DNA of 57,705 nt from Bacteroidota bacterium (lineage in GTDB: Bacteria; Bacteroidota; Bacteroidia; Bacteroidales; JACABE01): the NCBI GenBank assembly GCA_013377005.1, contig JACABE010000003.1:69036-126740 (forward strand), given 5' to 3'. The position numbers were made by a program, and so were the translations under genes. The notes under the pieces were generated by a model. That model did no database searches. It was not told where the DNA came from and saw nothing but the letters and a program-made list of their open reading frames with translations. This document shows, in pieces, positions 1-57,705 of the stretch; position 1 is the stretch's first letter, and every line of letters starts with the position of its first letter.

Positions 1-2
1 TT

Positions 3-611
3 TTCGACTGGAATGGAACACTTTTGAACGACCTTTGGCTGGCAGTAGATGTAATTGACAAAATGCTCGTTCAGCGAAAGCTACAAGGTATGACGCATGA
101 ACGCTACTGCGAAGTATTCGATTTCCCTGTCAGAGATTATTATCAGAACATTGGATTTGATTTCAACAAAGAATCTTTCGAAATTGTAGGTACTGAGTTT
201 ATTGTAGAATATGATAAACGACAATATGAATGCGAATTACAACAGGGTTCTGTTGAATTGATCGAGAAACTGCATCAGCAGAACATTCACTTAAGCATAT
301 TATCAGCAAGGGAGCAATCAATGCTGGAACAAAACCTGAAGTATTACGGAATTGAACATTACTTTCCGGTAGTTTCAGGTTTAAAGGATCATTATGCACA
401 TGGAAAACTCGAAAGCGGATTGCTGCTTATTGAAGAAGCCCATATTCCTGCAGCTGAAACTTTATTGATAGGCGATACCTTACATGATGCCGAAGTGGCC
501 AGAGAAATGGGGATTGATTGTATTCTGATTGCTTCAGGACACCAGGCCATTCATCGGTTGAAAAAAGCTGAAGTTCCAATTTTTGAAAGATTAGACCTTA
601 TAATATCTTAA
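3..611 (+). CDS. HAD-superfamily hydrolase (phosphatase-like), 5' partial
   Basis: The reading frame is open from base 3, so the gene starts before the window; 202 residues are visible. The first residues, FDWNGTLLND, are HAD motif I with the nucleophile Asp at visible residue 2. Motif II Ser lies near residue 101 (ILSA), a motif III Lys near 135 (HGKLESG) and motif IV in GDTLHDAEVA near 157-166. The cap-like segment is the helical stretch 15-80. The family hydrolyses phosphate monoesters such as phosphoglycolate or nucleotides; the substrate cannot be read here. Oddly, the second acidic residue of motif I (DxD) is Asn (DWN), as in a subset of HAD proteins. A TTG at base 24 could be mistaken for a start, but it falls inside motif I. 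Confidence 0.85.
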   Translation, partial: FDWNGTLLNDLWLAVDVIDKMLVQRKLQGMTHERYCEVFDFPVRDYYQNIGFDFNKESFEIVGTEFIVEYDKRQYECELQQGSVELIEKLHQQNIHLSILSAREQSMLEQNLKYYGIEHYFPVVSGLKDHYAHGKLESGLLLIEEAHIPAAETLLIGDTLHDAEVAREMGIDCILIASGHQAIHRLKKAEVPIFERLDLIIS

Positions 612-635
612 TTCCTTACAGCTTTTACAAACTGT

Positions 636-795
636 AAGTAGTGAACAGTATATACGCATATTTTTAGTTTCATATATTAATAATCTGTTTTATCAGCGTT
701 TCCCTCAAAGATCTGCGTCATCCGCGTTCCTGAAAAATACATTAGAAAAATTAATGCTATATTTCAAATATGACAATAAATGGTTCTTAGTACTT
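636..795 (+). repeat. ~160-bp dispersed direct repeat, copy 1
   Basis: This non-coding stretch is nearly identical, in the same orientation, to 21165-21326. Shared words include TTTCATATATTAATAATC, ATCTGCGTCATCCGCGTTC and TATTTCAAATATGACAATAA. It fills the gap between the HAD gene and the convergent TMEM175 gene. I see no open frame and no clear terminal inverted repeats. The two copies bracket the all-minus gene block. Confidence 0.85.
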
Positions 796-799
796 CTAA

Positions 800-1444
800 T
801 TATTTCTGACAGGATGTAATATTGTTCTTTCTTTCCTTAGTGGTACTATAATCTAAAAACGACCATAATGTCCATAATGAGATACAAATGATAAGTCCTA
901 CGTAAGCATAAAAAATAGAGATAATAAAGGCCAGAAGATAAATAACAAACCCAAGCACATAAGCTTTTTTAATTTTTTCAATTAGCTTGGTACTGATAAT
1001 TGGTTTAATAAGCCTACGCTTATAGGCAGAGGTAAACCAAAGCAGATTAAAAGCCATACTAATCAGCACCATGGTTCCACAATAAAAAGCTGCTGCTGCA
1101 TTCACAGCTTCTGATTCTATATATTTTGCAAGAATGGCGGTAGGAAAGGGGATAAAGGTAATTAAAAGCAATAAAAACCCGTTGGCAAATAAGAATCTTG
1201 AATCTATTTTTTTTAAGTAATTAAAAAAACCATGATGGTTGATCCACATAATGAGTATGGCAGCAAAACTGACTACAAAGGCAAAGTAGGAAGGCCATAA
1301 GTTTATTAATTCCTTGTATAATAAATTACTCGATTTAAAACTCTCTAAATTTGGTACTTTTATTTCCAAAATTAATAAAGTAATAGCAATAGCAAATACA
1401 CCATCGCTAAATGCTTCAACCCTGGATGTTTCTTTATCTGGCAT
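800..1444 (-). CDS. TMEM175-like potassium channel family protein (DUF1211)
   Basis: This 214-residue, very hydrophobic protein begins with the family signature: Arg8 and the FSD motif at 12-14, in the stretch SRVEAFSDGVFAIAITLLIL. Bacterial members of this family assemble as tetrameric, non-canonical K+ channels in the cytoplasmic membrane, and the FSD-containing first helix lines the pore. About six membrane helices are visible (roughly 10-30, 50-70, 80-105, 115-140, 165-185, 185-205). Length fits the bacterial single-repeat form. The ATG at 1444 starts just before the signature. It converges with the HAD gene across the dispersed repeat. No operon partner is evident. Confidence 0.85.
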   Translation of the reverse strand: MPDKETSRVEAFSDGVFAIAITLLILEIKVPNLESFKSSNLLYKELINLWPSYFAFVVSFAAILIMWINHHGFFNYLKKIDSRFLFANGFLLLLITFIPFPTAILAKYIESEAVNAAAAFYCGTMVLISMAFNLLWFTSAYKRRLIKPIISTKLIEKIKKAYVLGFVIYLLAFIISIFYAYVGLIICISLWTLWSFLDYSTTKERKNNITSCQK

Positions 1445-1553
1445 AAATTATCGCTTAAGTTTAAAGTAATAACAAATTTTTCTGATGATAGTTGTTATCA
1501 ATGGTATCTTGTATAAAAAGCTTTGTTAGTATAAATTTAAATTTTGTGAAGCA

Positions 1554-1586
1554 GAGGCGTAGCGAGATGCTACGCCGAGCGAAGCG
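1554..1586. repeat. Short palindromic intergenic repeat (element B)
   Basis: GGCGTAGC and GCTACGCC form an 8-bp inverted repeat around GAGAT, followed by GAGCGAAGCG. It abuts the stop codon of the minus-strand gene at 1587 and recurs at 3257-3288, in degenerate form at 5281-5329, and in inverted form at 11302-11322. It may act as a 3' hairpin, but it has no U-tract. Confidence 0.7.
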
Positions 1587-2372
1587 TTATTTATTGCGAT
1601 ATTTTATATTATAATCTTTAATATTATATCTAATACCATATCCATCTTCAGTAGTAATTTTTAAAAACTCAAAATCTTTTTTATTTAGTTCTACAAAACA
1701 AATATCTTTTTTAAAATATGTTAGTTTAAAAACAATTTTCCTTTTTGTTCTTTCATGAAGTTCTATTGATTTTATATGCAAAAAATACAATTTGTACTTT
1801 ATATAATCTATAAATGAATCGGGATTATCTATACTTAAATTAAAATCTTGTGATATTTGATGTAAAAAAAAACTACCACTTATATATTTAATATCTTTGG
1901 TAATTGGATTATAAGCGATTAAATAACTACTATTGCTATTCCTATTCCCTCTAGTATCTAAATCATCAGAAACATAAAAGCTCCTAACAGTATCGCAATA
2001 ATAGTTTGCTCTAGTAGATACCCATTTTACTACTTCTTCACAATAATAATTAGTATATCGCCATCCTCCTTTTATTATAGAATACAAAATATAATTTTCT
2101 TTCGGGTATTTCAAATCAAGTTTATTAATACTATCTAATATAAGCATATCACCATTATCAGGTAAAGAACTATGAAAATCAATATAATTACCTTTATTTA
2201 TTCCTTCAGGTATATATTCTAAAATACGGTAAATTAATATATTTTTACATACAGCATTATAAATAAAATCTCTATCTGATACACTACTGTATTGCGAAAA
2301 AGAAGAAGTTGTAATAAATAGGAATAAAATTCCAATACAATAGTTCTTTCTATTTTTTAAGACTTTTTTCAT
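1587..2372 (-). CDS. Exported protein of unknown function
   Basis: The product is 261 residues. A signal peptide is clear: basic MKKVLKNRKN, a hydrophobic core IGILFLFITTSSF and a cleavage-like SFSQ near residue 27. The mature part is rich in Tyr, Asn, Asp and Lys and has several dispersed Cys residues; I recognise no family. There is no lipobox and no C-terminal sorting domain, so it is probably periplasmic. It belongs to a run of minus-strand genes for unrecognised exported proteins (2545-3168, 3424-4218, 5422-5874). Palindromic repeats flank it: element B touches the stop and element A lies 23 bp upstream of the start. Confidence 0.7.
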   Translation of the reverse strand: MKKVLKNRKNYCIGILFLFITTSSFSQYSSVSDRDFIYNAVCKNILIYRILEYIPEGINKGNYIDFHSSLPDNGDMLILDSINKLDLKYPKENYILYSIIKGGWRYTNYYCEEVVKWVSTRANYYCDTVRSFYVSDDLDTRGNRNSNSSYLIAYNPITKDIKYISGSFFLHQISQDFNLSIDNPDSFIDYIKYKLYFLHIKSIELHERTKRKIVFKLTYFKKDICFVELNKKDFEFLKITTEDGYGIRYNIKDYNIKYRNK

Positions 2373-2394
2373 ATTGATTATTTCCCCTGTTATT

Positions 2395-2444
2395 CATAGC
2401 GTCCCGCTACGATTTTTATTTAAAGTAAATATTATAAGCTTCTT
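2395..2444. repeat. Intergenic palindromic repeat (element A), copy 1
   Basis: A hairpin AGCG-TCC-CGCT inside TAGCGTCCCGCTACG is followed by a conserved tail, ATTTTTATTTAAAGTAA then TATTATAAGCTTCTT. The same arrangement occurs at 3192-3245, and a shortened form at 5893-5920. In each case it lies 20-25 bp upstream (minus strand) of the start codon of an unrecognised exported protein, so it could carry a shared promoter or regulatory element, or simply be a mobile repeat. Confidence 0.7.
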
Positions 2445-2544
2445 TGATAAATATGAAAATCAAAACTATCAATAAATCATAATTTTTATTATTTCGTTTG
2501 GCTTAATTTTATTTTCCATACTTATACATACGTTTTAATTACAA

Positions 2545-3168
2545 TTATTCTTGAATTTTTCTCATCATAATGAAATAGACACTATCTTTTTGCTGTACTT
2601 GTTCAAATTTATACCCTAATTTAACATAACACAAATCAGTGTACCAATTATTATGATATTCAATTTCTGAGGATGTAAAAACGTTTTTCAAATTCCTTTT
2701 TTGAATTTTTTTTTCAATAAAGTTTTCAATTTTTTTTTCATTTTCCCAAAAATCAGATTCACAAGTTTTAATTTCTAAATAAAACCGATACTTATGAAAA
2801 CGTTTTGCAAAATTAAGCATACTATCAAGTTGCTGTATCTGATAGTTACCCCATTTACCAGAGTAATGAATTCTGATTATAGGAGAATAAAGGTGTTTCG
2901 AATCCTGTTCATAAGTTATTATACTGTCAGAATAATTAAAAAAACATTCATTTATAGGCAAGCCATTTTTTTGAAGAGAATCTGAATAAGCTTTTTGCTC
3001 TTGCCAATCTTTTTCATTACGTTCTGCTCTTTTTTGAAGTTCAATTTTATATTCTTCATTAAAATTTTTAAAAGCTAATTCGTCTTGATACCTTATTGTC
3101 CAGCGTCCAATAAAAAAAATAGCTACTAATAGGACTATTCCGATAATAATATAAATTGGTTTTTTCAT
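2545..3168 (-). CDS. Membrane-anchored protein of unknown function
   Basis: The 207-residue product starts with one hydrophobic segment (MKKPIYIIIGIVLLVAIFFIG, about 1-21) followed directly by Arg and a Lys/Glu-rich region. That fits an N-terminal membrane anchor with a periplasmic domain rather than a cleaved signal. The segment 30-65 is highly charged and may be coiled coil. The rest alternates beta-like and helical stretches, with a Lys/Glu/Asn-rich patch near 145-160. I recognise no family. Element A lies just upstream of its start, as for the neighbouring gene at 1587-2372, which suggests the two are related in regulation or in history. Confidence 0.65.
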   Translation of the reverse strand: MKKPIYIIIGIVLLVAIFFIGRWTIRYQDELAFKNFNEEYKIELQKRAERNEKDWQEQKAYSDSLQKNGLPINECFFNYSDSIITYEQDSKHLYSPIIRIHYSGKWGNYQIQQLDSMLNFAKRFHKYRFYLEIKTCESDFWENEKKIENFIEKKIQKRNLKNVFTSSEIEYHNNWYTDLCYVKLGYKFEQVQQKDSVYFIMMRKIQE

Positions 3169-3191
3169 TAATTTTAGTTTATTTTTCCTGC

Positions 3192-3245
3192 TAATCGTAT
3201 CGTCCCACTACGATTTTTATTTAAAGTAATTATTATAAGCTTCTT
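3192..3245. repeat. Intergenic palindromic repeat (element A), copy 2
   Basis: This is nearly identical to 2395-2444, including the tail TTTAAAGTAA then TATTATAAGCTTCTT, with a slightly degraded hairpin (CGTATCGTCCCACTACG). It is 24 bp upstream of the minus-strand start at 3168 and is followed by an element B copy at 3257. Confidence 0.7.
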
Positions 3246-3256
3246 CTATATTAACT

Positions 3257-3288
3257 GAGGCGTAGCGAGACTCTACGCTGAGCAAAGA
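3257..3288. repeat. Intergenic palindromic repeat (element B), copy 2
   Basis: GGCGTAGCGAGA, then CTCTACGCTGAGCAAAG, matches the element at 1554-1586 with a few changes. It sits in the 255-bp gap between two minus-strand genes. The rest of that gap (3289-3423) is AT-rich with no recognisable signal. Confidence 0.65.
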
Positions 3289-3423
3289 ATATGAATAATA
3301 AAATAAAAAACATAAAGCTAGTATTAAAAAAACATTTCTTTTTCATAAGACGGTCATATTTTTTCGGTTAGTTTATCACTAATGAATACAATTTATGTAA
3401 TAAATTCAATTAGTAAACCTACT

Positions 3424-4218
3424 TTACTTATCAATTATCCACCAAGAACCAGTATAAAAATTCATTCCACATTTATTTGTTAAAATTGAATGTGTATTTT
3501 TCCAAAACCCCTTCTTACCTTTTAAGTTAGATATTATAGTGATTGTATCAGGATGATTTGGATAAATAATCATATCCTTTTTCAATGTTGAAAATTCACA
3601 ACAGCATGATGATGAAATTCTTATATCTTTTATTGTATCACCTAAACTTTCTATTAAGAATTGAGTTTTTATTACTTTTTCTTTAGAGGAAACAATATCT
3701 ATCGGGTTTAAACAAGTTATTTTAAAGCAATTACATTTTAAAAATGAACTTGAACCACCAGAAAAGCTACCTTGCCCTAAAGCTACATCTAATTTTCTAA
3801 TCTCTCCTTTATTTAAAATATAGTCATCAATTCCTAAGGTGTTTGCTTCAAAATTCATAATCTCTACATGATATTTATTGGGTTTTAAGTATATTTTATA
3901 ATAGCCGTTAATATCTGTAGCTGTACCAGCAACATGATTTTGAGAATTAGATTCTGTAAATGTTATTTGAGAATATATTGCTGGTTCAATAATAAGCTGA
4001 TTAGTTTCAGAAATAGTTTTTATTAAAATCCTACCTAAAACAAATGCAGGGAGTGTATCGGTGTATCCAACTATTTCATCATTTATCAACCTGCTTTCTA
4101 ATGAAGGAAGACGACCATACAAAGCCATTTGTCCACAAGTATATATTGACTTTTTTGCACAATTTGTAAGAACTACTACAATTAGCAATAATAAAAGAAT
4201 TGAAATTAGCTTTTTCAT
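3424..4218 (-). CDS. Lipoprotein with carboxypeptidase-regulatory-like domain
   Basis: The product is 264 residues. It has a lipoprotein signal: MKK, a hydrophobic run of Leu/Ile/Val, and a lipobox LTNC with Cys20. A stretch near 110-145 (GTATDINGYYKIYLKPNKYHVEIMN, shown here only in part: GTATDINGYYKIYL) has the look of a CarboxypepD_reg-like beta-sandwich, a fold common in surface proteins of this phylum. The C-terminal half has clustered Cys residues (CNCFKITC near 162-169, SSCCCEF near 203-209), which suggests metal binding or disulphides. It is probably anchored in the periplasm or outer membrane. I do not recognise the exact family. Confidence 0.7.
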   Translation of the reverse strand: MKKLISILLLLLIVVVLTNCAKKSIYTCGQMALYGRLPSLESRLINDEIVGYTDTLPAFVLGRILIKTISETNQLIIEPAIYSQITFTESNSQNHVAGTATDINGYYKIYLKPNKYHVEIMNFEANTLGIDDYILNKGEIRKLDVALGQGSFSGGSSSFLKCNCFKITCLNPIDIVSSKEKVIKTQFLIESLGDTIKDIRISSSCCCEFSTLKKDMIIYPNHPDTITIISNLKGKKGFWKNTHSILTNKCGMNFYTGSWWIIDK

Positions 4219-4315
4219 ATTATAGTCATATTTTTTCTGTTAAAATCATCATTTATAATACCTATAGTGTTAGAAAAAGATCAGGATAAATATCCCCGCT
4301 TAGCTCTCCAAAAAA

Positions 4316-4425
4316 ACCACGCCTGCTTTTACCGATTATCACGCGTGAAGTTAGTCAACATCACGCGTGAAGTTGGGCAAAACCACGTGTGCTTTTACCC
4401 TAAACCACACGTGGTTTTTTACGAT
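4316..4425. repeat. Five tandem degenerate 22-bp repeats with palindromic cores
   Basis: Units start at 4316, 4338, 4360, 4382 and 4404, each 22 bp. Each opens with A-C/T-CAC followed by a GC-rich core (GCCTG, GCGTG, GCGTG, GTGTG, ACGTG), then either CTTTTACC or AAGTT. The cores CACGCGTG and CACGTG are palindromic. The last two units together form a long hairpin (see 4379-4420). The array is on the 3' side of the HU-like gene. An open plus-strand frame crosses it but looks non-coding. Confidence 0.75.
4379..4420. terminator. Putative bidirectional terminator after the HU-like gene
   Basis: AAAACCACGTGTG (4379-4391) pairs perfectly with CACACGTGGTTTT (4406-4418) around a 14-nt loop. T residues follow on the plus side and A residues precede on the left, so it could act in both directions. 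It lies 24 bp beyond the stop of the minus-strand HU-like gene. Confidence 0.6.
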
Positions 4426-4443
4426 TGCAGTTTTAAGGTGTTT

Positions 4444-4827
4444 TTACTCCTTTTTAAAGCCTGCTTCGTTGATAACTTTTTTCAGCCTGTCGCCGGGGCG
4501 ATAATTGATACTTACTGCTTTAATAGTATCGGAAGTTACTTCTCTCGGTGTATTTTCGCCTTTGCTGCTGATGCTTGGGTAAAACGAACCGAGTTTTTCT
4601 AAACGAACTATTTTTCCATCGGATAGCTTGGTTTGTATTACGTTTTCCAAAGCTACAATTACACCGCGGATATCGGGCTCGCTGAGCGAACTAAACTTTT
4701 CGATGTCTCTTACTATTTCATCTATTGTAGCTTCGCCATCGGTTACTATGGTTGCATAAAACTTTTTTGTGCCACCGCCAACCACACCGGGTTGTCCTTT
4801 TTCAATTGCTTTAAATTTAATTGCCAT
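4444..4827 (-). CDS. HU/IHF-like DNA-binding protein (Bacteroidota HU-HIG type)
   Basis: The 127-residue basic protein begins MAIKFKAIEKGQPGVVGGGTKK and carries the family pattern ATIVTDGEATIDEIVRDIEKFSSLSEPDIRGVI followed by VRLEKLGSFYPSIS (shown only as key words: GEATIDEIVRDIE, VRLEKLGSFYP). This is the variant HU fold common in Bacteroidota, longer than the ~90-residue canonical HU. Such proteins bind and bend DNA as dimers and act as nucleoid proteins. The start is supported by a near-identical 5' duplicate at 5328-5419, where the homology includes the ATG and ~54 bp upstream. The 22-bp repeats lie just downstream. Confidence 0.85.
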   Translation of the reverse strand: MAIKFKAIEKGQPGVVGGGTKKFYATIVTDGEATIDEIVRDIEKFSSLSEPDIRGVIVALENVIQTKLSDGKIVRLEKLGSFYPSISSKGENTPREVTSDTIKAVSINYRPGDRLKKVINEAGFKKE

Positions 4828-5028
4828 AATTTATTGTTTTTAAAGGTTTATATATTTGAGAAACGTTCTCCAATTAAAGTGTTTTTTATTTAAAAAGCAT
4901 ATTATGGAATGCTACCCCCATTATTAGTTATTCTATTTATTTTTTACTTATGCTTTTTACCAATATTGGTAACTATTTTTTTGTTTTTTTTGCGTTGTCG
5001 GCATTACTCTAAAAACCTTTGTAATACC

Positions 5029-5259
5029 TTAGCAGCTTTTTATTCTTCCTTTTACTTTTAGTTTTTTAGCCTCCTCTAAAATTTTTTTTGCTAAATTTTC
5101 ATCGTCAATTTCTATCTCAACAATTTCATTGTTATCGACTAATCGATCCTTAATTTTTTTTGCTTCAGAAAGATTTAAACCTGCCTTTTCATTCAACAGT
5201 TTGATAAAGGGTATTTTTCGCATACCAACTTCCCATCCTTCAAAAATTATTTTTGTCAT
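5029..5259 (-). CDS. Small stand-alone protein resembling the L7/L12 C-terminal domain
   Basis: This 76-residue protein has the beta-alpha-alpha-beta-alpha-beta pattern of the ribosomal L7/L12 C-terminal (ClpS-like) domain: IPFIKLLNEKAGLNLSEAKK, then VEIEIDDENLAKKILEEAKK, then a final VKGRI. In L7/L12 the matching parts are a Lys-rich helix after IxVIK and the GLxLxEAK turn. It lacks the N-terminal dimerisation region, so it is not ribosomal L7/L12 itself. Similar short proteins occur alone in many bacteria with no settled role. It lies between the HU-like gene and its duplicated fragment, and I see no clear operon. Confidence 0.65.
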   Translation of the reverse strand: MTKIIFEGWEVGMRKIPFIKLLNEKAGLNLSEAKKIKDRLVDNNEIVEIEIDDENLAKKILEEAKKLKVKGRIKSC

Positions 5260-5280
5260 ATTTTAATCAATTTTAAATAT

Positions 5281-5329
5281 TAACTGAGAAGGAATTTGCT
5301 CCGTTCCGAGATTTTATGCCGAGCAAAGG
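5281..5329. repeat. Degenerate element B copy at the edge of the HU fragment
   Basis: TAACTGAG at the left and GCCGAGCAAAGG at the right match the ends of element B at 3252-3288, but the central palindrome is replaced by unrelated sequence. It joins directly to the duplicated HU-gene fragment at 5328, so it marks a rearrangement junction. Confidence 0.5.
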
Positions 5330-5419
5330 TTGTCCTTTTTCGATTGGTTTAAATTTAATTGCCATAATCTATTGTTTTTATTGGTTTATATATTTGAGAA
5401 ACGGTCTCCAATTAAAGTG
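5328..5419 (-). pseudogene. Duplicated 5' fragment of the HU-like gene
   Basis: These 92 bp align without gaps to 4790-4881, with about six differences by eye. The fragment carries the upstream region, the ATG (minus strand, 5365) and the first 12 codons (MAIKFKPIEKGQ). It then breaks at the element B-like sequence, so no complete protein can be made. It lies directly after the stop codon of the gene at 5422. The retained region includes the likely HU promoter, which might still be active and read into the repeat and the L7/L12-like gene. Confidence 0.85.
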
Positions 5420-5421
5420 GT

Positions 5422-5874
5422 TTAATGATTTTTATTTCTTTTTACAACCTCCTTTAGAATATTACAAATATTAAATACTTCATAATATCCTAATCTTTTG
5501 CTTACATTTATTTTATTATTCTTTTTTATAGAAATTAAAATCCCATTACCAAAAGTATCTATATAAGGACCTATTTGATTTAGATATACAGGATAAATAT
5601 ATAAATAGTACTTGTTATTTATTGAAAAAAAAGTAATTTCATCATAAGATTGAACATTTTTTAATTTATGTACTATTTTGTTATTTAAAAACAATCCATC
5701 ATTACATATATATAAATCAATTATTTGAGAATGATATATCTTAAAAGTATCGGTGAAATCATGTATAGGATTATCATGTAATGAAAATTCTATTTTACAA
5801 GAGTCTTGGCAATAACAACTAAAATTACTAATTATAATTATAAATATAGCTGTAAGAAGTTTATTTTTTTTCAT
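5422..5874 (-). CDS. Small exported protein of unknown function
   Basis: The 150-residue product has a signal peptide (MKKNKLLTAIFIIIISNFSCYCQ, cleavage near 22; a Cys near 19 makes lipidation possible but the box SNFSC is a weak match). The mature protein is beta-rich with many Tyr, Ile and Asn residues (for example YDEITFFSINNKYYLYIYP) and I recognise no domain. An element A-like palindrome lies upstream at 5893-5920, so this gene belongs with the other repeat-flanked exported genes at 1587 and 2545. The AT content is high, like those neighbours. Confidence 0.65.
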   Translation of the reverse strand: MKKNKLLTAIFIIIISNFSCYCQDSCKIEFSLHDNPIHDFTDTFKIYHSQIIDLYICNDGLFLNNKIVHKLKNVQSYDEITFFSINNKYYLYIYPVYLNQIGPYIDTFGNGILISIKKNNKINVSKRLGYYEVFNICNILKEVVKRNKNH

Positions 5875-5892
5875 TGACCAAAGTAATTTTTT

Positions 5893-5920
5893 AAATGAAT
5901 GTCCCTGCTAATCGTAGCGT
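5893..5920. repeat. Intergenic palindromic repeat (element A), shortened copy
   Basis: CTAATCGTAGCGTCCCGCTATGAT keeps the AGCG-TCC-CGCT hairpin of element A (compare 3192-3212) but lacks the long AT-rich tail. It lies upstream of the minus-strand start at 5874. Confidence 0.6.
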
Positions 5921-5954
5921 CCCGCTATGATAAATAAAGCTCCTTTCCATAAAA

Positions 5955-7649
5955 TTAAAACGCATAAGTAACTCCAGCCATAAAGCTAAAGCGTTGGTTG
6001 GGATAATTGTACCAGTTTTGATAACGCATTGCACCTAAATTGTTCATATTAATAAAGCCCGAAAGTATTTTGGAGTAGCGGTATTCCAATCCTAAATTAA
6101 TATCAGCCATACCACTTATTTCTTCTGATTTCATTACACCGTTTGCAAACGTTTTTGCATACATTTTGGTAAAAGTATAAACTTCGGCACGGCAAACAAT
6201 TTTATTGCTGATATTATAGCGTATCGTTAATGAAGCATCAAAACCGGGTTTGTGCCATGCTTCGGCTTCTTTGTCGGTAGAATAACGGTAAAGATTTGCT
6301 GCCAATGCAATGTTCATCTTTTCGTCGTATTTAAAGAGCATTGCTGCACTTATTTTTAGCAAATTTACCTTGTCATATACTACTGTAAACATATTGTGGG
6401 CTAAGTTCATGGTATCGTTCACAAACAATGGCATGCCGTCGGTAGAAGTATTGGAAATACTTGCATTGAAATCAATAGCTTTGGTTAAACTGGTATTTAC
6501 ACCGCCATAAATTTCAAATTGCTTATTGCTGAAACCCAAAGGTGAAGTTGTATTGATAAAAGGATTTTCATCGGAAATAGATTTAAAACTATTCTTTTTC
6601 AAACCACCTGTCAATCCACCATATATTTTCAATATCTTAGGAATAACAGCTAAACTTGCTTCAATATTAGGATAGAAGTGCAGTTTGGTGGCAATTCCTG
6701 TGGTAGTTGCAATGCTTGCGTCAAATCCAACAGAAAACATATATTCGCCAAACTGAGTGCTGATATATGGTTTAAACGAAATAAGCGTACTATTGTTTGA
6801 TGCCAACAAATCGCCGGCATTATTGTAATAGTCAAGATTAGCCTTAAAGCCGAGGGTTTGTTTATCAGTAAAATCAAATATTTTAAGACTTTTATCAAGA
6901 TTTGCACCTAATTTTACATTGTTTTCGTGACTTGAGTAATAATCGGATAAATTGTAAAACCCAAGGGAAAACTGATGGTTCACCATGTTTGTATCCAGAT
7001 AATTACTGGTATAAGCAGTGTTGAATCCAATTAAAGCATAACGCTGACGGATGGCATCATCATTGTAATTGGGAAAATCGGCAGTTTTAAAGCCATAATA
7101 ATGTACAACATCTCTATGGAAAAATACTTCTCCATCTAATGTAGCTTTTTTGAAATAGTTTCGTCCATATATTTCTATTGCATTGTTTGAGAAATTACTG
7201 TTGGCATAATCTGTAATACTACCCGAAGAAGAAAGATGTTTAACATGCACACCCAATGCATAGGTTTTAGATCTTACCGAATTAGCAAACAACTCTAAAT
7301 AAGGAGTTGTATAGGTGCCAAAGCCAAATTTTATAAGATTTTTATAAAGTTTAGTAATAGGTTCACCTACAATTTTAGCTGGTTTAATAGGGTCTATCTG
7401 AAATGAAGTTGAGATTTTAGTAGTTTGTATGCTATAATTAAAAGTTGGTTGTTCAAAAACAGAATCTCTGATGTTTGGGTTGAAATTAATTTTAAATGCG
7501 TCGGAAATAGTTGGTTCGTAGGCAGCAACTACAGTAACTTCATTTTTATTGTCGTCAGTCTGGCTAAAAGTATTAAAACTAAAAACGCAAAAACTGATGA
7601 TAAGTAAGTATTTATAAATTATGCTATTATTGAAATATTTTTTATACAT
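5955..7649 (-). CDS. Outer-membrane beta-barrel protein
   Basis: The 564-residue protein has a signal peptide ending near residue 29 (FNTFSQ). A segment just after it (NEVTVVAAYEPTISDAFKIN) is recognisable from Bacteroidota barrel proteins annotated as TonB-receptor-like. The rest consists of alternating amphipathic strands with aromatic girdles and ends in an aromatic residue (MAGVTYAF), as outer-membrane barrels do. There is no plug domain, so it is not a standard TonB receptor. It is the second gene of a pair: the TPR protein gene ends 44 bp upstream on the same strand. The pair probably acts together at the outer membrane. Confidence 0.7.
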   Translation of the reverse strand: MYKKYFNNSIIYKYLLIISFCVFSFNTFSQTDDNKNEVTVVAAYEPTISDAFKINFNPNIRDSVFEQPTFNYSIQTTKISTSFQIDPIKPAKIVGEPITKLYKNLIKFGFGTYTTPYLELFANSVRSKTYALGVHVKHLSSSGSITDYANSNFSNNAIEIYGRNYFKKATLDGEVFFHRDVVHYYGFKTADFPNYNDDAIRQRYALIGFNTAYTSNYLDTNMVNHQFSLGFYNLSDYYSSHENNVKLGANLDKSLKIFDFTDKQTLGFKANLDYYNNAGDLLASNNSTLISFKPYISTQFGEYMFSVGFDASIATTTGIATKLHFYPNIEASLAVIPKILKIYGGLTGGLKKNSFKSISDENPFINTTSPLGFSNKQFEIYGGVNTSLTKAIDFNASISNTSTDGMPLFVNDTMNLAHNMFTVVYDKVNLLKISAAMLFKYDEKMNIALAANLYRYSTDKEAEAWHKPGFDASLTIRYNISNKIVCRAEVYTFTKMYAKTFANGVMKSEEISGMADINLGLEYRYSKILSGFINMNNLGAMRYQNWYNYPNQRFSFMAGVTYAF

Positions 7650-7693
7650 TATATTGAAATTTAAATGTTTAATAAATTAGTTTATACCCCTGA

Positions 7694-10600
7694 CTAAAAG
7701 TTTTCATTATTAGTTTTGGTATTTGAACCATCAGTATTATCTAAATTAATTTTGATTTCGTTTTCCTTTGTCTTTTCCTTTTCCTTTTCCTTTTCCTTTT
7801 CTTCTTTTTCTTTTTTCTTTTGTTCTTCGGCTTGTTTTTCAAGTATAAGAATGGCGTTGAGTTTTTCGTTGGCTATTTTTATCAATTCAGCACCCTCGTA
7901 TTTGTCGATAATGCTTTGCAATGTTGCTTTAGCTTGAGGATAGTTAGCTTGTTGCACATAAATATCCGACCATAGAATCAAAATTTTAGCTAACCAATAT
8001 TCACTGGAAGGTGCTGCACTGATGTATTCGTATATAATGCTTTCAGATTTTGTGTAATTGCCCATTTTGTATTGAATATAAGCAATATAATATTTAGCTT
8101 CAGCACTTATTTCTCCGTTTTTTGATTTTGCCAATAAACCAAACTCGCTTTGAGCAATTGAAATACTATCAGTGGCTAAGGCTGATTTTGCAATAGTGTA
8201 ATGAGCTTCATCAATATTTTCATTAGAAATTTTAGGCGTATTCAGCAATACATTAGAAGCAGCTATTGCTACTGTGTAATTATTTACCTGATAACTGCTT
8301 CGCATAACTCCGATGCGAGCTGTAAGAATATTATTATTAAACTCAGCAGTTGAGTCTAACCGTTGGTAATATAAAAGTGCTTTTTGATAATTTTTTTGTT
8401 TGTAAGCAATATCAGCTGAATTAAGCAATGCTTTTTCTGAGAATTTAGATTTAGGAGCCGATAACACATATTCATAATTGCTCAAAGCATCTGTAATATT
8501 TCCCGATTTATAATCGCATTCGGCTTTGTAAAAGTTTGCAGGAACTATAAATGCTCCGGAAGGGAATTTATGAATATAATTAGCAAATCCAATGACAGCT
8601 TTTTGACAATCGCCATCCATATATCGGTTTTCAACAGCTATGTAAGTTATTGAATCTTGTTCTTCTATGCTTATATTGGCAGAGGGGTAGGTTTTTACTT
8701 TGTCTATAAATTCATCTACCTGATTCATCTCTACATATATGTTTCTCATTGTTATCAATGCTTCTTTAGCTGTTGTAGTTCCCGGATATTTTTTAATAAC
8801 GTTGTCTAAGGTTTTAATGGCTAAATCATTGTGACGTAAGTTGTAGTGAATCAAGCCAATTTTTAATAAAGACTCTTTTGCATAGGAACTATTGGAATAG
8901 TTAGCTATAATTTCTTCGTAATATTGCAATGCTTTTTCATTGTTATCAAGCACAAGATAAGTGCCTGCAAGCTCAAAGATAGCTGCAGCCATATAGGTTG
9001 ATTTTTTATAATTGCTCACCAATAAAGCAAGTGTAGTAGTTTTAGCTTCAAACTTTCCTTGTGCTCCCTGCGATAAAGCTTTCTGGTATAAGGCATAATC
9101 GTTGTCAGGTTGTTTTAACAAAATGGCTTTATCATAATTTTCAATCGCATTTGCATATTCCTTAGAAATAAAATAACAGTCAGCAGTGCGTAACAAAGCA
9201 TCATTTTTTATCGTTATTTTTTCGTTTTTCGCATTCAGATTAAATTTTTTGAAGTATGATAATGCTTCAGTATAATCTTTATTTTGAAAGTAAATGTAGC
9301 CAATATTATAGTTAGAAGTATTGTATTCAGCTAAGCTATATGCTCCTGATGAAACCTGAAATTTTTTGTACGATTTTAGTGCATTTTCATAATCTTTTAG
9401 TCGGTAAAAAGCTTCGCCAATCCAATTATAACTTAATGCTACTAAAGGATCATTGTAATCGTTGTCAATAGCTTTTTTAAATAATATTTGAGCGTCTTCA
9501 ATTTTGTTTTCGTTGAATAATTCCACAGCACGGTTAAATGCAATTCGTTGATATGCTTCGAGTAAACGATTGTCTTTTTTCTTAATATTTTCAATAGAAT
9601 TTAAAGCATCTTTATAATTTTTTGTAGAAAGATAGATATTTACAAGATAAGTATTGGCTTCGTCGATGCGTAATGATTTTGGGTAATCTGCAATATATTT
9701 ATTAAACGATTCGATGGCATCGTTGTATGGATTTAAAGAGAGTTCATAGCATAACTTGGCAAACTGAAACAATGCATCTTCTTTAATATTTTTATCGAAT
9801 CCTGATTTATATGCTGCTAAAAATGCAGAACGGGCAAATTTCTTTTGATTGCTTTTAACATAACAATCAGCTAAATGATATTGAGCATTCTGAGTAAGTG
9901 AGTCATCTTCAGTTATCATCTTTTTAAATTCTATAATGGCTGTATCGCAGATTCCTGATTTGTAATATGCATAGCCTAGTTGGTAGTTATCCTGACGTTC
10001 GATATGAACTGTGGTTTTTTCCTGATACAAACGCAAATAAGGAATAGCTTCAGCATAGCGATTGGTCTTATAATAAGATTCGCCAATAAGGCGGGCAATT
10101 TCAGGAGCTCTTTTGGGTGTGGAAGTTTTTAAAAGTTCAGGTGCCACTTTTAGCAATTCATCATATTTACCCTGTAAATAATAGATTTGAGTAATATAAT
10201 AGGGCACAATAGCTCCGAAATTTTCATCTTTAGTTAGTTTTTCAAAATGCTGCAAAGCAGTTTGATAATTCTTTTCCATGTAAAGGATATGGGCGTAATA
10301 GTATGCTGCAGGCGCTGCATAATGAGTTTTTCCGTCTTTTACTTCGGCTAAATTTTTCTTGGCTTTTTCGTAATCCTGATTTACAAAATTAGCATAGCCT
10401 TTTTTGAAGTAATATTCTGTAAGTTGATTCGGTGTGAGCTCATAAATATCAACTTTTTCAAAAGATTCAACAGCCGGTTTATATTTAGCAACAGCATACT
10501 GATAACTACCCAAACGGAAGTAGGCAAGGTTAACTTTAGAATTTTCGGGATAATTACGAATAAAACTGCTGAGTTCATATTCGGCATCTTTATTAAATAA

Positions 10601-10840
10601 TTCGGCAGCACATATTGCTGCATAATATTTTGCGTCGGCAGTAATAATCGATTTATTATCGTTAATTTGTAATATAACTTCGTTAAACATTTCTCTGGCA
10701 GCTCCGAATTTTTCTTTTTCAAATAGCTCTATGGCATCACGATAGGTAGCAGAAGGTTGTTTGTAAACGGCTGTCTTTTGTGCTTGTAAACACGTACTGA
10801 ATAATACGAGTAAAGTGATTATTAATAATAATTTACGCAT
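7694..10840 (-). CDS. Large exported tetratricopeptide-repeat protein
   Basis: From the ATG at 10840 the product is 1,048 residues with a signal peptide (MRKLLLIITLLVLFSTCLQAQ). I prefer this start to an upstream in-frame TTG at 10864, which would put eight residues before the signal. The body is an almost unbroken chain of TPR units, seen as repeated A-x-Y-x-x-G and Y-x-x-A-x-x-x-F/Y patterns (for example YEKAKKNLAEV, YAEAIPYLRLY, YKDALNSIENI, YEEIIANY). The last ~60 residues are an extreme Lys/Glu tract encoded by a 6-bp DNA repeat, followed by an Asn-rich tail. TPR solenoids bind proteins; this one is periplasmic or outer-membrane associated, and it probably works with the barrel protein encoded next. 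Confidence 0.85.
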   Translation of the reverse strand: MRKLLLIITLLVLFSTCLQAQKTAVYKQPSATYRDAIELFEKEKFGAAREMFNEVILQINDNKSIITADAKYYAAICAAELFNKDAEYELSSFIRNYPENSKVNLAYFRLGSYQYAVAKYKPAVESFEKVDIYELTPNQLTEYYFKKGYANFVNQDYEKAKKNLAEVKDGKTHYAAPAAYYYAHILYMEKNYQTALQHFEKLTKDENFGAIVPYYITQIYYLQGKYDELLKVAPELLKTSTPKRAPEIARLIGESYYKTNRYAEAIPYLRLYQEKTTVHIERQDNYQLGYAYYKSGICDTAIIEFKKMITEDDSLTQNAQYHLADCYVKSNQKKFARSAFLAAYKSGFDKNIKEDALFQFAKLCYELSLNPYNDAIESFNKYIADYPKSLRIDEANTYLVNIYLSTKNYKDALNSIENIKKKDNRLLEAYQRIAFNRAVELFNENKIEDAQILFKKAIDNDYNDPLVALSYNWIGEAFYRLKDYENALKSYKKFQVSSGAYSLAEYNTSNYNIGYIYFQNKDYTEALSYFKKFNLNAKNEKITIKNDALLRTADCYFISKEYANAIENYDKAILLKQPDNDYALYQKALSQGAQGKFEAKTTTLALLVSNYKKSTYMAAAIFELAGTYLVLDNNEKALQYYEEIIANYSNSSYAKESLLKIGLIHYNLRHNDLAIKTLDNVIKKYPGTTTAKEALITMRNIYVEMNQVDEFIDKVKTYPSANISIEEQDSITYIAVENRYMDGDCQKAVIGFANYIHKFPSGAFIVPANFYKAECDYKSGNITDALSNYEYVLSAPKSKFSEKALLNSADIAYKQKNYQKALLYYQRLDSTAEFNNNILTARIGVMRSSYQVNNYTVAIAASNVLLNTPKISNENIDEAHYTIAKSALATDSISIAQSEFGLLAKSKNGEISAEAKYYIAYIQYKMGNYTKSESIIYEYISAAPSSEYWLAKILILWSDIYVQQANYPQAKATLQSIIDKYEGAELIKIANEKLNAILILEKQAEEQKKKEKEEKEKEKEKEKTKENEIKINLDNTDGSNTKTNNENF
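7777..7800. repeat. 6-bp tandem repeat in the TPR gene's Lys/Glu tail
   Basis: Four perfect CCTTTT units with imperfect ones on both sides encode alternating Lys-Glu on the minus strand. Because the unit is 6 bp, slippage changes tail length in steps of two residues and keeps the reading frame. Confidence 0.8.
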
Positions 10841-10973
10841 GATTGTAATAATTAATTTTGACAATAAAATTACGCTTTTGTGTCCAAATTATTTTTGGCG
10901 TAAAAATTAATTATCAACAAAGAGTGTTTAACAACTTTGAATAATTGTTAATTGTTAATGATTAATTCCAAAT

Positions 10974-11240
10974 TTACTCAAGTTCATTCATTATTCTCAT
11001 CGCATCTTCCTGATTTTCTCCACAAATAAGTGTATCAAATTTAAAATTTTGGCATACTTTAGGGCGATTTTCCTTACCAAACAACTTACAAAGTAAATTA
11101 TCAGTGAGCTGGATGCATCTTGTATTGGCGGGTTTTCCTTCGGGCATATCAGGAATAGGAGAGGAGATGGAAGGTGCAATACAACAGGCTCCACAGTTGG
11201 GTCGGCATTGGTGGTTTTGTGGAGTTTTGTTAGTTGTCAT
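10974..11240 (-). CDS. YkgJ-like cysteine-cluster protein
   Basis: This 88-residue protein shows the hallmark C-x3-C-x2-CC cluster (Cys12, Cys16, Cys19, Cys20, CRPNCGACC) plus further Cys residues at RCIQL, LLCKLFG, KVCQNF and LICGE. That is the pattern of the YkgJ family, thought to chelate zinc or iron. It is shorter than many members but complete in motif. It is probably cytoplasmic, since I see no signal. It follows 11396-12565 on the same strand after 155 bp, which include an inverted repeat (11302-11322). Confidence 0.8.
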   Translation of the reverse strand: MTTNKTPQNHQCRPNCGACCIAPSISSPIPDMPEGKPANTRCIQLTDNLLCKLFGKENRPKVCQNFKFDTLICGENQEDAMRIMNELE

Positions 11241-11301
11241 TGTAATTTTTATTAATTGACTTCAATTAATTTCTAGATGTTTATTTAAATTTCCTTGGTT
11301 T

Positions 11302-11327
11302 AGCATAGCCTCTCGCTATGCTTTTTT
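11302..11327 (+). terminator. Hairpin with T-tract; inverted element B relative
   Basis: AGCATAGC and GCTATGCT form an 8-bp stem around CTCTC and are followed by TTTTTT on the plus strand. The reverse complement has the TAGCGAGA word of element B. As a terminator it faces the plus strand, where no gene needs it, so it may be just another copy of the palindromic repeat family. Confidence 0.45.
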
Positions 11328-11395
11328 ATCCTACACTAAAAATACAAATCACTAAAAAACTAAAATTATTAAAAGGTTCAGCAGCAATGCATGAA

Positions 11396-12565
11396 TTAAA
11401 AATCAAAATCCTGTGGTTCTCCGCAGATTTCTCTTCCTTTTAAAATGTAAGACGTAATTATCTTTGCTATGGAATCTTTTTCAAATTCCGACATAACATC
11501 CTGATCATCATTTTTTGAAAGACCGATTTCGGCTAACATCCTATATTCTTCATACACTACATCTATCTCATCTGCAATGACGTTGTTTATATACTGTTGC
11601 GCACACTGTTTGATAGCTTCACGCCAGTCGGAATTTCCGTTTATAGGAACTGCATAATCAGCCTCTTTTAAAAGTTCAATTGCTGCATCTATTTCATCAT
11701 CGCAGATGTTGCCGTATGATTCCTCGGTTTTATTCAATCCATTGGCAATTTTGAAAAGTTCAACTATATGCTTATCGTCTTCAAATTTACGGGCATACTT
11801 GAACATTTCTTCAATACCTGAAAAAAGATAGGGTGGTGGTGGTACATAAGGTGTAGCTGGCGTAGCAATTTTTTCTTTAGTTTCATTTATATAAAATTCA
11901 CGTCCTAAATCTGCATAATAATCTTCTTTGCTTCCTCTTTCATCGGGAAGCAACAACAATGTACCCGTTCCCATGCGATTGTCGTAAAACTCATACCAAT
12001 CGGGCATAGCCGACAAATCACCATCTTCATCTTTCTCCATTATTTCTCTATAATCCTGCCAATTGTAAATCCATTCATCTGAATCGTGATTATTACTAGG
12101 ATCTCTGAGGTATTGTTTCAGAATAGCTACTTCTGCTTCTTCTACCAAAGGCAGAAAAGGACAGGAGGTGATATGCCGGTTCCAGAAACTAAAATCCCAA
12201 GTTGTTCGTATTTCTTTTATATTGATAAGGTTTGCCCTCCATTGCAGCTGAATATTCCATAACTTTTTCTGTAAAATCAGATTGAATACTTTTTCGGTTT
12301 TTTCTCTGTATTTTAGTTCTTTGTTGTGATAGCTTTCGTTGATATAATATGTATAATACTCTGCCAGATTTGCTTTATGGGAAGCATAACGAATCATAAA
12401 ATTTTCAACTGAATCCTGATCAAATTGATTAAAATAATCATGTTTGTTTTTGGCAGCTTTTATTTCTTCATAAAATGTATTTTTCAGGTTCTCAAAATAC
12501 AATGTCTTTTGGCCACTACTGGCGGGGATATTTTTTTCATGGTATTTAAAGTCTTCGAAATTCAT
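11396..12565 (-). CDS. Cytoplasmic protein of unknown function
   Basis: The 389-residue product is acidic and largely helical, with no signal peptide and no membrane segment. It is rich in Trp, Tyr, Asp and Glu. A mid-region stretch LLLLPDERGSKEDYYADLGREF and a proline patch TPYVPPPPYLF near residue 240 stand out (given here as LLLLPDERGSKEDYY and VPPPPY). I recognise no family and propose no function. The ATG at 12565 is the first in a long open frame with ordinary codon use. The DoxX gene ends 23 bp upstream, so the two could be co-transcribed. Confidence 0.65.
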   Translation of the reverse strand: MNFEDFKYHEKNIPASSGQKTLYFENLKNTFYEEIKAAKNKHDYFNQFDQDSVENFMIRYASHKANLAEYYTYYINESYHNKELKYREKTEKVFNLILQKKLWNIQLQWRANLINIKEIRTTWDFSFWNRHITSCPFLPLVEEAEVAILKQYLRDPSNNHDSDEWIYNWQDYREIMEKDEDGDLSAMPDWYEFYDNRMGTGTLLLLPDERGSKEDYYADLGREFYINETKEKIATPATPYVPPPPYLFSGIEEMFKYARKFEDDKHIVELFKIANGLNKTEESYGNICDDEIDAAIELLKEADYAVPINGNSDWREAIKQCAQQYINNVIADEIDVVYEEYRMLAEIGLSKNDDQDVMSEFEKDSIAKIITSYILKGREICGEPQDFDF

Positions 12566-12588
12566 GGCGTATGTTTTTAATATTTGAT

Positions 12589-12966
12589 TTATTGTATCAT
12601 TGGGAAGTATTTATTTCTGTTTTCAATAATTACCCAGAGTTCGATTGCCATTAATATGATGGCCATAGGAAGTCCTGAAGGTAAGATGAAGATATGCGTT
12701 AACACTATGCCTGTGATGACAGGTAAAATAACAATTGCACCCAAGGCTCTGAAGCGGGGAATCATAAAAAGTATGCCGCCAACGATTTCGGCAACGGCAA
12801 CCAGCGGAAATAACCAGCCTATTTGCATAAAGGCCTGCATCACTTTCATCATTTGTTCCGGCATGTCTTTGGGCATGGGCACGTAATTAAAAAACTTATT
12901 TAGTCCCGAATTGATAAAGAGGAGTCCGAATAAAATACTGATGACTGTTATTATTTTCTTTTTCAT
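12589..12966 (-). CDS. DoxX-family membrane protein
   Basis: Starting at the ATG at 12966 the protein is 125 residues with four hydrophobic helices (about 4-20, 46-66, 72-92, 96-116). FGLLFINSGLNKFF in the first helix is the typical DoxX opening, where a G-x-x-K/H-F motif follows helix 1. An upstream in-frame start (13014) would add 16 residues including a basic stretch and is less likely. DoxX proteins are small membrane proteins linked to quinone or redox metabolism and oxidative stress; the substrate is not known. It lies 23 bp upstream of the unknown gene at 11396. Confidence 0.75.
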   Translation of the reverse strand: MKKKIITVISILFGLLFINSGLNKFFNYVPMPKDMPEQMMKVMQAFMQIGWLFPLVAVAEIVGGILFMIPRFRALGAIVILPVITGIVLTHIFILPSGLPMAIILMAIELWVIIENRNKYFPMIQ

Positions 12967-13014
12967 AATTTTAATTTTGATAGGTTTATAATTTATTTTC
13001 GCATATATAAACAA

Positions 13015-13210
13015 TCAAATGTTAATTATTCCTTTTGCAAACAAAAATAATAAATTATTATTGTCCATCTTTTTATTTTTAATATTATTTTGGTCTGTTT
13101 TTCTAAAACTGAATTAGGAATTAGGAAATAGGAATGGTTAATGGTTAATTGTTAATGGTTAATGAAGAACGTTAAGAGCGTCTTGATGACTTTTGGGGGA
13201 TAGACTAAGG
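13015..13210. other. Non-coding stretch with short TTAATGG repeats
   Basis: No gene is visible. The only structure is simple sequence near 13111-13163: AATTAGGAA repeated, then GGTTAATGG/GTTAATTGTTAATGG words. The stretch leads directly into the 42-bp tandem array. Confidence 0.6.
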
Positions 13211-13480
13211 CATTGCAAACTTGCGAAGCACTACTCACAAAAATGAGTAAGGCATTGCAAACTTGCGAAGCACTATTCCCAAAATGGAATAGAGCATTTC
13301 CGACTTGCGAAGCACTACTCACAAAATTGAGTAGAGCATTTCCGACTTGCGAAGCACTACTCACAAAATTGAGTAGTGCATTTCAAACTTGCAAAGCACT
13401 ACTCACAAACTTGAGTAAGGCATTTCCGACTTGCGAAGTACTACTCACAAAATTGAGTAAGATATTTCAAACTTGCAAAG
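13211..13480. repeat. 42-bp tandem repeat array (six full units plus a partial)
   Basis: Units begin at 13211, 13253, 13295, 13337, 13379, 13421 and 13463 (partial). Each has a GCATTYCRACTTGCGAAG half and a CACTACTCACAAAATTGAGT half; the second half holds an inverted repeat (CTACTCA...TGAGTAG). Mutations tend to be paired: unit 2 has ATTCC...GGAAT in place of ACTCA...TGAGT, which preserves the stem. Because 42 is divisible by three and the units lack stops, both strands stay open across the array, but neither frame looks like a protein gene. Units are continuous without spacers. Confidence 0.9.
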
Positions 13481-13694
13481 GGGAGTCTAAATAAGTTTGT
13501 GTAAACACTCTATTGTGGGAAATAATATTGACCGACATTTATAATCTGCTGGTTTTGATTGAAAAAATAAATAATTTGGGATATATATTAATTATTTTTT
13601 TAAGTTTGTAGTGAAATTAATACATAAAGCATTTTGTCAGGACTATTCAACCAAAATACGGATGTAAAGGATGATTTTGTCAGATGTAGCCAAA
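13481..13694. other. Non-coding stretch before the cassette-like units
   Basis: I see no gene here. The word ATTTTGTCAG occurs twice (13631 and 13673), 42 bp apart. If the following units are recombination cassettes, this stretch is where an attachment site on the chromosome side would be expected. Confidence 0.4.
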
Positions 13695-13709
13695 TGTTAT
13701 CGGTTACCA
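13695..13709 (+). other. Left border of cassette-like unit 1
   Basis: TGTTATCGGTTACCA is complementary over its first ten bases to the left arm of the palindromic element at the 3' end of the same unit (TGGCTACCGATAACA, 14397-14411). In integrons, this pairing between a unit's own 5' border and the left arm of its own attC site is expected. Confidence 0.5.
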
Positions 13710-13774
13710 TAAAAATAGCACAACCATAGCAGACAATAAAATAAATTAATATTTTCAACAAAAATTAAACGATT

Positions 13775-14362
13775 ATGATTAGACGAATTATAGCATATAT
13801 TTTATTCTTATTTGGGTTACTTACAGTGACTTTTTTTAGGAAGTATTCAGGAAATATTATTCCTTTCCCTTTTCTTTTTTGGATAATTGGAATTGCAATG
13901 TTTATAGGTGGATGGGCTTTACTAAGATTTACACCAACAATTAAAGAATCTAAAGAAAATGAAAAAATAAAAATTCTCATTAACCAACTCATTGAAAATG
14001 GAGAAAAAATTATTGTTGACCTCTCAAAATGCGATATTAAAACAAATAATTATACTGAAGAGCAATCAAATTATGGAGGACGAAATGATATTACAACCTT
14101 AGATATTGAACGTAATATTCAAGCATGGAATGCATTGGGTGGTGACTCGATTAAAAACACAAAAATAGTTGAAGTATATCAAAGTGTTTTGGTTTATAAA
14201 AATCAGCATGACGGAAACATTGAAACATTTATTAGTAGAGTAATAAATAAAGAGAAAACAACACTAATGTTCAAACTTGTTGACAAAAAGGAAACAATTT
14301 TATACATTGACAAGAATGATAGAAGCCGTTACTATTTTGATTTAGAATTTCTTAATAGTTGA
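13775..14362 (+). CDS. Membrane protein of unknown function (cassette-like unit 1)
   Basis: The 195-residue product has two membrane helices (about 5-20 and 28-50, separated by FRKYSGNIIPFPF) and a charged C-terminal domain of ~140 residues that looks cytoplasmic or periplasmic and mixed alpha/beta. I recognise no family. It is one of only two plus-strand genes within a 20-kb minus-strand block. A border sequence at 13695 and a palindromic attC-like element at 14397-14540 flank it, so it resembles a single-gene cassette. Its high AT content resembles the other unknown genes nearby. Confidence 0.65.
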   Translation: MIRRIIAYILFLFGLLTVTFFRKYSGNIIPFPFLFWIIGIAMFIGGWALLRFTPTIKESKENEKIKILINQLIENGEKIIVDLSKCDIKTNNYTEEQSNYGGRNDITTLDIERNIQAWNALGGDSIKNTKIVEVYQSVLVYKNQHDGNIETFISRVINKEKTTLMFKLVDKKETILYIDKNDRSRYYFDLEFLNS

Positions 14363-14396
14363 AATAATTTATAATATAAGACCATAAAGAAATGAA

Positions 14397-14540
14397 TGGC
14401 TACCGATAACAGCGGTTTGCTGCAATTGGGGTTTTGTAACGAGATGAAATTAACAACAAGTAATAAACTAATTTAGCGGTCTGACAGGAAAGGAACTATT
14501 CACACCCCGCCTGACAGCAAGCTGCGGAACGTTATAGCCA
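14397..14540 (+). other. attC-like palindromic recombination element, copy 1
   Basis: The left arm, TGGCTACCGATAACA then GCGGTTTGCTG, faces the right arm CAGCAAGCTGCGGAAC then GTTATAGCCA. The inner arms pair (GCGG-TTTGCTG with CAGCAAGCTGCGG, one unpaired base), as in the L boxes of attC sites. The outer left arm does not fully match the right arm; it matches the border at 13695 instead. The right arm (GTTATAGCCA) matches, inverted, the left arm of copy 2. The loop between the arms is ~80 bp. Core GTTAT differs from the textbook GTTRRRY. Confidence 0.5.
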
Positions 14541-14560
14541 ATCCATAAAAAAACACAGCT

Positions 14561-15478
14561 ATGAAAAAATTATTTTTATTAACCAGCATTCTTTTCTCTT
14601 TGAGTTTAAATGCTCAAAACTATCACCCATTTCCTGACACGACATCAATTTGGCATACTGTCGGGATGAATGGTTTTAGTCATACAAATTATATTTTTAA
14701 CTTTGGTATTGAAGGTGATACAATGATTAACAGTAAAAAGTATTTTAAAATCTTCAGGGATTTCGGCTATGACTTAATTTATTTGGGTGCTTTACGTGAG
14801 AATGAAAACAAGCAGATCCTTTTTAAACTTCTTGAAGACTCATCTGAATTTGTACTTTATGATTTTAACTTAACTGTCGGTGATTCTATATTTTATCCTG
14901 TTGGATATGTATTGTCTGGAAATCATTGGAATAATATACCATTCAAAAGTTACAGAGTTGTAACTTCTATCGATAGCATTTTGTTACATAATAACGAATA
15001 CAGAAAAAGGTGGAAATTAAGCGGCAATTATGGACAATTTGATGAATGGGTGGAAGGAATCGGAAGTATTAATTGGTTAGGTCTACTTAATCCTTTAATT
15101 TCAGACTTTTCTTGGGGCGGAGATACATATGCATTCGGTTGTTTCAAGGAATCTGATGAAATTATATATTTTGACAGCACTGTATGTAATTATTGCATGG
15201 GGAGCTATATTCTTAATGTTCTAAATTATACTGACAGCAGAAAACATTTTAACGTTTCCTATAATCCTTCTGAAAAAACACTTTCCATAAATTCAAACAG
15301 AGAAGTTGAGAATTTTTCCATTTCTATTATTAATTCTGTCGGACAGACAGTTTATTATAACTCAACAAAATCACAGAATTTGAATATTAATTTGTCAAAA
15401 TTAATTAAAGGAATATACTTTTATCGTATATCAAACAATACAGACAATTTAGCCACCGGTAAATTTACAACTAATTAA
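14561..15478 (+). CDS. Secreted protein with T9SS type A sorting domain (cassette-like unit 2)
   Basis: The 305-residue product has a signal peptide (MKKLFLLTSILFSLSLNAQ, cleavage near 19) and a ~75-residue C-terminal sorting domain: FNVSYNPSEKTLSINSN, ISIINSVGQTVYYN and LIKGIYFYRISN, the usual motifs for type IX secretion and cell-surface attachment or release. The middle is beta-rich with several Trp/Gly motifs and no recognised catalytic pattern. It starts 21 bp after the right arm of the preceding attC-like element and its own element follows at 15488. With 13775-14362 it runs against all neighbouring genes, consistent with insertion as a cassette. Confidence 0.8.
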   Translation: MKKLFLLTSILFSLSLNAQNYHPFPDTTSIWHTVGMNGFSHTNYIFNFGIEGDTMINSKKYFKIFRDFGYDLIYLGALRENENKQILFKLLEDSSEFVLYDFNLTVGDSIFYPVGYVLSGNHWNNIPFKSYRVVTSIDSILLHNNEYRKRWKLSGNYGQFDEWVEGIGSINWLGLLNPLISDFSWGGDTYAFGCFKESDEIIYFDSTVCNYCMGSYILNVLNYTDSRKHFNVSYNPSEKTLSINSNREVENFSISIINSVGQTVYYNSTKSQNLNINLSKLIKGIYFYRISNNTDNLATGKFTTN

Positions 15479-15487
15479 TATATGCAC

Positions 15488-15556
15488 TGGCTATAACAGC
15501 AGTTTGCTGAAAGCTGGGCTAACACCGCGCCATGCAGCAAGCTGCCGAACGTTCAT
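15488..15556 (+). other. attC-like palindromic recombination element, copy 2
   Basis: This compact ~66-bp element is within the usual attC size range. GCAGTTTGCTG (15499-15509) pairs with CAGCAAGCTGC (15535-15545) at ten of eleven positions. Its outer left arm TGGCTATAAC is the reverse complement of GTTATAGCCA, the start of its own unit (14531), and not of its right arm, which continues CCGAAC-GTTCATCTTG. The inner arms are shared with copy 1 while the outer arms are unit-specific, which fits integron cassettes. Confidence 0.55.
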
Positions 15557-15611
15557 CTTGCAAGAATTCCCCTTCAAGAGCGTATCCTCAAAACTTTGAT
15601 TTCATCCAATA

Positions 15612-15649
15612 AAAAACTCCCGATAAGCTTCAAGCTATCGGGAGTTTTT
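15612..15649. terminator. Strong bidirectional intrinsic terminator
   Basis: AAAAACTCCCGATA (15612-15625) pairs perfectly with TATCGGGAGTTTTT (15636-15649) around a ten-base centre that partly pairs as well. It lies 19 bp past the stop of the minus-strand metal-cluster gene at 15669 and probably ends that operon. It can also stop plus-strand reading from the cassette genes. Confidence 0.85.
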
Positions 15650-15668
15650 AAATCATCAAATCATCAAA

Positions 15669-16694
15669 TTATTTGACTTCATCCACCGCGCATGTTTTTT
15701 TAGTGCGCATAAATCGGTAAGATAAGCCAAGGGTTGTAAGATACTGTGAACCTATCTGAGTTTTGTTTACATATTGATAAAGCGGAATTTCGCTCAGTGC
15801 GTAAACTGTAAAACCATTAAAGCTATAACTTAGTTGAGGTACAAATAATATTTTTCTGCTCCCGGTTGCCAAAGGGTCGTAACTCTGTATACCATATAAT
15901 GCAACATCTTTATTCAGCTGCATTTTAGCTATCCATTCTCCTTTTAACTGCATAGTAATTCCTAGTTTTTCGTAAAAGGTTTTTCCGGCAAATAATCCAA
16001 CACTCATATAATCACCCATTTTTTCGCCCAGTTGGTTCCATCCTTTTTTAACATACAACATATTGGCAAAAAGCCTTAGATTGTAAAAAGAATAAGATCT
16101 TGACAATAAAGCATAGAAAATAAGATCATGTGAACCAGAAGTAGGTTGAACTGCAACAGGATTGGTGATGTAGTATTTTTGTCCGGAAAATGGTTCTATC
16201 ATAGATGTGGAATCGTTAAATTTGCCCAAAGGTATTTTAAATCCTAATCCAATCGTGATTTCAGTACGCTTGTGATTTTTTTCCAGATAAAAAACATTGT
16301 ATCGGGGAAAGATAATTAAATCACCTATACCTTTTGATGTAAAACTCAATTTTTTATCGGGTTCATCTTCTGTTTTATTAAACCAATAACCTGTTTCCAA
16401 CGAAAAAGTCAGGTTTTTGGTAACACCATAGGCAAATCGTGTATAATTATAACTGCTACTGTATTTGTAAACAGAAACAGTATCAGGAGTGTCTCCTGAA
16501 TAAGATTTGTTTGTATTGATAAACTGAAAACTGGTATTGATTTCAAATTGATTTTCCTTTAATACACCCTGCGAAGAACCACCTGCAATAGGACTGCCAT
16601 TACTTCCACCGCAACATTGTGCCCATAAACTTCCACTTATTGCAAAACTAGCCACAATAATTAGTATTGCTTTTCTGATTGTATTTATTTTCAT
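15669..16694 (-). CDS. Outer-membrane beta-barrel protein of the metal-related cluster
   Basis: The 341-residue product has a signal peptide ending near residue 25 (SGSLWAQ), immediately followed by CCGGSNGSP, a Cys pair that could bind metal. The remainder is a beta-barrel with strands such as FEINTSFQFIN, LTFSLETGYWF and ITIGLGFKIPLG, ending in a strand LGLSYRFMR. Its C-terminus (KTCAVDEVK) has one more Cys. It is the last gene of a minus-strand series with the thioredoxin-like, HMA and TonB-receptor genes; the 216-bp gap before it may hold its own promoter. A role in metal passage or sensing across the outer membrane is inferred from context only. Confidence 0.65.
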   Translation of the reverse strand: MKINTIRKAILIIVASFAISGSLWAQCCGGSNGSPIAGGSSQGVLKENQFEINTSFQFINTNKSYSGDTPDTVSVYKYSSSYNYTRFAYGVTKNLTFSLETGYWFNKTEDEPDKKLSFTSKGIGDLIIFPRYNVFYLEKNHKRTEITIGLGFKIPLGKFNDSTSMIEPFSGQKYYITNPVAVQPTSGSHDLIFYALLSRSYSFYNLRLFANMLYVKKGWNQLGEKMGDYMSVGLFAGKTFYEKLGITMQLKGEWIAKMQLNKDVALYGIQSYDPLATGSRKILFVPQLSYSFNGFTVYALSEIPLYQYVNKTQIGSQYLTTLGLSYRFMRTKKTCAVDEVK

Positions 16695-16910
16695 CTGTTT
16701 ATATCATGTTTTTTTGTTGACAATCTTATTTTTAAAATTTATTACAAAACACTAAAAAGTATTAACTAATACTCATGCTCTACCGGAACGCAGATATGCC
16801 GGATACGTTCCGTAAAGGCGGATAAAAACTGATTTAAAATCCGTTTAATCCGCGTTTTCCTTTAGGAATCAGTGTCATCAGCGTTCTGTTTTTCATTTCT
16901 TATAATAAGA

Positions 16911-17687
16911 TTAATGAGAAACTGTAAATTGTAAGGTTTTACTTCTGTTGGTATTACTGATTTTTACAAAATAATTTCCGTTGGCAAACTTTGCTGTATT
17001 TATATCAGTTTTGTTTAAACCAGTTGCATAATTAGCTGTTCTTTCGTAAACTTTTTGACCAATATTGTCAAATACTTCAATGCTTATATCTGTTGATTTT
17101 TGTAAAGTAAATGATAAATTCAGAAGATCAGTAACAGGATTAGGAAAAACATTTATAGTAGAAGCTAATATGTCTGCTTCATTAATTCCACTGGCATTTA
17201 ATGCATCATTGATGGCTGTTTGCAAAGTAGTTCCGTTAACACTTCCATTGGCACTATAAAGTATTTTGTGATCGCTACCGCCAACAGCAATAATTTTGGG
17301 CATACCTACCGAACCATAATTCGTCATATTGATTGCACTGTTTGAAAACCTTAATGAAGAAGCAGATGCAGTAATACTATTGCTATTAGCCCAACTATCT
17401 AAAGAAACACAAGGAGTATCGCCATAATCATCGCAAAGGAAAAACAAAACTTTCCCCGGATGTGCTGCCTGAAAACTTTGCACTACATTGTAAGAAGTTT
17501 TAGATGCCGCAATACAGGAAGAACATGGCATAACCCAACATATTACAACCACTTTTCCTGAATCCATTTGTGAATATAGGTCGTAACTAGTACCTTTGCA
17601 ATCATTGCAACTGAAATTGGGAGCCGTTTGTGCTGAACCGATGAATGAAATCAGTACAGCAGCAATTATAAAAATTATTTTTTTCAT
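16911..17687 (-). CDS. Secreted thioredoxin-like protein with T9SS type A sorting domain
   Basis: The 258-residue product has a signal peptide (cleavage near 20, IGSAQ), a TlpA/redoxin-like domain at 21-165 with a CxxC active site at Cys55-Cys58 (MPCSSC), and a T9SS type A sorting domain near 178-258 (INVFPNPVTDLLNLSF, IEVFDNIGQKVYE, FANGNYFVKIS). Two more Cys lie at FSCNDC near 27-30. The fold normally catalyses thiol-disulphide exchange. Here the sorting tag implies action on the cell surface or outside. It sits within the metal-related cluster, 75 bp from the HMA gene, so it might keep cysteine metal-binding proteins reduced. Confidence 0.8.
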   Translation of the reverse strand: MKKIIFIIAAVLISFIGSAQTAPNFSCNDCKGTSYDLYSQMDSGKVVVICWVMPCSSCIAASKTSYNVVQSFQAAHPGKVLFFLCDDYGDTPCVSLDSWANSNSITASASSLRFSNSAINMTNYGSVGMPKIIAVGGSDHKILYSANGSVNGTTLQTAINDALNASGINEADILASTINVFPNPVTDLLNLSFTLQKSTDISIEVFDNIGQKVYERTANYATGLNKTDINTAKFANGNYFVKISNTNRSKTLQFTVSH

Positions 17688-17762
17688 AAAATGTTTTTTT
17701 TAATAATGAATGATAAAAACTCATATTCTACCATTCATCATTTATTATTTATAACTCATCAT

Positions 17763-18128
17763 TTATTTGTGTCCGCCTTTTTTGCAGCAGGGTGATAATT
17801 TATCATAAGCTTTTTGATCAGCTTTGACATCATCAGCATCATAACCGGCTTTGCTAACAGCCAGTTTGATTTTTTCGGGTGAAGTTTTAGCTGGATTGTA
17901 AGTAACTGTTAGTATTTTGGTTTTTACATCCAAATCGGAAGTTTTAACTCCTTTTTCGAAAGCCATTGCTTTTTCTATGGTTTCTTTACACATGCCGCAT
18001 TGCGAAGATGTTTTGATTTTGATTTCGCTGAATTTATCAGCTTTCTTTACTTGAGCATAAATACTCTGTCCTAAAATCATTAATGCAGCAATCATAACTG
18101 CAATTAATTTACCGTTGATCATTTTCAT
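17763..18128 (-). CDS. Exported heavy-metal-associated (HMA) domain protein
   Basis: From the ATG at 18128 the protein has 121 residues, with a signal peptide (MKMINGKLIAVMIAALMILGQSIYAQ, cleavage near 26; quoted core AVMIAALMILG). The HMA domain covers about 34-100 with the metal-binding Cys44-x2-Cys47 (SSQCGMCKETIEKAM) and the beta-alpha-beta-beta-alpha-beta pattern (VKTSDLDVKTKILTVTYNP). A C-terminal tail has a CC pair and a His (SPCCKKGGHK). HMA domains bind Cu(I), Hg(II) or similar ions and pass them between partners. Extending to 18176 would add a Lys/Asn-rich stretch before the signal and is unlikely. It lies 67 bp downstream of the TonB receptor gene. Confidence 0.85.
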   Translation of the reverse strand: MKMINGKLIAVMIAALMILGQSIYAQVKKADKFSEIKIKTSSQCGMCKETIEKAMAFEKGVKTSDLDVKTKILTVTYNPAKTSPEKIKLAVSKAGYDADDVKADQKAYDKLSPCCKKGGHK

Positions 18129-18195
18129 TTTGTTTTTTTTATTTAATTGTTTGTTTTTAATTATTCTGTTATTCAATTAATCTATTATTCAATTA

Positions 18196-20505
18196 TTACT
18201 TCAATGTGTATCTTAATCCTGCATAAATAGTTGTTCCGCTGACAGGCCCCCAGGTCATGGTCGTATCAAAGTGAGAATGATAAGGTGCAAATGGTTCTGT
18301 AATCGGATCTGTTTGTGTGAAATTACCTAAATTTTCACCGCCCAAATATACATCAAAATGCTTGAATTTTCTTGTGATTTGTGCATTAAAGATTACATAT
18401 TCGGGTGTAGTATCAGCTCTTTTTATTTTGGCTGGCATTAAACTTTGATTGGGTAAGCGGGCACTTCCATTAAACTGAGTAGTAAAGTCGAATTTCCATT
18501 TGTCAAATCGGGTGGCATAAGACAATGTAATGAGTCCTTTGTATTTATTCACAAATGGACGTTCAAGTAATACTCCGTCAATAGTGGTTTTTACATCATT
18601 GATACGATAAGCTACTAAAAGTGTTAAGCTTTTAAGCGGTTCCATACTCAATTGAACCTGATAACTGTTAGAATAAGATTTACCATCCAGATTATAAAAA
18701 TAAACAACGGTAGGGATTCTCTCTAAATCAACTATTACCTGATTTTCGAAATTGGTACGGTATAAATCAACATCAAATTCTGCATTACGCCCAAATAAAC
18801 TGAAAGATTTTGTAAAATTAACACCAAAGTTCAAAGCTTTTTCTTGCTTTAAATCATTTGCAAATACAAATGAACGCTGACTGGCCAGTAAAGATAGATT
18901 TTCGGAAATCAGATTGGCAGTTCGGTATCCATATCCAATAGAACCTCTTATTACTGTTAATTCATTGAAATGATAACGGATATTCAATCTTGGTGTATAA
19001 AACATTCCGTATTTATTATGATGATCAGCTCTGATACCAGCTATTATTGCAAGTTTGTCTTTATGTGTAAAAGTATATTCTAAAAAAGCTCCGGGAATAG
19101 ATTCTTCACGGTTAAGCAAATATTTATAATCAACAGAATTATGAACTGTAAATAAATCACTATTGCCAAAAAACTGATAATTATATACAAATTGTGTTTG
19201 ATCATAATTTTCAACAAAATTGTCGAGTATATAACTTAAACCGCTTGTAAATTTATGATCTTTATTTATGATAAAGGATGAAAATAAAAGGTTTGCATAG
19301 AAAGTTCTTTCGCGACCATAATAATTATTGATACCAAAATATCCTTTTTGTTCATGATTGGTTGCATTTACAATTAATGCAAGGCTGGTATAAGGTCTTG
19401 GGAAAATAATACCGTTTTTCCAGAATACTTCACCTCTTCGGGTAGTCAGACTAAAGCCATAAGGTTCTGTCCATTTATTAATCTTTGCTGTATCAATTAT
19501 AAAACTATTTTTATCATAGTCCATGGTTCCACCTTCGCGGTGTTCTTCCATATATTTGATACCGAATCTGGAAGTGAATTTACCTGGATTCATATAATCC
19601 CAACGATTGAATATATTAATGGTATTTAATTTGGGAAGATCCATGAAATTATCATTGTTTTTATCAATCTTTTGATTGAAGTTATCGGTATGCAACATCA
19701 GCATTGTACTGAGTTTATCAGTAAGTTTAAAAGCTGATGTAACGTTGGTTTCTATTCTTGCTTTGTTATTGGCATAAATATTTACAAACAGTTTTTCAGA
19801 ATTTGCCGGTTTTTTATATTCCACATTAATTTGACCAGTAATGGATTCAAAACCATTGATGACAGATGATGTACCCTTTGCTATCTGAATAGATTCCATC
19901 CAGGAACCTGGAATATAATTCAAACCAAAAGTTGATGCCATTCCTCTTACTGAAGGAATGTTTTCAGTTTGAATCTGACTGTAAATACCAGATAAACCTA
20001 AGAGCTGTATTTGTCTTGCACCTGTGATAGCATCGCTATAGGAAACATCCACTGAAGCATTGGTTTCGAAACTTTCTGAAAGATTACAGCAGGCAGCTTT
20101 GTAAAGTTCTCCCGTAGTAATCACCTGCACATTACGTGCGTTTAATTTTGATATATAGCTGTCGTTTCTTTCTTTTAATTCAAAAGTCTGCAATGTTTGA
20201 CTTTCAGGTTTCATTTGATGTTCTATCCTCGTAACATTATTTTTTATGAAGAGAGTATCTGTTTTAAAACTTAGCATTTTCAGCACTAAATGGTAATCAG
20301 TAATACCGCTTTTGCTGAGTTGAAACTTGCCTTCGGAATTGGTAGTGGTACCTATGTTCGTTCCCATCCAGTAAACATTGATGCCTATCAGGGGATTTTT
20401 TTCTTTTTTATCGTTAATTTCATACACTACACCACTTATATTTTGAGCAAAAGTGGCAATAGCATGTATCAATAATATTGTTATAATTATAAATTTTAAT
20501 TTCAT
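18196..20505 (-). CDS. TonB-dependent outer-membrane receptor
   Basis: The 769-residue product (ATG at 20505) has a signal peptide (MKLKFIIITILLIHAIATFAQ), a carboxypeptidase-like beta-sandwich at about 22-105 (ISGVVYEINDKKEKNPLIGI, then GTTTNSEGKFQLS), a plug domain near 125-235 (VQVITTGELYKAACCNLSES, then GIYSQIQTENIPSVRG), and a C-terminal barrel ending LRYTLK. These receptors import substrates across the outer membrane using TonB energy. An ACC motif in the plug and its position between Cys-rich and HMA genes point to a metal substrate such as copper, by inference. A longer frame starting at 20547 puts 14 extra residues before the signal. Confidence 0.85.
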   Translation of the reverse strand: MKLKFIIITILLIHAIATFAQNISGVVYEINDKKEKNPLIGINVYWMGTNIGTTTNSEGKFQLSKSGITDYHLVLKMLSFKTDTLFIKNNVTRIEHQMKPESQTLQTFELKERNDSYISKLNARNVQVITTGELYKAACCNLSESFETNASVDVSYSDAITGARQIQLLGLSGIYSQIQTENIPSVRGMASTFGLNYIPGSWMESIQIAKGTSSVINGFESITGQINVEYKKPANSEKLFVNIYANNKARIETNVTSAFKLTDKLSTMLMLHTDNFNQKIDKNNDNFMDLPKLNTINIFNRWDYMNPGKFTSRFGIKYMEEHREGGTMDYDKNSFIIDTAKINKWTEPYGFSLTTRRGEVFWKNGIIFPRPYTSLALIVNATNHEQKGYFGINNYYGRERTFYANLLFSSFIINKDHKFTSGLSYILDNFVENYDQTQFVYNYQFFGNSDLFTVHNSVDYKYLLNREESIPGAFLEYTFTHKDKLAIIAGIRADHHNKYGMFYTPRLNIRYHFNELTVIRGSIGYGYRTANLISENLSLLASQRSFVFANDLKQEKALNFGVNFTKSFSLFGRNAEFDVDLYRTNFENQVIVDLERIPTVVYFYNLDGKSYSNSYQVQLSMEPLKSLTLLVAYRINDVKTTIDGVLLERPFVNKYKGLITLSYATRFDKWKFDFTTQFNGSARLPNQSLMPAKIKRADTTPEYVIFNAQITRKFKHFDVYLGGENLGNFTQTDPITEPFAPYHSHFDTTMTWGPVSGTTIYAGLRYTLK

Positions 20506-20592
20506 TTTTAATGTATTAAGATGAATATAAATAATATCAAAGTGCATAATATAATATGCACTTAATTTCTGTTTACAGAAATTAAAAATTAC

Positions 20593-21078
20593 TTAAGCCG
20601 TGAAAGGAATCTTAATATTGTGGGTAAAATGAATTAAAAGTTTGCCAACAAAGGGCAGGGGCGGAGGATAATAAAAACTATGCTTGTCTTGTATATCAGC
20701 TCCATGTATTGTTAAAGGTGATAAGTTTATAAAATAAGGTGTTTCACTAATAATTACTTTAACTATAGAAATTACTTTATCAAACTGAAACGAAAACTTT
20801 ATATATTTATAAGTATTATTACAGCAAGCAGATTTTGTAAATTGATTGTTGGTTTTGTTTTCGCAGGATAAAGCATGTTTGGTACAGCAACAGCTAGCTT
20901 CAGGCTTTTCAGTGGCTGCTTTGGTTTCGGTTTCGCATTTATAATGATCAGTAAAAAAAAGTACATGATCTTTTTTGGTAGTATCGCAATGATGTATAAC
21001 AAAACTAATTCCGGTAGAAGATACCAAAAAAAGCAGTATAGCAGTGTAGCTAATAATATATTTAATTGTTTTTTTCAT
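20593..21078 (-). CDS. HYC_CC_PP-like cysteine-rich membrane or exported protein
   Basis: The 161-residue product begins with a hydrophobic leader (about 1-27), followed by an HHC motif (VIHHCDTTKKDH), a CCC cluster (EASCCCTKH), a CENK and an ACC motif, and a late PPPLPF. This order (H-Y/H-C, CC, PP) is that of a small Bacteroidota family named HYC_CC_PP, often found beside TonB receptors and metal genes. It is the first gene of the minus-strand metal cluster, 87 bp upstream of the receptor. A role in metal sensing or chaperoning is plausible but unproven. Confidence 0.7.
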   Translation of the reverse strand: MKKTIKYIISYTAILLFLVSSTGISFVIHHCDTTKKDHVLFFTDHYKCETETKAATEKPEASCCCTKHALSCENKTNNQFTKSACCNNTYKYIKFSFQFDKVISIVKVIISETPYFINLSPLTIHGADIQDKHSFYYPPPLPFVGKLLIHFTHNIKIPFTA

Positions 21079-21164
21079 TGTCGGAACAAAAATAACAATG
21101 ATAGCTATTAAAAGATTATAAATGAATGTTAATTAACGTTAATCTTGATTAATGTCAATGTATT

Positions 21165-21326
21165 AAGTAGTAAACAGCAAATAATGTCATATTTTTAGTT
21201 TCATATATTAATAATCCGTTTTATCAGCGTTTCTCTAAGAGATCTGCGTCATCCGCGTTCATGAAAAATACATTAGAAAAATTAATGCTATATTTCAAAT
21301 ATGACAATAAATGGTTCTTCGTACTT
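21165..21326 (+). repeat. ~160-bp dispersed direct repeat, copy 2
   Basis: This copy is nearly identical to 636-795 and in the same orientation. It lies in the 368-bp gap between the metal cluster and the first giant gene. The rest of that gap is AT-rich and holds a possible promoter near 21412. Confidence 0.85.
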
Positions 21327-21411
21327 AGAATATTATTTTGATAAAATTAAATTTACATTTTTTAAAAAAAATAATATAATTAATTTTTCTCATTGTGTTA
21401 TTTTTTTTTCT

Positions 21412-21419
21412 TAAATTTG
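21412..21419 (+). promoter_or_regulatory. Possible Bacteroidota -7 box before giant gene 1
   Basis: TAAATTTG fits the TAnnTTTG consensus, 27 bp before the ATG at 21447. The nearest TTG upstream is only 16 bp away rather than 19, so support is partial. Confidence 0.4.
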
Positions 21420-21446
21420 AGGTGTAATTAACTAATTAAAGTGTGT

Positions 21447-24400
21447 ATGAGAAAGTTTTACAATTTAATATTTATTCTTTTCATTATTATTGGAACTAAC
21501 CTTACCGCTTTCCCTCAAATACCTAACTATGTCCCGTTGGGCAGCCTTAGAGCATGGTATCCGTTTGATGGAAATGCAAATGATGCAGGCGGAAATAATT
21601 TGAACGGAATTATTCATGGAAATGTAATTTCAACAACAAATAGAAATAACAATCCTAATTCAGCCTATTATTTTAGTGGTGCAGGCAATGGAGCCGATTG
21701 GATAGAAGTTCTTCATAATCCATTATTAAATTTAGGACCCAGTTTTACTGTTTCAGCATGGATTTATAACGATAATTCTAATTACGGCTGTATTGTAATG
21801 AAAGGGAGGGATGTTAGTAATGGATCTTATGATTTATATTGGGGTGGAATAAATATAAATGGTGCTGGAGGGGCAGGTGCTGGCAATATAAGTTTAATTG
21901 ATACTGCTATATGGTATATGATTACCGGTGTTTTAGATGGGAATACCGGGAAATTGAAAGTTTATAAAAATGGCGTTTTTGCTATTGAAGTTAACACAAG
22001 TCCATTTGTAGCAAACAACACTTTCTCTTTAGCTATTGGCAGGCATTTAACATATATGCCACCAAGCAATTCGGATTCATATCCTTATCCTTTTAAAGGT
22101 AAAATAGATGATGTTGGTCTATGGAACCGTGCATTATCTTCCTGTGAAATTTACCAGTTATATACAGGAATTTTAGCAAATAATCCTACAGTTAACTTAG
22201 GCAACGACACCACCCTAACCCAAGGTAGCACCTTAACGCTTAATGCCGGAAATACAGGTTCAACTTATTTATGGAGTACCAACGATACTACACAAACCAT
22301 AAATGTAAGTACGGCTGGAACGTATTGGGTAAAAGTAACCAATAGTGGAGGGTGTTATAGTGCAGATACTATATATATTGATTTTACAACTTCAACTACT
22401 ATAAATCAAATGAACGACACCACTATCTGCAAAGGTGAAAGCGTTACTTTAACGGCAAATGCAGCTGCAGCTAATACATGGCAATATTTTCAGGATTTTG
22501 AAAATACAGTGGGAAATGAATGGAGCGATACAAATAGATTAACATTTAATGGCTCAAAGAATTTAGGTTATTATGGTAATCAAACTGTAAATTTAAATTT
22601 AAGCAGTTTGCCAGCACACGATAGCGTAGAAATAAGTTTTGATTTGTATATTCATGATACATGGGATGGGAATAATTCTAATGGTGGACCAGATTTTTGG
22701 AGTTTATTTATTAATAATGATACAATTATAAATACTACTTTTGCAAATTATCCAAATTATACTCAAGCTTTCCCTCAGAATTTTCCCTCAAATAATCCAT
22801 TACAAACAGGTGCTTTTCTAACAAACTTACCAACCAGATGTTTTTATAATTGTGGTACATCTTTATATAAAATCTCAAGAACAATCTTTAATGTAAGTAA
22901 TAACTTACTAATTAATTTTTACGGAAATCCAATTGAAAATATTTGTAACGAAAGCTGGTCAATTGACAATGTAAAAGTAAAACTTTTAAATGTAAATGCT
23001 ACACCACAATATTTATGGTCAACCGGAGCTACCTCAGCTTCTATTACTGTTTCACCTAATCAAACAACTAACTATACAGTAACTGTTACTAACGGAGCAT
23101 CTGTTTTAAAAGATACGACAACAGTTTATGTATTAAATCCGCAGATTAGTTATGGATTACCAACGAATAATTTGCAGAAAAAAATATTTTATCTTAAAGG
23201 TATAACATCACCTTATAACATATATTCTGCCAATATTAACGGAACAGGAGAAACATTAATAGCAACAGGAGCCATTGATGCAAGTTTTGGCAACAATAAA
23301 ATTGCTTTTCATAATGGTTCGGATGTTTATATCGTTAATAGCGATGGAACCAACCTGACAATCGTTCCCAATACTAATGATAACCTATACCAACTGGATA
23401 TTTCAAAAGATGGAACAAAAGTATGTTATGCAGCAAATGATAAGCTCTTTACCATAAATACAGATGGAAGCAATAAAACATTGTTTAACAATGGAAGTTT
23501 AACCAACGAACATCAAACCCGTCCTTCATGGAAAGAAGCAGGAAAAATATATTTTGTAATTTCCAACTATGGAAATGCATATACACAAAAAATATATTCA
23601 AAACCAGACAATAATGCGAGTGCAACTCCAACACAATTAACTACTGTATTCGGACAAAATCCGATATCAGGAGGTATTGGCAACAAAGTTACATACAATG
23701 GCACCACCGGGGCTTTATACATTATGAATTCTGATGGCACTAATGTTTCTCAATTAACCAACGCAGGGAATATTGCATGGGGAGGTGTATGGGATGCCGA
23801 TACAATTTATTATACCAGTAATGGAAATATCGGAAGAATAAGAAGTAATAATACGGATAATTCGATCATTATAAATGATGGGAATATCATAAAAGTTATC
23901 GGAGTAAACATTCCTGATTTTGTGGCCAATACACACGATACAACGATATGCAAAGGAGAAAGTGTGATTTTAACTGCTCATGGCGGAAGTCAGCAAAATA
24001 TTTGCAATAAATCTCAATTACCAACCAATCTGCAACAAGGTTTGGTTGCTTTTTACCCTTTCTGTGGCAATGCCAATGATGAAAGCGGAAGTGGACATAA
24101 TGGAGTTGTAAATGGAGCAATACTTACTACAGATAGGTTTGGCAATGCGAATAGTGCGTATTTATTTAATGGGGTGAATAATAAAATAACAGCTGATACA
24201 CTTCCAATATTAAATCAATATTTTTCATATTCATGTTGGATAAAAATTAACGGGTTAACGCCTGGAATTATTCAATCTTTTGGTGGTATAGGTGGTCCTC
24301 AATCTCAATCTCTCAATCACATGTGGAATTTTTCTTATAATCCAAATTTATCAAGATGGGATTTATATGATCATACAAATGGATCATGGTACACAAATTG

Positions 24401-27206
24401 GACAGGTCAAACTTCAAGTTCAACACTTAATTGGACTAATGTAACAATTGTTTATAATAATGTAACCGAATATCTTTATGTTAATGGTATTTTATTAAAT
24501 CAGCGTACAATAGTTACTCCAATTCAGACTTTTGCAGACAGAACTCTAAGACTTAGCGAAATTGGCACTCAGTTTTTAAATGGTAAGATAGATAATATAT
24601 TAATTTATAATAGAGCTTTAAATACAAATGAAATCCAAGAAATTTATGCTTTAGGAATAGCAACTTCTGCTTCCTATCTCTGGTCAACTGGTGATACAAC
24701 CCAATCAATTACAGTTACTCCCAACCAAACTACAACCTATACTTTAAGTGTTACCAATGGAAATATAAGTTGTATGGATACCTTAGCGGTAAATGTTTTA
24801 AATCCTCAGATAAATAACGGACAGGATACCACCATTTGCAAAGGGGAATCAATTTGTTTAAATGTTACTACTGCCAATGTTATCAATCATGTTGATAGCA
24901 TTGCTAATTTTACTTATATAGGAAAATTAAATAATCATTTGTATTATCGCTCAAATTATCAAACAGACTGGCAGAGTGCTAAAATTGCCTGTCAGGCAAA
25001 GGGTGGGCATTTAGCCACTATTTCAAGTATTCAGGAAAACAATTTACTGTTTAATTATTGCAATGGCTATAGCCAACAAACATGGTTTGGATTTACCGAT
25101 GAAGTTATTGAAGGAGATTGGAAATGGATAACGGGGGAACCTGTATGTTATACTAACTGGGCTCCAGGTGAACCGAATAATTCATATGGTGGTGAAGATT
25201 ATAGCACGCTATGGTGCTCAATTAATGGTTGGAATGATGGTGATTACATAGCTCCATTTTTCTTTTTACTCGAAATTGAAAAAAATCATTATTTATGGTC
25301 AACAGGTGATACCGTTCAAAATATTTCTGTTTCACCTACTCAAACAAATACATATTCTGTTCTTGTTACAAATGGGAATACATCCTGTTCTGATACTATA
25401 ACAGTATTTGTTTCAAATCCTCAGATTAACTTAGGCAACGATACCACTATTTGTCAGGGACAAAGCAAAACTCTTACTGCCGGAAGCGGATATAGTTCTT
25501 ATCTTTGGTCAACAGGAGCAACTGCTTCACAAATAACGGTACAAAACACAGGAGCTTATTGGATAAAAGCCATAAGTAATCAGGGTTGTACAGTAAGAGA
25601 TAGCATTAATCTGACATTTCTGCCTGTACAAAGCAATATACTCAGAGATACTATTCTTTGTATGGGGCAAAGTGTAATTTTTAACCCGGGTGCGGGTTTT
25701 ACCAATCATTTGTGGTCAACCGGTGCAACAACTAATTCATTAAATGTTTACCTGCCCGGAACTTTCTGGATACAGGCAAAACAAACCAATGGATGCATGA
25801 TTAGAGATACTGTAGTTGTAAAATATGATAGTTTAAGTGTAAGCATTGCTTCTTTTGCCAATCCAAGTTGTTTTGGTGGAAATAATGGTTCAATCAATAC
25901 AACGATAAATAGTTTGTATCCTCCGTTTGCATTTTCGTGGAATACAACACCAGTACTAACAACACAAAACCTTAGCAATCTTTTGGCTGGTAATTATATA
26001 CTTACTTTTACCGATTCTTTGGGTTGTATAAAAACAGCTTCACAAACACTAACAGCTCCAACTCCTGTGGTTATTTCACTTGGCAATGATACTTCTTTTT
26101 GTCAAGGACAAAGTATTGTTTTACAGGCTACACAAGTATTTACTTCATATTTATGGTCAACGGGTGCTAGCACACAAAGCGTTAATGTAAATACTCAAGG
26201 AGCTTATTGGCTTAAAGGCACAAATGCAAGCGGCTGTAGTGGTTATGATACTATCAATATAACACTTAATCCTACTCCTATTGTTCAGATTGCACCAACT
26301 AACCCATCTGTATGTAAAGGAGAATCCATTACGCTAACAGCTTCAAGTAATTTGCTTTCTACCACTTACACTTGGAGCAATACAGCCACTACTACAACCG
26401 TAAATCTCAGTCCAACCCTAACTACTTCTTATTTTGTTATTGGAAAACTCAATCAATGTGTGGATACAGCTTTTGCAACTATTAACGTAAAACCATTGCC
26501 AATCATTTCAACAACAGCCGATAAAAATCCTATTTGTGAGGGCGAATCAACAAATTTAACAGCAGGCAGCAATATGCCTTCAACTACTTATGTTTGGAAT
26601 AACAATGTTACTGGAAATACGCTTAGTGTAGCTCCAAACAACTCAGCTTATTACTATGTAACAGGAACTGCAAGTAATTGCCACGATACTTCTGGTATAA
26701 CCATAAATGTTATTACCCAGCAGTCTATTAATTTGGGGGTTGATGATTATTTATGTGTTGGCGATGAAAAAACCTTAAATGCAAATAATCTTCTAGGGGT
26801 ATTTTTATGGAGCAACGGAACATCAGGCAATACCATGATTGTAAATGAACCAGGTGTATTTTGGCTAAGAGTTGATAACAATGGTTGTATTGCTTCTGAT
26901 ACTATTGTTTTAAAACCCTGCTCCGAAATTTGGGTGTCCAATGTATTTACACCAAACAATGATGGTATAAACGATATTTTTAAAGCAAACACCAAAGAAA
27001 TACAAAAATTTCAACTATATATTTATAATCGATGGGGGAATTTGGTTTTTGAAACCCATGATGTTAACATGGGATGGGATGGAAAATATGCAGGAGGTGA
27101 TGCACAGTCAGGAGTATATTATTGGGTAATCAGATATAATGAAAACCGATCATCCAATCAAAATGTTGAAAAAGAAATACATGGGAGTGTAACGTTGTTG
27201 AGGTAG
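21447..27206 (+). CDS. Giant T9SS surface protein (LamG, C-type lectin, Ig-like, type B C-terminus)
   Basis: The product is 1,919 residues from the ATG at 21447; an in-frame GTG lies two codons upstream. A signal peptide ends near 25. In order: a LamG-like jellyroll (~30-235, FDGNANDAGG to KGKIDDVGLWNRALS); an Ig-like unit (NDTTLTQGSTLTLNAG); a jellyroll segment (~340-520); a TolB-like propeller (~571-828, IVNSDGTNL, TINTDGSNK); a second LamG (~856-1071); a C-type lectin domain (~1147-1281, AKGGHLATISS, WAPGEPNN); further Ig-like units (Y-LWSTGA-T...) and one SprB-like unit; and the gliding-motility-associated C-terminus (~1826-1919, FTPNNDGINDIF, IYNRWGN, GSVTLLR). The C-terminus directs type IX secretion. 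Lectin and LamG domains suggest glycan binding, for adhesion or motility. Confidence 0.9.
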   Translation: MRKFYNLIFILFIIIGTNLTAFPQIPNYVPLGSLRAWYPFDGNANDAGGNNLNGIIHGNVISTTNRNNNPNSAYYFSGAGNGADWIEVLHNPLLNLGPSFTVSAWIYNDNSNYGCIVMKGRDVSNGSYDLYWGGININGAGGAGAGNISLIDTAIWYMITGVLDGNTGKLKVYKNGVFAIEVNTSPFVANNTFSLAIGRHLTYMPPSNSDSYPYPFKGKIDDVGLWNRALSSCEIYQLYTGILANNPTVNLGNDTTLTQGSTLTLNAGNTGSTYLWSTNDTTQTINVSTAGTYWVKVTNSGGCYSADTIYIDFTTSTTINQMNDTTICKGESVTLTANAAAANTWQYFQDFENTVGNEWSDTNRLTFNGSKNLGYYGNQTVNLNLSSLPAHDSVEISFDLYIHDTWDGNNSNGGPDFWSLFINNDTIINTTFANYPNYTQAFPQNFPSNNPLQTGAFLTNLPTRCFYNCGTSLYKISRTIFNVSNNLLINFYGNPIENICNESWSIDNVKVKLLNVNATPQYLWSTGATSASITVSPNQTTNYTVTVTNGASVLKDTTTVYVLNPQISYGLPTNNLQKKIFYLKGITSPYNIYSANINGTGETLIATGAIDASFGNNKIAFHNGSDVYIVNSDGTNLTIVPNTNDNLYQLDISKDGTKVCYAANDKLFTINTDGSNKTLFNNGSLTNEHQTRPSWKEAGKIYFVISNYGNAYTQKIYSKPDNNASATPTQLTTVFGQNPISGGIGNKVTYNGTTGALYIMNSDGTNVSQLTNAGNIAWGGVWDADTIYYTSNGNIGRIRSNNTDNSIIINDGNIIKVIGVNIPDFVANTHDTTICKGESVILTAHGGSQQNICNKSQLPTNLQQGLVAFYPFCGNANDESGSGHNGVVNGAILTTDRFGNANSAYLFNGVNNKITADTLPILNQYFSYSCWIKINGLTPGIIQSFGGIGGPQSQSLNHMWNFSYNPNLSRWDLYDHTNGSWYTNWTGQTSSSTLNWTNVTIVYNNVTEYLYVNGILLNQRTIVTPIQTFADRTLRLSEIGTQFLNGKIDNILIYNRALNTNEIQEIYALGIATSASYLWSTGDTTQSITVTPNQTTTYTLSVTNGNISCMDTLAVNVLNPQINNGQDTTICKGESICLNVTTANVINHVDSIANFTYIGKLNNHLYYRSNYQTDWQSAKIACQAKGGHLATISSIQENNLLFNYCNGYSQQTWFGFTDEVIEGDWKWITGEPVCYTNWAPGEPNNSYGGEDYSTLWCSINGWNDGDYIAPFFFLLEIEKNHYLWSTGDTVQNISVSPTQTNTYSVLVTNGNTSCSDTITVFVSNPQINLGNDTTICQGQSKTLTAGSGYSSYLWSTGATASQITVQNTGAYWIKAISNQGCTVRDSINLTFLPVQSNILRDTILCMGQSVIFNPGAGFTNHLWSTGATTNSLNVYLPGTFWIQAKQTNGCMIRDTVVVKYDSLSVSIASFANPSCFGGNNGSINTTINSLYPPFAFSWNTTPVLTTQNLSNLLAGNYILTFTDSLGCIKTASQTLTAPTPVVISLGNDTSFCQGQSIVLQATQVFTSYLWSTGASTQSVNVNTQGAYWLKGTNASGCSGYDTINITLNPTPIVQIAPTNPSVCKGESITLTASSNLLSTTYTWSNTATTTTVNLSPTLTTSYFVIGKLNQCVDTAFATINVKPLPIISTTADKNPICEGESTNLTAGSNMPSTTYVWNNNVTGNTLSVAPNNSAYYYVTGTASNCHDTSGITINVITQQSINLGVDDYLCVGDEKTLNANNLLGVFLWSNGTSGNTMIVNEPGVFWLRVDNNGCIASDTIVLKPCSEIWVSNVFTPNNDGINDIFKANTKEIQKFQLYIYNRWGNLVFETHDVNMGWDGKYAGGDAQSGVYYWVIRYNENRSSNQNVEKEIHGSVTLLR

Positions 27207-27243
27207 ATAAAAGGTTCAAATCAAAAAGGGAATTATCTTAAAA

Positions 27244-27330
27244 TTATTCCTCCGCTACCGCTCCACCTTTAAACAATAATGCTTTATATTTTAAGGAAGG
27301 CGAAGATATCAATTCGCCTAAGCCTAAGTT
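27244..27330 (-). pseudogene. 3' fossil of ubiD
   Basis: On the minus strand, 29 codons including the stop read NLGLGELISSPSLKYKALLF then KGGAVAEE. The intact UbiD at 37258 ends NLGLGELIYSPSLKYKALLF then KGGAVAVE. The fossil follows giant gene 1 just as the real ubiD follows giant gene 2. It is therefore the remains of a duplication that carried a giant gene's 3' end together with the start of its neighbour. The flank up to 27417 is AT-rich with no other signal. Confidence 0.92.
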
Positions 27331-27417
27331 TTATTTACAAAAAAAAGTAAAAAATATTTTTAAATAATATAAATATTTTATTAAGTTCGAAGCGAAATGT
27401 TTTTAAAATAATGAGTT

Positions 27418-29052
27418 ATGAAAAAAATTATCATATTAGCTATTTTAATACTTATAATAGAAGCAGCAAAAAGTCAGTCTTATTTATTAAATGAAGATTT
27501 TTCGAGTGCTAATGGCATTAATTCACCAACAGGATGGACACAACAAACCATTACCGGAAATTCAATATCAGATAAATGGCATTTCGATAATCCTGGAAAT
27601 AGGAATGTAAATTACCCGATTACAGCTCCATTTGCTATTTTTGATAGCCAGAATTATTCAAATCCTGGTGGTAATGAGATAGTTAGTATAGAATCTCCTT
27701 TTGTAGATGCTTCGGGAGCTTCTTGTATTTATCTAATATTTGATCAAAAATTTGATATAGGAACTAACAGTACTGGTCAAGTTGAAGTGTTTAATGGCAG
27801 TATTTGGCAGACAGTTTATAACATTGATTCAAATATTTCGATTGTTAATAATCAAGTAATCAATATCTCAGCTTCAGGAGCTGGGGTTTCAAATTTAAAA
27901 ATTCGTTTTAAATGGAATGGAAATAATGGAGGTTTTTGGTTAATTGATAATGTGAAAATATATTCAACCTTTACGAGAGATATGAGCGTAACTTCTATTA
28001 ATGCTCCTGTTAATCCCATTTCTTCTGGAAATCATAATATTAAAATTAATCTTAAAAATTACAGCTGTTCAAATGTTAGCAATGCTAAAATACAATGGAA
28101 TGTAAATAATGGGAGTACAGTATCATACATTTGGAATGGTAATCTTGCATTTAATCAACAAATTCAGATAGATTCCATTGGAACAATTACTTTACCAGCA
28201 GGAGGAACATTTAATTTAAAAGTATGGATAAGTACTATGAATGGAGGCTTAAGCGATATGTATCATTTGAATGATACAGCCTATATCACACTATACCCCA
28301 AATTATGTGGAACTTTTACAGTTGGAGGTATTAATCCCGATTTTCCAAATCTATATTCCGTTGAACAGGCTTTAAATCTATCTGGAATTAGTTGTCCTGT
28401 TGTTTTTAAAATCAGAGATGGTAACTATAATGAACATATTAAACTGAATTCAATACAAGGTAGTTCAATAACTAACACTGTAACTTTTGAATCAGAAAGT
28501 GGAGACTCAACCCAATGCTCTATAAAATATCAGAATACAGACAATACGAACGATTATTCGATTTTTCTTAATGGAGCTGATAATATTATTTTTAACAGAA
28601 TAAATATTTTAAGAGAAAATGGTGATACAAATATTATATTTAAAAACGATTGTAAGAATATTGTTTTTAATGGGAATATTATTCAAAAAGCACTATTGTT
28701 TTTCACTTCAGTTGATTCTAATATATTGTTTAAAAACAATGTATTACAAGGAGAAATAATAAGTGAAAAAACCATTACTTCTGTGAGTAAAGAGATTAAA
28801 TTTATTGGAAATAACCTGCAAAGAATTTCATTAAAATATGTAAATGATATTCATAGTGATTACAATCATTCTCAAGCCAATATGGAATTCAGAAATTGTA
28901 ATAATATAAGCTGTAATTACGACACAAGTGCTTATGGCAATGGTACAGCATTTTACTTCGATCAATGTTATAATGCTACTGTAAAGAAATCGAAAGCACT
29001 TTTCAACAATTGTTATTCTGCTTATGCTATCGAATTTAATCTCTTTGGGTAA
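27418..29052 (+). pseudogene. 5' part of giant T9SS protein 2, interrupted by IS200/IS605
   Basis: This reads 544 residues from an ATG with a signal peptide (AILILIIEAAKSQ). The residues up to 536 or so are native; the last few (NLFG) and the stop come from the inserted element. Domains: a jellyroll (~20-180, EDFSSANGINSPTGW to GGFWLIDNVKIY), a CARDB-like beta-sandwich (~185-290), then the opening of a right-handed beta-helix (CGTFTVGGINPDFPNLYSVE, then many short N-rich coils). The fragment has a secretion signal but no C-terminal sorting domain, so it would be exported to the periplasm without reaching the surface. See the element at 29037-29587 and the 3' part at 29556-37232. Confidence 0.9.
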
Positions 29053-29058
29053 ATTCCC

Positions 29059-29072
29059 CGCCGCTTGCGGCG
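29059..29072. repeat. Left subterminal hairpin of the IS element
   Basis: CGCCGC-TT-GCGGCG is a perfect six-pair stem close to the left end. Y1 transposases recognise such hairpins as single-stranded DNA. Confidence 0.85.
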
Positions 29073-29091
29073 AAAATTTATAACTTTGTGC

Positions 29092-29547
29092 ATGGCAGAA
29101 AGCAAATATATTCATAAGTCTCATAATGTGTCTTTGTTGTTGTATCAGATTGTATGTCCAGCAAAGTATAGACGAGTAGTTTTTAGTGATTCCGTTGATA
29201 TTACACTTAAAGAAGTTTGCATAGAAATATCAAAAAGATATCAAATCTACTTTTTAGAAATAGGAACAGATGATGATCATGTTCATTTTTTAGTGCAATC
29301 TGTTCCAATGTATAGTCCAACAAAAATAGTGACAATAATAAAGAGTATTACAGCAAGGGAGGTATTTGTCAAGAACCCAGAGGTAAAAAAGCAATTATGG
29401 GGAGGTGAATTTTGGACGGATGGTTATTTTATCAATACAGTTAGCAAGTATGGGAATGAGGATGTAATTTCGAAATACGTGAGGGAACAAGGTGTTGAAA
29501 AACAGTATAAAGTATTGCACAAGGTTTCCCAATTCTCACTCTTTTAG
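29092..29547 (+). CDS. tnpA: IS200/IS605-family Y1 transposase (TnpA)
   Basis: This 151-residue protein has the metal-binding HUH motif at His63-Val64-His65 (DDDHVHFLVQS) and the catalytic Tyr129 in ISKYVREQG, together with the conserved context GEFWTDGYFINTV. Length fits TnpA (~130-155). It cuts and rejoins single-stranded DNA at hairpin ends and moves the element without target duplication. I choose the ATG at 29092, where the family's N-terminus begins, over a longer frame from 29065 whose first nine codons lie near the left hairpin. All catalytic residues are present, so it may be active. Confidence 0.92.
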   Translation: MAESKYIHKSHNVSLLLYQIVCPAKYRRVVFSDSVDITLKEVCIEISKRYQIYFLEIGTDDDHVHFLVQSVPMYSPTKIVTIIKSITAREVFVKNPEVKKQLWGGEFWTDGYFINTVSKYGNEDVISKYVREQGVEKQYKVLHKVSQFSLF

Positions 29548-29555
29548 AAAGACTA

Positions 29556-32500
29556 ATGATACCCCGTCCGCTTGCGGCGGGGAGATTCATTTCTTCTCAA
29601 AAAGCAAATTTTGAAGACAATCATTTTCATCTTCAAAATGGCTGTTGGAACTGGTCGGATAAACGTTTTGGCATTAGTCTAAATAATTCTGATACTGTTA
29701 TTGTTAAAAACAATTTTATAAATTGCTTTAATTTTGATTACGATGGTTATGGTATTATAGCATCGGGTACAAATAAAACAGTAAACATTGAGAATAATAC
29801 AATAATAAATTCTCAAAAAGGAATGAGTTTAAATTTATTACAGAATTTTGTTATTAATGGAAATACAATTGTAAACGTAAAAGACTATTTTGTACAAATT
29901 TATGGAAATAATGGGACTATTGATAATAATATTATGAATACTATTGTAGCTGGTAATGGGGTAAATTTGTTTTCGATCAATACACAGCTCAGAAAAAACA
30001 AAATAACAAAAATAATGGAGGGTAGTTGTATTGCAAATAGTGCAAACAACAACACAATTAACAACAATTATCTTCATGCCGAAGGTTTAGGTGTCGCTAA
30101 AGGAATATACAGCAATGCAGCAAATTCTTTAACTGCTTATAACAATAGTATTAATATTACTTCTGTCGATAGAATGAATGGTAAAGCTATTGAAATCAAT
30201 GGTGGCTCAGACATTACATTAAAAAACAATATTTTATCCAATAAAGAAGGAGGTTATTCGCTTTTTGTTAGTGGAAATCCAGGAAATCTGGATTTTAATT
30301 ATAACGACTATTATAGCTTTAAAGATAAATTGGTTCATTTTAATGGAACAGAATATGATTCATTATCTGATTGGAAAACAGCTTCAGGAATGGATGCAGC
30401 ATCAGTAAATTACAACCCTTATTATGAAACAGATACTTTGCTGAAACATAATCAAATGAAGTTGTATAATGCAGCAATGCAATTGCCATCGGTTACAACT
30501 GATATTTACAATACTTCAAGAGGTACAACGCCCGATATCGGTGCTTATGAATATACAAAATGCCCTGTTGATGCTGGTGTACATAAGTTTATCGGATTGA
30601 TTAGTCCTTTAACTACCGGAATACTAACACCCATAGTTGTAGAATTAGAAAATCACGGAACCTCAAATTTAACAACTGTAATCGTTAACTGGACGGTTAA
30701 TGGAGTTTCTCAATCAGCCTTTACATGGAATGGAAATTTAGCTCAAGGACAAACTGTTTATGACACAATAGGTTATTTCACATTTACTCCTGGAACTACC
30801 TATAACTTAACTGCTACAACGACAGCTCCAAATGGAGGAACAGATTGTAATAATTTTAATAATTCTGCAAGAATTACCGAATTGGGAACTCAACTTTGCG
30901 GAGTTTATACCATTGGAGGCTCAAATCCCGATTTTCTTAATTTTACAGAAGCAGCTGTAGCATTAAATAGTGGTGGTATTGCTTGTTCAGTTATCTTTAA
31001 AGTTAGAAGCGGTATTTATGATGAGCACATCACTTTAAATCAGATACAAGGAGCAAGCCCCACAGCCACAATTACTTTTGAGTCGGAATTTGGGAATTCT
31101 TTTAGTACCGGAGCTACACTTTACTACGACACTACTGATGTAAGCAATGATTATACGCTGATTTTAAACGGGACTGATTATATTCGTTTTAATAATATGG
31201 GGATACAAAGAAGTAATGGAAATGGCAATGTATTTGTTCAAAACGGCTGTAAAGATGTAAGATTTAGTAATAATTGGTTGTACAATGTTAGTGTAACTGG
31301 ACTGGATACACTATTTATATTTAAAAACAATCAATTGTCAAACAATTTTTTAATCATCAATTATTCTGGAAGCGGATATTCAAAAGATTTAAGAATCAGC
31401 AATAACAAAATAAAGAGTTTAACAATAAACAAATGTAATCTGGCAAAAATTGATTCTAATTATTTATCGTGGATCGAAGGGACTCCTCAGTTAATTAATA
31501 CATTACATATTGCGAATTCAAAAAGCATATACGTTAGTTACGATACTGTCATTGCATGTATGTATAATCCTTCTACTGTGATAGCTATTTATTCCACCCA
31601 AAATCATAATATTAATATTAAAAATTCATTTATTCAGATACCTGGGGGATGTGAAGGAGTTGGAATTCAAAGCGAATTAGACACACTAAGATATATTGAA
31701 AATAATAAGCTTTTACTTCAAAATGGTATTTGGGGTTGGTGTGGTTCAAGAAATGCTATCATGGCAAATGGAGGTGATAGTATGTATATTAAATGCAATA
31801 TAATACAGTCTCCTAATTTTGAATATGCAAGCACAGGAATTTATATTTACGACAATGCTATTCCAAACTATGAAATATCAGATAATTACATAGAATTGTA
31901 TAGAAATGGGATGATTCTAATGAATAATTCGGCTAATAATATTACGAAAAGCAATAAAATTACAAAAGTCAAAGACTTTGGCATAAAAGCAACAGGTAAT
32001 TTGGGCTTGGTTTTAAGAAATTCTATTCATAATATTGATGGTGGAATAGGTATAATAAACGAAGCTACAAATTCTAAATATTATCAAAACAGAATTACTG
32101 GAATTACAAACGGAAAAGCAATGACAAATAATGCGAATGGAATTGATATTCAAAATAATTATATGCATTCTTCAGGCAATTCACAGCCAATTGGTTTACA
32201 GTTTATTGATAATCTATCCAATTGTTATGTTTACAATAACAATATCAATATTACAGGGAATGATGCAACTGGAAGTGCTGCATTTGAAATACAGAATGCG
32301 AGCAATCTTATTGTTAAGAATAATATTTTTGCCAATCAGACCAATGGCTATGCTTTGAAAACCAATACTGCTTCAGCTTCATTTACTTCTGATAAAAACT
32401 GCTTTTTTACCTATGGTGATTTCTTGTTTAACCGAAATGGCCAAAATATACAAAAACTAAATCAATGGATTACGGCAAGTGGTCAAGATGCCAATTCAAA

Positions 32501-35500
32501 AAATATCAATCCGTTTTATATTTCTGATACAAACTTAAAAATGAATCAGATTCAACTGAATAACAATGCTGATTTTGTAGGAATTTCTTTGGATATTGAT
32601 TCTACTAGCAGAGTCTCTAACAATGATATCGGTGCAAAAGTTTTTGTGCCATGTATTAATGATGCAGGTATTGATTCAGTGGTAGGGATGATTCATAATC
32701 TTACAAGTCCAACTATGACAATAAAAGGTATTTTGCAAAATCATGGTACTGCAACCCTATCTATAGTAAATGTTTATTATAGTGTTAACTGTGCTACTCC
32801 TGTTTTGCTTAGTCTGCCGCCAGGACTACCGTTGGGTCAAGGGGCAACAATGCAGATAAGTTTCCCTATTCCATATACTTTTACTACAGCACAATCGAAT
32901 CTGAAGATATGGACAAGTTTACCCAATGGTGTTGCCGATTGCAATAATTACAACGATACCTCAATATTTAATAAAATCAGTGGACCTTTATGTGGAGTTT
33001 ATACTATAGGTGGACTAAATCCAGATTTTAACTCAATAGGAGATGCCGTTTTTGCATTAAACGGAGTAGGGATTTCCTGTCCTGTAATTTTCAGATTAAG
33101 AGATACTATTTTCAATCAGAATGTTGCAATTGGTCCTGTAAAAGGAAATAGTTTTATTAATACCATTACTTTCGAAAGAGATACATTTTTAACTACTTAT
33201 CCGGGTATTGATTATACAGTTACTGATATTAATAATGATTTTGCCTTGAGATTGGATAGTACAACTCATGTAACTTTTAGGAAATTAACGATTAATCGTC
33301 TGAATGGCAATAGGAATGTTTGGTTAAAGAATCTGAATAACTATGTTACATTTGATAGTTGTAAAGTAAATGGTCTGATAACTGATACATTGGGGGTAGA
33401 TTCTGTTTTAGTAATAAAAAATTGTGATTTTCAAAACTTTCCAATAGATATTTTTGGAGATACTAATTTAAGAATGTCGAATATATCAATAATCAGAACT
33501 ATAAACACTGGAAAATTTAGGATATATAATGCGAAAAATATTCTTGCAGATAGTTGTACTTTTAATTTTTCAGATAATAACTGGAATTTTGCAAATAATA
33601 TTTATTTTGAAAATTGTGAAAAAATAATTATCAAACGAAATAATGCTAATATTTATAATGGTAGTTTTGCTCCGTGTATTAATATGGTAAAAAGCAAAGA
33701 TATTAAAATTGAAAAGAATAATCTAACTTCAACTGTTTACTCACAGTATACCAATACAATAAATATTTCAAAAAGTAATAATATATCAATAGAATCCAAT
33801 ATTGTAAATGCAAATACAAATTATTCAACATGGCAAGTTAATCAAAGAAATGGCATATTTTTAGAAAAATCAAATGGAGTAGTTATAAAATCAAATACTA
33901 TAAACAGCAATTCATTCTATGCTACTAATTATGGTATTTTAATTTTAGATAGTGTAAATAATGTAAAAATTGAGAAGAATGAAATAAAAGGTTTTACGGA
34001 TGGAATGAGATGTAATTTACGTAGTTTGACAGATTCCATTATAGAAAACAAGGTATATAATGTTAATTCAACGGGTATTAGATTGGAAGGTGATAGTGCT
34101 GTGGTTCAGAAAAACAGAATTTTAAATTCTGCCAATATTATTGGAATTCATGTTCTAAGTGCTAATGCTAAAATTCATCAAAATAGAATTTTGAATGTAA
34201 CTGAATCGGAAGGGATAAGAGTAGAAGGAACAAAAAACCTGATAGCCAATAATTATATAAATATTACAGGTTTTGGCATTGCCAAAGGGATTGTGATTAA
34301 TTCGGGTTCAAACTATTCTAAAATCATACATAACAGTATTAATATAACAAGCACTGATATTTTAAAAGGGAAAGCTATAGAAATTAATGGTGGTGATTAT
34401 ATTGAGGTTCAAAAAAATATTTTATCAAATAAAGGTGGAGGTTATGGTGCTTACCTTAATTACAAGCCATTAGGATTAAATGCTTGGTGGGTCGATAATA
34501 ATATATACTCAACAGGTTCAAAAATTGGATATTATAATGGTATTAATTATAGTGATTATTTACTGTTCAATGGAGGACTTGGTATTGGGCCTGATTTTAA
34601 TCAGTATAATCCCTTCTATGCATCTGATACAAATTTGCTACCCTATCAAAGATTTTTAAATGGGGCTTGTACAGGTTATTCAGGAATTAACATTGATATT
34701 GATGATAAACTAAGAATGATGGGAGCTACTGATATTGGGGCAAAGGAATTTAAAGTAGATTTTGGGATAACACAAATGCTAAGCCCTTCTTTAGAGTGTA
34801 TTCATGGAAGCAATGATACTGTAAAAATTTATATTAAGCAATATGGAGATATCCCTTTTACTGATATTCCGTTGGCATATAGCATTAATGGTGGTACCGT
34901 TAATTACAGCATGATACCTGGTTCTACGTTCAATGATATTACGTTTTCTTTTCCTGTTACTATTAATATTTCCAATAATAATACCTATGTTTTCAAACTT
35001 TGGATAATAGATGCTTTTGATGATAATAAACTTAATGATACATTGATTGCCATCAGATATTCAAAACCTTCTCCGGTTATTAATTTCTCTGCACCTTTTT
35101 ATTGCGAAATGCGAAATACTAATTTCACATCACAGGCTACAGTTTCATCTCCTTATACTATTGCATCCTATCAATGGAATTTTGGTGATGGCGATTCTGC
35201 TAATATTGCAAATCCGATGCATGTTTTTGATTCAACGGGGATTTATCCGGTTAACCTGAGGGTTTATAGTTCAGCGGGCTGTTATAAAGACACTTTGAAA
35301 AATGTCATTATTCATGCAACTCCTAATGCTGTATTTGTTATGGGGTCACAATGTAAAGGTGTGCCAGTGAATTTTACCAATAATTCATCAATTAATTCTT
35401 TAGATACATTACTTTACAATTGGAATTTTGGAGACTATACCAATTCTATTCAAAAAAATCCGACACATTCTTATGCAAATACTGGTAGCATTCCTATTCA

Positions 35501-37232
35501 ATTGATTACAGCAAGTTTATTTGGATGTAAAGATACAATTTCACACAATGCAATTATTCATACTTTGCCTGTAATTCAATTGAATAAGCAAAATATAACC
35601 TGCAATGGACTTGTTGATGGAAAAATTACATCAATAGTAAATTCGGGTAATCCTTCTTATCATTATTTATGGTCAACAAATGATACAACTTCTGTGATAA
35701 ATAATTTATTACAAGGAATGTATATGCTTACAGTTACTGATTCTTATGGTTGTGTTGATAAAGATACGGCTACTATTATTCAGCCTGGAGCAATTACAGT
35801 AAATTTCAATAAAAAACCTTACGTTTGTAATGGAATGTTCAATGGCTGGATAAAAGCTATAATAAATGGAGGAACGTCTCCATTTACATACAATTGGAAT
35901 GGAGGATTAATAGGCGATTCAATAATAAATTTAAATAATGGGGTCTATATTGTAACTGTAAAGGATTCAAATAATTGTCAAAAGGTGGATAGTGTTATGC
36001 TGATACCTAAACCACAACCAAATGTGCAATTTACGCATACAGATGTATTGTGTTATGGCGATAATAATGGAACTGCTAATGTTATTGCAAATGGTGGACA
36101 ATTGCCATATAGTTATCAATGGTCAACATCACCCATTCAAACTTCTCAGAATATTATTAACCTTTTTAAAGGTAATTACATTGTAAAAGTAATTGATTCT
36201 TTAGGATGTTTAAAAACAGATTCAGTTCAAATCAGTCAACCCGATTCATTTCATTTTGCTATCACTTATACTATGCCGCTATGCAATGGTAATAGTAATG
36301 GGAAAATAGCTGTTAATACTACAGGAGCTACTTCACCTTATACATATATCTGGAATACTATACCTGTTCAAAACAATGCGATTGCTTATAATTTATCAGC
36401 TAATAATTATCAAGTTATTGTTAAAGATAGTAATAACTGTGATACTACATTGCAGCTAACTCTTAACCAGCCTTTAGTTTTAAATGTACAATCACAAACT
36501 ATTTCTCAGAGTTGTAAAAACTATTGCGATGGATTTATTACAGCATTTGCATCTGGTGGTACTCGACCATATATTTATAGTTGGAATACCTCTCCAGTAC
36601 AAACAGATTCAATAGCCAAAAATTTATGTGAAGGTGCTTATGAAGTAATTTTAAAAGATTCTAACAACTGCACACTTACTCATCAAGCTACTAATGTGCA
36701 AACCAATACACATATTTTAGCTTCATTTGCTTCAAATCCTGATCAAGGTTTCAGTCCGTTAGATGTTAATTTTGTATTTACAGGATATGGAGCAGCCACT
36801 TATAATTGGGATTTTGGAGATGGAAATACCTCTATTTTTCAAAATCCAATGAATACATTTATTGATGATGGAACTTACCATATTTTACTTATTGTCGAAA
36901 GTAGTTTGCCTGATTTATGTAAAGATACTGCTTCTTTTGAATTAATAGTAGATGCACCTTCAGAAGTATTGATACCAAATGTATTAACACCTAATGGCGA
37001 TGGGGTAAATGATTACTTTTTTATTAAAGAAAAAGGTATTGTTGAAATGAAAGTTTATATTTACAATCGTTGGGGGGTTGAAATTTATGTAATCGAAAAG
37101 CCAAAAGATAAATGGGATGGTACTTATTTAAACAACCCTGCATCTGAAGGTACTTATTTTTATGTTCTTAAAGCAAAAGGGAAAGATAATAAAGAATATG
37201 AAAAACATGGAAGTGTAACCTTGTTGAGGTAA
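29556..37232 (+). pseudogene. 3' part of giant T9SS protein 2 (beta-helix, PKD, SprB repeats, type B C-terminus)
   Basis: An ATG inside the element's right end opens 2,558 codons; native sequence starts at 29588. It lacks a signal peptide, so even if translated it should not be exported. The content continues the beta-helix, then two more modules of CARDB-like sandwich plus LCGVYTIGG-x-NPDF plus beta-helix (from ~30560 and ~32650). Two PKD domains follow (~35090-35560, WNFGDGDS and WNFGDYTN), five SprB-type repeats (~35570-36700, C-x-G-x-x-x-G ... YxWS), another PKD (WDFGDGNT) and the gliding-motility C-terminus (LTPNGDGVNDYFF, IYNRWGV, GSVTLLR). The intact ancestor was probably a ~3,087-residue surface protein. 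Confidence 0.9.
29562..29582. repeat. Right subterminal hairpin of the IS element
   Basis: CCCCG-T-CCGC pairs with GCGGCGGGG around TT, leaving T at 29567 unpaired. The unpaired base in one arm is typical of the imperfect palindromes of this family. Confidence 0.85.
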
Positions 37233-37257
37233 AAAGTTCTAAAAAGAGATTATCTTA

Positions 37258-39156
37258 TTATTCCACCGCTACCGCTCCACCTTTAAACAATAATGCTTTA
37301 TATTTTAAGGAAGGTGAATAAATCAATTCGCCTAAACCTAAGTTTCCCCATTTTTCGTCCACTGCTTTTATGGTAGCATCGTCCACTACCACTACATTGG
37401 GCCAGGGGCGTTTAAAATTATCGTATTCAAGCGTTTTACGGGTGCCATCTATTACTAAAACAGCGTGTTTATTACCATCTTCTTTCAATGGGAAAAAGGC
37501 ATCGCGTTCGGGGTCAATATTATTGGCAAACAACCAAACTACATCCTCAAAATTATTAAGGTTTACATTGGTATCCATCCATACAATGGCTTTGTATGCG
37601 GAAATTAATCCTTCTTCAAGCAATTGTGCAGTTAATTTACGAATAACAGCTTTGCGCTTTTTTTCAACACATAAAAGTAAGAAAGGTAAACCCTCGGTAT
37701 GCAAACTCTTAATTGCTTTAATTTCGGGTAAAAGTTGTAATATATTTTCTGCTTTTACTTGAGGAAGAAGATTTTTATCAACTTCGGCATTTACTTCTTC
37801 AGCTAGCTTTATAGTAGCATCAATTCCCAATTTGCTACCATAAGCAAAACGTGTACTTGAGTGATCCAATACATCCATAGCACCTTTCGAGAAATGAATA
37901 TCCAAACCAGGGTCAACGTTTGTTGCAATTGCATTTAATACTTGGCTATAATTATGAATGTCGGTATTGCCATCAACCACTATTAGTATCTTGTTAAACA
38001 TCATTTGCCCGGCACCCCACAAGGCATTCATTACTTTATTAGCATGCCCAGGGTAATCTTTCTTTATTTTTACTATTACGATATTGTGAAATACGCCTTC
38101 AACGGGCATTGCCATATCAATAATTTCGGGCAACATAGCCATACGAATGGGTGTAAGGAAAATTCTTTCGGTAGCTTTGCCAATATAGGCATCTTCCTGA
38201 GGAGGAATTCCTACAATAGTTGCAGGATAAACAGCATCTTTGCGATGGGTAATGCATGTTACATGAAACTTTGGATAATAATCCTGTAATGAATAATATC
38301 CGGTATGGTCGCCAAAAGGTCCTTCAATAACAAGTTCTTCCATTGGATCCACATAACCTTCAATCACAAAATCAGCATCGTTAGGCACTTCTATATCGTT
38401 GGTGATGCATTTCACCAATTCTACCTTTTGCTTACGCAGAAAACCTGCTAACATATATTCATCTACATTATCAGGTAATGGTGCAGTAGCTGAGTAAGTA
38501 TAAGCAGGATCTCCACCCAATACTACACTTACAGGCATGCGTTGGTTTAATTTTTTATATTCGTGATAATGGCGGGCAGAGTTTTTGTGCAAATGCCAGT
38601 GCATTCCTGTGGTATTGTTATCAAATACCTGCATGCGATACATTCCTACATTGCGTTTGCCTGTTAAAGGGTCTTTGGTATTTACAACGGGTAAGGTAAT
38701 AAAAGGTCCTCCATCGTGTATCCAGCAAGTAAGAACAGGAAGCTCTGATAAATCAGGCTGCATATTAATTACTTCTTGGCATTCTCCTTTTCCATTCTTA
38801 ACTTTAGGCATCCACGAAGCAATATTACTCAGCATCGGGAGCATACGCAATTTGTCGGTAAAAGAAGTAGGAGAGGAGGTTAGTTGTAAAAATATCTTTT
38901 CAATTTCATTTCCAATTTCATCCAGATTATTTACTCCCAAAGCTATACACATTCTTTTGTAAGAACCCATCGAATTGATTAATACAGGAAACTTAGTGCC
39001 TGTATTTTCAAACAAAAGGGCTTTCCCTCCTGATTTCGATATTCTATCAGTGATTTCTGCAATTTCGAGATGAGGCGAAACAAATTCTTTGATACGGACT
39101 AATTCTCCGGCATTTTCAAGACATTGAATAAAATGGTTAAGGTTTTTGTAAGCCAT
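37258..39156 (-). CDS. ubiD: UbiD-family decarboxylase (menaquinone-pathway type)
   Basis: The 632-residue protein aligns by motif with UbiD: SGGKALLFENTG at the N-terminus, GMYRMQVFDNNTTGMHWH in the middle (quoted as YRMQVFDNNTTGMHWH), and EGPFGDHTGYYS near residue 280, whose Glu and surrounding residues belong to the prenyl-FMN active site. These enzymes reversibly decarboxylate aromatic acids. In Bacteroidota, long UbiD proteins serve menaquinone synthesis, which is the likely role here. It is longer than E. coli UbiD (~497) owing to a C-terminal extension. It converges with giant gene 2, with 25 bp between stops. A fossil of its 3' end lies at 27244-27330. Confidence 0.88.
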   Translation of the reverse strand: MAYKNLNHFIQCLENAGELVRIKEFVSPHLEIAEITDRISKSGGKALLFENTGTKFPVLINSMGSYKRMCIALGVNNLDEIGNEIEKIFLQLTSSPTSFTDKLRMLPMLSNIASWMPKVKNGKGECQEVINMQPDLSELPVLTCWIHDGGPFITLPVVNTKDPLTGKRNVGMYRMQVFDNNTTGMHWHLHKNSARHYHEYKKLNQRMPVSVVLGGDPAYTYSATAPLPDNVDEYMLAGFLRKQKVELVKCITNDIEVPNDADFVIEGYVDPMEELVIEGPFGDHTGYYSLQDYYPKFHVTCITHRKDAVYPATIVGIPPQEDAYIGKATERIFLTPIRMAMLPEIIDMAMPVEGVFHNIVIVKIKKDYPGHANKVMNALWGAGQMMFNKILIVVDGNTDIHNYSQVLNAIATNVDPGLDIHFSKGAMDVLDHSSTRFAYGSKLGIDATIKLAEEVNAEVDKNLLPQVKAENILQLLPEIKAIKSLHTEGLPFLLLCVEKKRKAVIRKLTAQLLEEGLISAYKAIVWMDTNVNLNNFEDVVWLFANNIDPERDAFFPLKEDGNKHAVLVIDGTRKTLEYDNFKRPWPNVVVVDDATIKAVDEKWGNLGLGELIYSPSLKYKALLFKGGAVAVE

Positions 39157-39236
39157 AAATCAATTGAAAGTTTGTAAAGGTTGAAGATAAAAAAACCGTA
39201 ATTTTTAATTCCTAATTCCTAATTCCTAATTAATTA

Positions 39237-39827
39237 TTACTTTCCAAATTCAGTTCTAATGGTAATATAATCAGGATAAGGGAAAGTCATACTTCCAATT
39301 ACTACAGAAGGTTTTGCCTTAAGAGCAATTCGGGTTGGTCTGTTACCATTCCCCGAAAGATTTAAAGCAAAATTAATTACTGCATCAGCTGATTTTCCTG
39401 TAAGTACTTTCTTTAAATCAAACGAAAGAACCAAAGGCATCATCGTACTTTGATTGTTAGGCATAACTTCAATACGTCGATCTAGTTTGCCTCTTGTCAT
39501 CTCAATATCATCAATTAATAAAATCCACTCCATGCCATTCATTGTAGCTTTTTGAGTATTAGGATTTCGTACTTCTACATTAAGTGTTAAATCTAAAGGT
39601 AGTTGGTTTGTAATAAAAGCTGTGGTTAATTTAGCTGCATCAATAATTGATAAATCAGAATGTTTTTGAATGGTTTGAACATTTACTCCAGCCAAACGAA
39701 CATTGTCAACAGAGCTGAGACGAAAATCGCACTTCGCAAAATTGTACATACTGGCGGCTTCTTTCAATACATTACAGGATGAAAGAAAGACAACTAAAGA
39801 TAAAATAATAATTTTTACTTTGTTCAT
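39237..39827 (-). CDS. Lipoprotein with LEA-type-2-like domain
   Basis: The 196-residue product has a lipoprotein signal with lipobox LSSC (Cys18). The mature part has the LEA-2 look: a beta-sandwich with VEVRNPNTQKATMNGMEWIL, where N-P-N in a strand followed by a G-M-E-W turn is typical, and later IEVMPNNQSTMMPLVLSFD. LEA-2-like domains occur in lipoproteins of many Bacteroidota with unknown function. It probably sits in the periplasm attached to a membrane. It is 80 bp downstream of the thioredoxin-like gene and 80 bp upstream of ubiD on the same strand, so an operon is possible. Confidence 0.75.
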   Translation of the reverse strand: MNKVKIIILSLVVFLSSCNVLKEAASMYNFAKCDFRLSSVDNVRLAGVNVQTIQKHSDLSIIDAAKLTTAFITNQLPLDLTLNVEVRNPNTQKATMNGMEWILLIDDIEMTRGKLDRRIEVMPNNQSTMMPLVLSFDLKKVLTGKSADAVINFALNLSGNGNRPTRIALKAKPSVVIGSMTFPYPDYITIRTEFGK

Positions 39828-39906
39828 ATCTGTTTTATTAAGATAACAATGATAAATTAAAATAGTTATTGAGATAAAAGAAATTGAGTAATAAAGAAAG
39901 AATCGC

Positions 39907-40719
39907 TTATTTGTTTTTTACTTTTATAATCATACCTGCAAATACAAGGTTACCATCTTCATAAATGGTTAAGTAGTAATTTCCTTCCCGCATTCCTTCA
40001 AATGAAATATTAAATTTACTTAAACCTTCACTAACATCAAGGTATTCGCGTGAGCTAAGTTTTTCGCCCATACTTCCAAGCAAATCGCATTTAAGGTTGG
40101 CATTATGTTCGAGCATAATTTCAACATTCACAAAATCAGGAGTGGGATTTGGATATATTTTTACTTTTTCATCACCACTGGTTTTTCCATTGTCTATAAT
40201 GTTTGTTGAAGAGCAGGTAGTAATTGTTGGGTCGAATCCATGGACTGATGCCGGATAATTGACATTCCAATGCATGGTTTTATCGGTAGGGCATATAACA
40301 ACATAAGTAGGAAATCCAAAAACACCCATTTGAGCTTTGAATAAATTAATTACGCTATCTCCTAATCCTTCAATACCAGCACAAGGAAAATGTACATTAT
40401 AAGTATTGATAAACTGATTAATAGTATTATTGCTGTCGGTATTAGAAATACCCCAGAATACTACATTGTTCAGATTGCTACCATAAAGTGAAAAGGCAGT
40501 ATCGATAATAGGTGTATTGCTTAAACAAGGACCGCAAGTCACCTGAAATAAATCCAATACAACTGTTTTTCCTTCGTTTAGTGTTTTGAATAATTGTAAT
40601 GTATCGTGAGTGGAAGTGATAATTTTAAAATCATGGGCCAAAGGAATATTTACATTCTTTTGGGCATAAATATGAATAGAAATAATTGAGAATATAGTAA
40701 GTATGATATTTTTGAACAT
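39907..40719 (-). CDS. Secreted thioredoxin-like protein with T9SS type A sorting domain
   Basis: The 270-residue product has a signal peptide ending near 19 (ISIHIYAQ), a redoxin/TlpA-like domain with CxxC at Cys62-Cys65 (VTCGPCLSNTP) and a cis-Pro region GFPTYVVICP, and a sorting domain from ~185 (VKIYPNPTPDFVNVEI, CDLLGSMGEKLSS, REGNYYLTIYEDG). It is a second surface-directed thiol-disulphide protein, built like the one at 16911-17687 but differing in sequence. A possible minus-strand -7 box (TATCTTTG, 40748-40755) lies upstream, without a clear -33 box. Its substrate is unknown. Confidence 0.8.
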   Translation of the reverse strand: MFKNIILTIFSIISIHIYAQKNVNIPLAHDFKIITSTHDTLQLFKTLNEGKTVVLDLFQVTCGPCLSNTPIIDTAFSLYGSNLNNVVFWGISNTDSNNTINQFINTYNVHFPCAGIEGLGDSVINLFKAQMGVFGFPTYVVICPTDKTMHWNVNYPASVHGFDPTITTCSSTNIIDNGKTSGDEKVKIYPNPTPDFVNVEIMLEHNANLKCDLLGSMGEKLSSREYLDVSEGLSKFNISFEGMREGNYYLTIYEDGNLVFAGMIIKVKNK

Positions 40720-40907
40720 GGAAAACAGCTTATTATTATTGCATCTACAAAGATAAGGAATAATTGGATAAAATTATAATTAGGCTTTGTGAATGATAAG
40801 TAATTTAGTGTTTTTTAACACCAAATGCAGCTAATATGTTTATTTTTAAACGATTAAAACCAGATGGAATTTCTGTGTATTCGGATGGAGTTTTTTTTCT
40901 TTAAAAA

Positions 40908-41813
40908 CTAAAATTTCTTTCTGAGAAAATCAATAATTTCATTTTCTTCGTTTGCATCAAACCAGCTGATATCATCATATCTTCTGAACCATGTTAGTTG
41001 ACGCTTGGCATATCTACGGCTATTTATTTTAATCTTTTCAATAGCTTCTTCTAAACTATACTCTTGAGTCAAATATGCAAATAATTCTTTATAACCTACT
41101 GTATTCAGCGCATTCAAGTCTTTAAAAGGAAGTAATCCTTTTACTTCATCGAGCAATCCCATTTCCATCATTACATCTACACGGTGATTGATAATATCAT
41201 ACAATTGTTCTCGTTCTCTTGTCAATCCTATTTTTATAATATTAAAATTACGAGGCAACTGTTTGTTTATCCGTAAAGAAGAATAGGGCTTTCCTGTAGT
41301 TAAACAAACTTCAATGGCACGCATGAGTCGTTTTGGATTGGCAAGGTCCACTTCGTTATAATAAATAGGATCAAGTATTTTTAACTGAGATCGTAAAGCT
41401 TCGATACCTTCTGTAGTAAATAAATTTTTAATGTCTTCTCGTAATTCTTCTTCAGGATCGGGTAGTTCGTCGATACCTTTGCAAACAGCATCAATGTATA
41501 AGCCTGAACCACCCACCAATACAGCTGTATCTTTTGTTTTGAATATTTCCAAAAGGCACTGCAAGGCTTCTGTTTCGTATTTTGAAACGTTGTAATTGTC
41601 AGTAATACTAATATTTCCAATAAAATAATGTGGTGCTGCATCTAGTTCCTCTGTGGATGGTTTTGCAACGCCAATATTGAGTTCTTTATAAAACTGACGG
41701 GAATCTGCTGAAATAATTTCTGTATCAAATAATTGAGCAACTTTAATAGCCATAGCTGTTTTCCCCACAGCAGTAGGTCCTATAATTACGATGAGGGTTT
41801 TGTTTTTATTCAA
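40908..41813 (-). CDS. miaA: tRNA dimethylallyltransferase
   Basis: The 301-residue protein carries the P-loop GPTAVGKT (12-19), the substrate motif IISADSRQFYKELNIGVAKP and GGSGLYIDAV, as in MiaA. It transfers a dimethylallyl group to adenine 37 of tRNAs that read UNN codons, improving decoding. Length matches the family (~300). The C-terminal segment RRYAKRQLTWFRR is the conserved tRNA-binding signature. It lies 183 bp downstream of the CCA-enzyme gene on the same strand; both act on tRNA. Confidence 0.95.
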   Translation of the reverse strand: MNKNKTLIVIIGPTAVGKTAMAIKVAQLFDTEIISADSRQFYKELNIGVAKPSTEELDAAPHYFIGNISITDNYNVSKYETEALQCLLEIFKTKDTAVLVGGSGLYIDAVCKGIDELPDPEEELREDIKNLFTTEGIEALRSQLKILDPIYYNEVDLANPKRLMRAIEVCLTTGKPYSSLRINKQLPRNFNIIKIGLTREREQLYDIINHRVDVMMEMGLLDEVKGLLPFKDLNALNTVGYKELFAYLTQEYSLEEAIEKIKINSRRYAKRQLTWFRRYDDISWFDANEENEIIDFLRKKF

Positions 41814-41996
41814 AGTTTATTTATGTTTATTTCTTAAGGTCTGTAATTTTTATGTCGTCAGGTGTTAAACATACTGACAGGTTCTCTTTTTGGTTTACCC
41901 TAAAAAGTTTTTACAGGTAAATTTTTAAACGCTGATATAAATTTATTCTGCAATTACGCTCCTTTTTCCTTTACAAGTTTTATGAACTTTATAAAC

Positions 41997-43415
41997 TTAC
42001 TTCGCTTTCAGCCCAAGTTTTTCACCTTCTTTCAGCATTAAAGCCCAAGCCTCATCATGTTCATTGTGTATGAGCCCATCCATAATAGCATCTTTGATGA
42101 TGTTTTTTATAATACCTACTTCTCTGCATGGTTGTATGTCAAATATCTGCATAATATCTTCGCCACTAACAGGGGGTTGGAATTTACGAACACGGTCTTT
42201 TTCTTCAATTTCTTTTAGTTTCTCACGTACAATTTCAAAGTTTCGCAAGTATTTTTTGACCTTTGTAGAGTTTTTTGAGGTAATGTCTGCTTCACAAAGC
42301 AACATCAAATCTTCCACATCATCTCCGGCTTCAAACAGTAACCTTCTCACTGCAGAATCAGAAACGATATCTTCGGCAAGTACAATCGGACGCAAATGAA
42401 GTAATACTAGTTTCTCAACATATTTCATTTTTTCGTTCATGGGTAATTTCAACTTGCGAAAAATACGGGAAACCATTTTTGAACCAATAAATTCGTGCGA
42501 ATGAAAAGTCCAGCCAATACCTTTTACATATTTTTTGGTTTGAGGTTTGGCAATATCATGTAGTATCGCAGCCCATCGCAACCAAAGATTATCGATGTTT
42601 TTCGATAAATTATCCAATACCTCCAATGTATGGTAGAAATTATCTTTATGTCCTTTCCCTTCAATGTATTCTGCACCTTTTAGTTCCAGCATCTCTGGGA
42701 AAATAATTTGTAGCAAGCCTGTTTCCATCAATAGATTAAAACCAATTGAAGGTTTTGGTGATAATATCAGTTTATTCAATTCTTCGGCAATTCTTTCGCC
42801 TGAAACAATTTCAATACGATGTGCATTGCGTGTAATGGCTTCTAATGTTTCGTCATTGATAGTGAAATTCAATTGCGATGCAAAACGGATGGCTCGCATC
42901 ATACGTAAAGGGTCATCAGAAAAAGTTATGTCAGGGTCGAGAGGCGTGCGAATAAGTTTGTTAGCAATGTCTTGTATCCCATCAAATGGATCGAGCAAAC
43001 ATCCATAATCTTCTTTGTTTAGGCTAAAAGCCAAGGCATTAATTGTAAAATCACGCCGATTTTGATCGTCTTCCAGTGAACCATCTTCTACAATGGGTTT
43101 GCGGGAATCTGTTCGATAGGATTCTTTGCGCGCTCCAACAAACTCAATTTGCCAGTTTTTTTCATCATAATAATAATGAAACATGGCTGTGCCAAAGCTT
43201 TTGAAAACATTTACAGCAATGTCTTTATTAATTTTATGAGCAGCTTTTTGAGCCAATTCAATTCCACTTCCAATAACCACAATGTCAATGTCGACGGAAG
43301 GACGTTTCATAAACATATCACGAACATATCCACCAATTAAATAGCATTTTACATGCATTTCATCAGCTACTTCAGCTACTATTTTAAAAACAGGATGATT
43401 TAGATTTTTTTTCAA
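41997..43415 (-). CDS. tRNA nucleotidyltransferase (CCA-adding type) with HD domain
   Basis: The 472-residue protein has a class II poly(A) polymerase/CCA head: GGYVRD at 28-33 and the catalytic DID at 42-44, then RRDFTINALAFSL and DPLRMMRAIRFASQL. An HD domain follows (ILHDIAKPQ near 287, with His-rich neighbours). The head binds nucleotides and adds CCA to tRNA 3' ends; the HD domain adds phosphohydrolase activity in related enzymes. Whether the protein is a full CCA-adding enzyme or an A- or CC-adding partner cannot be told from sequence reading. It is divergently transcribed from the glycosyltransferase-like gene at 43573. Confidence 0.9.
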   Translation of the reverse strand: MKKNLNHPVFKIVAEVADEMHVKCYLIGGYVRDMFMKRPSVDIDIVVIGSGIELAQKAAHKINKDIAVNVFKSFGTAMFHYYYDEKNWQIEFVGARKESYRTDSRKPIVEDGSLEDDQNRRDFTINALAFSLNKEDYGCLLDPFDGIQDIANKLIRTPLDPDITFSDDPLRMMRAIRFASQLNFTINDETLEAITRNAHRIEIVSGERIAEELNKLILSPKPSIGFNLLMETGLLQIIFPEMLELKGAEYIEGKGHKDNFYHTLEVLDNLSKNIDNLWLRWAAILHDIAKPQTKKYVKGIGWTFHSHEFIGSKMVSRIFRKLKLPMNEKMKYVEKLVLLHLRPIVLAEDIVSDSAVRRLLFEAGDDVEDLMLLCEADITSKNSTKVKKYLRNFEIVREKLKEIEEKDRVRKFQPPVSGEDIMQIFDIQPCREVGIIKNIIKDAIMDGLIHNEHDEAWALMLKEGEKLGLKAK

Positions 43416-43516
43416 AACACATTCATAATTTAGTGCAAAAGTAGTATAAATATAGGAATTATGCTGAGAATTTGAATTGGAGTAAATTCAACTATTGAGG
43501 TTAGAACATTTCTTTA

Positions 43517-43546
43517 TTGGAAATCTATAAATCTTTTGTATGTTTG
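43517..43546 (+). promoter_or_regulatory. Bacteroidota-type promoter for the membrane glycosyltransferase-like gene
   Basis: TTG at 43517-43519, a 19-bp spacer and TATGTTTG at 43539-43546 match the TTG-N19-TAnnTTTG form used by the primary sigma factor of this phylum. The start codon follows 26 bp after. Confidence 0.7.
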
Positions 43547-43572
43547 TTGAGAAAATAATAAATCATAAGTGA

Positions 43573-44847
43573 ATGAAAACAAATATACAAAATCAATCAG
43601 TTAACATATATCTGATATTTTTCTTTGTTTTGGCAGGTATAATAATACGATTACTATGGGTAAATGATATGGAGTGGAAATGGGATGAGCGACTGATGTA
43701 TATGGCGGCCACGAATATAGCTACAACAGGAGAACTACCGGCTACAGGTATGAAAAGTGGTGGAGGTATCGAAAACCCGGGGCTAAGTATGTGGGTATTT
43801 GGTTTAATAGCTAAGATTACTACAAATCCTGTTGAAATGGTAAGAATTATTATTATTTCAAATATAATGGCATTGCTTGGTTTTTTGACGCTAGCTTTAA
43901 GAAAATTTAAAGGCAAAGATCAGGAAATGTGGTTATGGGGAATCGCATTGGCAGCAGTTAGCCCAATGGCAATTCTTTTTTCCAGAAAATTATGGGCACA
44001 AGATATTTTACCGATACTTTCATTTCTGGTAATTCTTGGTCACCAATATCGTAATAAGCAATGGGGTTTATTTTTGTGGGGTTTAATGGGAGCTCTTGTA
44101 GGACAAATACACATGAGTGGGTTTTTCTTTGCTTTTGGTTTGTTGGCATTTACAATATGGCATGATTATAAAAATAAATTAAAAACAAAGTGGATATATT
44201 GGGTTATTGGCAGTGCCATTGGTGCTATTGGTTTGATTCCCTGGATTTTGTATCTTCTTCATCATGCAAGTGATTCAAAATTAAGTATATTACACATTTT
44301 TCAATTTAATTTTTTCATATATTGGTTTGTTGATCCAACAGGCTTAAATATTACCTATTCTTTACGCGAATCAATGAAATTATTTCTTTCTTTTCCTTGG
44401 GTAAACGGAATAAATACTTATTTAGTTGCTTTTATACATATTGTATTAATTGTAATTGCTGGTTTTGTGATTGTTGGTATTGTAAAGTATACAAAAAAGA
44501 TAGCTATATTAATTCGTCAGAAAGAATTTTTTAATAAGCTTACAAGTAGGGAAGATAGCAATACGTTTTATTTAATGGCAATTTTGTTGGGTTTAGGTAT
44601 TATAATGACATTTAGTTGTATATGGATACAGCCTCATTATTTAATTATAGCATTTCCTTTTCCTTATATATTTGTAATGCGAATGTTGTATCCCAGAAAA
44701 AAAATGATGATTACAGCACTGATACTTCAGTTAATATTATCAATAGTTTTTTTTAGTTTTATACATCAAACGCATGGAACTGATAATAGTGATTATGGAA
44801 AAACGTATGAGTATAAAATAAATCATGATCAATTCTTAAAATCTTAG
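43573..44847 (+). CDS. Polytopic membrane protein, PMT/ArnT-like glycosyltransferase fold
   Basis: The 424-residue product has about ten membrane helices and no signal peptide. An early loop after the first helix contains MEWKWDERLMYMAATN (about 32-47). The acidic D-E in this first outer loop is the position of the catalytic Asp in GT-C transferases (PMT, ArnT, Alg-type). The length and the loop spacing suit that superfamily, which moves sugars from lipid carriers to proteins or lipids. The acceptor cannot be told. It stands between the CCA-enzyme gene and the isocitrate dehydrogenase gene with no obvious partner. Confidence 0.65.
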   Translation: MKTNIQNQSVNIYLIFFFVLAGIIIRLLWVNDMEWKWDERLMYMAATNIATTGELPATGMKSGGGIENPGLSMWVFGLIAKITTNPVEMVRIIIISNIMALLGFLTLALRKFKGKDQEMWLWGIALAAVSPMAILFSRKLWAQDILPILSFLVILGHQYRNKQWGLFLWGLMGALVGQIHMSGFFFAFGLLAFTIWHDYKNKLKTKWIYWVIGSAIGAIGLIPWILYLLHHASDSKLSILHIFQFNFFIYWFVDPTGLNITYSLRESMKLFLSFPWVNGINTYLVAFIHIVLIVIAGFVIVGIVKYTKKIAILIRQKEFFNKLTSREDSNTFYLMAILLGLGIIMTFSCIWIQPHYLIIAFPFPYIFVMRMLYPRKKMMITALILQLILSIVFFSFIHQTHGTDNSDYGKTYEYKINHDQFLKS

Positions 44848-44948
44848 ACCTAAATTCAATTATTTGAATTATTTATAGATTTATTATTTTTTATAAAATA
44901 TTGTTTTTACGTAAAGTAAAAAAAGTCAATAAAAATCATTTTCTCTTG

Positions 44949-44978
44949 TTGTAAATACAAAAATCTGTTGTATTTTTG
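44949..44978 (+). promoter_or_regulatory. Bacteroidota-type promoter for isocitrate dehydrogenase
   Basis: TTG at 44949-44951, 19 bp, then TATTTTTG at 44971-44978 fits TTG-N19-TAnnTTTG exactly. The start codon at 45024 lies 45 bp downstream, leaving a leader of about 38 nt. Confidence 0.75.
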
Positions 44979-45023
44979 ACGCAAATTTTATATCAAAAAA
45001 CACACATAAAAAACATTAAAAAT

Positions 45024-46217
45024 ATGGGAAAACGAACAATTGTAGCGATGCCTGGTGATGGTATCGGAAAAGTAGTACTTGATGAAACAATCAGAGTATT
45101 AGATGCAGCTGGTTTTGATGCTGAATATGTCAATGGTGATATCGGTTGGGATTTTTGGTGTAAAGAAGGTAATCCTCTACCTGATAGAACAATTGCTTTA
45201 CTGGAAAAACATAAAATTGGTTTATTTGGTGCTATTACCTCTAAGCCTAAAGACAAAGCAATTGCGGAGCTTGCTCCTGAGCTAAAAGATAAAGGTTGTG
45301 TATATTATAGTCCTATTGTTGCAATGCGTCAACATTTTAAAATGGATATTTGCATGCGTCCCTGCAAAACATTTAAAGGAAATCCTTTAAATTTCATTCG
45401 TCGTGGTCCAAATAATACAATTGAAGAACCAATGGTGGATGCTATGATTTTCCGTCAAAATACAGAAGGATTATATGGTGGTATTGAATGGACAAATCCT
45501 CCTGCTCCTGTTTATGATGCATTAATGACTCATCCTAAATTTTCTGAGAATTTCGGTTGGTGTCCAAAAGAAGAATTAGCAGTATCTACCCGTATTCTTA
45601 CTAAGAAATATTGTACCCGTATTATAAAAGCTGCTTTTGAGTATGCAAAAGAAAATGGCTACAAAGGAATTACTGTTTGTGAAAAACCAAATGTAGTTCG
45701 CGAAACTTCTGGTATGATGCTTAAAATTGCTCAGGAAATGAGTAAAAAAGAATATACTGAAATCGCAGTTTGGGATACCAATATTGATGCTCAAATGATG
45801 TGGTTAACCAAAAATCCAGAAGACTACAATGTATTGGTTGCAAGTAATATGTTTGGTGATATTATTTCTGACGGTTTTGCAGGTTTAATAGGTGGTTTAG
45901 GCTTTGCTTGCAGCGCTCAGTTTGGCGAAGGTGGTGTAGCGGTATTTGAACCTACTCATGGTTCAGCTCCAAAATATGCTGATTATGAAACTTCTATTGT
46001 TAATCCAATTGCTATGGTAATGTCAGCTTGTATGATGTTGGATTATATTGGTGAAAAAGAAATTTCAGCAAAAATTCAAAAAGCTATTGCTATAGTTGTA
46101 GAAGACGGAAAAGTACAAAGTTATGATATGATGAAACTTCGTGGTTCACAGGATGCAATTAAACAAGGTGCTGCCTCTACCAAACAAATGGCTGATGCAA
46201 TTATTGCAAAATTGTAA
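45024..46217 (+). CDS. Isocitrate/isopropylmalate dehydrogenase family, probable isocitrate dehydrogenase
   Basis: The 397-residue product (ATG at 45024; a start at 44976 would overlap the promoter) has MPGDGIG at its N-terminus, FRQNTEGLYGGIEW, the metal-binding NMFGDIISDGFAGLIGGLG and the cofactor loop EPTHGSAPKYAD. It oxidatively decarboxylates isocitrate to 2-oxoglutarate if the assignment is right. The Lys-Tyr after HGSAP and the Tyr of SYDMMK occupy positions linked with NADP use in E. coli Icd; the next specificity residue is Lys rather than Arg. NADP use is therefore likelier than NAD, by inference. A fused aconitase-type gene at 49523 could supply the substrate. Confidence 0.85.
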   Translation: MGKRTIVAMPGDGIGKVVLDETIRVLDAAGFDAEYVNGDIGWDFWCKEGNPLPDRTIALLEKHKIGLFGAITSKPKDKAIAELAPELKDKGCVYYSPIVAMRQHFKMDICMRPCKTFKGNPLNFIRRGPNNTIEEPMVDAMIFRQNTEGLYGGIEWTNPPAPVYDALMTHPKFSENFGWCPKEELAVSTRILTKKYCTRIIKAAFEYAKENGYKGITVCEKPNVVRETSGMMLKIAQEMSKKEYTEIAVWDTNIDAQMMWLTKNPEDYNVLVASNMFGDIISDGFAGLIGGLGFACSAQFGEGGVAVFEPTHGSAPKYADYETSIVNPIAMVMSACMMLDYIGEKEISAKIQKAIAIVVEDGKVQSYDMMKLRGSQDAIKQGAASTKQMADAIIAKL

Positions 46218-46241
46218 TTTATATAAAAACCAATAAAAGAA

Positions 46242-46272
46242 AGACGAGGCAGATTGTCTCGTCTTTTTTTTA
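46242..46272 (+). terminator. Intrinsic terminator of the isocitrate dehydrogenase gene
   Basis: AAGACGAGGCA (46242-46252) pairs with TGTCTCGTCTT (46256-46266), with one G-T wobble, and is followed by eight T residues. It lies 25 bp past the stop codon and 13 bp before the next start. Confidence 0.85.
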
Positions 46273-46284
46273 ACAACATAAAAA

Positions 46285-47142
46285 ATGCTTATAAAAAAAC
46301 ATATTTGTTTGATACTTCTGTTGATTTTTATAAATCAATATCTTGCTTTTGCTGAAAAACCACCGAGAACTATTCAATGGAAAACACTTGAAAAAGGTTT
46401 GTATTTAGCTGAAGTTAAGGCTCCACGTATTACCAGAATCAGTGATTCCAAAGTAACTATTTTGAAAATTGATCCGAAATTTTTCTCTTTTCATTTATTA
46501 ACAGCATCAGAACATGATAGTTTGCAACGATCAGTAAAAGAATGGAGCGAAATGGGTGGAATGATTGCTGCTATAAATGCAGGAATGTATGGCGGTACAA
46601 GCCATATCAGTAATGTAGGATATATGAAAAACTATAATCATTTGAATAATCCTATTTTAAAACCGAATTATTTTGCAATTGCTGCATTTAACCCTATTGA
46701 TAGCACATTGCCACCATTTAAGATTATAGATTTGCAAAACGAAAACTGGGAACTATATAAAGATAAATATCAATCGTTTTCGCAATCTATGCGAATGATT
46801 GATGTAAATCGCAAACCATTGGATTGGATACAAAAACGTAAAATGCGGAGCAGTATGGTAGTATTGGCAACTGACAGAAAAGGCAATGTCTTATTTATAT
46901 TCACACGTTCGCCATACACTCCTAATGAATTTATTAAATTTATGCTAAGATTACCTGCCGATATTCAAACGGCAATGTATCTGGAAGGTGGTCCTGAATC
47001 TTCACTTTATTTGAATAATGGGGAAATGGTACTCGAGAAAATCGGTAGCTATGTAAGTCGCACTTTTGCTCATGATCGTAATAGTGAATTCAGGAAAATG
47101 CCCAATGTTATAGGAATTAGGAGAATCAAGGTTAAAGGATAA
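46285..47142 (+). CDS. Exported phosphodiester glycosidase (NAGPA/DUF2233) family protein
   Basis: The 285-residue product has a signal peptide ending near 23 (NQYLAFAE). The remainder shows the NAGPA-domain pattern: MIAAINAGMYGGTSHISN near 92-108, and AMYLEGGPESSLYLNNGEMV near 232-251, with the conserved N-A-G-x-Y and L-x-G-G-x-S motifs. The family hydrolyses phosphodiester-linked sugars; the mammalian relative is the uncovering enzyme. In bacteria the substrates are mostly unknown and may be cell-envelope glycans. It is probably periplasmic, since there is no sorting domain. Confidence 0.85.
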   Translation: MLIKKHICLILLLIFINQYLAFAEKPPRTIQWKTLEKGLYLAEVKAPRITRISDSKVTILKIDPKFFSFHLLTASEHDSLQRSVKEWSEMGGMIAAINAGMYGGTSHISNVGYMKNYNHLNNPILKPNYFAIAAFNPIDSTLPPFKIIDLQNENWELYKDKYQSFSQSMRMIDVNRKPLDWIQKRKMRSSMVVLATDRKGNVLFIFTRSPYTPNEFIKFMLRLPADIQTAMYLEGGPESSLYLNNGEMVLEKIGSYVSRTFAHDRNSEFRKMPNVIGIRRIKVKG

Positions 47143-47184
47143 AGTATAAAGGTTAAAGTAAAAAGTATAAAGGTTAAAGTAAAA
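47143..47184. repeat. 21-bp tandem repeat, two units
   Basis: AGTATAAAGGTTAAAGTAAAA is repeated exactly (47143 and 47164) and flanked by partial units on both sides. It lies in the 161-bp gap after the NAGPA gene. The gap also holds a TATTTTTG -7-like box (47276-47283) just before the next gene, without a well-spaced TTG. Confidence 0.8.
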
Positions 47185-47303
47185 AGTAAAAAAGTAGAAA
47201 TTGAGAAAGAACTTCTTTTACCTTTGAGTACTTTAACCTTAGATTTTTTTCCTTCAAGCTTGTTTGAAAATTTACTATTTTTGCTCAAAATTTATAAAAT
47301 AAT

Positions 47304-48413
47304 ATGCTTAAAAAACTACAAAGCAACAAACCTTTACGTATTACAACAACTATTATGGTGTTGGCTTTTGCGCTGATTGGATTTGTACTTACAACTTCTT
47401 TTTTTGCTATAAAATTACATTTATTTAATGATCCCGGTGCTGTGGATTACAACGATCGTTATTTTAGCAAAAATGCAGAAAAAGATTATGAACTTTTGCA
47501 AAAAGATACTTCTATAGCAGAAGTAGCAAAAGTTGCTAAATTTTATCACAAACTGAAACTTTTAAATGAATACTATCCTCAAAATGCAACCTTAATCCAT
47601 AATGCTTTTTTGCAACATCATAATATTGCCATAGCTGAAAGAATGTTTGATGCTGTGAATATTCGTTTGCAGGATAATACTGATTTGCAAAATAAAATTA
47701 CTTCACTTGATCAACTCTTTAATGAAAATAAAAAAAGCGATTCTGTTGGTATAAATATTTTTGAGTGGATGAATATAAGTGAATGGCAAGATTTTAAAGT
47801 ATCGGTTGTAAAAGATATTGCTTTAATTGATAGTGCTGCCAGAGTAACAAAAGTAGAACCACGTTTAATAGTTTCTGTATTGTTAGGTGAACAAATGCGT
47901 TTATTTAACTCAAAACGCGAAGTGTATAAAAAAGTAATCAGCCCTTTGAAAATATTATCAGTTGAATCTAAATTTTCATTGGGTGTAACTGGTATAAAAG
48001 AAGAAACTGCTATAAAAGTTGAAAAGTTTTTAAACGATAGTCTTTCACCTTTTTATTTAGGTGAAAAATATAAGCATTTACTTAATTTTAACTCAACAGA
48101 TCCTAAAGAAAGATTCAATAGATTGGTTGACTATAGAAATCATTATTATTCATATTTATATGCTGCTATTATAATACGTCAAGTAAGAGAGCAATGGCTA
48201 AAGGCCGGATTCGATATTTCGGAACGTCCGGAAATACTTGCAACTTTATATAATGTTGGTTTTGAATATTCAAAACCAGGACCGTCGCCAAGAGTAGGAG
48301 GATCGCATATTAATATTAATGAAAAATCATATACTTTTGGTGCTTTGGCTTACGAATTTTACTATTCGGGAGAATTGCTTAAAGAGTTTCCGTTTAAACC
48401 TAATTTTTGGTAG
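47304..48413 (+). CDS. Membrane-anchored lysozyme-like (DUF1402-type) protein
   Basis: The 369-residue product has one N-terminal membrane segment (about 14-35). The region ~170-360 resembles the DUF1402/lytic-transglycosylase-like pattern: RVTKVEPRLIVSVLLGEQMR (a Glu in the position of the catalytic residue), SLGVTGIKEETAI, then YLYAAIIIRQVREQW and RPEILATLYNVGFEYSKP. This suggests peptidoglycan cleavage in the periplasm, by similarity of fold signature only. The segment 40-165 is helical and unrecognised. It stands alone with no operon partner. Confidence 0.6.
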   Translation: MLKKLQSNKPLRITTTIMVLAFALIGFVLTTSFFAIKLHLFNDPGAVDYNDRYFSKNAEKDYELLQKDTSIAEVAKVAKFYHKLKLLNEYYPQNATLIHNAFLQHHNIAIAERMFDAVNIRLQDNTDLQNKITSLDQLFNENKKSDSVGINIFEWMNISEWQDFKVSVVKDIALIDSAARVTKVEPRLIVSVLLGEQMRLFNSKREVYKKVISPLKILSVESKFSLGVTGIKEETAIKVEKFLNDSLSPFYLGEKYKHLLNFNSTDPKERFNRLVDYRNHYYSYLYAAIIIRQVREQWLKAGFDISERPEILATLYNVGFEYSKPGPSPRVGGSHININEKSYTFGALAYEFYYSGELLKEFPFKPNFW

Positions 48414-48516
48414 ACTGAATTTAGTTATTAAGTTATTGGTTAATTAGTTATTGTTTCACAAAATCTAAATATTATCTGTTTCTATTAGCAAAAAATAAAC
48501 AAATAAAATAAAAATT

Positions 48517-49062
48517 ATGAATAAACAAGTAGTTGAATTATGGCCTGAACTTATGTGGATAAAAGATCAGGATTTAAGAGAAAAAACTGCCAAAACTTGG
48601 GAGATTGCTCTCGAAAAAAGCGTTTTGACACCTGAAGACCTTAATACTATTCCGTTTACTTTGCTTTGCGGACCTGATTTAAAGGTTAGTTTTATGGCTC
48701 ATAAGCGTTGTGTGGTGCATGTGGCTCTGGATGCCGGCAACAAAATGAACGAATTTTTCAAAACGGATTTACCTGTAAATATGGATGTATTGATAGCAGG
48801 AGCTATTCTAGCTGATGTGGGTAAATTACTTGAATATGAATTGAAAGACGGTAAATCAGTACAAGGAAAATATGGTAAATACTTACGTCATCCATTTTCA
48901 GGTGTTTCTTTAGCTGAACAATGCGGAGTGCCAGCTGAAGTTTGTCATATTATAGCTACTCATGCTGGCGAGGGTGATATGGTAAAACGTACTACAGAAG
49001 CTTTCATCGTACATCATGCCGATTTTATGACATTTGAACCATTTAAAGATCGTTTAAAATAA
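48517..49062 (+). CDS. HD-superfamily protein with altered HD motif
   Basis: The 181-residue product has the helical layout of an HD domain: a first His at 68 (VVHVALDAG), the expected HD pair in GAILADVGKLLEYE, later His125 (RHPFSG), His149 (ATHAGEG) and His166/167 with Asp169 (IVHHADF). The His of the HD pair is replaced by Ala99, while Asp100 remains, so metal binding may be altered. HD proteins hydrolyse phosphoesters, often of nucleotides. The substrate is unknown. It is followed 35 bp later by the four-helix-bundle gene and then by the aconitase-type gene. Confidence 0.7.
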   Translation: MNKQVVELWPELMWIKDQDLREKTAKTWEIALEKSVLTPEDLNTIPFTLLCGPDLKVSFMAHKRCVVHVALDAGNKMNEFFKTDLPVNMDVLIAGAILADVGKLLEYELKDGKSVQGKYGKYLRHPFSGVSLAEQCGVPAEVCHIIATHAGEGDMVKRTTEAFIVHHADFMTFEPFKDRLK

Positions 49063-49097
49063 TATCGTGATATTGTGATTTTGAGATATTGTGATTC

Positions 49098-49487
49098 ATG
49101 AGTAACAGTAAAAATATTAACAGCGAGGTTTTAAGGCAAAGGACAAAATTATTTGCTATTGAAATAGTAAGATTAATTAGTTCATTTCCTAAGAATACTG
49201 CTAGCTTTGTCGTAGGAAACCAATTATGTAAATCAGGAACTTCGCTTGCAGCTAATTATCGAGCTGCAACAAGAGCAAGATCTGATGCAGAATTTTATTC
49301 AAAAATATGTATTTGTGTCGAAGAAGCTGATGAAACAGTTTTTTGGTTAGAAATAATTGATGAAACGGGTTTAACACAAAATATTGACATTGAAATCTTG
49401 AAAAATGAAGCAACTGAGATTTTATCAATTCTTGCATCTACGAAAAAGACTCTAAAATTAAAACAACAATCCAAAATAAATCACTAA
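49098..49487 (+). CDS. Four-helix-bundle protein (23S rRNA IVS protein family)
   Basis: The 129-residue, all-helical protein matches the family by FAIEIVRLISSFPKNTASFV, the central QLCKSGTSLAANYRAATRARS and FYSKICICVEEADETVFWLE. These proteins were named from intervening sequences in 23S rRNA but most copies, as here, lie outside rRNA genes. Members form pentamers; the function is unresolved. It sits between the HD gene and the aconitase-type gene with small gaps (35 bp on each side). The flanks carry simple repeats (ATATTGTGATT before, AAATCACCAAATTACC-like words after), which suggests a recent insertion. Confidence 0.85.
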   Translation: MSNSKNINSEVLRQRTKLFAIEIVRLISSFPKNTASFVVGNQLCKSGTSLAANYRAATRARSDAEFYSKICICVEEADETVFWLEIIDETGLTQNIDIEILKNEATEILSILASTKKTLKLKQQSKINH

Positions 49488-49522
49488 ATCACCAAATTAC
49501 CAAATTTCTAAATAACAAAACC

Positions 49523-51331
49523 ATGACAATTATAGAAAAAATTCTCGCTTCTCATTCCAACCAAGGTGTAGTGAAAGCAAATGATATTATTGATGTTTTT
49601 ATCGACGCTCGTGCTGCCCGCGATTTTGGGGGTGCTAACGTAGTGAAAAACATAGTAGACAACGGCTTAAAGGTTGCCGATGCTTCAAAAACCTGTTTTA
49701 CTTTCGATTGCAACCCTGGTGGAAGCGATCAGAAATATGCTGCAAATCAGCAATACTGCCGTATGTATGCCCGTGAAAACGACATCGCCATTTATGATGT
49801 GGATGCCGGTATCGGAACTCATATAGCTATTGATAAAGGGCTGGCTTATCCCGGAAGTACTTTTGTTTCTACCGATTCTCATGCCAACATTATGGGTGCT
49901 ATCGGTTGTTTCGGACAAGGTATGGGCGATCAGGATATCGCAGCTGCATGGGCAAAAGGTTCGGTATGGTTTAAAGTACCCGAATCAGTAAAAATTACAT
50001 TCAAAGGCGAACGTCCTGCAAATGTATCAGCAAAAGACATCGTGTTAAATCTGCTTTCAATTTTCGGAGCCAATAAATTATTGAGCTATTCTGTTGAATT
50101 GTATGGAGAAGCGATTGATAAAATGACATTGGATGAACGCATTACTGTTGCATCAATGGCTACAGAAATGGGTGCTATCATTTTATTATTTACTCCGACT
50201 AAAGCTATTATTGATGAACTTGAAAAACGTTCAGGTAAACGTTATGAAATCATTAATGCTGATGCAAATGCAATTTATGTAAATGAATTTGAAATCGACA
50301 TCACAAAGTTTGTACCTATGGTTGCAAAACCTGGTCATCCTCATGATGATACTTCAGTTGAAAGCGTGAAGAAAACCAAGATAGATTCAGCTTTTATTGG
50401 AAGTTGCACTAACGGACGTATGGAAGATTTGCGAATAGCTGCTCAAATATTAAAAGGCAGAAAAGTAGCTCCGGGAGTTGTTCTTAAAGTTGTACCATCT
50501 ACTGACGAAATCTGGAATCAGGCTCTGGAAGAAGGTTTGATTAAAATCTTTAAAGATGCTGGTGCTATGGTTTCCAATGCTGGTTGTGCTGGTTGTGCAG
50601 CAGGACAAGTTGGGCAGAACGGACCAAGCGAAGTAACCATCAGTACAGGTAACCGCAATTTTGAAGGCAAACAAGGTAAAGGGTATGTATATCTGGCTTC
50701 TCCTGCAACGGTTGCAGCTTCTGCTATTTCAGGTTACATCACCACAGCTGATGACTTGGCTTCAACTCCGGCAGTGTTTGAAAAGAAAGGAACTGTTACT
50801 GCAAATGCTGAGAAAAAATCAGTTGAAAAAGGCAATAAAAAGACTGAAGTTGAAGGTCGTGTTTGGTTTATCCAAAAAGATGACATTGATACTGATATGA
50901 TTTATCACAATCGTTATCTTACCATTACCGATATTAAGGAAATGGGACAATATACTTTCGACAATCTGAAAGGTTACGAAGATTTTGCAAAACAAGCTAA
51001 AGAAGGTGATATTGTAATTACTACTAAAAACTTCGGAGCAGGGAGTTCACGTCAGCAAGCTGTAGATTGCTTTACTTCTTTGGGTGTGCAATGTATTATT
51101 GCTGAATCTTATGGAGCTATTTACGAACGCAATGCTATTAATGCTGCTTTACCAATTCTGACATATAATGCCGGAATAATGGAAAGTATTGAATTGCAAA
51201 ATGGCGATAATATTCGCGTAAACTTTATAAGTGGTGATATTACCAATTTACGTAATAATAAAACAGCAAAGTTAAATCAGTTTTACGATGCTCAGTTGCA
51301 AATTTACCAAAATGGAGGATTGTTAGGATAA
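49523..51331 (+). CDS. Fused aconitase/isopropylmalate dehydratase-family enzyme
   Basis: The 602-residue protein joins a large [4Fe-4S] domain (1-~410) and a small swivel domain (~440-602). Cluster ligands are visible: Cys in GSCTNGRMEDLR, and the CAGC pair in NAGCAGCAAGQ. TDSHANIMGAIGCFGQG is the substrate-binding loop. The swivel domain has KDDIDTDMIYHNRYLT and NFGAGSSRQQAVDCF, the latter binding substrate. In most LeuCD enzymes these are two proteins, so the single chain resembles the archaeal/homoaconitase-type fusions. It may convert citrate to isocitrate for the dehydrogenase encoded nearby; isopropylmalate or homocitrate chemistry is also possible. Confidence 0.85.
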   Translation: MTIIEKILASHSNQGVVKANDIIDVFIDARAARDFGGANVVKNIVDNGLKVADASKTCFTFDCNPGGSDQKYAANQQYCRMYARENDIAIYDVDAGIGTHIAIDKGLAYPGSTFVSTDSHANIMGAIGCFGQGMGDQDIAAAWAKGSVWFKVPESVKITFKGERPANVSAKDIVLNLLSIFGANKLLSYSVELYGEAIDKMTLDERITVASMATEMGAIILLFTPTKAIIDELEKRSGKRYEIINADANAIYVNEFEIDITKFVPMVAKPGHPHDDTSVESVKKTKIDSAFIGSCTNGRMEDLRIAAQILKGRKVAPGVVLKVVPSTDEIWNQALEEGLIKIFKDAGAMVSNAGCAGCAAGQVGQNGPSEVTISTGNRNFEGKQGKGYVYLASPATVAASAISGYITTADDLASTPAVFEKKGTVTANAEKKSVEKGNKKTEVEGRVWFIQKDDIDTDMIYHNRYLTITDIKEMGQYTFDNLKGYEDFAKQAKEGDIVITTKNFGAGSSRQQAVDCFTSLGVQCIIAESYGAIYERNAINAALPILTYNAGIMESIELQNGDNIRVNFISGDITNLRNNKTAKLNQFYDAQLQIYQNGGLLG

Positions 51332-51397
51332 ATCAAATGTTTTTCTTTCTAAGTAATAACGAAGAATCTTAGAAAGCTAAGATTTTAATGGTTTATA

Positions 51398-51436
51398 GAA
51401 AACTCTGTTAGATAGCTGTCAGAGTTTTCTTTTTTT
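51398..51436 (+). terminator. Intrinsic terminator of the aconitase-type gene
   Basis: GAAAACTCTG (51398-51407) pairs with CAGAGTTTTC (51420-51429), followed by seven T residues. A smaller hairpin (AATCTTA/TAAGATT, 51365-51384) precedes it. Confidence 0.85.
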
Positions 51437-51546
51437 ATGGTTCATCCAGTTATGTTTCTGAATTCTAAATTACTTTGTCAGAATTAGATTAAGCCTAAAA
51501 TAACTATTTTTGCTCTTCGTTGTTAAATTGTACAAAATCCGTTTGA

Positions 51547-52929
51547 ATGAAGAAACTATTTCTATTTTTCTGCTTTTTACTTTCATCATATTTTTCCTGG
51601 TCACAATCAGATAAAATCAAGGTATATTTTAACAGACCCGTTAACAATAATTTGGCAAGTATTTCAAATGCAGTTTATCTGAATCAACTAATTGATGATA
51701 CAATAATTGCTTATATCAATAGAGCAAAATATACCTTAGATCTGGCTGTCTATAGTTTCAGTGAAACTGCTGCCATATCGAGTATAGTTGCAGCTATTAA
51801 CAATGCTTATTCTCGTGGGGTAGCCATTCGATGGATTTACGATGGAAGCAGTACTAATACTTCTCTGACATTACTCAACAGCAATATCAATAAACTGGCA
51901 AGTCCAACGTCACAATTATATGGAATAATGCATAATAAGTTTATGATTATTGATGGGAGTTCTTCTAATCCCAATGATCCCATCGTTTGGACTGGTTCCA
52001 CCAATTTTACATCTGCACAGATTAATACTGATGCCAATAATGTTGTAATTATACAGGATGCATTAGTAGCACAGGCGTATACTACTGAATTTAATGAAAT
52101 GTGGGGTAGTACATCAATAACACCAAATGCTGCAAATGCTAAATTCGGACCTGATAAAACAGATAATACAACTCATATCTTCAATGTTGGTGGTGAAATA
52201 CTGGAAGTTTATTTCAGCCCTTCTGATGGTACCAATTCAAAAATACAGCAAGCCATCAGAAGTGCTGATGTAGATATGTATTTCGGTGTTTATTCATTTA
52301 CTGTCGCCGTTGATGCCGATTCAATTAATAAAAGAATACAAAATAATGTATATGTAGCAGGAATACTCGATCCAACCAGTCAGTCGTATCCGCCTTATAC
52401 CACATTGAGTAGTTCAATGGGAACTAATCTGATAAAAGATATACTTACCGGATTGTATCATAATAAAATGCTTATTGTTGACCCATCAGCACCAGACTCT
52501 GATCCATTGGTATTAACAGGTTCTCATAATTGGTCTGCTTCAGCTGATACCAAAAATGATGAAAATACAGTAATTATTCATAGTGCTAACATCGCCAATG
52601 TTTATTATCAGTCATTTTATCAGAATTTTACAGATGAGGGGGGTACACTTAATATTCAAACCGGGGTTAATGCTTTTTCAAATCAAACAGGACTAAAAAT
52701 TTACCCCAATCCGTCAAACGACAGAATTTTTATTTCTGATGCTACAGATTATCACATAACTAATCTGAAAATTATCAATATACAAGGAAAAATTGTAAAA
52801 GAACAGCTTTGTTGTCAACTTAAAGATTCTGTTTTAATAAATGTACAGGATTTTCCAAATGGTATTTACTTTATTCAATTACAGACTAACATAGGTATTA
52901 TTACCGATAAGTTTATTGTCAACAGATAG
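51547..52929 (+). CDS. Secreted phospholipase D-like protein with T9SS type A sorting domain
   Basis: The 460-residue product has a signal peptide ending near 20 (SSYFSWSQ) and two PLD (HKD) motifs: His129-x-Lys131-x4-Asp136 with GSTN at 150-153 (MHNKFMIIDG), and a second near 305 (YHNKMLIVD, then GSHNWS). The C-terminal ~85 residues are a T9SS sorting domain (LKIYPNPSNDRIFIS, IKIINIQGKIVKE-like, FPNGIYFIQL). Both HKD motifs are intact, so it should be an active phosphodiesterase. Secreted relatives act as nucleases or lipases; nuclease is more usual for this architecture. A -7-like TATTTTTG lies at 51505-51512. Confidence 0.85.
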   Translation: MKKLFLFFCFLLSSYFSWSQSDKIKVYFNRPVNNNLASISNAVYLNQLIDDTIIAYINRAKYTLDLAVYSFSETAAISSIVAAINNAYSRGVAIRWIYDGSSTNTSLTLLNSNINKLASPTSQLYGIMHNKFMIIDGSSSNPNDPIVWTGSTNFTSAQINTDANNVVIIQDALVAQAYTTEFNEMWGSTSITPNAANAKFGPDKTDNTTHIFNVGGEILEVYFSPSDGTNSKIQQAIRSADVDMYFGVYSFTVAVDADSINKRIQNNVYVAGILDPTSQSYPPYTTLSSSMGTNLIKDILTGLYHNKMLIVDPSAPDSDPLVLTGSHNWSASADTKNDENTVIIHSANIANVYYQSFYQNFTDEGGTLNIQTGVNAFSNQTGLKIYPNPSNDRIFISDATDYHITNLKIINIQGKIVKEQLCCQLKDSVLINVQDFPNGIYFIQLQTNIGIITDKFIVNR

Positions 52930-52995
52930 TATTATTTTTTTTCTTTATACAACCTTTTCTTCATTTACTGACTCTTTAAATAAAATAGCTATAAG

Positions 52996-53547
52996 TTGGA
53001 AGTAATTGTAAGCCCGGCATACAATCTGAGTGTTGAAGAACTGGATTTGCTTGAAGGTTGTCTGAATAAGGATCGTCTAAAGCAAAAAAGGCTTTATTAT
53101 AAATATTGCGATGCAATGTTTACATTGGCGTACCGTATTCTCAACAATCATGATGAAGCCAATGATGTACTACAAGATGCGTTTATACAAGTATTTCAAA
53201 AAATTAATCAATTCAAAAGACATTCATCCTTAGGTGCATGGATAAAAACTATCGTTATTAGAACTGCCATCAGACATTTTAAGAACCTTCAGCTTTTCGA
53301 TACATATCAACAGGAAAAACATGATTCAGTACACATAAACTCGCAGGAGATAGATGGGAAGATTCTCGAAAAAGTAATTCTATCGCTACCGGATGGCTAT
53401 CGTACTATTTTTATACTGGCTGAAGTGGAAGGCTACAAACATAGAGAAATTGCCGAAATACTCAATATATCAGAAGGAACTTCAAAATCTCAATTATTTA
53501 ATGCAAAAAAAATATTGAAAGAAAAACTTAAAAACGAATACTTATAA
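52996..53547 (+). CDS. ECF-type RNA polymerase sigma factor
   Basis: The 183-residue product starts with TTG (a stop lies four codons upstream in frame and no ATG occurs before residue 40). Region 2 is visible as YRILNNHDEANDVLQDAFIQVF, quoted here as NNHDEANDVLQDAFIQVF, then FKRHSSLGAWIKTIVIRTAI; region 4 as LPDGYRTIFILAEVEGYKH and REIAEILNISEGTSKSQLF. Regions 1 and 3 are missing, as in ECF factors. It directs RNA polymerase to specific promoters, and release from an anti-sigma partner is usual. The next gene overlaps its stop codon (TAATG), which shows translational coupling. Confidence 0.92.
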   Translation: MEVIVSPAYNLSVEELDLLEGCLNKDRLKQKRLYYKYCDAMFTLAYRILNNHDEANDVLQDAFIQVFQKINQFKRHSSLGAWIKTIVIRTAIRHFKNLQLFDTYQQEKHDSVHINSQEIDGKILEKVILSLPDGYRTIFILAEVEGYKHREIAEILNISEGTSKSQLFNAKKILKEKLKNEYL

Positions 53548-55058
53548 TGGAAAATTATTCAAATAAAGATTGGTCTAATCTACCCACTCATAAGCCCGAT
53601 GCGGATTTATGGGACAGGATAGATACTGAGCTTGACTTGGAACAAGTTTCCAAAAATTTAGGGCAACTTCCCAAGTATTCGCCTAAGCTTAATCTATGGA
53701 AATCTATACATTCAAAATTATTTTTTTATCAGAATCTTAATTATTTTTATGCTGCAGGTATTGGCATTACTGCAATTGCATTATTTTTTATTTTTATTAA
53801 TACATTCAATACAGAACCTAAAATCAAACAATCCAACTTAGTACATGAAGAATTATCTGCAAATCAACGCAATTACAATAAGCAAGATGGTTTAAGTTTA
53901 AAGAATACAAATGCTTTTATTGAAGGTAAAGGATTATTATCCAAACCAGTTCAGACGAAGATATTAAATGTATCTGAAAACATCAATTCTATTAAGCTAC
54001 ATAAAAAAGTAAAAACTTTAAATACTATAAAAATACTTAGAAAACTGAATGAAACAGCACAACTGCCAAAAGATGAAAAGAAACAAATAATCAATGAGCA
54101 AATAAGAGAAAAAGACAAACCACTATATATTTCCGATATCACCGAACAAACTGTTGTAGAAAATTTAAACAAAGAACAATTACATAATTTGATACAAAAA
54201 GAACACGAAAATAAAAGAGATGAAAATACAAAACTACCTATTTCTTTAAGTTCGGATACTAACCAAAATATTACGGAAACTATTAATAACAATGATATAA
54301 ACGGAATAGACCCTAAAAGAATCAATCTTAAATCTGCCAATATTCCGGTTAAGAAATCATTATATTCTGTAGGAATAGACTATACTTTCAGCAAAATATA
54401 CAATGCTGAAAAGTTTTCATACTCAGATAATAAAACGTTAGGACAATATGGCATTAGTCTAAAATATAATTATTCAAGCTGGATAATGCAAACAGGGTTT
54501 AATTATAGTAGATTTTCAGATAATTTTACTTATAACTCCGATCAAAAACAAATTTTATACGAATCATTCAATTATGTGGATTCTGTAATTTATAATTCAC
54601 AAGGAAATATAATTCAATATATAACTCATCCTGTGAGCCTTAAAGATAGTATTTTGTTTCAGCAATTGATTAAAACAACAAAAAAATATTCTTTGTTAAA
54701 TATACCCTTAACTGTTGCTTATCAATATGGATTCGGCAAAATCTTTGTTTCATTAAAAGCAGGTATTTTATGTTCTTTCATTATATCTGAAAAAGAAACA
54801 ATGGTTCTACCAGATAATGCTTATACTTCTGTATTGAAAATTTATACAGAGCATTCAAACATTAATAAAACTAATTGGGCCGGGCTTTTATCCATAGAAT
54901 TCGATTATCATTTAAACAAATACTGGGGTATTTCTGTTGAACCAACAATGCAGTATTATTTTAAACCACTATATAAAGAAATGGATATCAATACTAACTT
55001 AAATAATCTTTCTCCTTATTTGATCGGGCTAAAAACAGGATTATTCTATAAATTTTAA
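53547..55058 (+). CDS. Putative trans-envelope anti-sigma protein with outer-membrane-barrel-like domain
   Basis: The 503-residue product has an unusual layout. The N-terminal ~62 residues are presumably cytoplasmic and contain two related motifs (LPTHKPDADLWDRIDTEL at 12-29, LPKYSPKLNLWKSIHSKL near 41-58). A membrane helix follows (~67-87). A highly charged Lys/Glu/Asn linker runs to ~265, long enough to cross the periplasm. The last ~230 residues look like a beta-barrel: SVGIDYTFSKIYNAEKFSYS, YGISLKYNYSSWIMQTGFNY, ending LIGLKTGLFYKF with a terminal Phe. It overlaps the sigma gene by one base, as anti-sigma genes do. A short cytoplasmic tail after a TM that binds sigma is the inference. Confidence 0.7.
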   Translation: MENYSNKDWSNLPTHKPDADLWDRIDTELDLEQVSKNLGQLPKYSPKLNLWKSIHSKLFFYQNLNYFYAAGIGITAIALFFIFINTFNTEPKIKQSNLVHEELSANQRNYNKQDGLSLKNTNAFIEGKGLLSKPVQTKILNVSENINSIKLHKKVKTLNTIKILRKLNETAQLPKDEKKQIINEQIREKDKPLYISDITEQTVVENLNKEQLHNLIQKEHENKRDENTKLPISLSSDTNQNITETINNNDINGIDPKRINLKSANIPVKKSLYSVGIDYTFSKIYNAEKFSYSDNKTLGQYGISLKYNYSSWIMQTGFNYSRFSDNFTYNSDQKQILYESFNYVDSVIYNSQGNIIQYITHPVSLKDSILFQQLIKTTKKYSLLNIPLTVAYQYGFGKIFVSLKAGILCSFIISEKETMVLPDNAYTSVLKIYTEHSNINKTNWAGLLSIEFDYHLNKYWGISVEPTMQYYFKPLYKEMDINTNLNNLSPYLIGLKTGLFYKF

Positions 55059-55070
55059 GAAAATTCAGAT

Positions 55071-57128
55071 ATGGTTGAAAAAAAAATACCTTTTATTTTA
55101 GCTTTTTTACTGCTTGCATGTACTGCTGTATTTCCTCAAGGCAATATGAATTGGGATTGGGTTAAAACTGCAGGTGGTTTGCAATCCCAAAAAGCTACTT
55201 CCATTGCTGTTAATAATAATGATGTTGTTATTGCTGGTACATTTAACAGTAATTATATTTCTTTGGAGAGCAATATTGTGGTTCTTACTAATAGCGATTC
55301 CAACAGTTTTACGTCTAATTATTTTGTTGCTAAATACAATCAAAACGGACAAGTTATTTGGGCCAAAAAAGCTTTCTCTAATGTAGGAACCTCTTCTAAT
55401 AAAATAGTGATCGATAACAATGGCAATATTTATGCTTGTGGATTTATAAATACTACCAACGGAATTAATACTATATCTTTTGATGGAGCTAGTTCATACA
55501 CACATACTGGAGGAAAATCATTTTTAACGAAATACTCGCCTCAGGGTTCAACTCAATGGGTGTTATTTATCAATAATAAATTTTGGGGTTACGATACTAT
55601 TTCAAGCTTAAAATGGGATAGAAACACCAATTCATTATTAATTGCTGGTCATTGTTTGGGCGATACGGTTGGTATTGGGAATATGAATATTATAAATTCA
55701 GGGAATAATCTGCATTCATCATTTGTTGCAAAAATTGATGTTCAGCAAGGGAATGTGGTTTGGATTAGCAAAACTAAAGGAAATTCATTTATCAATAAAA
55801 TAAATGAAATTGCGCTTGATACAAGTGGATCAATCTACACTGCTGCTTCATTTTTGGGTTCCTATCTTGTTTTATCCCCGATAGATTCATTAGTTAATTC
55901 TACTTCATCAGCTGGTGCTTTGTTTTATGATGGATATTTTGCAAAATACAATAAAAATGGAGTGTTGCAATGGTGCAAAAAAGGAATATGTAATTCGGAT
56001 GATGAAATTACAGCCATAACTTGCAGGAATAATAACCATTTAGTAATAGGAGGGTACAATAATTCAACATTACTTTTAAATAATGGTGCTTCATTAAACG
56101 GCAAAAATTTTATATTAGAATACGATCTACAGGGTAACTTTGTAAATGCAGCAAATTTCACTTCTACAATAACATCAATAAGTGCTTATAAATCTGGAAG
56201 TGGTTTTGTAATTGGAGGGATATTTACTTCAGATAGTTTGATATTTGGAAACACAATTTTACATAAACACAGCACTCCGAGTTTGTTGAATACCAACATA
56301 TTTATATGTCGTTCCGATTCTTTTGCGACTTATAATAATGCTATTGCAGCCGGAGGATTTGCATCCTGCAATTTAAATAGTGTAATAGTAGCCGATTCTA
56401 ATAAGCTTTATGCTTGCGGCTCATTTAATCAACCATCCATTAACTTTGGAGCAATGCAATTTAATTCTCATGGAATTACTGATTTATTCCTGACCAAACT
56501 GGATGCTGGAATTTCGCCACCCATTCCTTTAAAATACAATATGGGAGGAACTGTTTTTGTAGGTTCAATGCCTGTAGACCATGCAATGGCTTATTTATAT
56601 GAAATGAATCATAGTATTATAGATAGTTGCAAGATTGATACTATGGGCTTTTATCAATTTTATCAGAAACCAATGGGAAACTATAAAATAAGTGCCGAAG
56701 TACTTTCTAATTCAATTTATTTTAATCAAAATTACAGCGCCACATTTTATCCTAATAAAACGAGTTTTGCTGATGCAGAAACAATATTGCTTAACACTAA
56801 CAGATGGGAACGAAATATACAATTGCAAAATACAAATACTGTTGATGAATCAAATACTAATTTGCAAAATTTAGTTATATTGAAAACCTATCCGAATCCT
56901 GCAAAGAATGATTTGGATATTATTGTTGGAAATAAGTTTTTAGGAGATTGTAAGATGATAGTAATGAACACAAACGGGCAATTAGTTTTGACGAAAATAT
57001 GTAATAATGAATCAAACACTGAGATGATTCATCTAAATATATCTTCACTCAAACAAGGCTTGTATCATTTGATTTTAATTGATAAGTTGGGGAATTATGG
57101 TAGTTCAAGATTTGTGAAAACTGAGTAA
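55071..57128 (+). CDS. Secreted propeller-like protein with T9SS type A sorting domain
   Basis: The 685-residue product has a signal peptide (FILAFLLLACTAVFPQ, cleavage near 23; a Cys inside the hydrophobic core makes a lipobox possible but less likely). The body has repeats of the SBBP kind: NYFVAKYNQNGQVIWAKK, IVIDNNGNIYACGF, SFLTKYSPQGSTQWVLF and YDGYFAKYNKNGVLQWCKKG, typical of propeller-like surface proteins. A carboxypeptidase-like segment (GGTVFVGSMPVDHAMAYLYE near 500) and a sorting domain (LKTYPNPAKNDLDIIV, MIVMNTNGQLVLTK, SLKQGLYHLILID) follow. It starts 12 bp after the putative anti-sigma gene, so it is likely part of the same operon and may be a target of that sigma factor. Confidence 0.85.
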   Translation: MVEKKIPFILAFLLLACTAVFPQGNMNWDWVKTAGGLQSQKATSIAVNNNDVVIAGTFNSNYISLESNIVVLTNSDSNSFTSNYFVAKYNQNGQVIWAKKAFSNVGTSSNKIVIDNNGNIYACGFINTTNGINTISFDGASSYTHTGGKSFLTKYSPQGSTQWVLFINNKFWGYDTISSLKWDRNTNSLLIAGHCLGDTVGIGNMNIINSGNNLHSSFVAKIDVQQGNVVWISKTKGNSFINKINEIALDTSGSIYTAASFLGSYLVLSPIDSLVNSTSSAGALFYDGYFAKYNKNGVLQWCKKGICNSDDEITAITCRNNNHLVIGGYNNSTLLLNNGASLNGKNFILEYDLQGNFVNAANFTSTITSISAYKSGSGFVIGGIFTSDSLIFGNTILHKHSTPSLLNTNIFICRSDSFATYNNAIAAGGFASCNLNSVIVADSNKLYACGSFNQPSINFGAMQFNSHGITDLFLTKLDAGISPPIPLKYNMGGTVFVGSMPVDHAMAYLYEMNHSIIDSCKIDTMGFYQFYQKPMGNYKISAEVLSNSIYFNQNYSATFYPNKTSFADAETILLNTNRWERNIQLQNTNTVDESNTNLQNLVILKTYPNPAKNDLDIIVGNKFLGDCKMIVMNTNGQLVLTKICNNESNTEMIHLNISSLKQGLYHLILIDKLGNYGSSRFVKTE

Positions 57129-57296
57129 ATCATATCATTAATAGCAAAATGAAATAACCATTTATAAAATTTAAATACATTGAACTGTTTTTTATTGTAA
57201 TTTCACATCTTCAAAAAAATATTTTAAACCCGATGCAACCTTTTTTTGCTTTATAGTCTCTTTAATGTAAATAAAAAATCAATAATAATTTATACC

Positions 57297-57705
57297 ATGA
57301 AAAAGAAAATTTTACTTTTATGTTTTGCATTTTTTAGCTTGTTTTCTTTGCAGGCACAAAATGCTTTCTTTGTTGCAGGTTATGTGACCAATTTAAATGG
57401 AGCCGCTATTAATAATCATGCTGTTTATATTATGTCTGATAGTAGCTCTTCCGTTATTCCCGTTATTTATGCAACGGCTAATACAAATGCAAACGGTTAT
57501 TATTCTTTTACATTTACAAATGTTCCAACTTCTGGTACTTTGGTTAATTTTCATGTTTATACTTATGATTGTAGTGGAAATATTCATGTCATTACCATTA
57601 CCAATGCTAATCCTCAGCAGAATGTAGCTAATTTTTCTATTTGTAATGGAACAACAAATAATTGCCATGCTAATTATTCTTATTATTCAGATTCTGCAAC
57701 TGCTG
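57297..57705 (+). CDS. Exported protein with carboxypeptidase-like domain, 3' partial
   Basis: An ATG at 57297 opens a frame that runs to the window end (136 codons visible). The signal peptide is clear (MKKKILLLCFAFFSLFSLQAQ, cleavage after residue 20-21). Residues ~24-105 follow the CarboxypepD_reg-like pattern: FVAGYVTNLNGAAINNHAVY, then ANTNANGYYSFTFTNVP. After that comes NGTTNNCHANYSYYSDSATA, which looks like the start of a PKD-type domain of the kind with Y-x-Y-x-x-D. It is probably a T9SS cargo, but its C-terminus is outside the window. The 168-bp gap before it contains no clear promoter. Confidence 0.85.
   Translation, partial: MKKKILLLCFAFFSLFSLQAQNAFFVAGYVTNLNGAAINNHAVYIMSDSSSSVIPVIYATANTNANGYYSFTFTNVPTSGTLVNFHVYTYDCSGNIHVITITNANPQQNVANFSICNGTTNNCHANYSYYSDSATA

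Follow-up and report, generated by a model that had tools for sequence, protein, structure and literature searches.

In Bacteroides fragilis, a member of the Bacteroidota, the ECF sigma factor EcfO is reported to have a membrane regulator, work credited to Ndamukong (2013). In FecR-type systems, the receptor and the anti-sigma factor are separate proteins. The closest described counterparts of the locus presented here are the Dma proteins of B. thetaiotaomicron, which, in the available portion of PMC13088901, have the same layout, are backed by genetic evidence, and belong to a family beside which EcfO is cited. A sigma-coupled leash to an outer-membrane barrel is not new, since it has already been described for Dma in that portion (PMC13088901). 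In addition, a survey of Bacteroidetes reports, in its available part, that class I anti-sigma domains adjoin only 6% of ECF genes and suggests disrupted gene order or alternative forms of regulation as the cause of this low proportion (PMC7406223).

The window (the whole 57,705-nucleotide stretch of DNA analyzed) carries, on the forward strand like all features given below, a gene with a TTG start encoding an ECF sigma factor of 183 aa (positions 52996 to 53547). Its Sigma70_r2 (E value of 3.6e-13) and Sigma70_r4_2 (3.4e-16) domains are above the Pfam cutoff, and the ECF21 model is absent among the Pfam matches and the best 25 of 99 NCBIfam matches. The sigma stop and the next start share one base in TAATG (53545 to 53549), an overlap that the first-pass annotation had reported and that is present together with the sigma domains. 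The following open reading frame (53547 to 55058) encodes a 503-aa protein that, judging from its orthologues and structure model, is a candidate Dma-type dual-membrane anti-sigma factor. Two LPxxxPxxxLW motifs are present, LPTHKPDADLW at residues 12 to 22 (53580 to 53612) and LPKYSPKLNLW at residues 41 to 51 (53667 to 53699). L12, P13, P17, D20, L21, and W22 are invariant across five aligned proteins, and the W51 column is at least 90% identical in an alignment of 90 sigma-linked proteins. A single transmembrane (TM) helix follows the N-terminal region at residues 66 to 84 (53742 to 53798), with a hydropathy peak at residue 66 and a helix at residues 48 to 87 in the model; a weaker second peak at residue 395 lies inside a barrel strand of the model. 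The predicted disordered periplasmic tether spans residues 87 to 257 (53805 to 54317), with pLDDT values below 50 at residues 87 to 208 and 222 to 258. The 503-residue length, both motifs, the single TM helix, and the terminal Phe described in the first-pass annotation were all found, and the linker put there at ~180 residues comes to ~171 residues that are disordered in the model. No class I anti-sigma family in Pfam matches the protein at E values up to 10, a search that distant relatives may escape.

The C-terminal region (residues 258 to 503; 54318 to 55055) is predicted to be an OmpA-like outer-membrane β-barrel on the basis of an AlphaFold model and a fold search. The PF13505 match to this region is weak and below the Pfam cutoff (E value of 0.0098), and no barrel family scored above the cutoff in Pfam or among the best 25 of 99 NCBIfam matches. 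The model of the whole protein has a mean pLDDT of 62.4, with low values in the tether, and pLDDT is at least 71 in 20 of the 25 ten-residue blocks from residue 261 onward. Its nine strand elements were read as eight barrel strands and one short strand. The fold search retrieved NspA (Z score of 16.5 over 154 residues; root mean square deviation of 2.7 Å), the OmpA crystal structure 1bxw (16.2 over 166 residues; 3.1 Å), OprF (16.1), and OmpW (15.6), all of which are 8-stranded barrels; Z differences of less than 1 were counted as ties. The barrel-like C terminus proposed earlier is thus an outer-membrane-type barrel by structure prediction, with Z scores of 16 to 17 for OmpA and NspA, and a soluble periplasmic domain was ruled out by the model and the fold search. 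The block YVDSVIYN.QG.IIQYITHP is well conserved across four same-genus proteins and strand order in the model would make it the outer tip joining strands 3 and 4. The window locus therefore shows four features known from Dma: the adjacent ECF sigma gene, the single TM helix, the long disordered tether, and the predicted C-terminal barrel.

Full orthologues of the 503-aa protein were found in three same-genus genomes with identities of 46% to 53%, each directly behind its own sigma gene, whose product is 79% to 80% identical to that of the window. The co-occurrence of sigma-barrel pairs, which the first-pass annotation had proposed checking, holds within the genus: four genomes each have the sigma, barrel protein, and cargo genes side by side. 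A sigma gene lies directly upstream in 15 of the 19 matches of that search (L019 to L028 and L030 to L034). Among the other four, the start of L029 is cut off, L035 and L037 resemble FecR-type loci on inspection, and L036 resembles an ordinary exported barrel on inspection. A loose motif, W-x2-[IVLMF]-x3-[LIVMF], sometimes repeated, precedes the TM helix in 155 of 174 sigma-linked proteins, compared with a mean of 20.8 and a maximum of 31 in 200 shuffled controls. The three orthologues behind sigma genes and this excess over the shuffles indicate that the sigma-anti-sigma arrangement is not due to chance. The N-terminal side of the TM helix is the more positively charged (cytoplasmic) side in 133 of the 158 proteins in which a TM helix was seen. 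The W motif is a concrete candidate for one of the alternative modes of regulation suggested in the available part of the survey (PMC7406223), for the sigma subgroup searched here.

The 174 proteins come from two sets, neither of which is a random sample. The first (n = 90) combines 17 proteins from the initial searches with 73 from the best 80 of 581 loci; of the remaining seven, six (L075, L081, L085, L104, L107, and L114) lacked a following frame, and the frame at L101 was only 93 aa long. L005 to L008 were omitted by inspection as other sigma types, which reduced 94 downstream proteins to 90. The second (n = 84) started from 90 loci, the 30 first matches and the next 60 by E value, with the window's own genome and one frame with a stop excluded; L186 had no next frame, and L148, L196, L208, L213, and L214 were dropped as duplicate, short, or unrelated frames.

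The gene behind the pair (55071 to 57128) encodes an exported 685-aa protein with a type A T9SS tail at residues 607 to 672, for which both PF18962 (E value of 6.2e-9) and TIGR04183 are above the cutoff. Its orthologue is next in order in 4/4 same-genus genomes, with 51% to 66% identity over the N-terminal ~495 residues, and the tail is above the cutoff in all three whole copies scanned (window, G002, and G003). As to the earlier description of this protein as propeller-like, the SBBP match is subthreshold in the window copy (E value of 0.025), whereas the G002 orthologue passes the cutoff (24.8 versus 20.5 bits). A further exported cargo gene starts at 57297 and extends beyond the window end at 57705; it shares 63% identity with its positional counterpart in G003 (873 aa) and 48% with that in G002 (975 aa), both of which carry a type A tail and PKD domains scoring above the cutoff.

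Upstream of the sigma gene, at 52950 to 52978, lies the promoter-like sequence CAACC-N18-TCTTTA, which is aligned at the same place in 4/4 genomes of the genus. An exact second match precedes the further cargo gene (57236 to 57264) and is aligned in G003 and, with one base changed, in G002 (3/3 genomes compared, including the window). The pattern was derived from sigma upstream regions, and of 169 sigma genes examined, 11 have its strict form upstream, including 7 from outside the genus. The whole genome contains 5 copies versus 6 for the reversed control, and the window contains 3 with one mismatch allowed versus 1.6 expected, both at chance level; the genome-wide count was dropped as evidence, and support for the site consists of its position and conservation. 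A promoter-like motif common to sigma and cargo genes, which the first-pass annotation had suggested looking for, was thus found, and together with the conserved gene order it supports the idea that the downstream exported protein is regulated cargo.

In relatives, other modules replace the barrel and the motif and TM helix are retained. A T9SS sorting domain forms the outer end in 13 of the 174 sigma-linked proteins, including two in the window's own genome. The C termini of L002 and L010 match CHU_C (E values of 8.1e-22 and 8.2e-18) and TIGR04131, all above the cutoff, and that of L032 is above the cutoff for TIGR04183 and below it for PF18962. Checked by hydropathy for an N-terminal Sec signal peptide, they have their first membrane segments only from residues 52, 49, and 64, respectively, behind a conserved region, and they were therefore not classed as ordinary T9SS cargo. 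An AlphaFold model of T9SS-tailed L106, built with five relatives, has a mean pLDDT of 47.5, and only the last ~85 residues reach 70 to 86. The outer end found in one sister genome is a lectin sharing 72% identity with that of the adjoining cargo protein. A weak, stop-interrupted match to this lectin fusion in the window's own genome (C28; 25% identity) was rejected because it belongs to a LamG protein that is exported and the 4 kb inspected contain no sigma gene, and L223, L230, and L235 were discarded as Plug-domain members since none matches Plug. The T9SS translocon protein SprA is present in 12/12 genomes with T9SS-tailed anti-sigma candidates, an observation dropped as evidence because 29/30 sample genomes also have it (the two sets share G099 and G103).

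The preferred reading, with a probability of roughly 80%, is that the pair consists of an ECF sigma factor and a Dma-type anti-sigma factor linking the cytoplasm to an outer-membrane barrel, with sigma release activating its own gene group and the next T9SS cargo gene. The cytoplasmic N terminus, with two copies of PxxxWxxIxxxL, would hold the sigma factor; the chain would cross the inner membrane by one TM helix and the periplasm by the disordered tether of ~171 residues, and the OmpA-like barrel would fasten the opposite end of the chain to the outer membrane. An event at the barrel, such as ligand binding, failed assembly, or a pull on or cleavage of the tether, may free the sigma factor, which would transcribe the sigma, anti-sigma, and T9SS cargo genes from the first CAACC-N18-TCTTTA site and the further cargo gene from the second.

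The barrel may anchor the chain passively or sense its own assembly into the outer membrane, reporting failed insertion or envelope damage and not an outside ligand. The tether is long and disordered, as expected of a leash, and a fixed ligand site is not required because relatives swap the barrel yet keep the motif and TM helix; however, the conserved block at the putative outer tip in the four same-genus proteins suggests more than anchoring, and this alternative is judged possible, at clearly less than even odds. Cleavage of the 503-aa protein close to the TM helix, which would leave the barrel exported alone, no continuous link, and a plain anti-sigma factor at the N terminus, is unlikely: the sequence leaves room for cleavage, and anti-sigma pathways often involve regulated proteolysis, but the TM helix starts at residue 66 behind the conserved motif region and not at the N terminus. 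FecR-like TonB-dependent surface signaling with a separate receptor elsewhere is highly improbable, although such systems are common in the Bacteroidota and the sigma gene L009 of the same genome has a FecR-like neighbor by inspection. Neither a FecR domain (Pfam) nor a neighboring TonB-dependent receptor (neighbor genes) was found at the window locus; the 503-aa protein has no Pfam FecR match at E values up to 10, and the next gene in 4/4 genomes is the T9SS-tailed cargo gene or its orthologue and not a receptor, and a FecR/TonB system was rejected for the locus on these grounds.

Beyond the Dma-type reading of the pair, the barrel protein could be one form of a family of modular anti-sigma leashes with an interchangeable outer anchor, a proposal that is put forward tentatively and falls a little short of an even chance. 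Another form would be an inner-membrane-anchored anti-sigma factor ending in a T9SS sorting domain, once with a lectin copied from the neighboring cargo gene. This form might attach to the secretion apparatus, or to the surface anchor of that apparatus (PorP/SprF-like barrels in the case of type B domains), and serve as a cargo decoy on a tether; T9SS engagement or pull would then determine if the sigma factor becomes available for further cargo production. If so, the cell could sense its own secretion, and if the barrel, T9SS domain, and lectin are truly exchangeable, one polypeptide could report outer-membrane insertion, secretion, or a surface ligand. The T9SS-tailed form would also offer a test bed for matching cargo production to secretion. 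No report of T9SS-tailed anti-sigma factors was found in the open-license literature searched. Such a form would conflict with the statement, in the available part of PMC10202324, that every T9SS effector bears an N-terminal Sec signal peptide.

Compared with known systems, FecR-type anti-sigma factors with TonB-dependent receptors likewise carry an outer-membrane signal to a cytoplasmic ECF sigma factor, according to the available part of PMC9249621, whereas the window protein has both ends in one chain. PorA of Porphyromonas gingivalis is similar in that it carries a T9SS CTD and has a role in regulating the PorXY-SigP pathway of an ECF sigma factor but differs in being a distinct protein of the outer membrane, for which action via a sensor kinase has been proposed, and not a TM anti-sigma factor, as far as the accessible text of PMC7712824 goes. 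The likeness to Dma lies in the described layout, comprising an adjacent ECF sigma gene, an N-terminal sigma-side region, one TM helix, a long disordered tether, a C-terminal β-barrel, and occurrence in the Bacteroidota. The main inference of the first-pass annotation, a barrel in the outer membrane that could signal straight to the sigma factor, is in line with this design. Unlike Dma as described in the available portion of PMC13088901, the window protein has a doubled N-terminal motif, a T9SS cargo gene comes next in its locus, and its close relatives swap the barrel for T9SS sorting domains.

The ECF sigma factor gene (183 aa; positions 52996 to 53547, forward strand), whose product matches Pfam regions 2 and 4 above the cut-offs, overlaps by one base the ORF of a 503-aa protein (53547 to 55058, forward strand), as the first-pass annotation had stated. 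The ORF of an exported 685-aa protein (55071 to 57128, forward strand) starts 12 bases after the 503-aa gene and ends in a type IX secretion system (T9SS) type A sorting tail scoring above the Pfam and NCBIfam cut-offs. Just upstream of the sigma gene, a PLD-domain protein with a type A tail (51547 to 52929; Pfam) is encoded; this gene lies beside the sigma gene in the window and in the related genome G002, and G001 and G003 have other neighbors there. Elsewhere in the window, two very large frames (21441 to 27206 and 29556 to 37232) each have a T9SS type B tail, and the first also contains LamG-like stretches.

The 503-aa protein contains two LPxxxPxxxLW motifs and, near residue 66, a single transmembrane (TM) helix; a linker predicted to be disordered (residues 87 to 257) and a C-terminal barrel (residues 258 to 503) make up the remainder. 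The single helix and long linker proposed earlier hold. The barrel is weak by sequence (Pfam E value of 0.0098, below the cut-off). An AlphaFold model built from 18 input sequences had a mean pLDDT of 62.4, which is low because the linker is disordered, and the barrel part was mostly at 71 or above. Nine strand elements were predicted in the barrel, taken as eight barrel strands and one short extra. The modeled barrel matched NspA (Z score, 16.5), OmpA (1bxw; 16.2), OprF (16.1), and OmpW (15.6), scores that count as ties, and a modeled OmpA entry (16.8). Structure prediction and fold matches therefore bear out the predicted barrel-like domain.

Matches to the 503-aa protein were found in 13 of 59 genomes, its own included, with full orthologs (46% to 53% identity) in three genomes of the same genus. 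An ECF sigma gene lies directly upstream at 15 of the 19 matches. The pair is not seen at the other four: L029 is truncated; L035 and L037 are FecR-like by look; and L036 is by look an ordinary exported barrel. The 685-aa cargo is encoded by the next gene in all four same-genus genomes (51% to 66% identity over the N-terminal ~495 residues), with a type A tail above the cut-off in all three whole copies scanned. A further cargo gene then follows in the three genomes whose contigs extend that far (the window, G002, and G003), and its G002 and G003 copies encode PKD domains and type A tails, both above the cut-offs.

Two sets of sigma-linked proteins were compared. The first (90 proteins) was drawn from the best 80 of 581 loci of a sigma-alignment scan of named genomes, together with loci from other searches; labels of the best 80 were nearly all Bacteroidota groups, whereas L042, on a 4.8-kb contig, is labeled Thermoanaerobaculia. 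For the second (84 proteins), 118 genomes sampled evenly across the phylum were searched for sigma matches, which 60 of them contained. A tryptophan adjoining the TM helix was at least 90% conserved in the first alignment, and the second likewise had a tryptophan column at this level. The motif W-x2-[IVLMF]-x3-[LIVMF] preceded the helix in 155 of the 174 proteins, against a mean of 20.8 in shuffles. At least two copies were present in 31 of the 90 first-set proteins and in 7 of the 84 second-set proteins. Given these counts and multiple copies, the two motifs reported in the window are genuine and form part of a repeat unit. Hydropathy indicated a TM helix in 158 of the 174 proteins, with the inner side more positive in 133. 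L045 (L045:5483-6475), a Saprospiraceae anti-sigma candidate, has six motif copies alternating with FDF-type segments in an N-terminal array of ~200 residues, which could hold several sigma molecules.

The outer end of these anti-sigma candidates appears exchangeable, as judged from domain matches. At Pfam E values of up to 0.01, some below curated cut-offs, and with possible overlap between OMP_b-brl_2 and OMP_b-brl, the first set contained 19 OMP_b-brl_2, 14 OMP_b-brl, 8 CHU_C, 1 LamG, and 1 type A tail, and the second contained 18 OMP_b-brl_2, 12 OMP_b-brl, 3 CHU_C, 3 Plug, and 2 YfbK/VWA matches. In the window's own genome, L002 (G000:C89; CHU_C E value, 8.1e-22) and L010 (G000:C7; 8.2e-18) have a type B sorting domain in place of the barrel at the very C terminus, with TM helices starting at residues 52 and 49 and sigma genes 8 and 6 bases upstream, respectively. 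When a type B model was built from 11 other tails encoded in that genome, with these two excluded, it recovered both (1.7e-18 and 2.3e-25), together with four L010 orthologs and 10 more sigma-linked cases, the weakest being L210 (3.3e-6). In total, 13 of the 174 proteins are T9SS tailed, including L032. Full-length orthologs of L010 occur in G001 to G004 (42% to 55% identity), in each case behind a sigma gene. By eye, conservation is better in the motif region than in the linker, which argues against a start farther downstream, with L010 as plain cargo. The T9SS-tailed state required five changes, three of them forced by starred branches, on a FastTree sigma tree of 186 rows in which 67 of 183 inner branches are weak.

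The three second-set frames that match the TonB-dependent receptor Plug domain perhaps carry another outer module; L223, L230, and L235, suspected by look, do not match Plug. The VWA/YfbK matches fall in two sigma-linked frames of that set.

In L032 (L253:3495-6221), a G002 paralog of the window pair (43% identity over residues 5 to 112), the barrel is replaced by a LamG lectin domain together with a type A tail. Its downstream neighbor codes for a secreted LamG protein, and the two lectin domains share 72% identity over 215 residues, an apparent capture, in this one genome, of the adjoining cargo's lectin by the anti-sigma candidate. No second lectin fusion was seen in G000, G001, G003, or G004; a weak, broken match in G000 was an exported LamG protein with no sigma gene nearby. 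Large type B cargo (E value, 1.3e-21 or better) directly follows the T9SS-tailed candidates L092, L096, L098, and L102. These are all the T9SS-tailed loci of the set whose next gene is co-oriented; among other loci, 2 of 35 are followed by such cargo, although the type A model in this comparison was built from only six tails, so type A may be undercounted. Since the four are near relatives, this adjacency is close to one event. L057 and L106, also T9SS tailed, have no co-oriented next gene. The order at L010 is sigma, anti-sigma, M16 peptidase (Pfam), and type B cargo (CHU_C E value, 1.2e-12), repeated by look in G002, G003, and G004; the G001 contig ends earlier. An upstream peptidase gene, identified by look, also flanks L010.

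A putative promoter site, CAACC-N18-TCTTTA, is common to all four same-genus sigma upstream regions, from which the pattern itself was derived. The first-pass annotation had suggested looking for shared promoter motifs before T9SS cargo genes, and a match precedes the next cargo gene (57236 to 57264); the G003 counterpart is intact, and that of G002 differs by one base. Two counts speak against the promoter reading: within the window, three sites with one mismatch allowed were found against 1.6 expected, and the strict pattern showed no genome-wide enrichment (5 occurrences against 6 for the reversed control). Between -200 and +30 of 169 sigma genes from the sigma-linked sets, the strict site occurred at 11, with 7 outside the genus; the looser AACC-N17-19-TNTTTA occurred at 15, against 5 for the reversed pattern and 1 for an inside-gene control, both of which apply to the looser form only. 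If the site were a promoter, the regulon would be small and local.

In Bacteroides thetaiotaomicron, according to PMC13088901, loss of the dual membrane-spanning anti-sigma factor Dma1 relieves repression of the ECF sigma factor Das1 and thereby raises vesicle production, and the vesicle increase upon loss of Dma2 requires Das2. Most likely, the W motifs of the window protein hold the sigma factor and the barrel anchors the far end; a change at the barrel end would free the sigma factor, which would transcribe both the gene group it belongs to and the cargo gene that follows. T9SS-tailed forms might instead dock on the secretion system. Type B secretion depends on a PorP/SprF-family protein, proposed as the surface anchor, according to a review (PMC10202324), so a type B tail could play the part of the Dma barrel. 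The review also gives all T9SS effectors an N-terminal Sec signal peptide; an internal TM helix, if uncleaved, would set the T9SS-tailed candidates apart from those effectors. No prior report of a doubled motif, T9SS cargo neighbors, or a barrel-to-T9SS-domain swap was found in the open-licence literature searched, and the swap is foremost among these variants. The window pair, an anti-sigma candidate with its sigma factor, can be classed as a new Dma-type member; it differs from Dma in its doubled motif, in its T9SS cargo neighbors, and in having relatives whose outer end is a T9SS sorting domain instead of a barrel.
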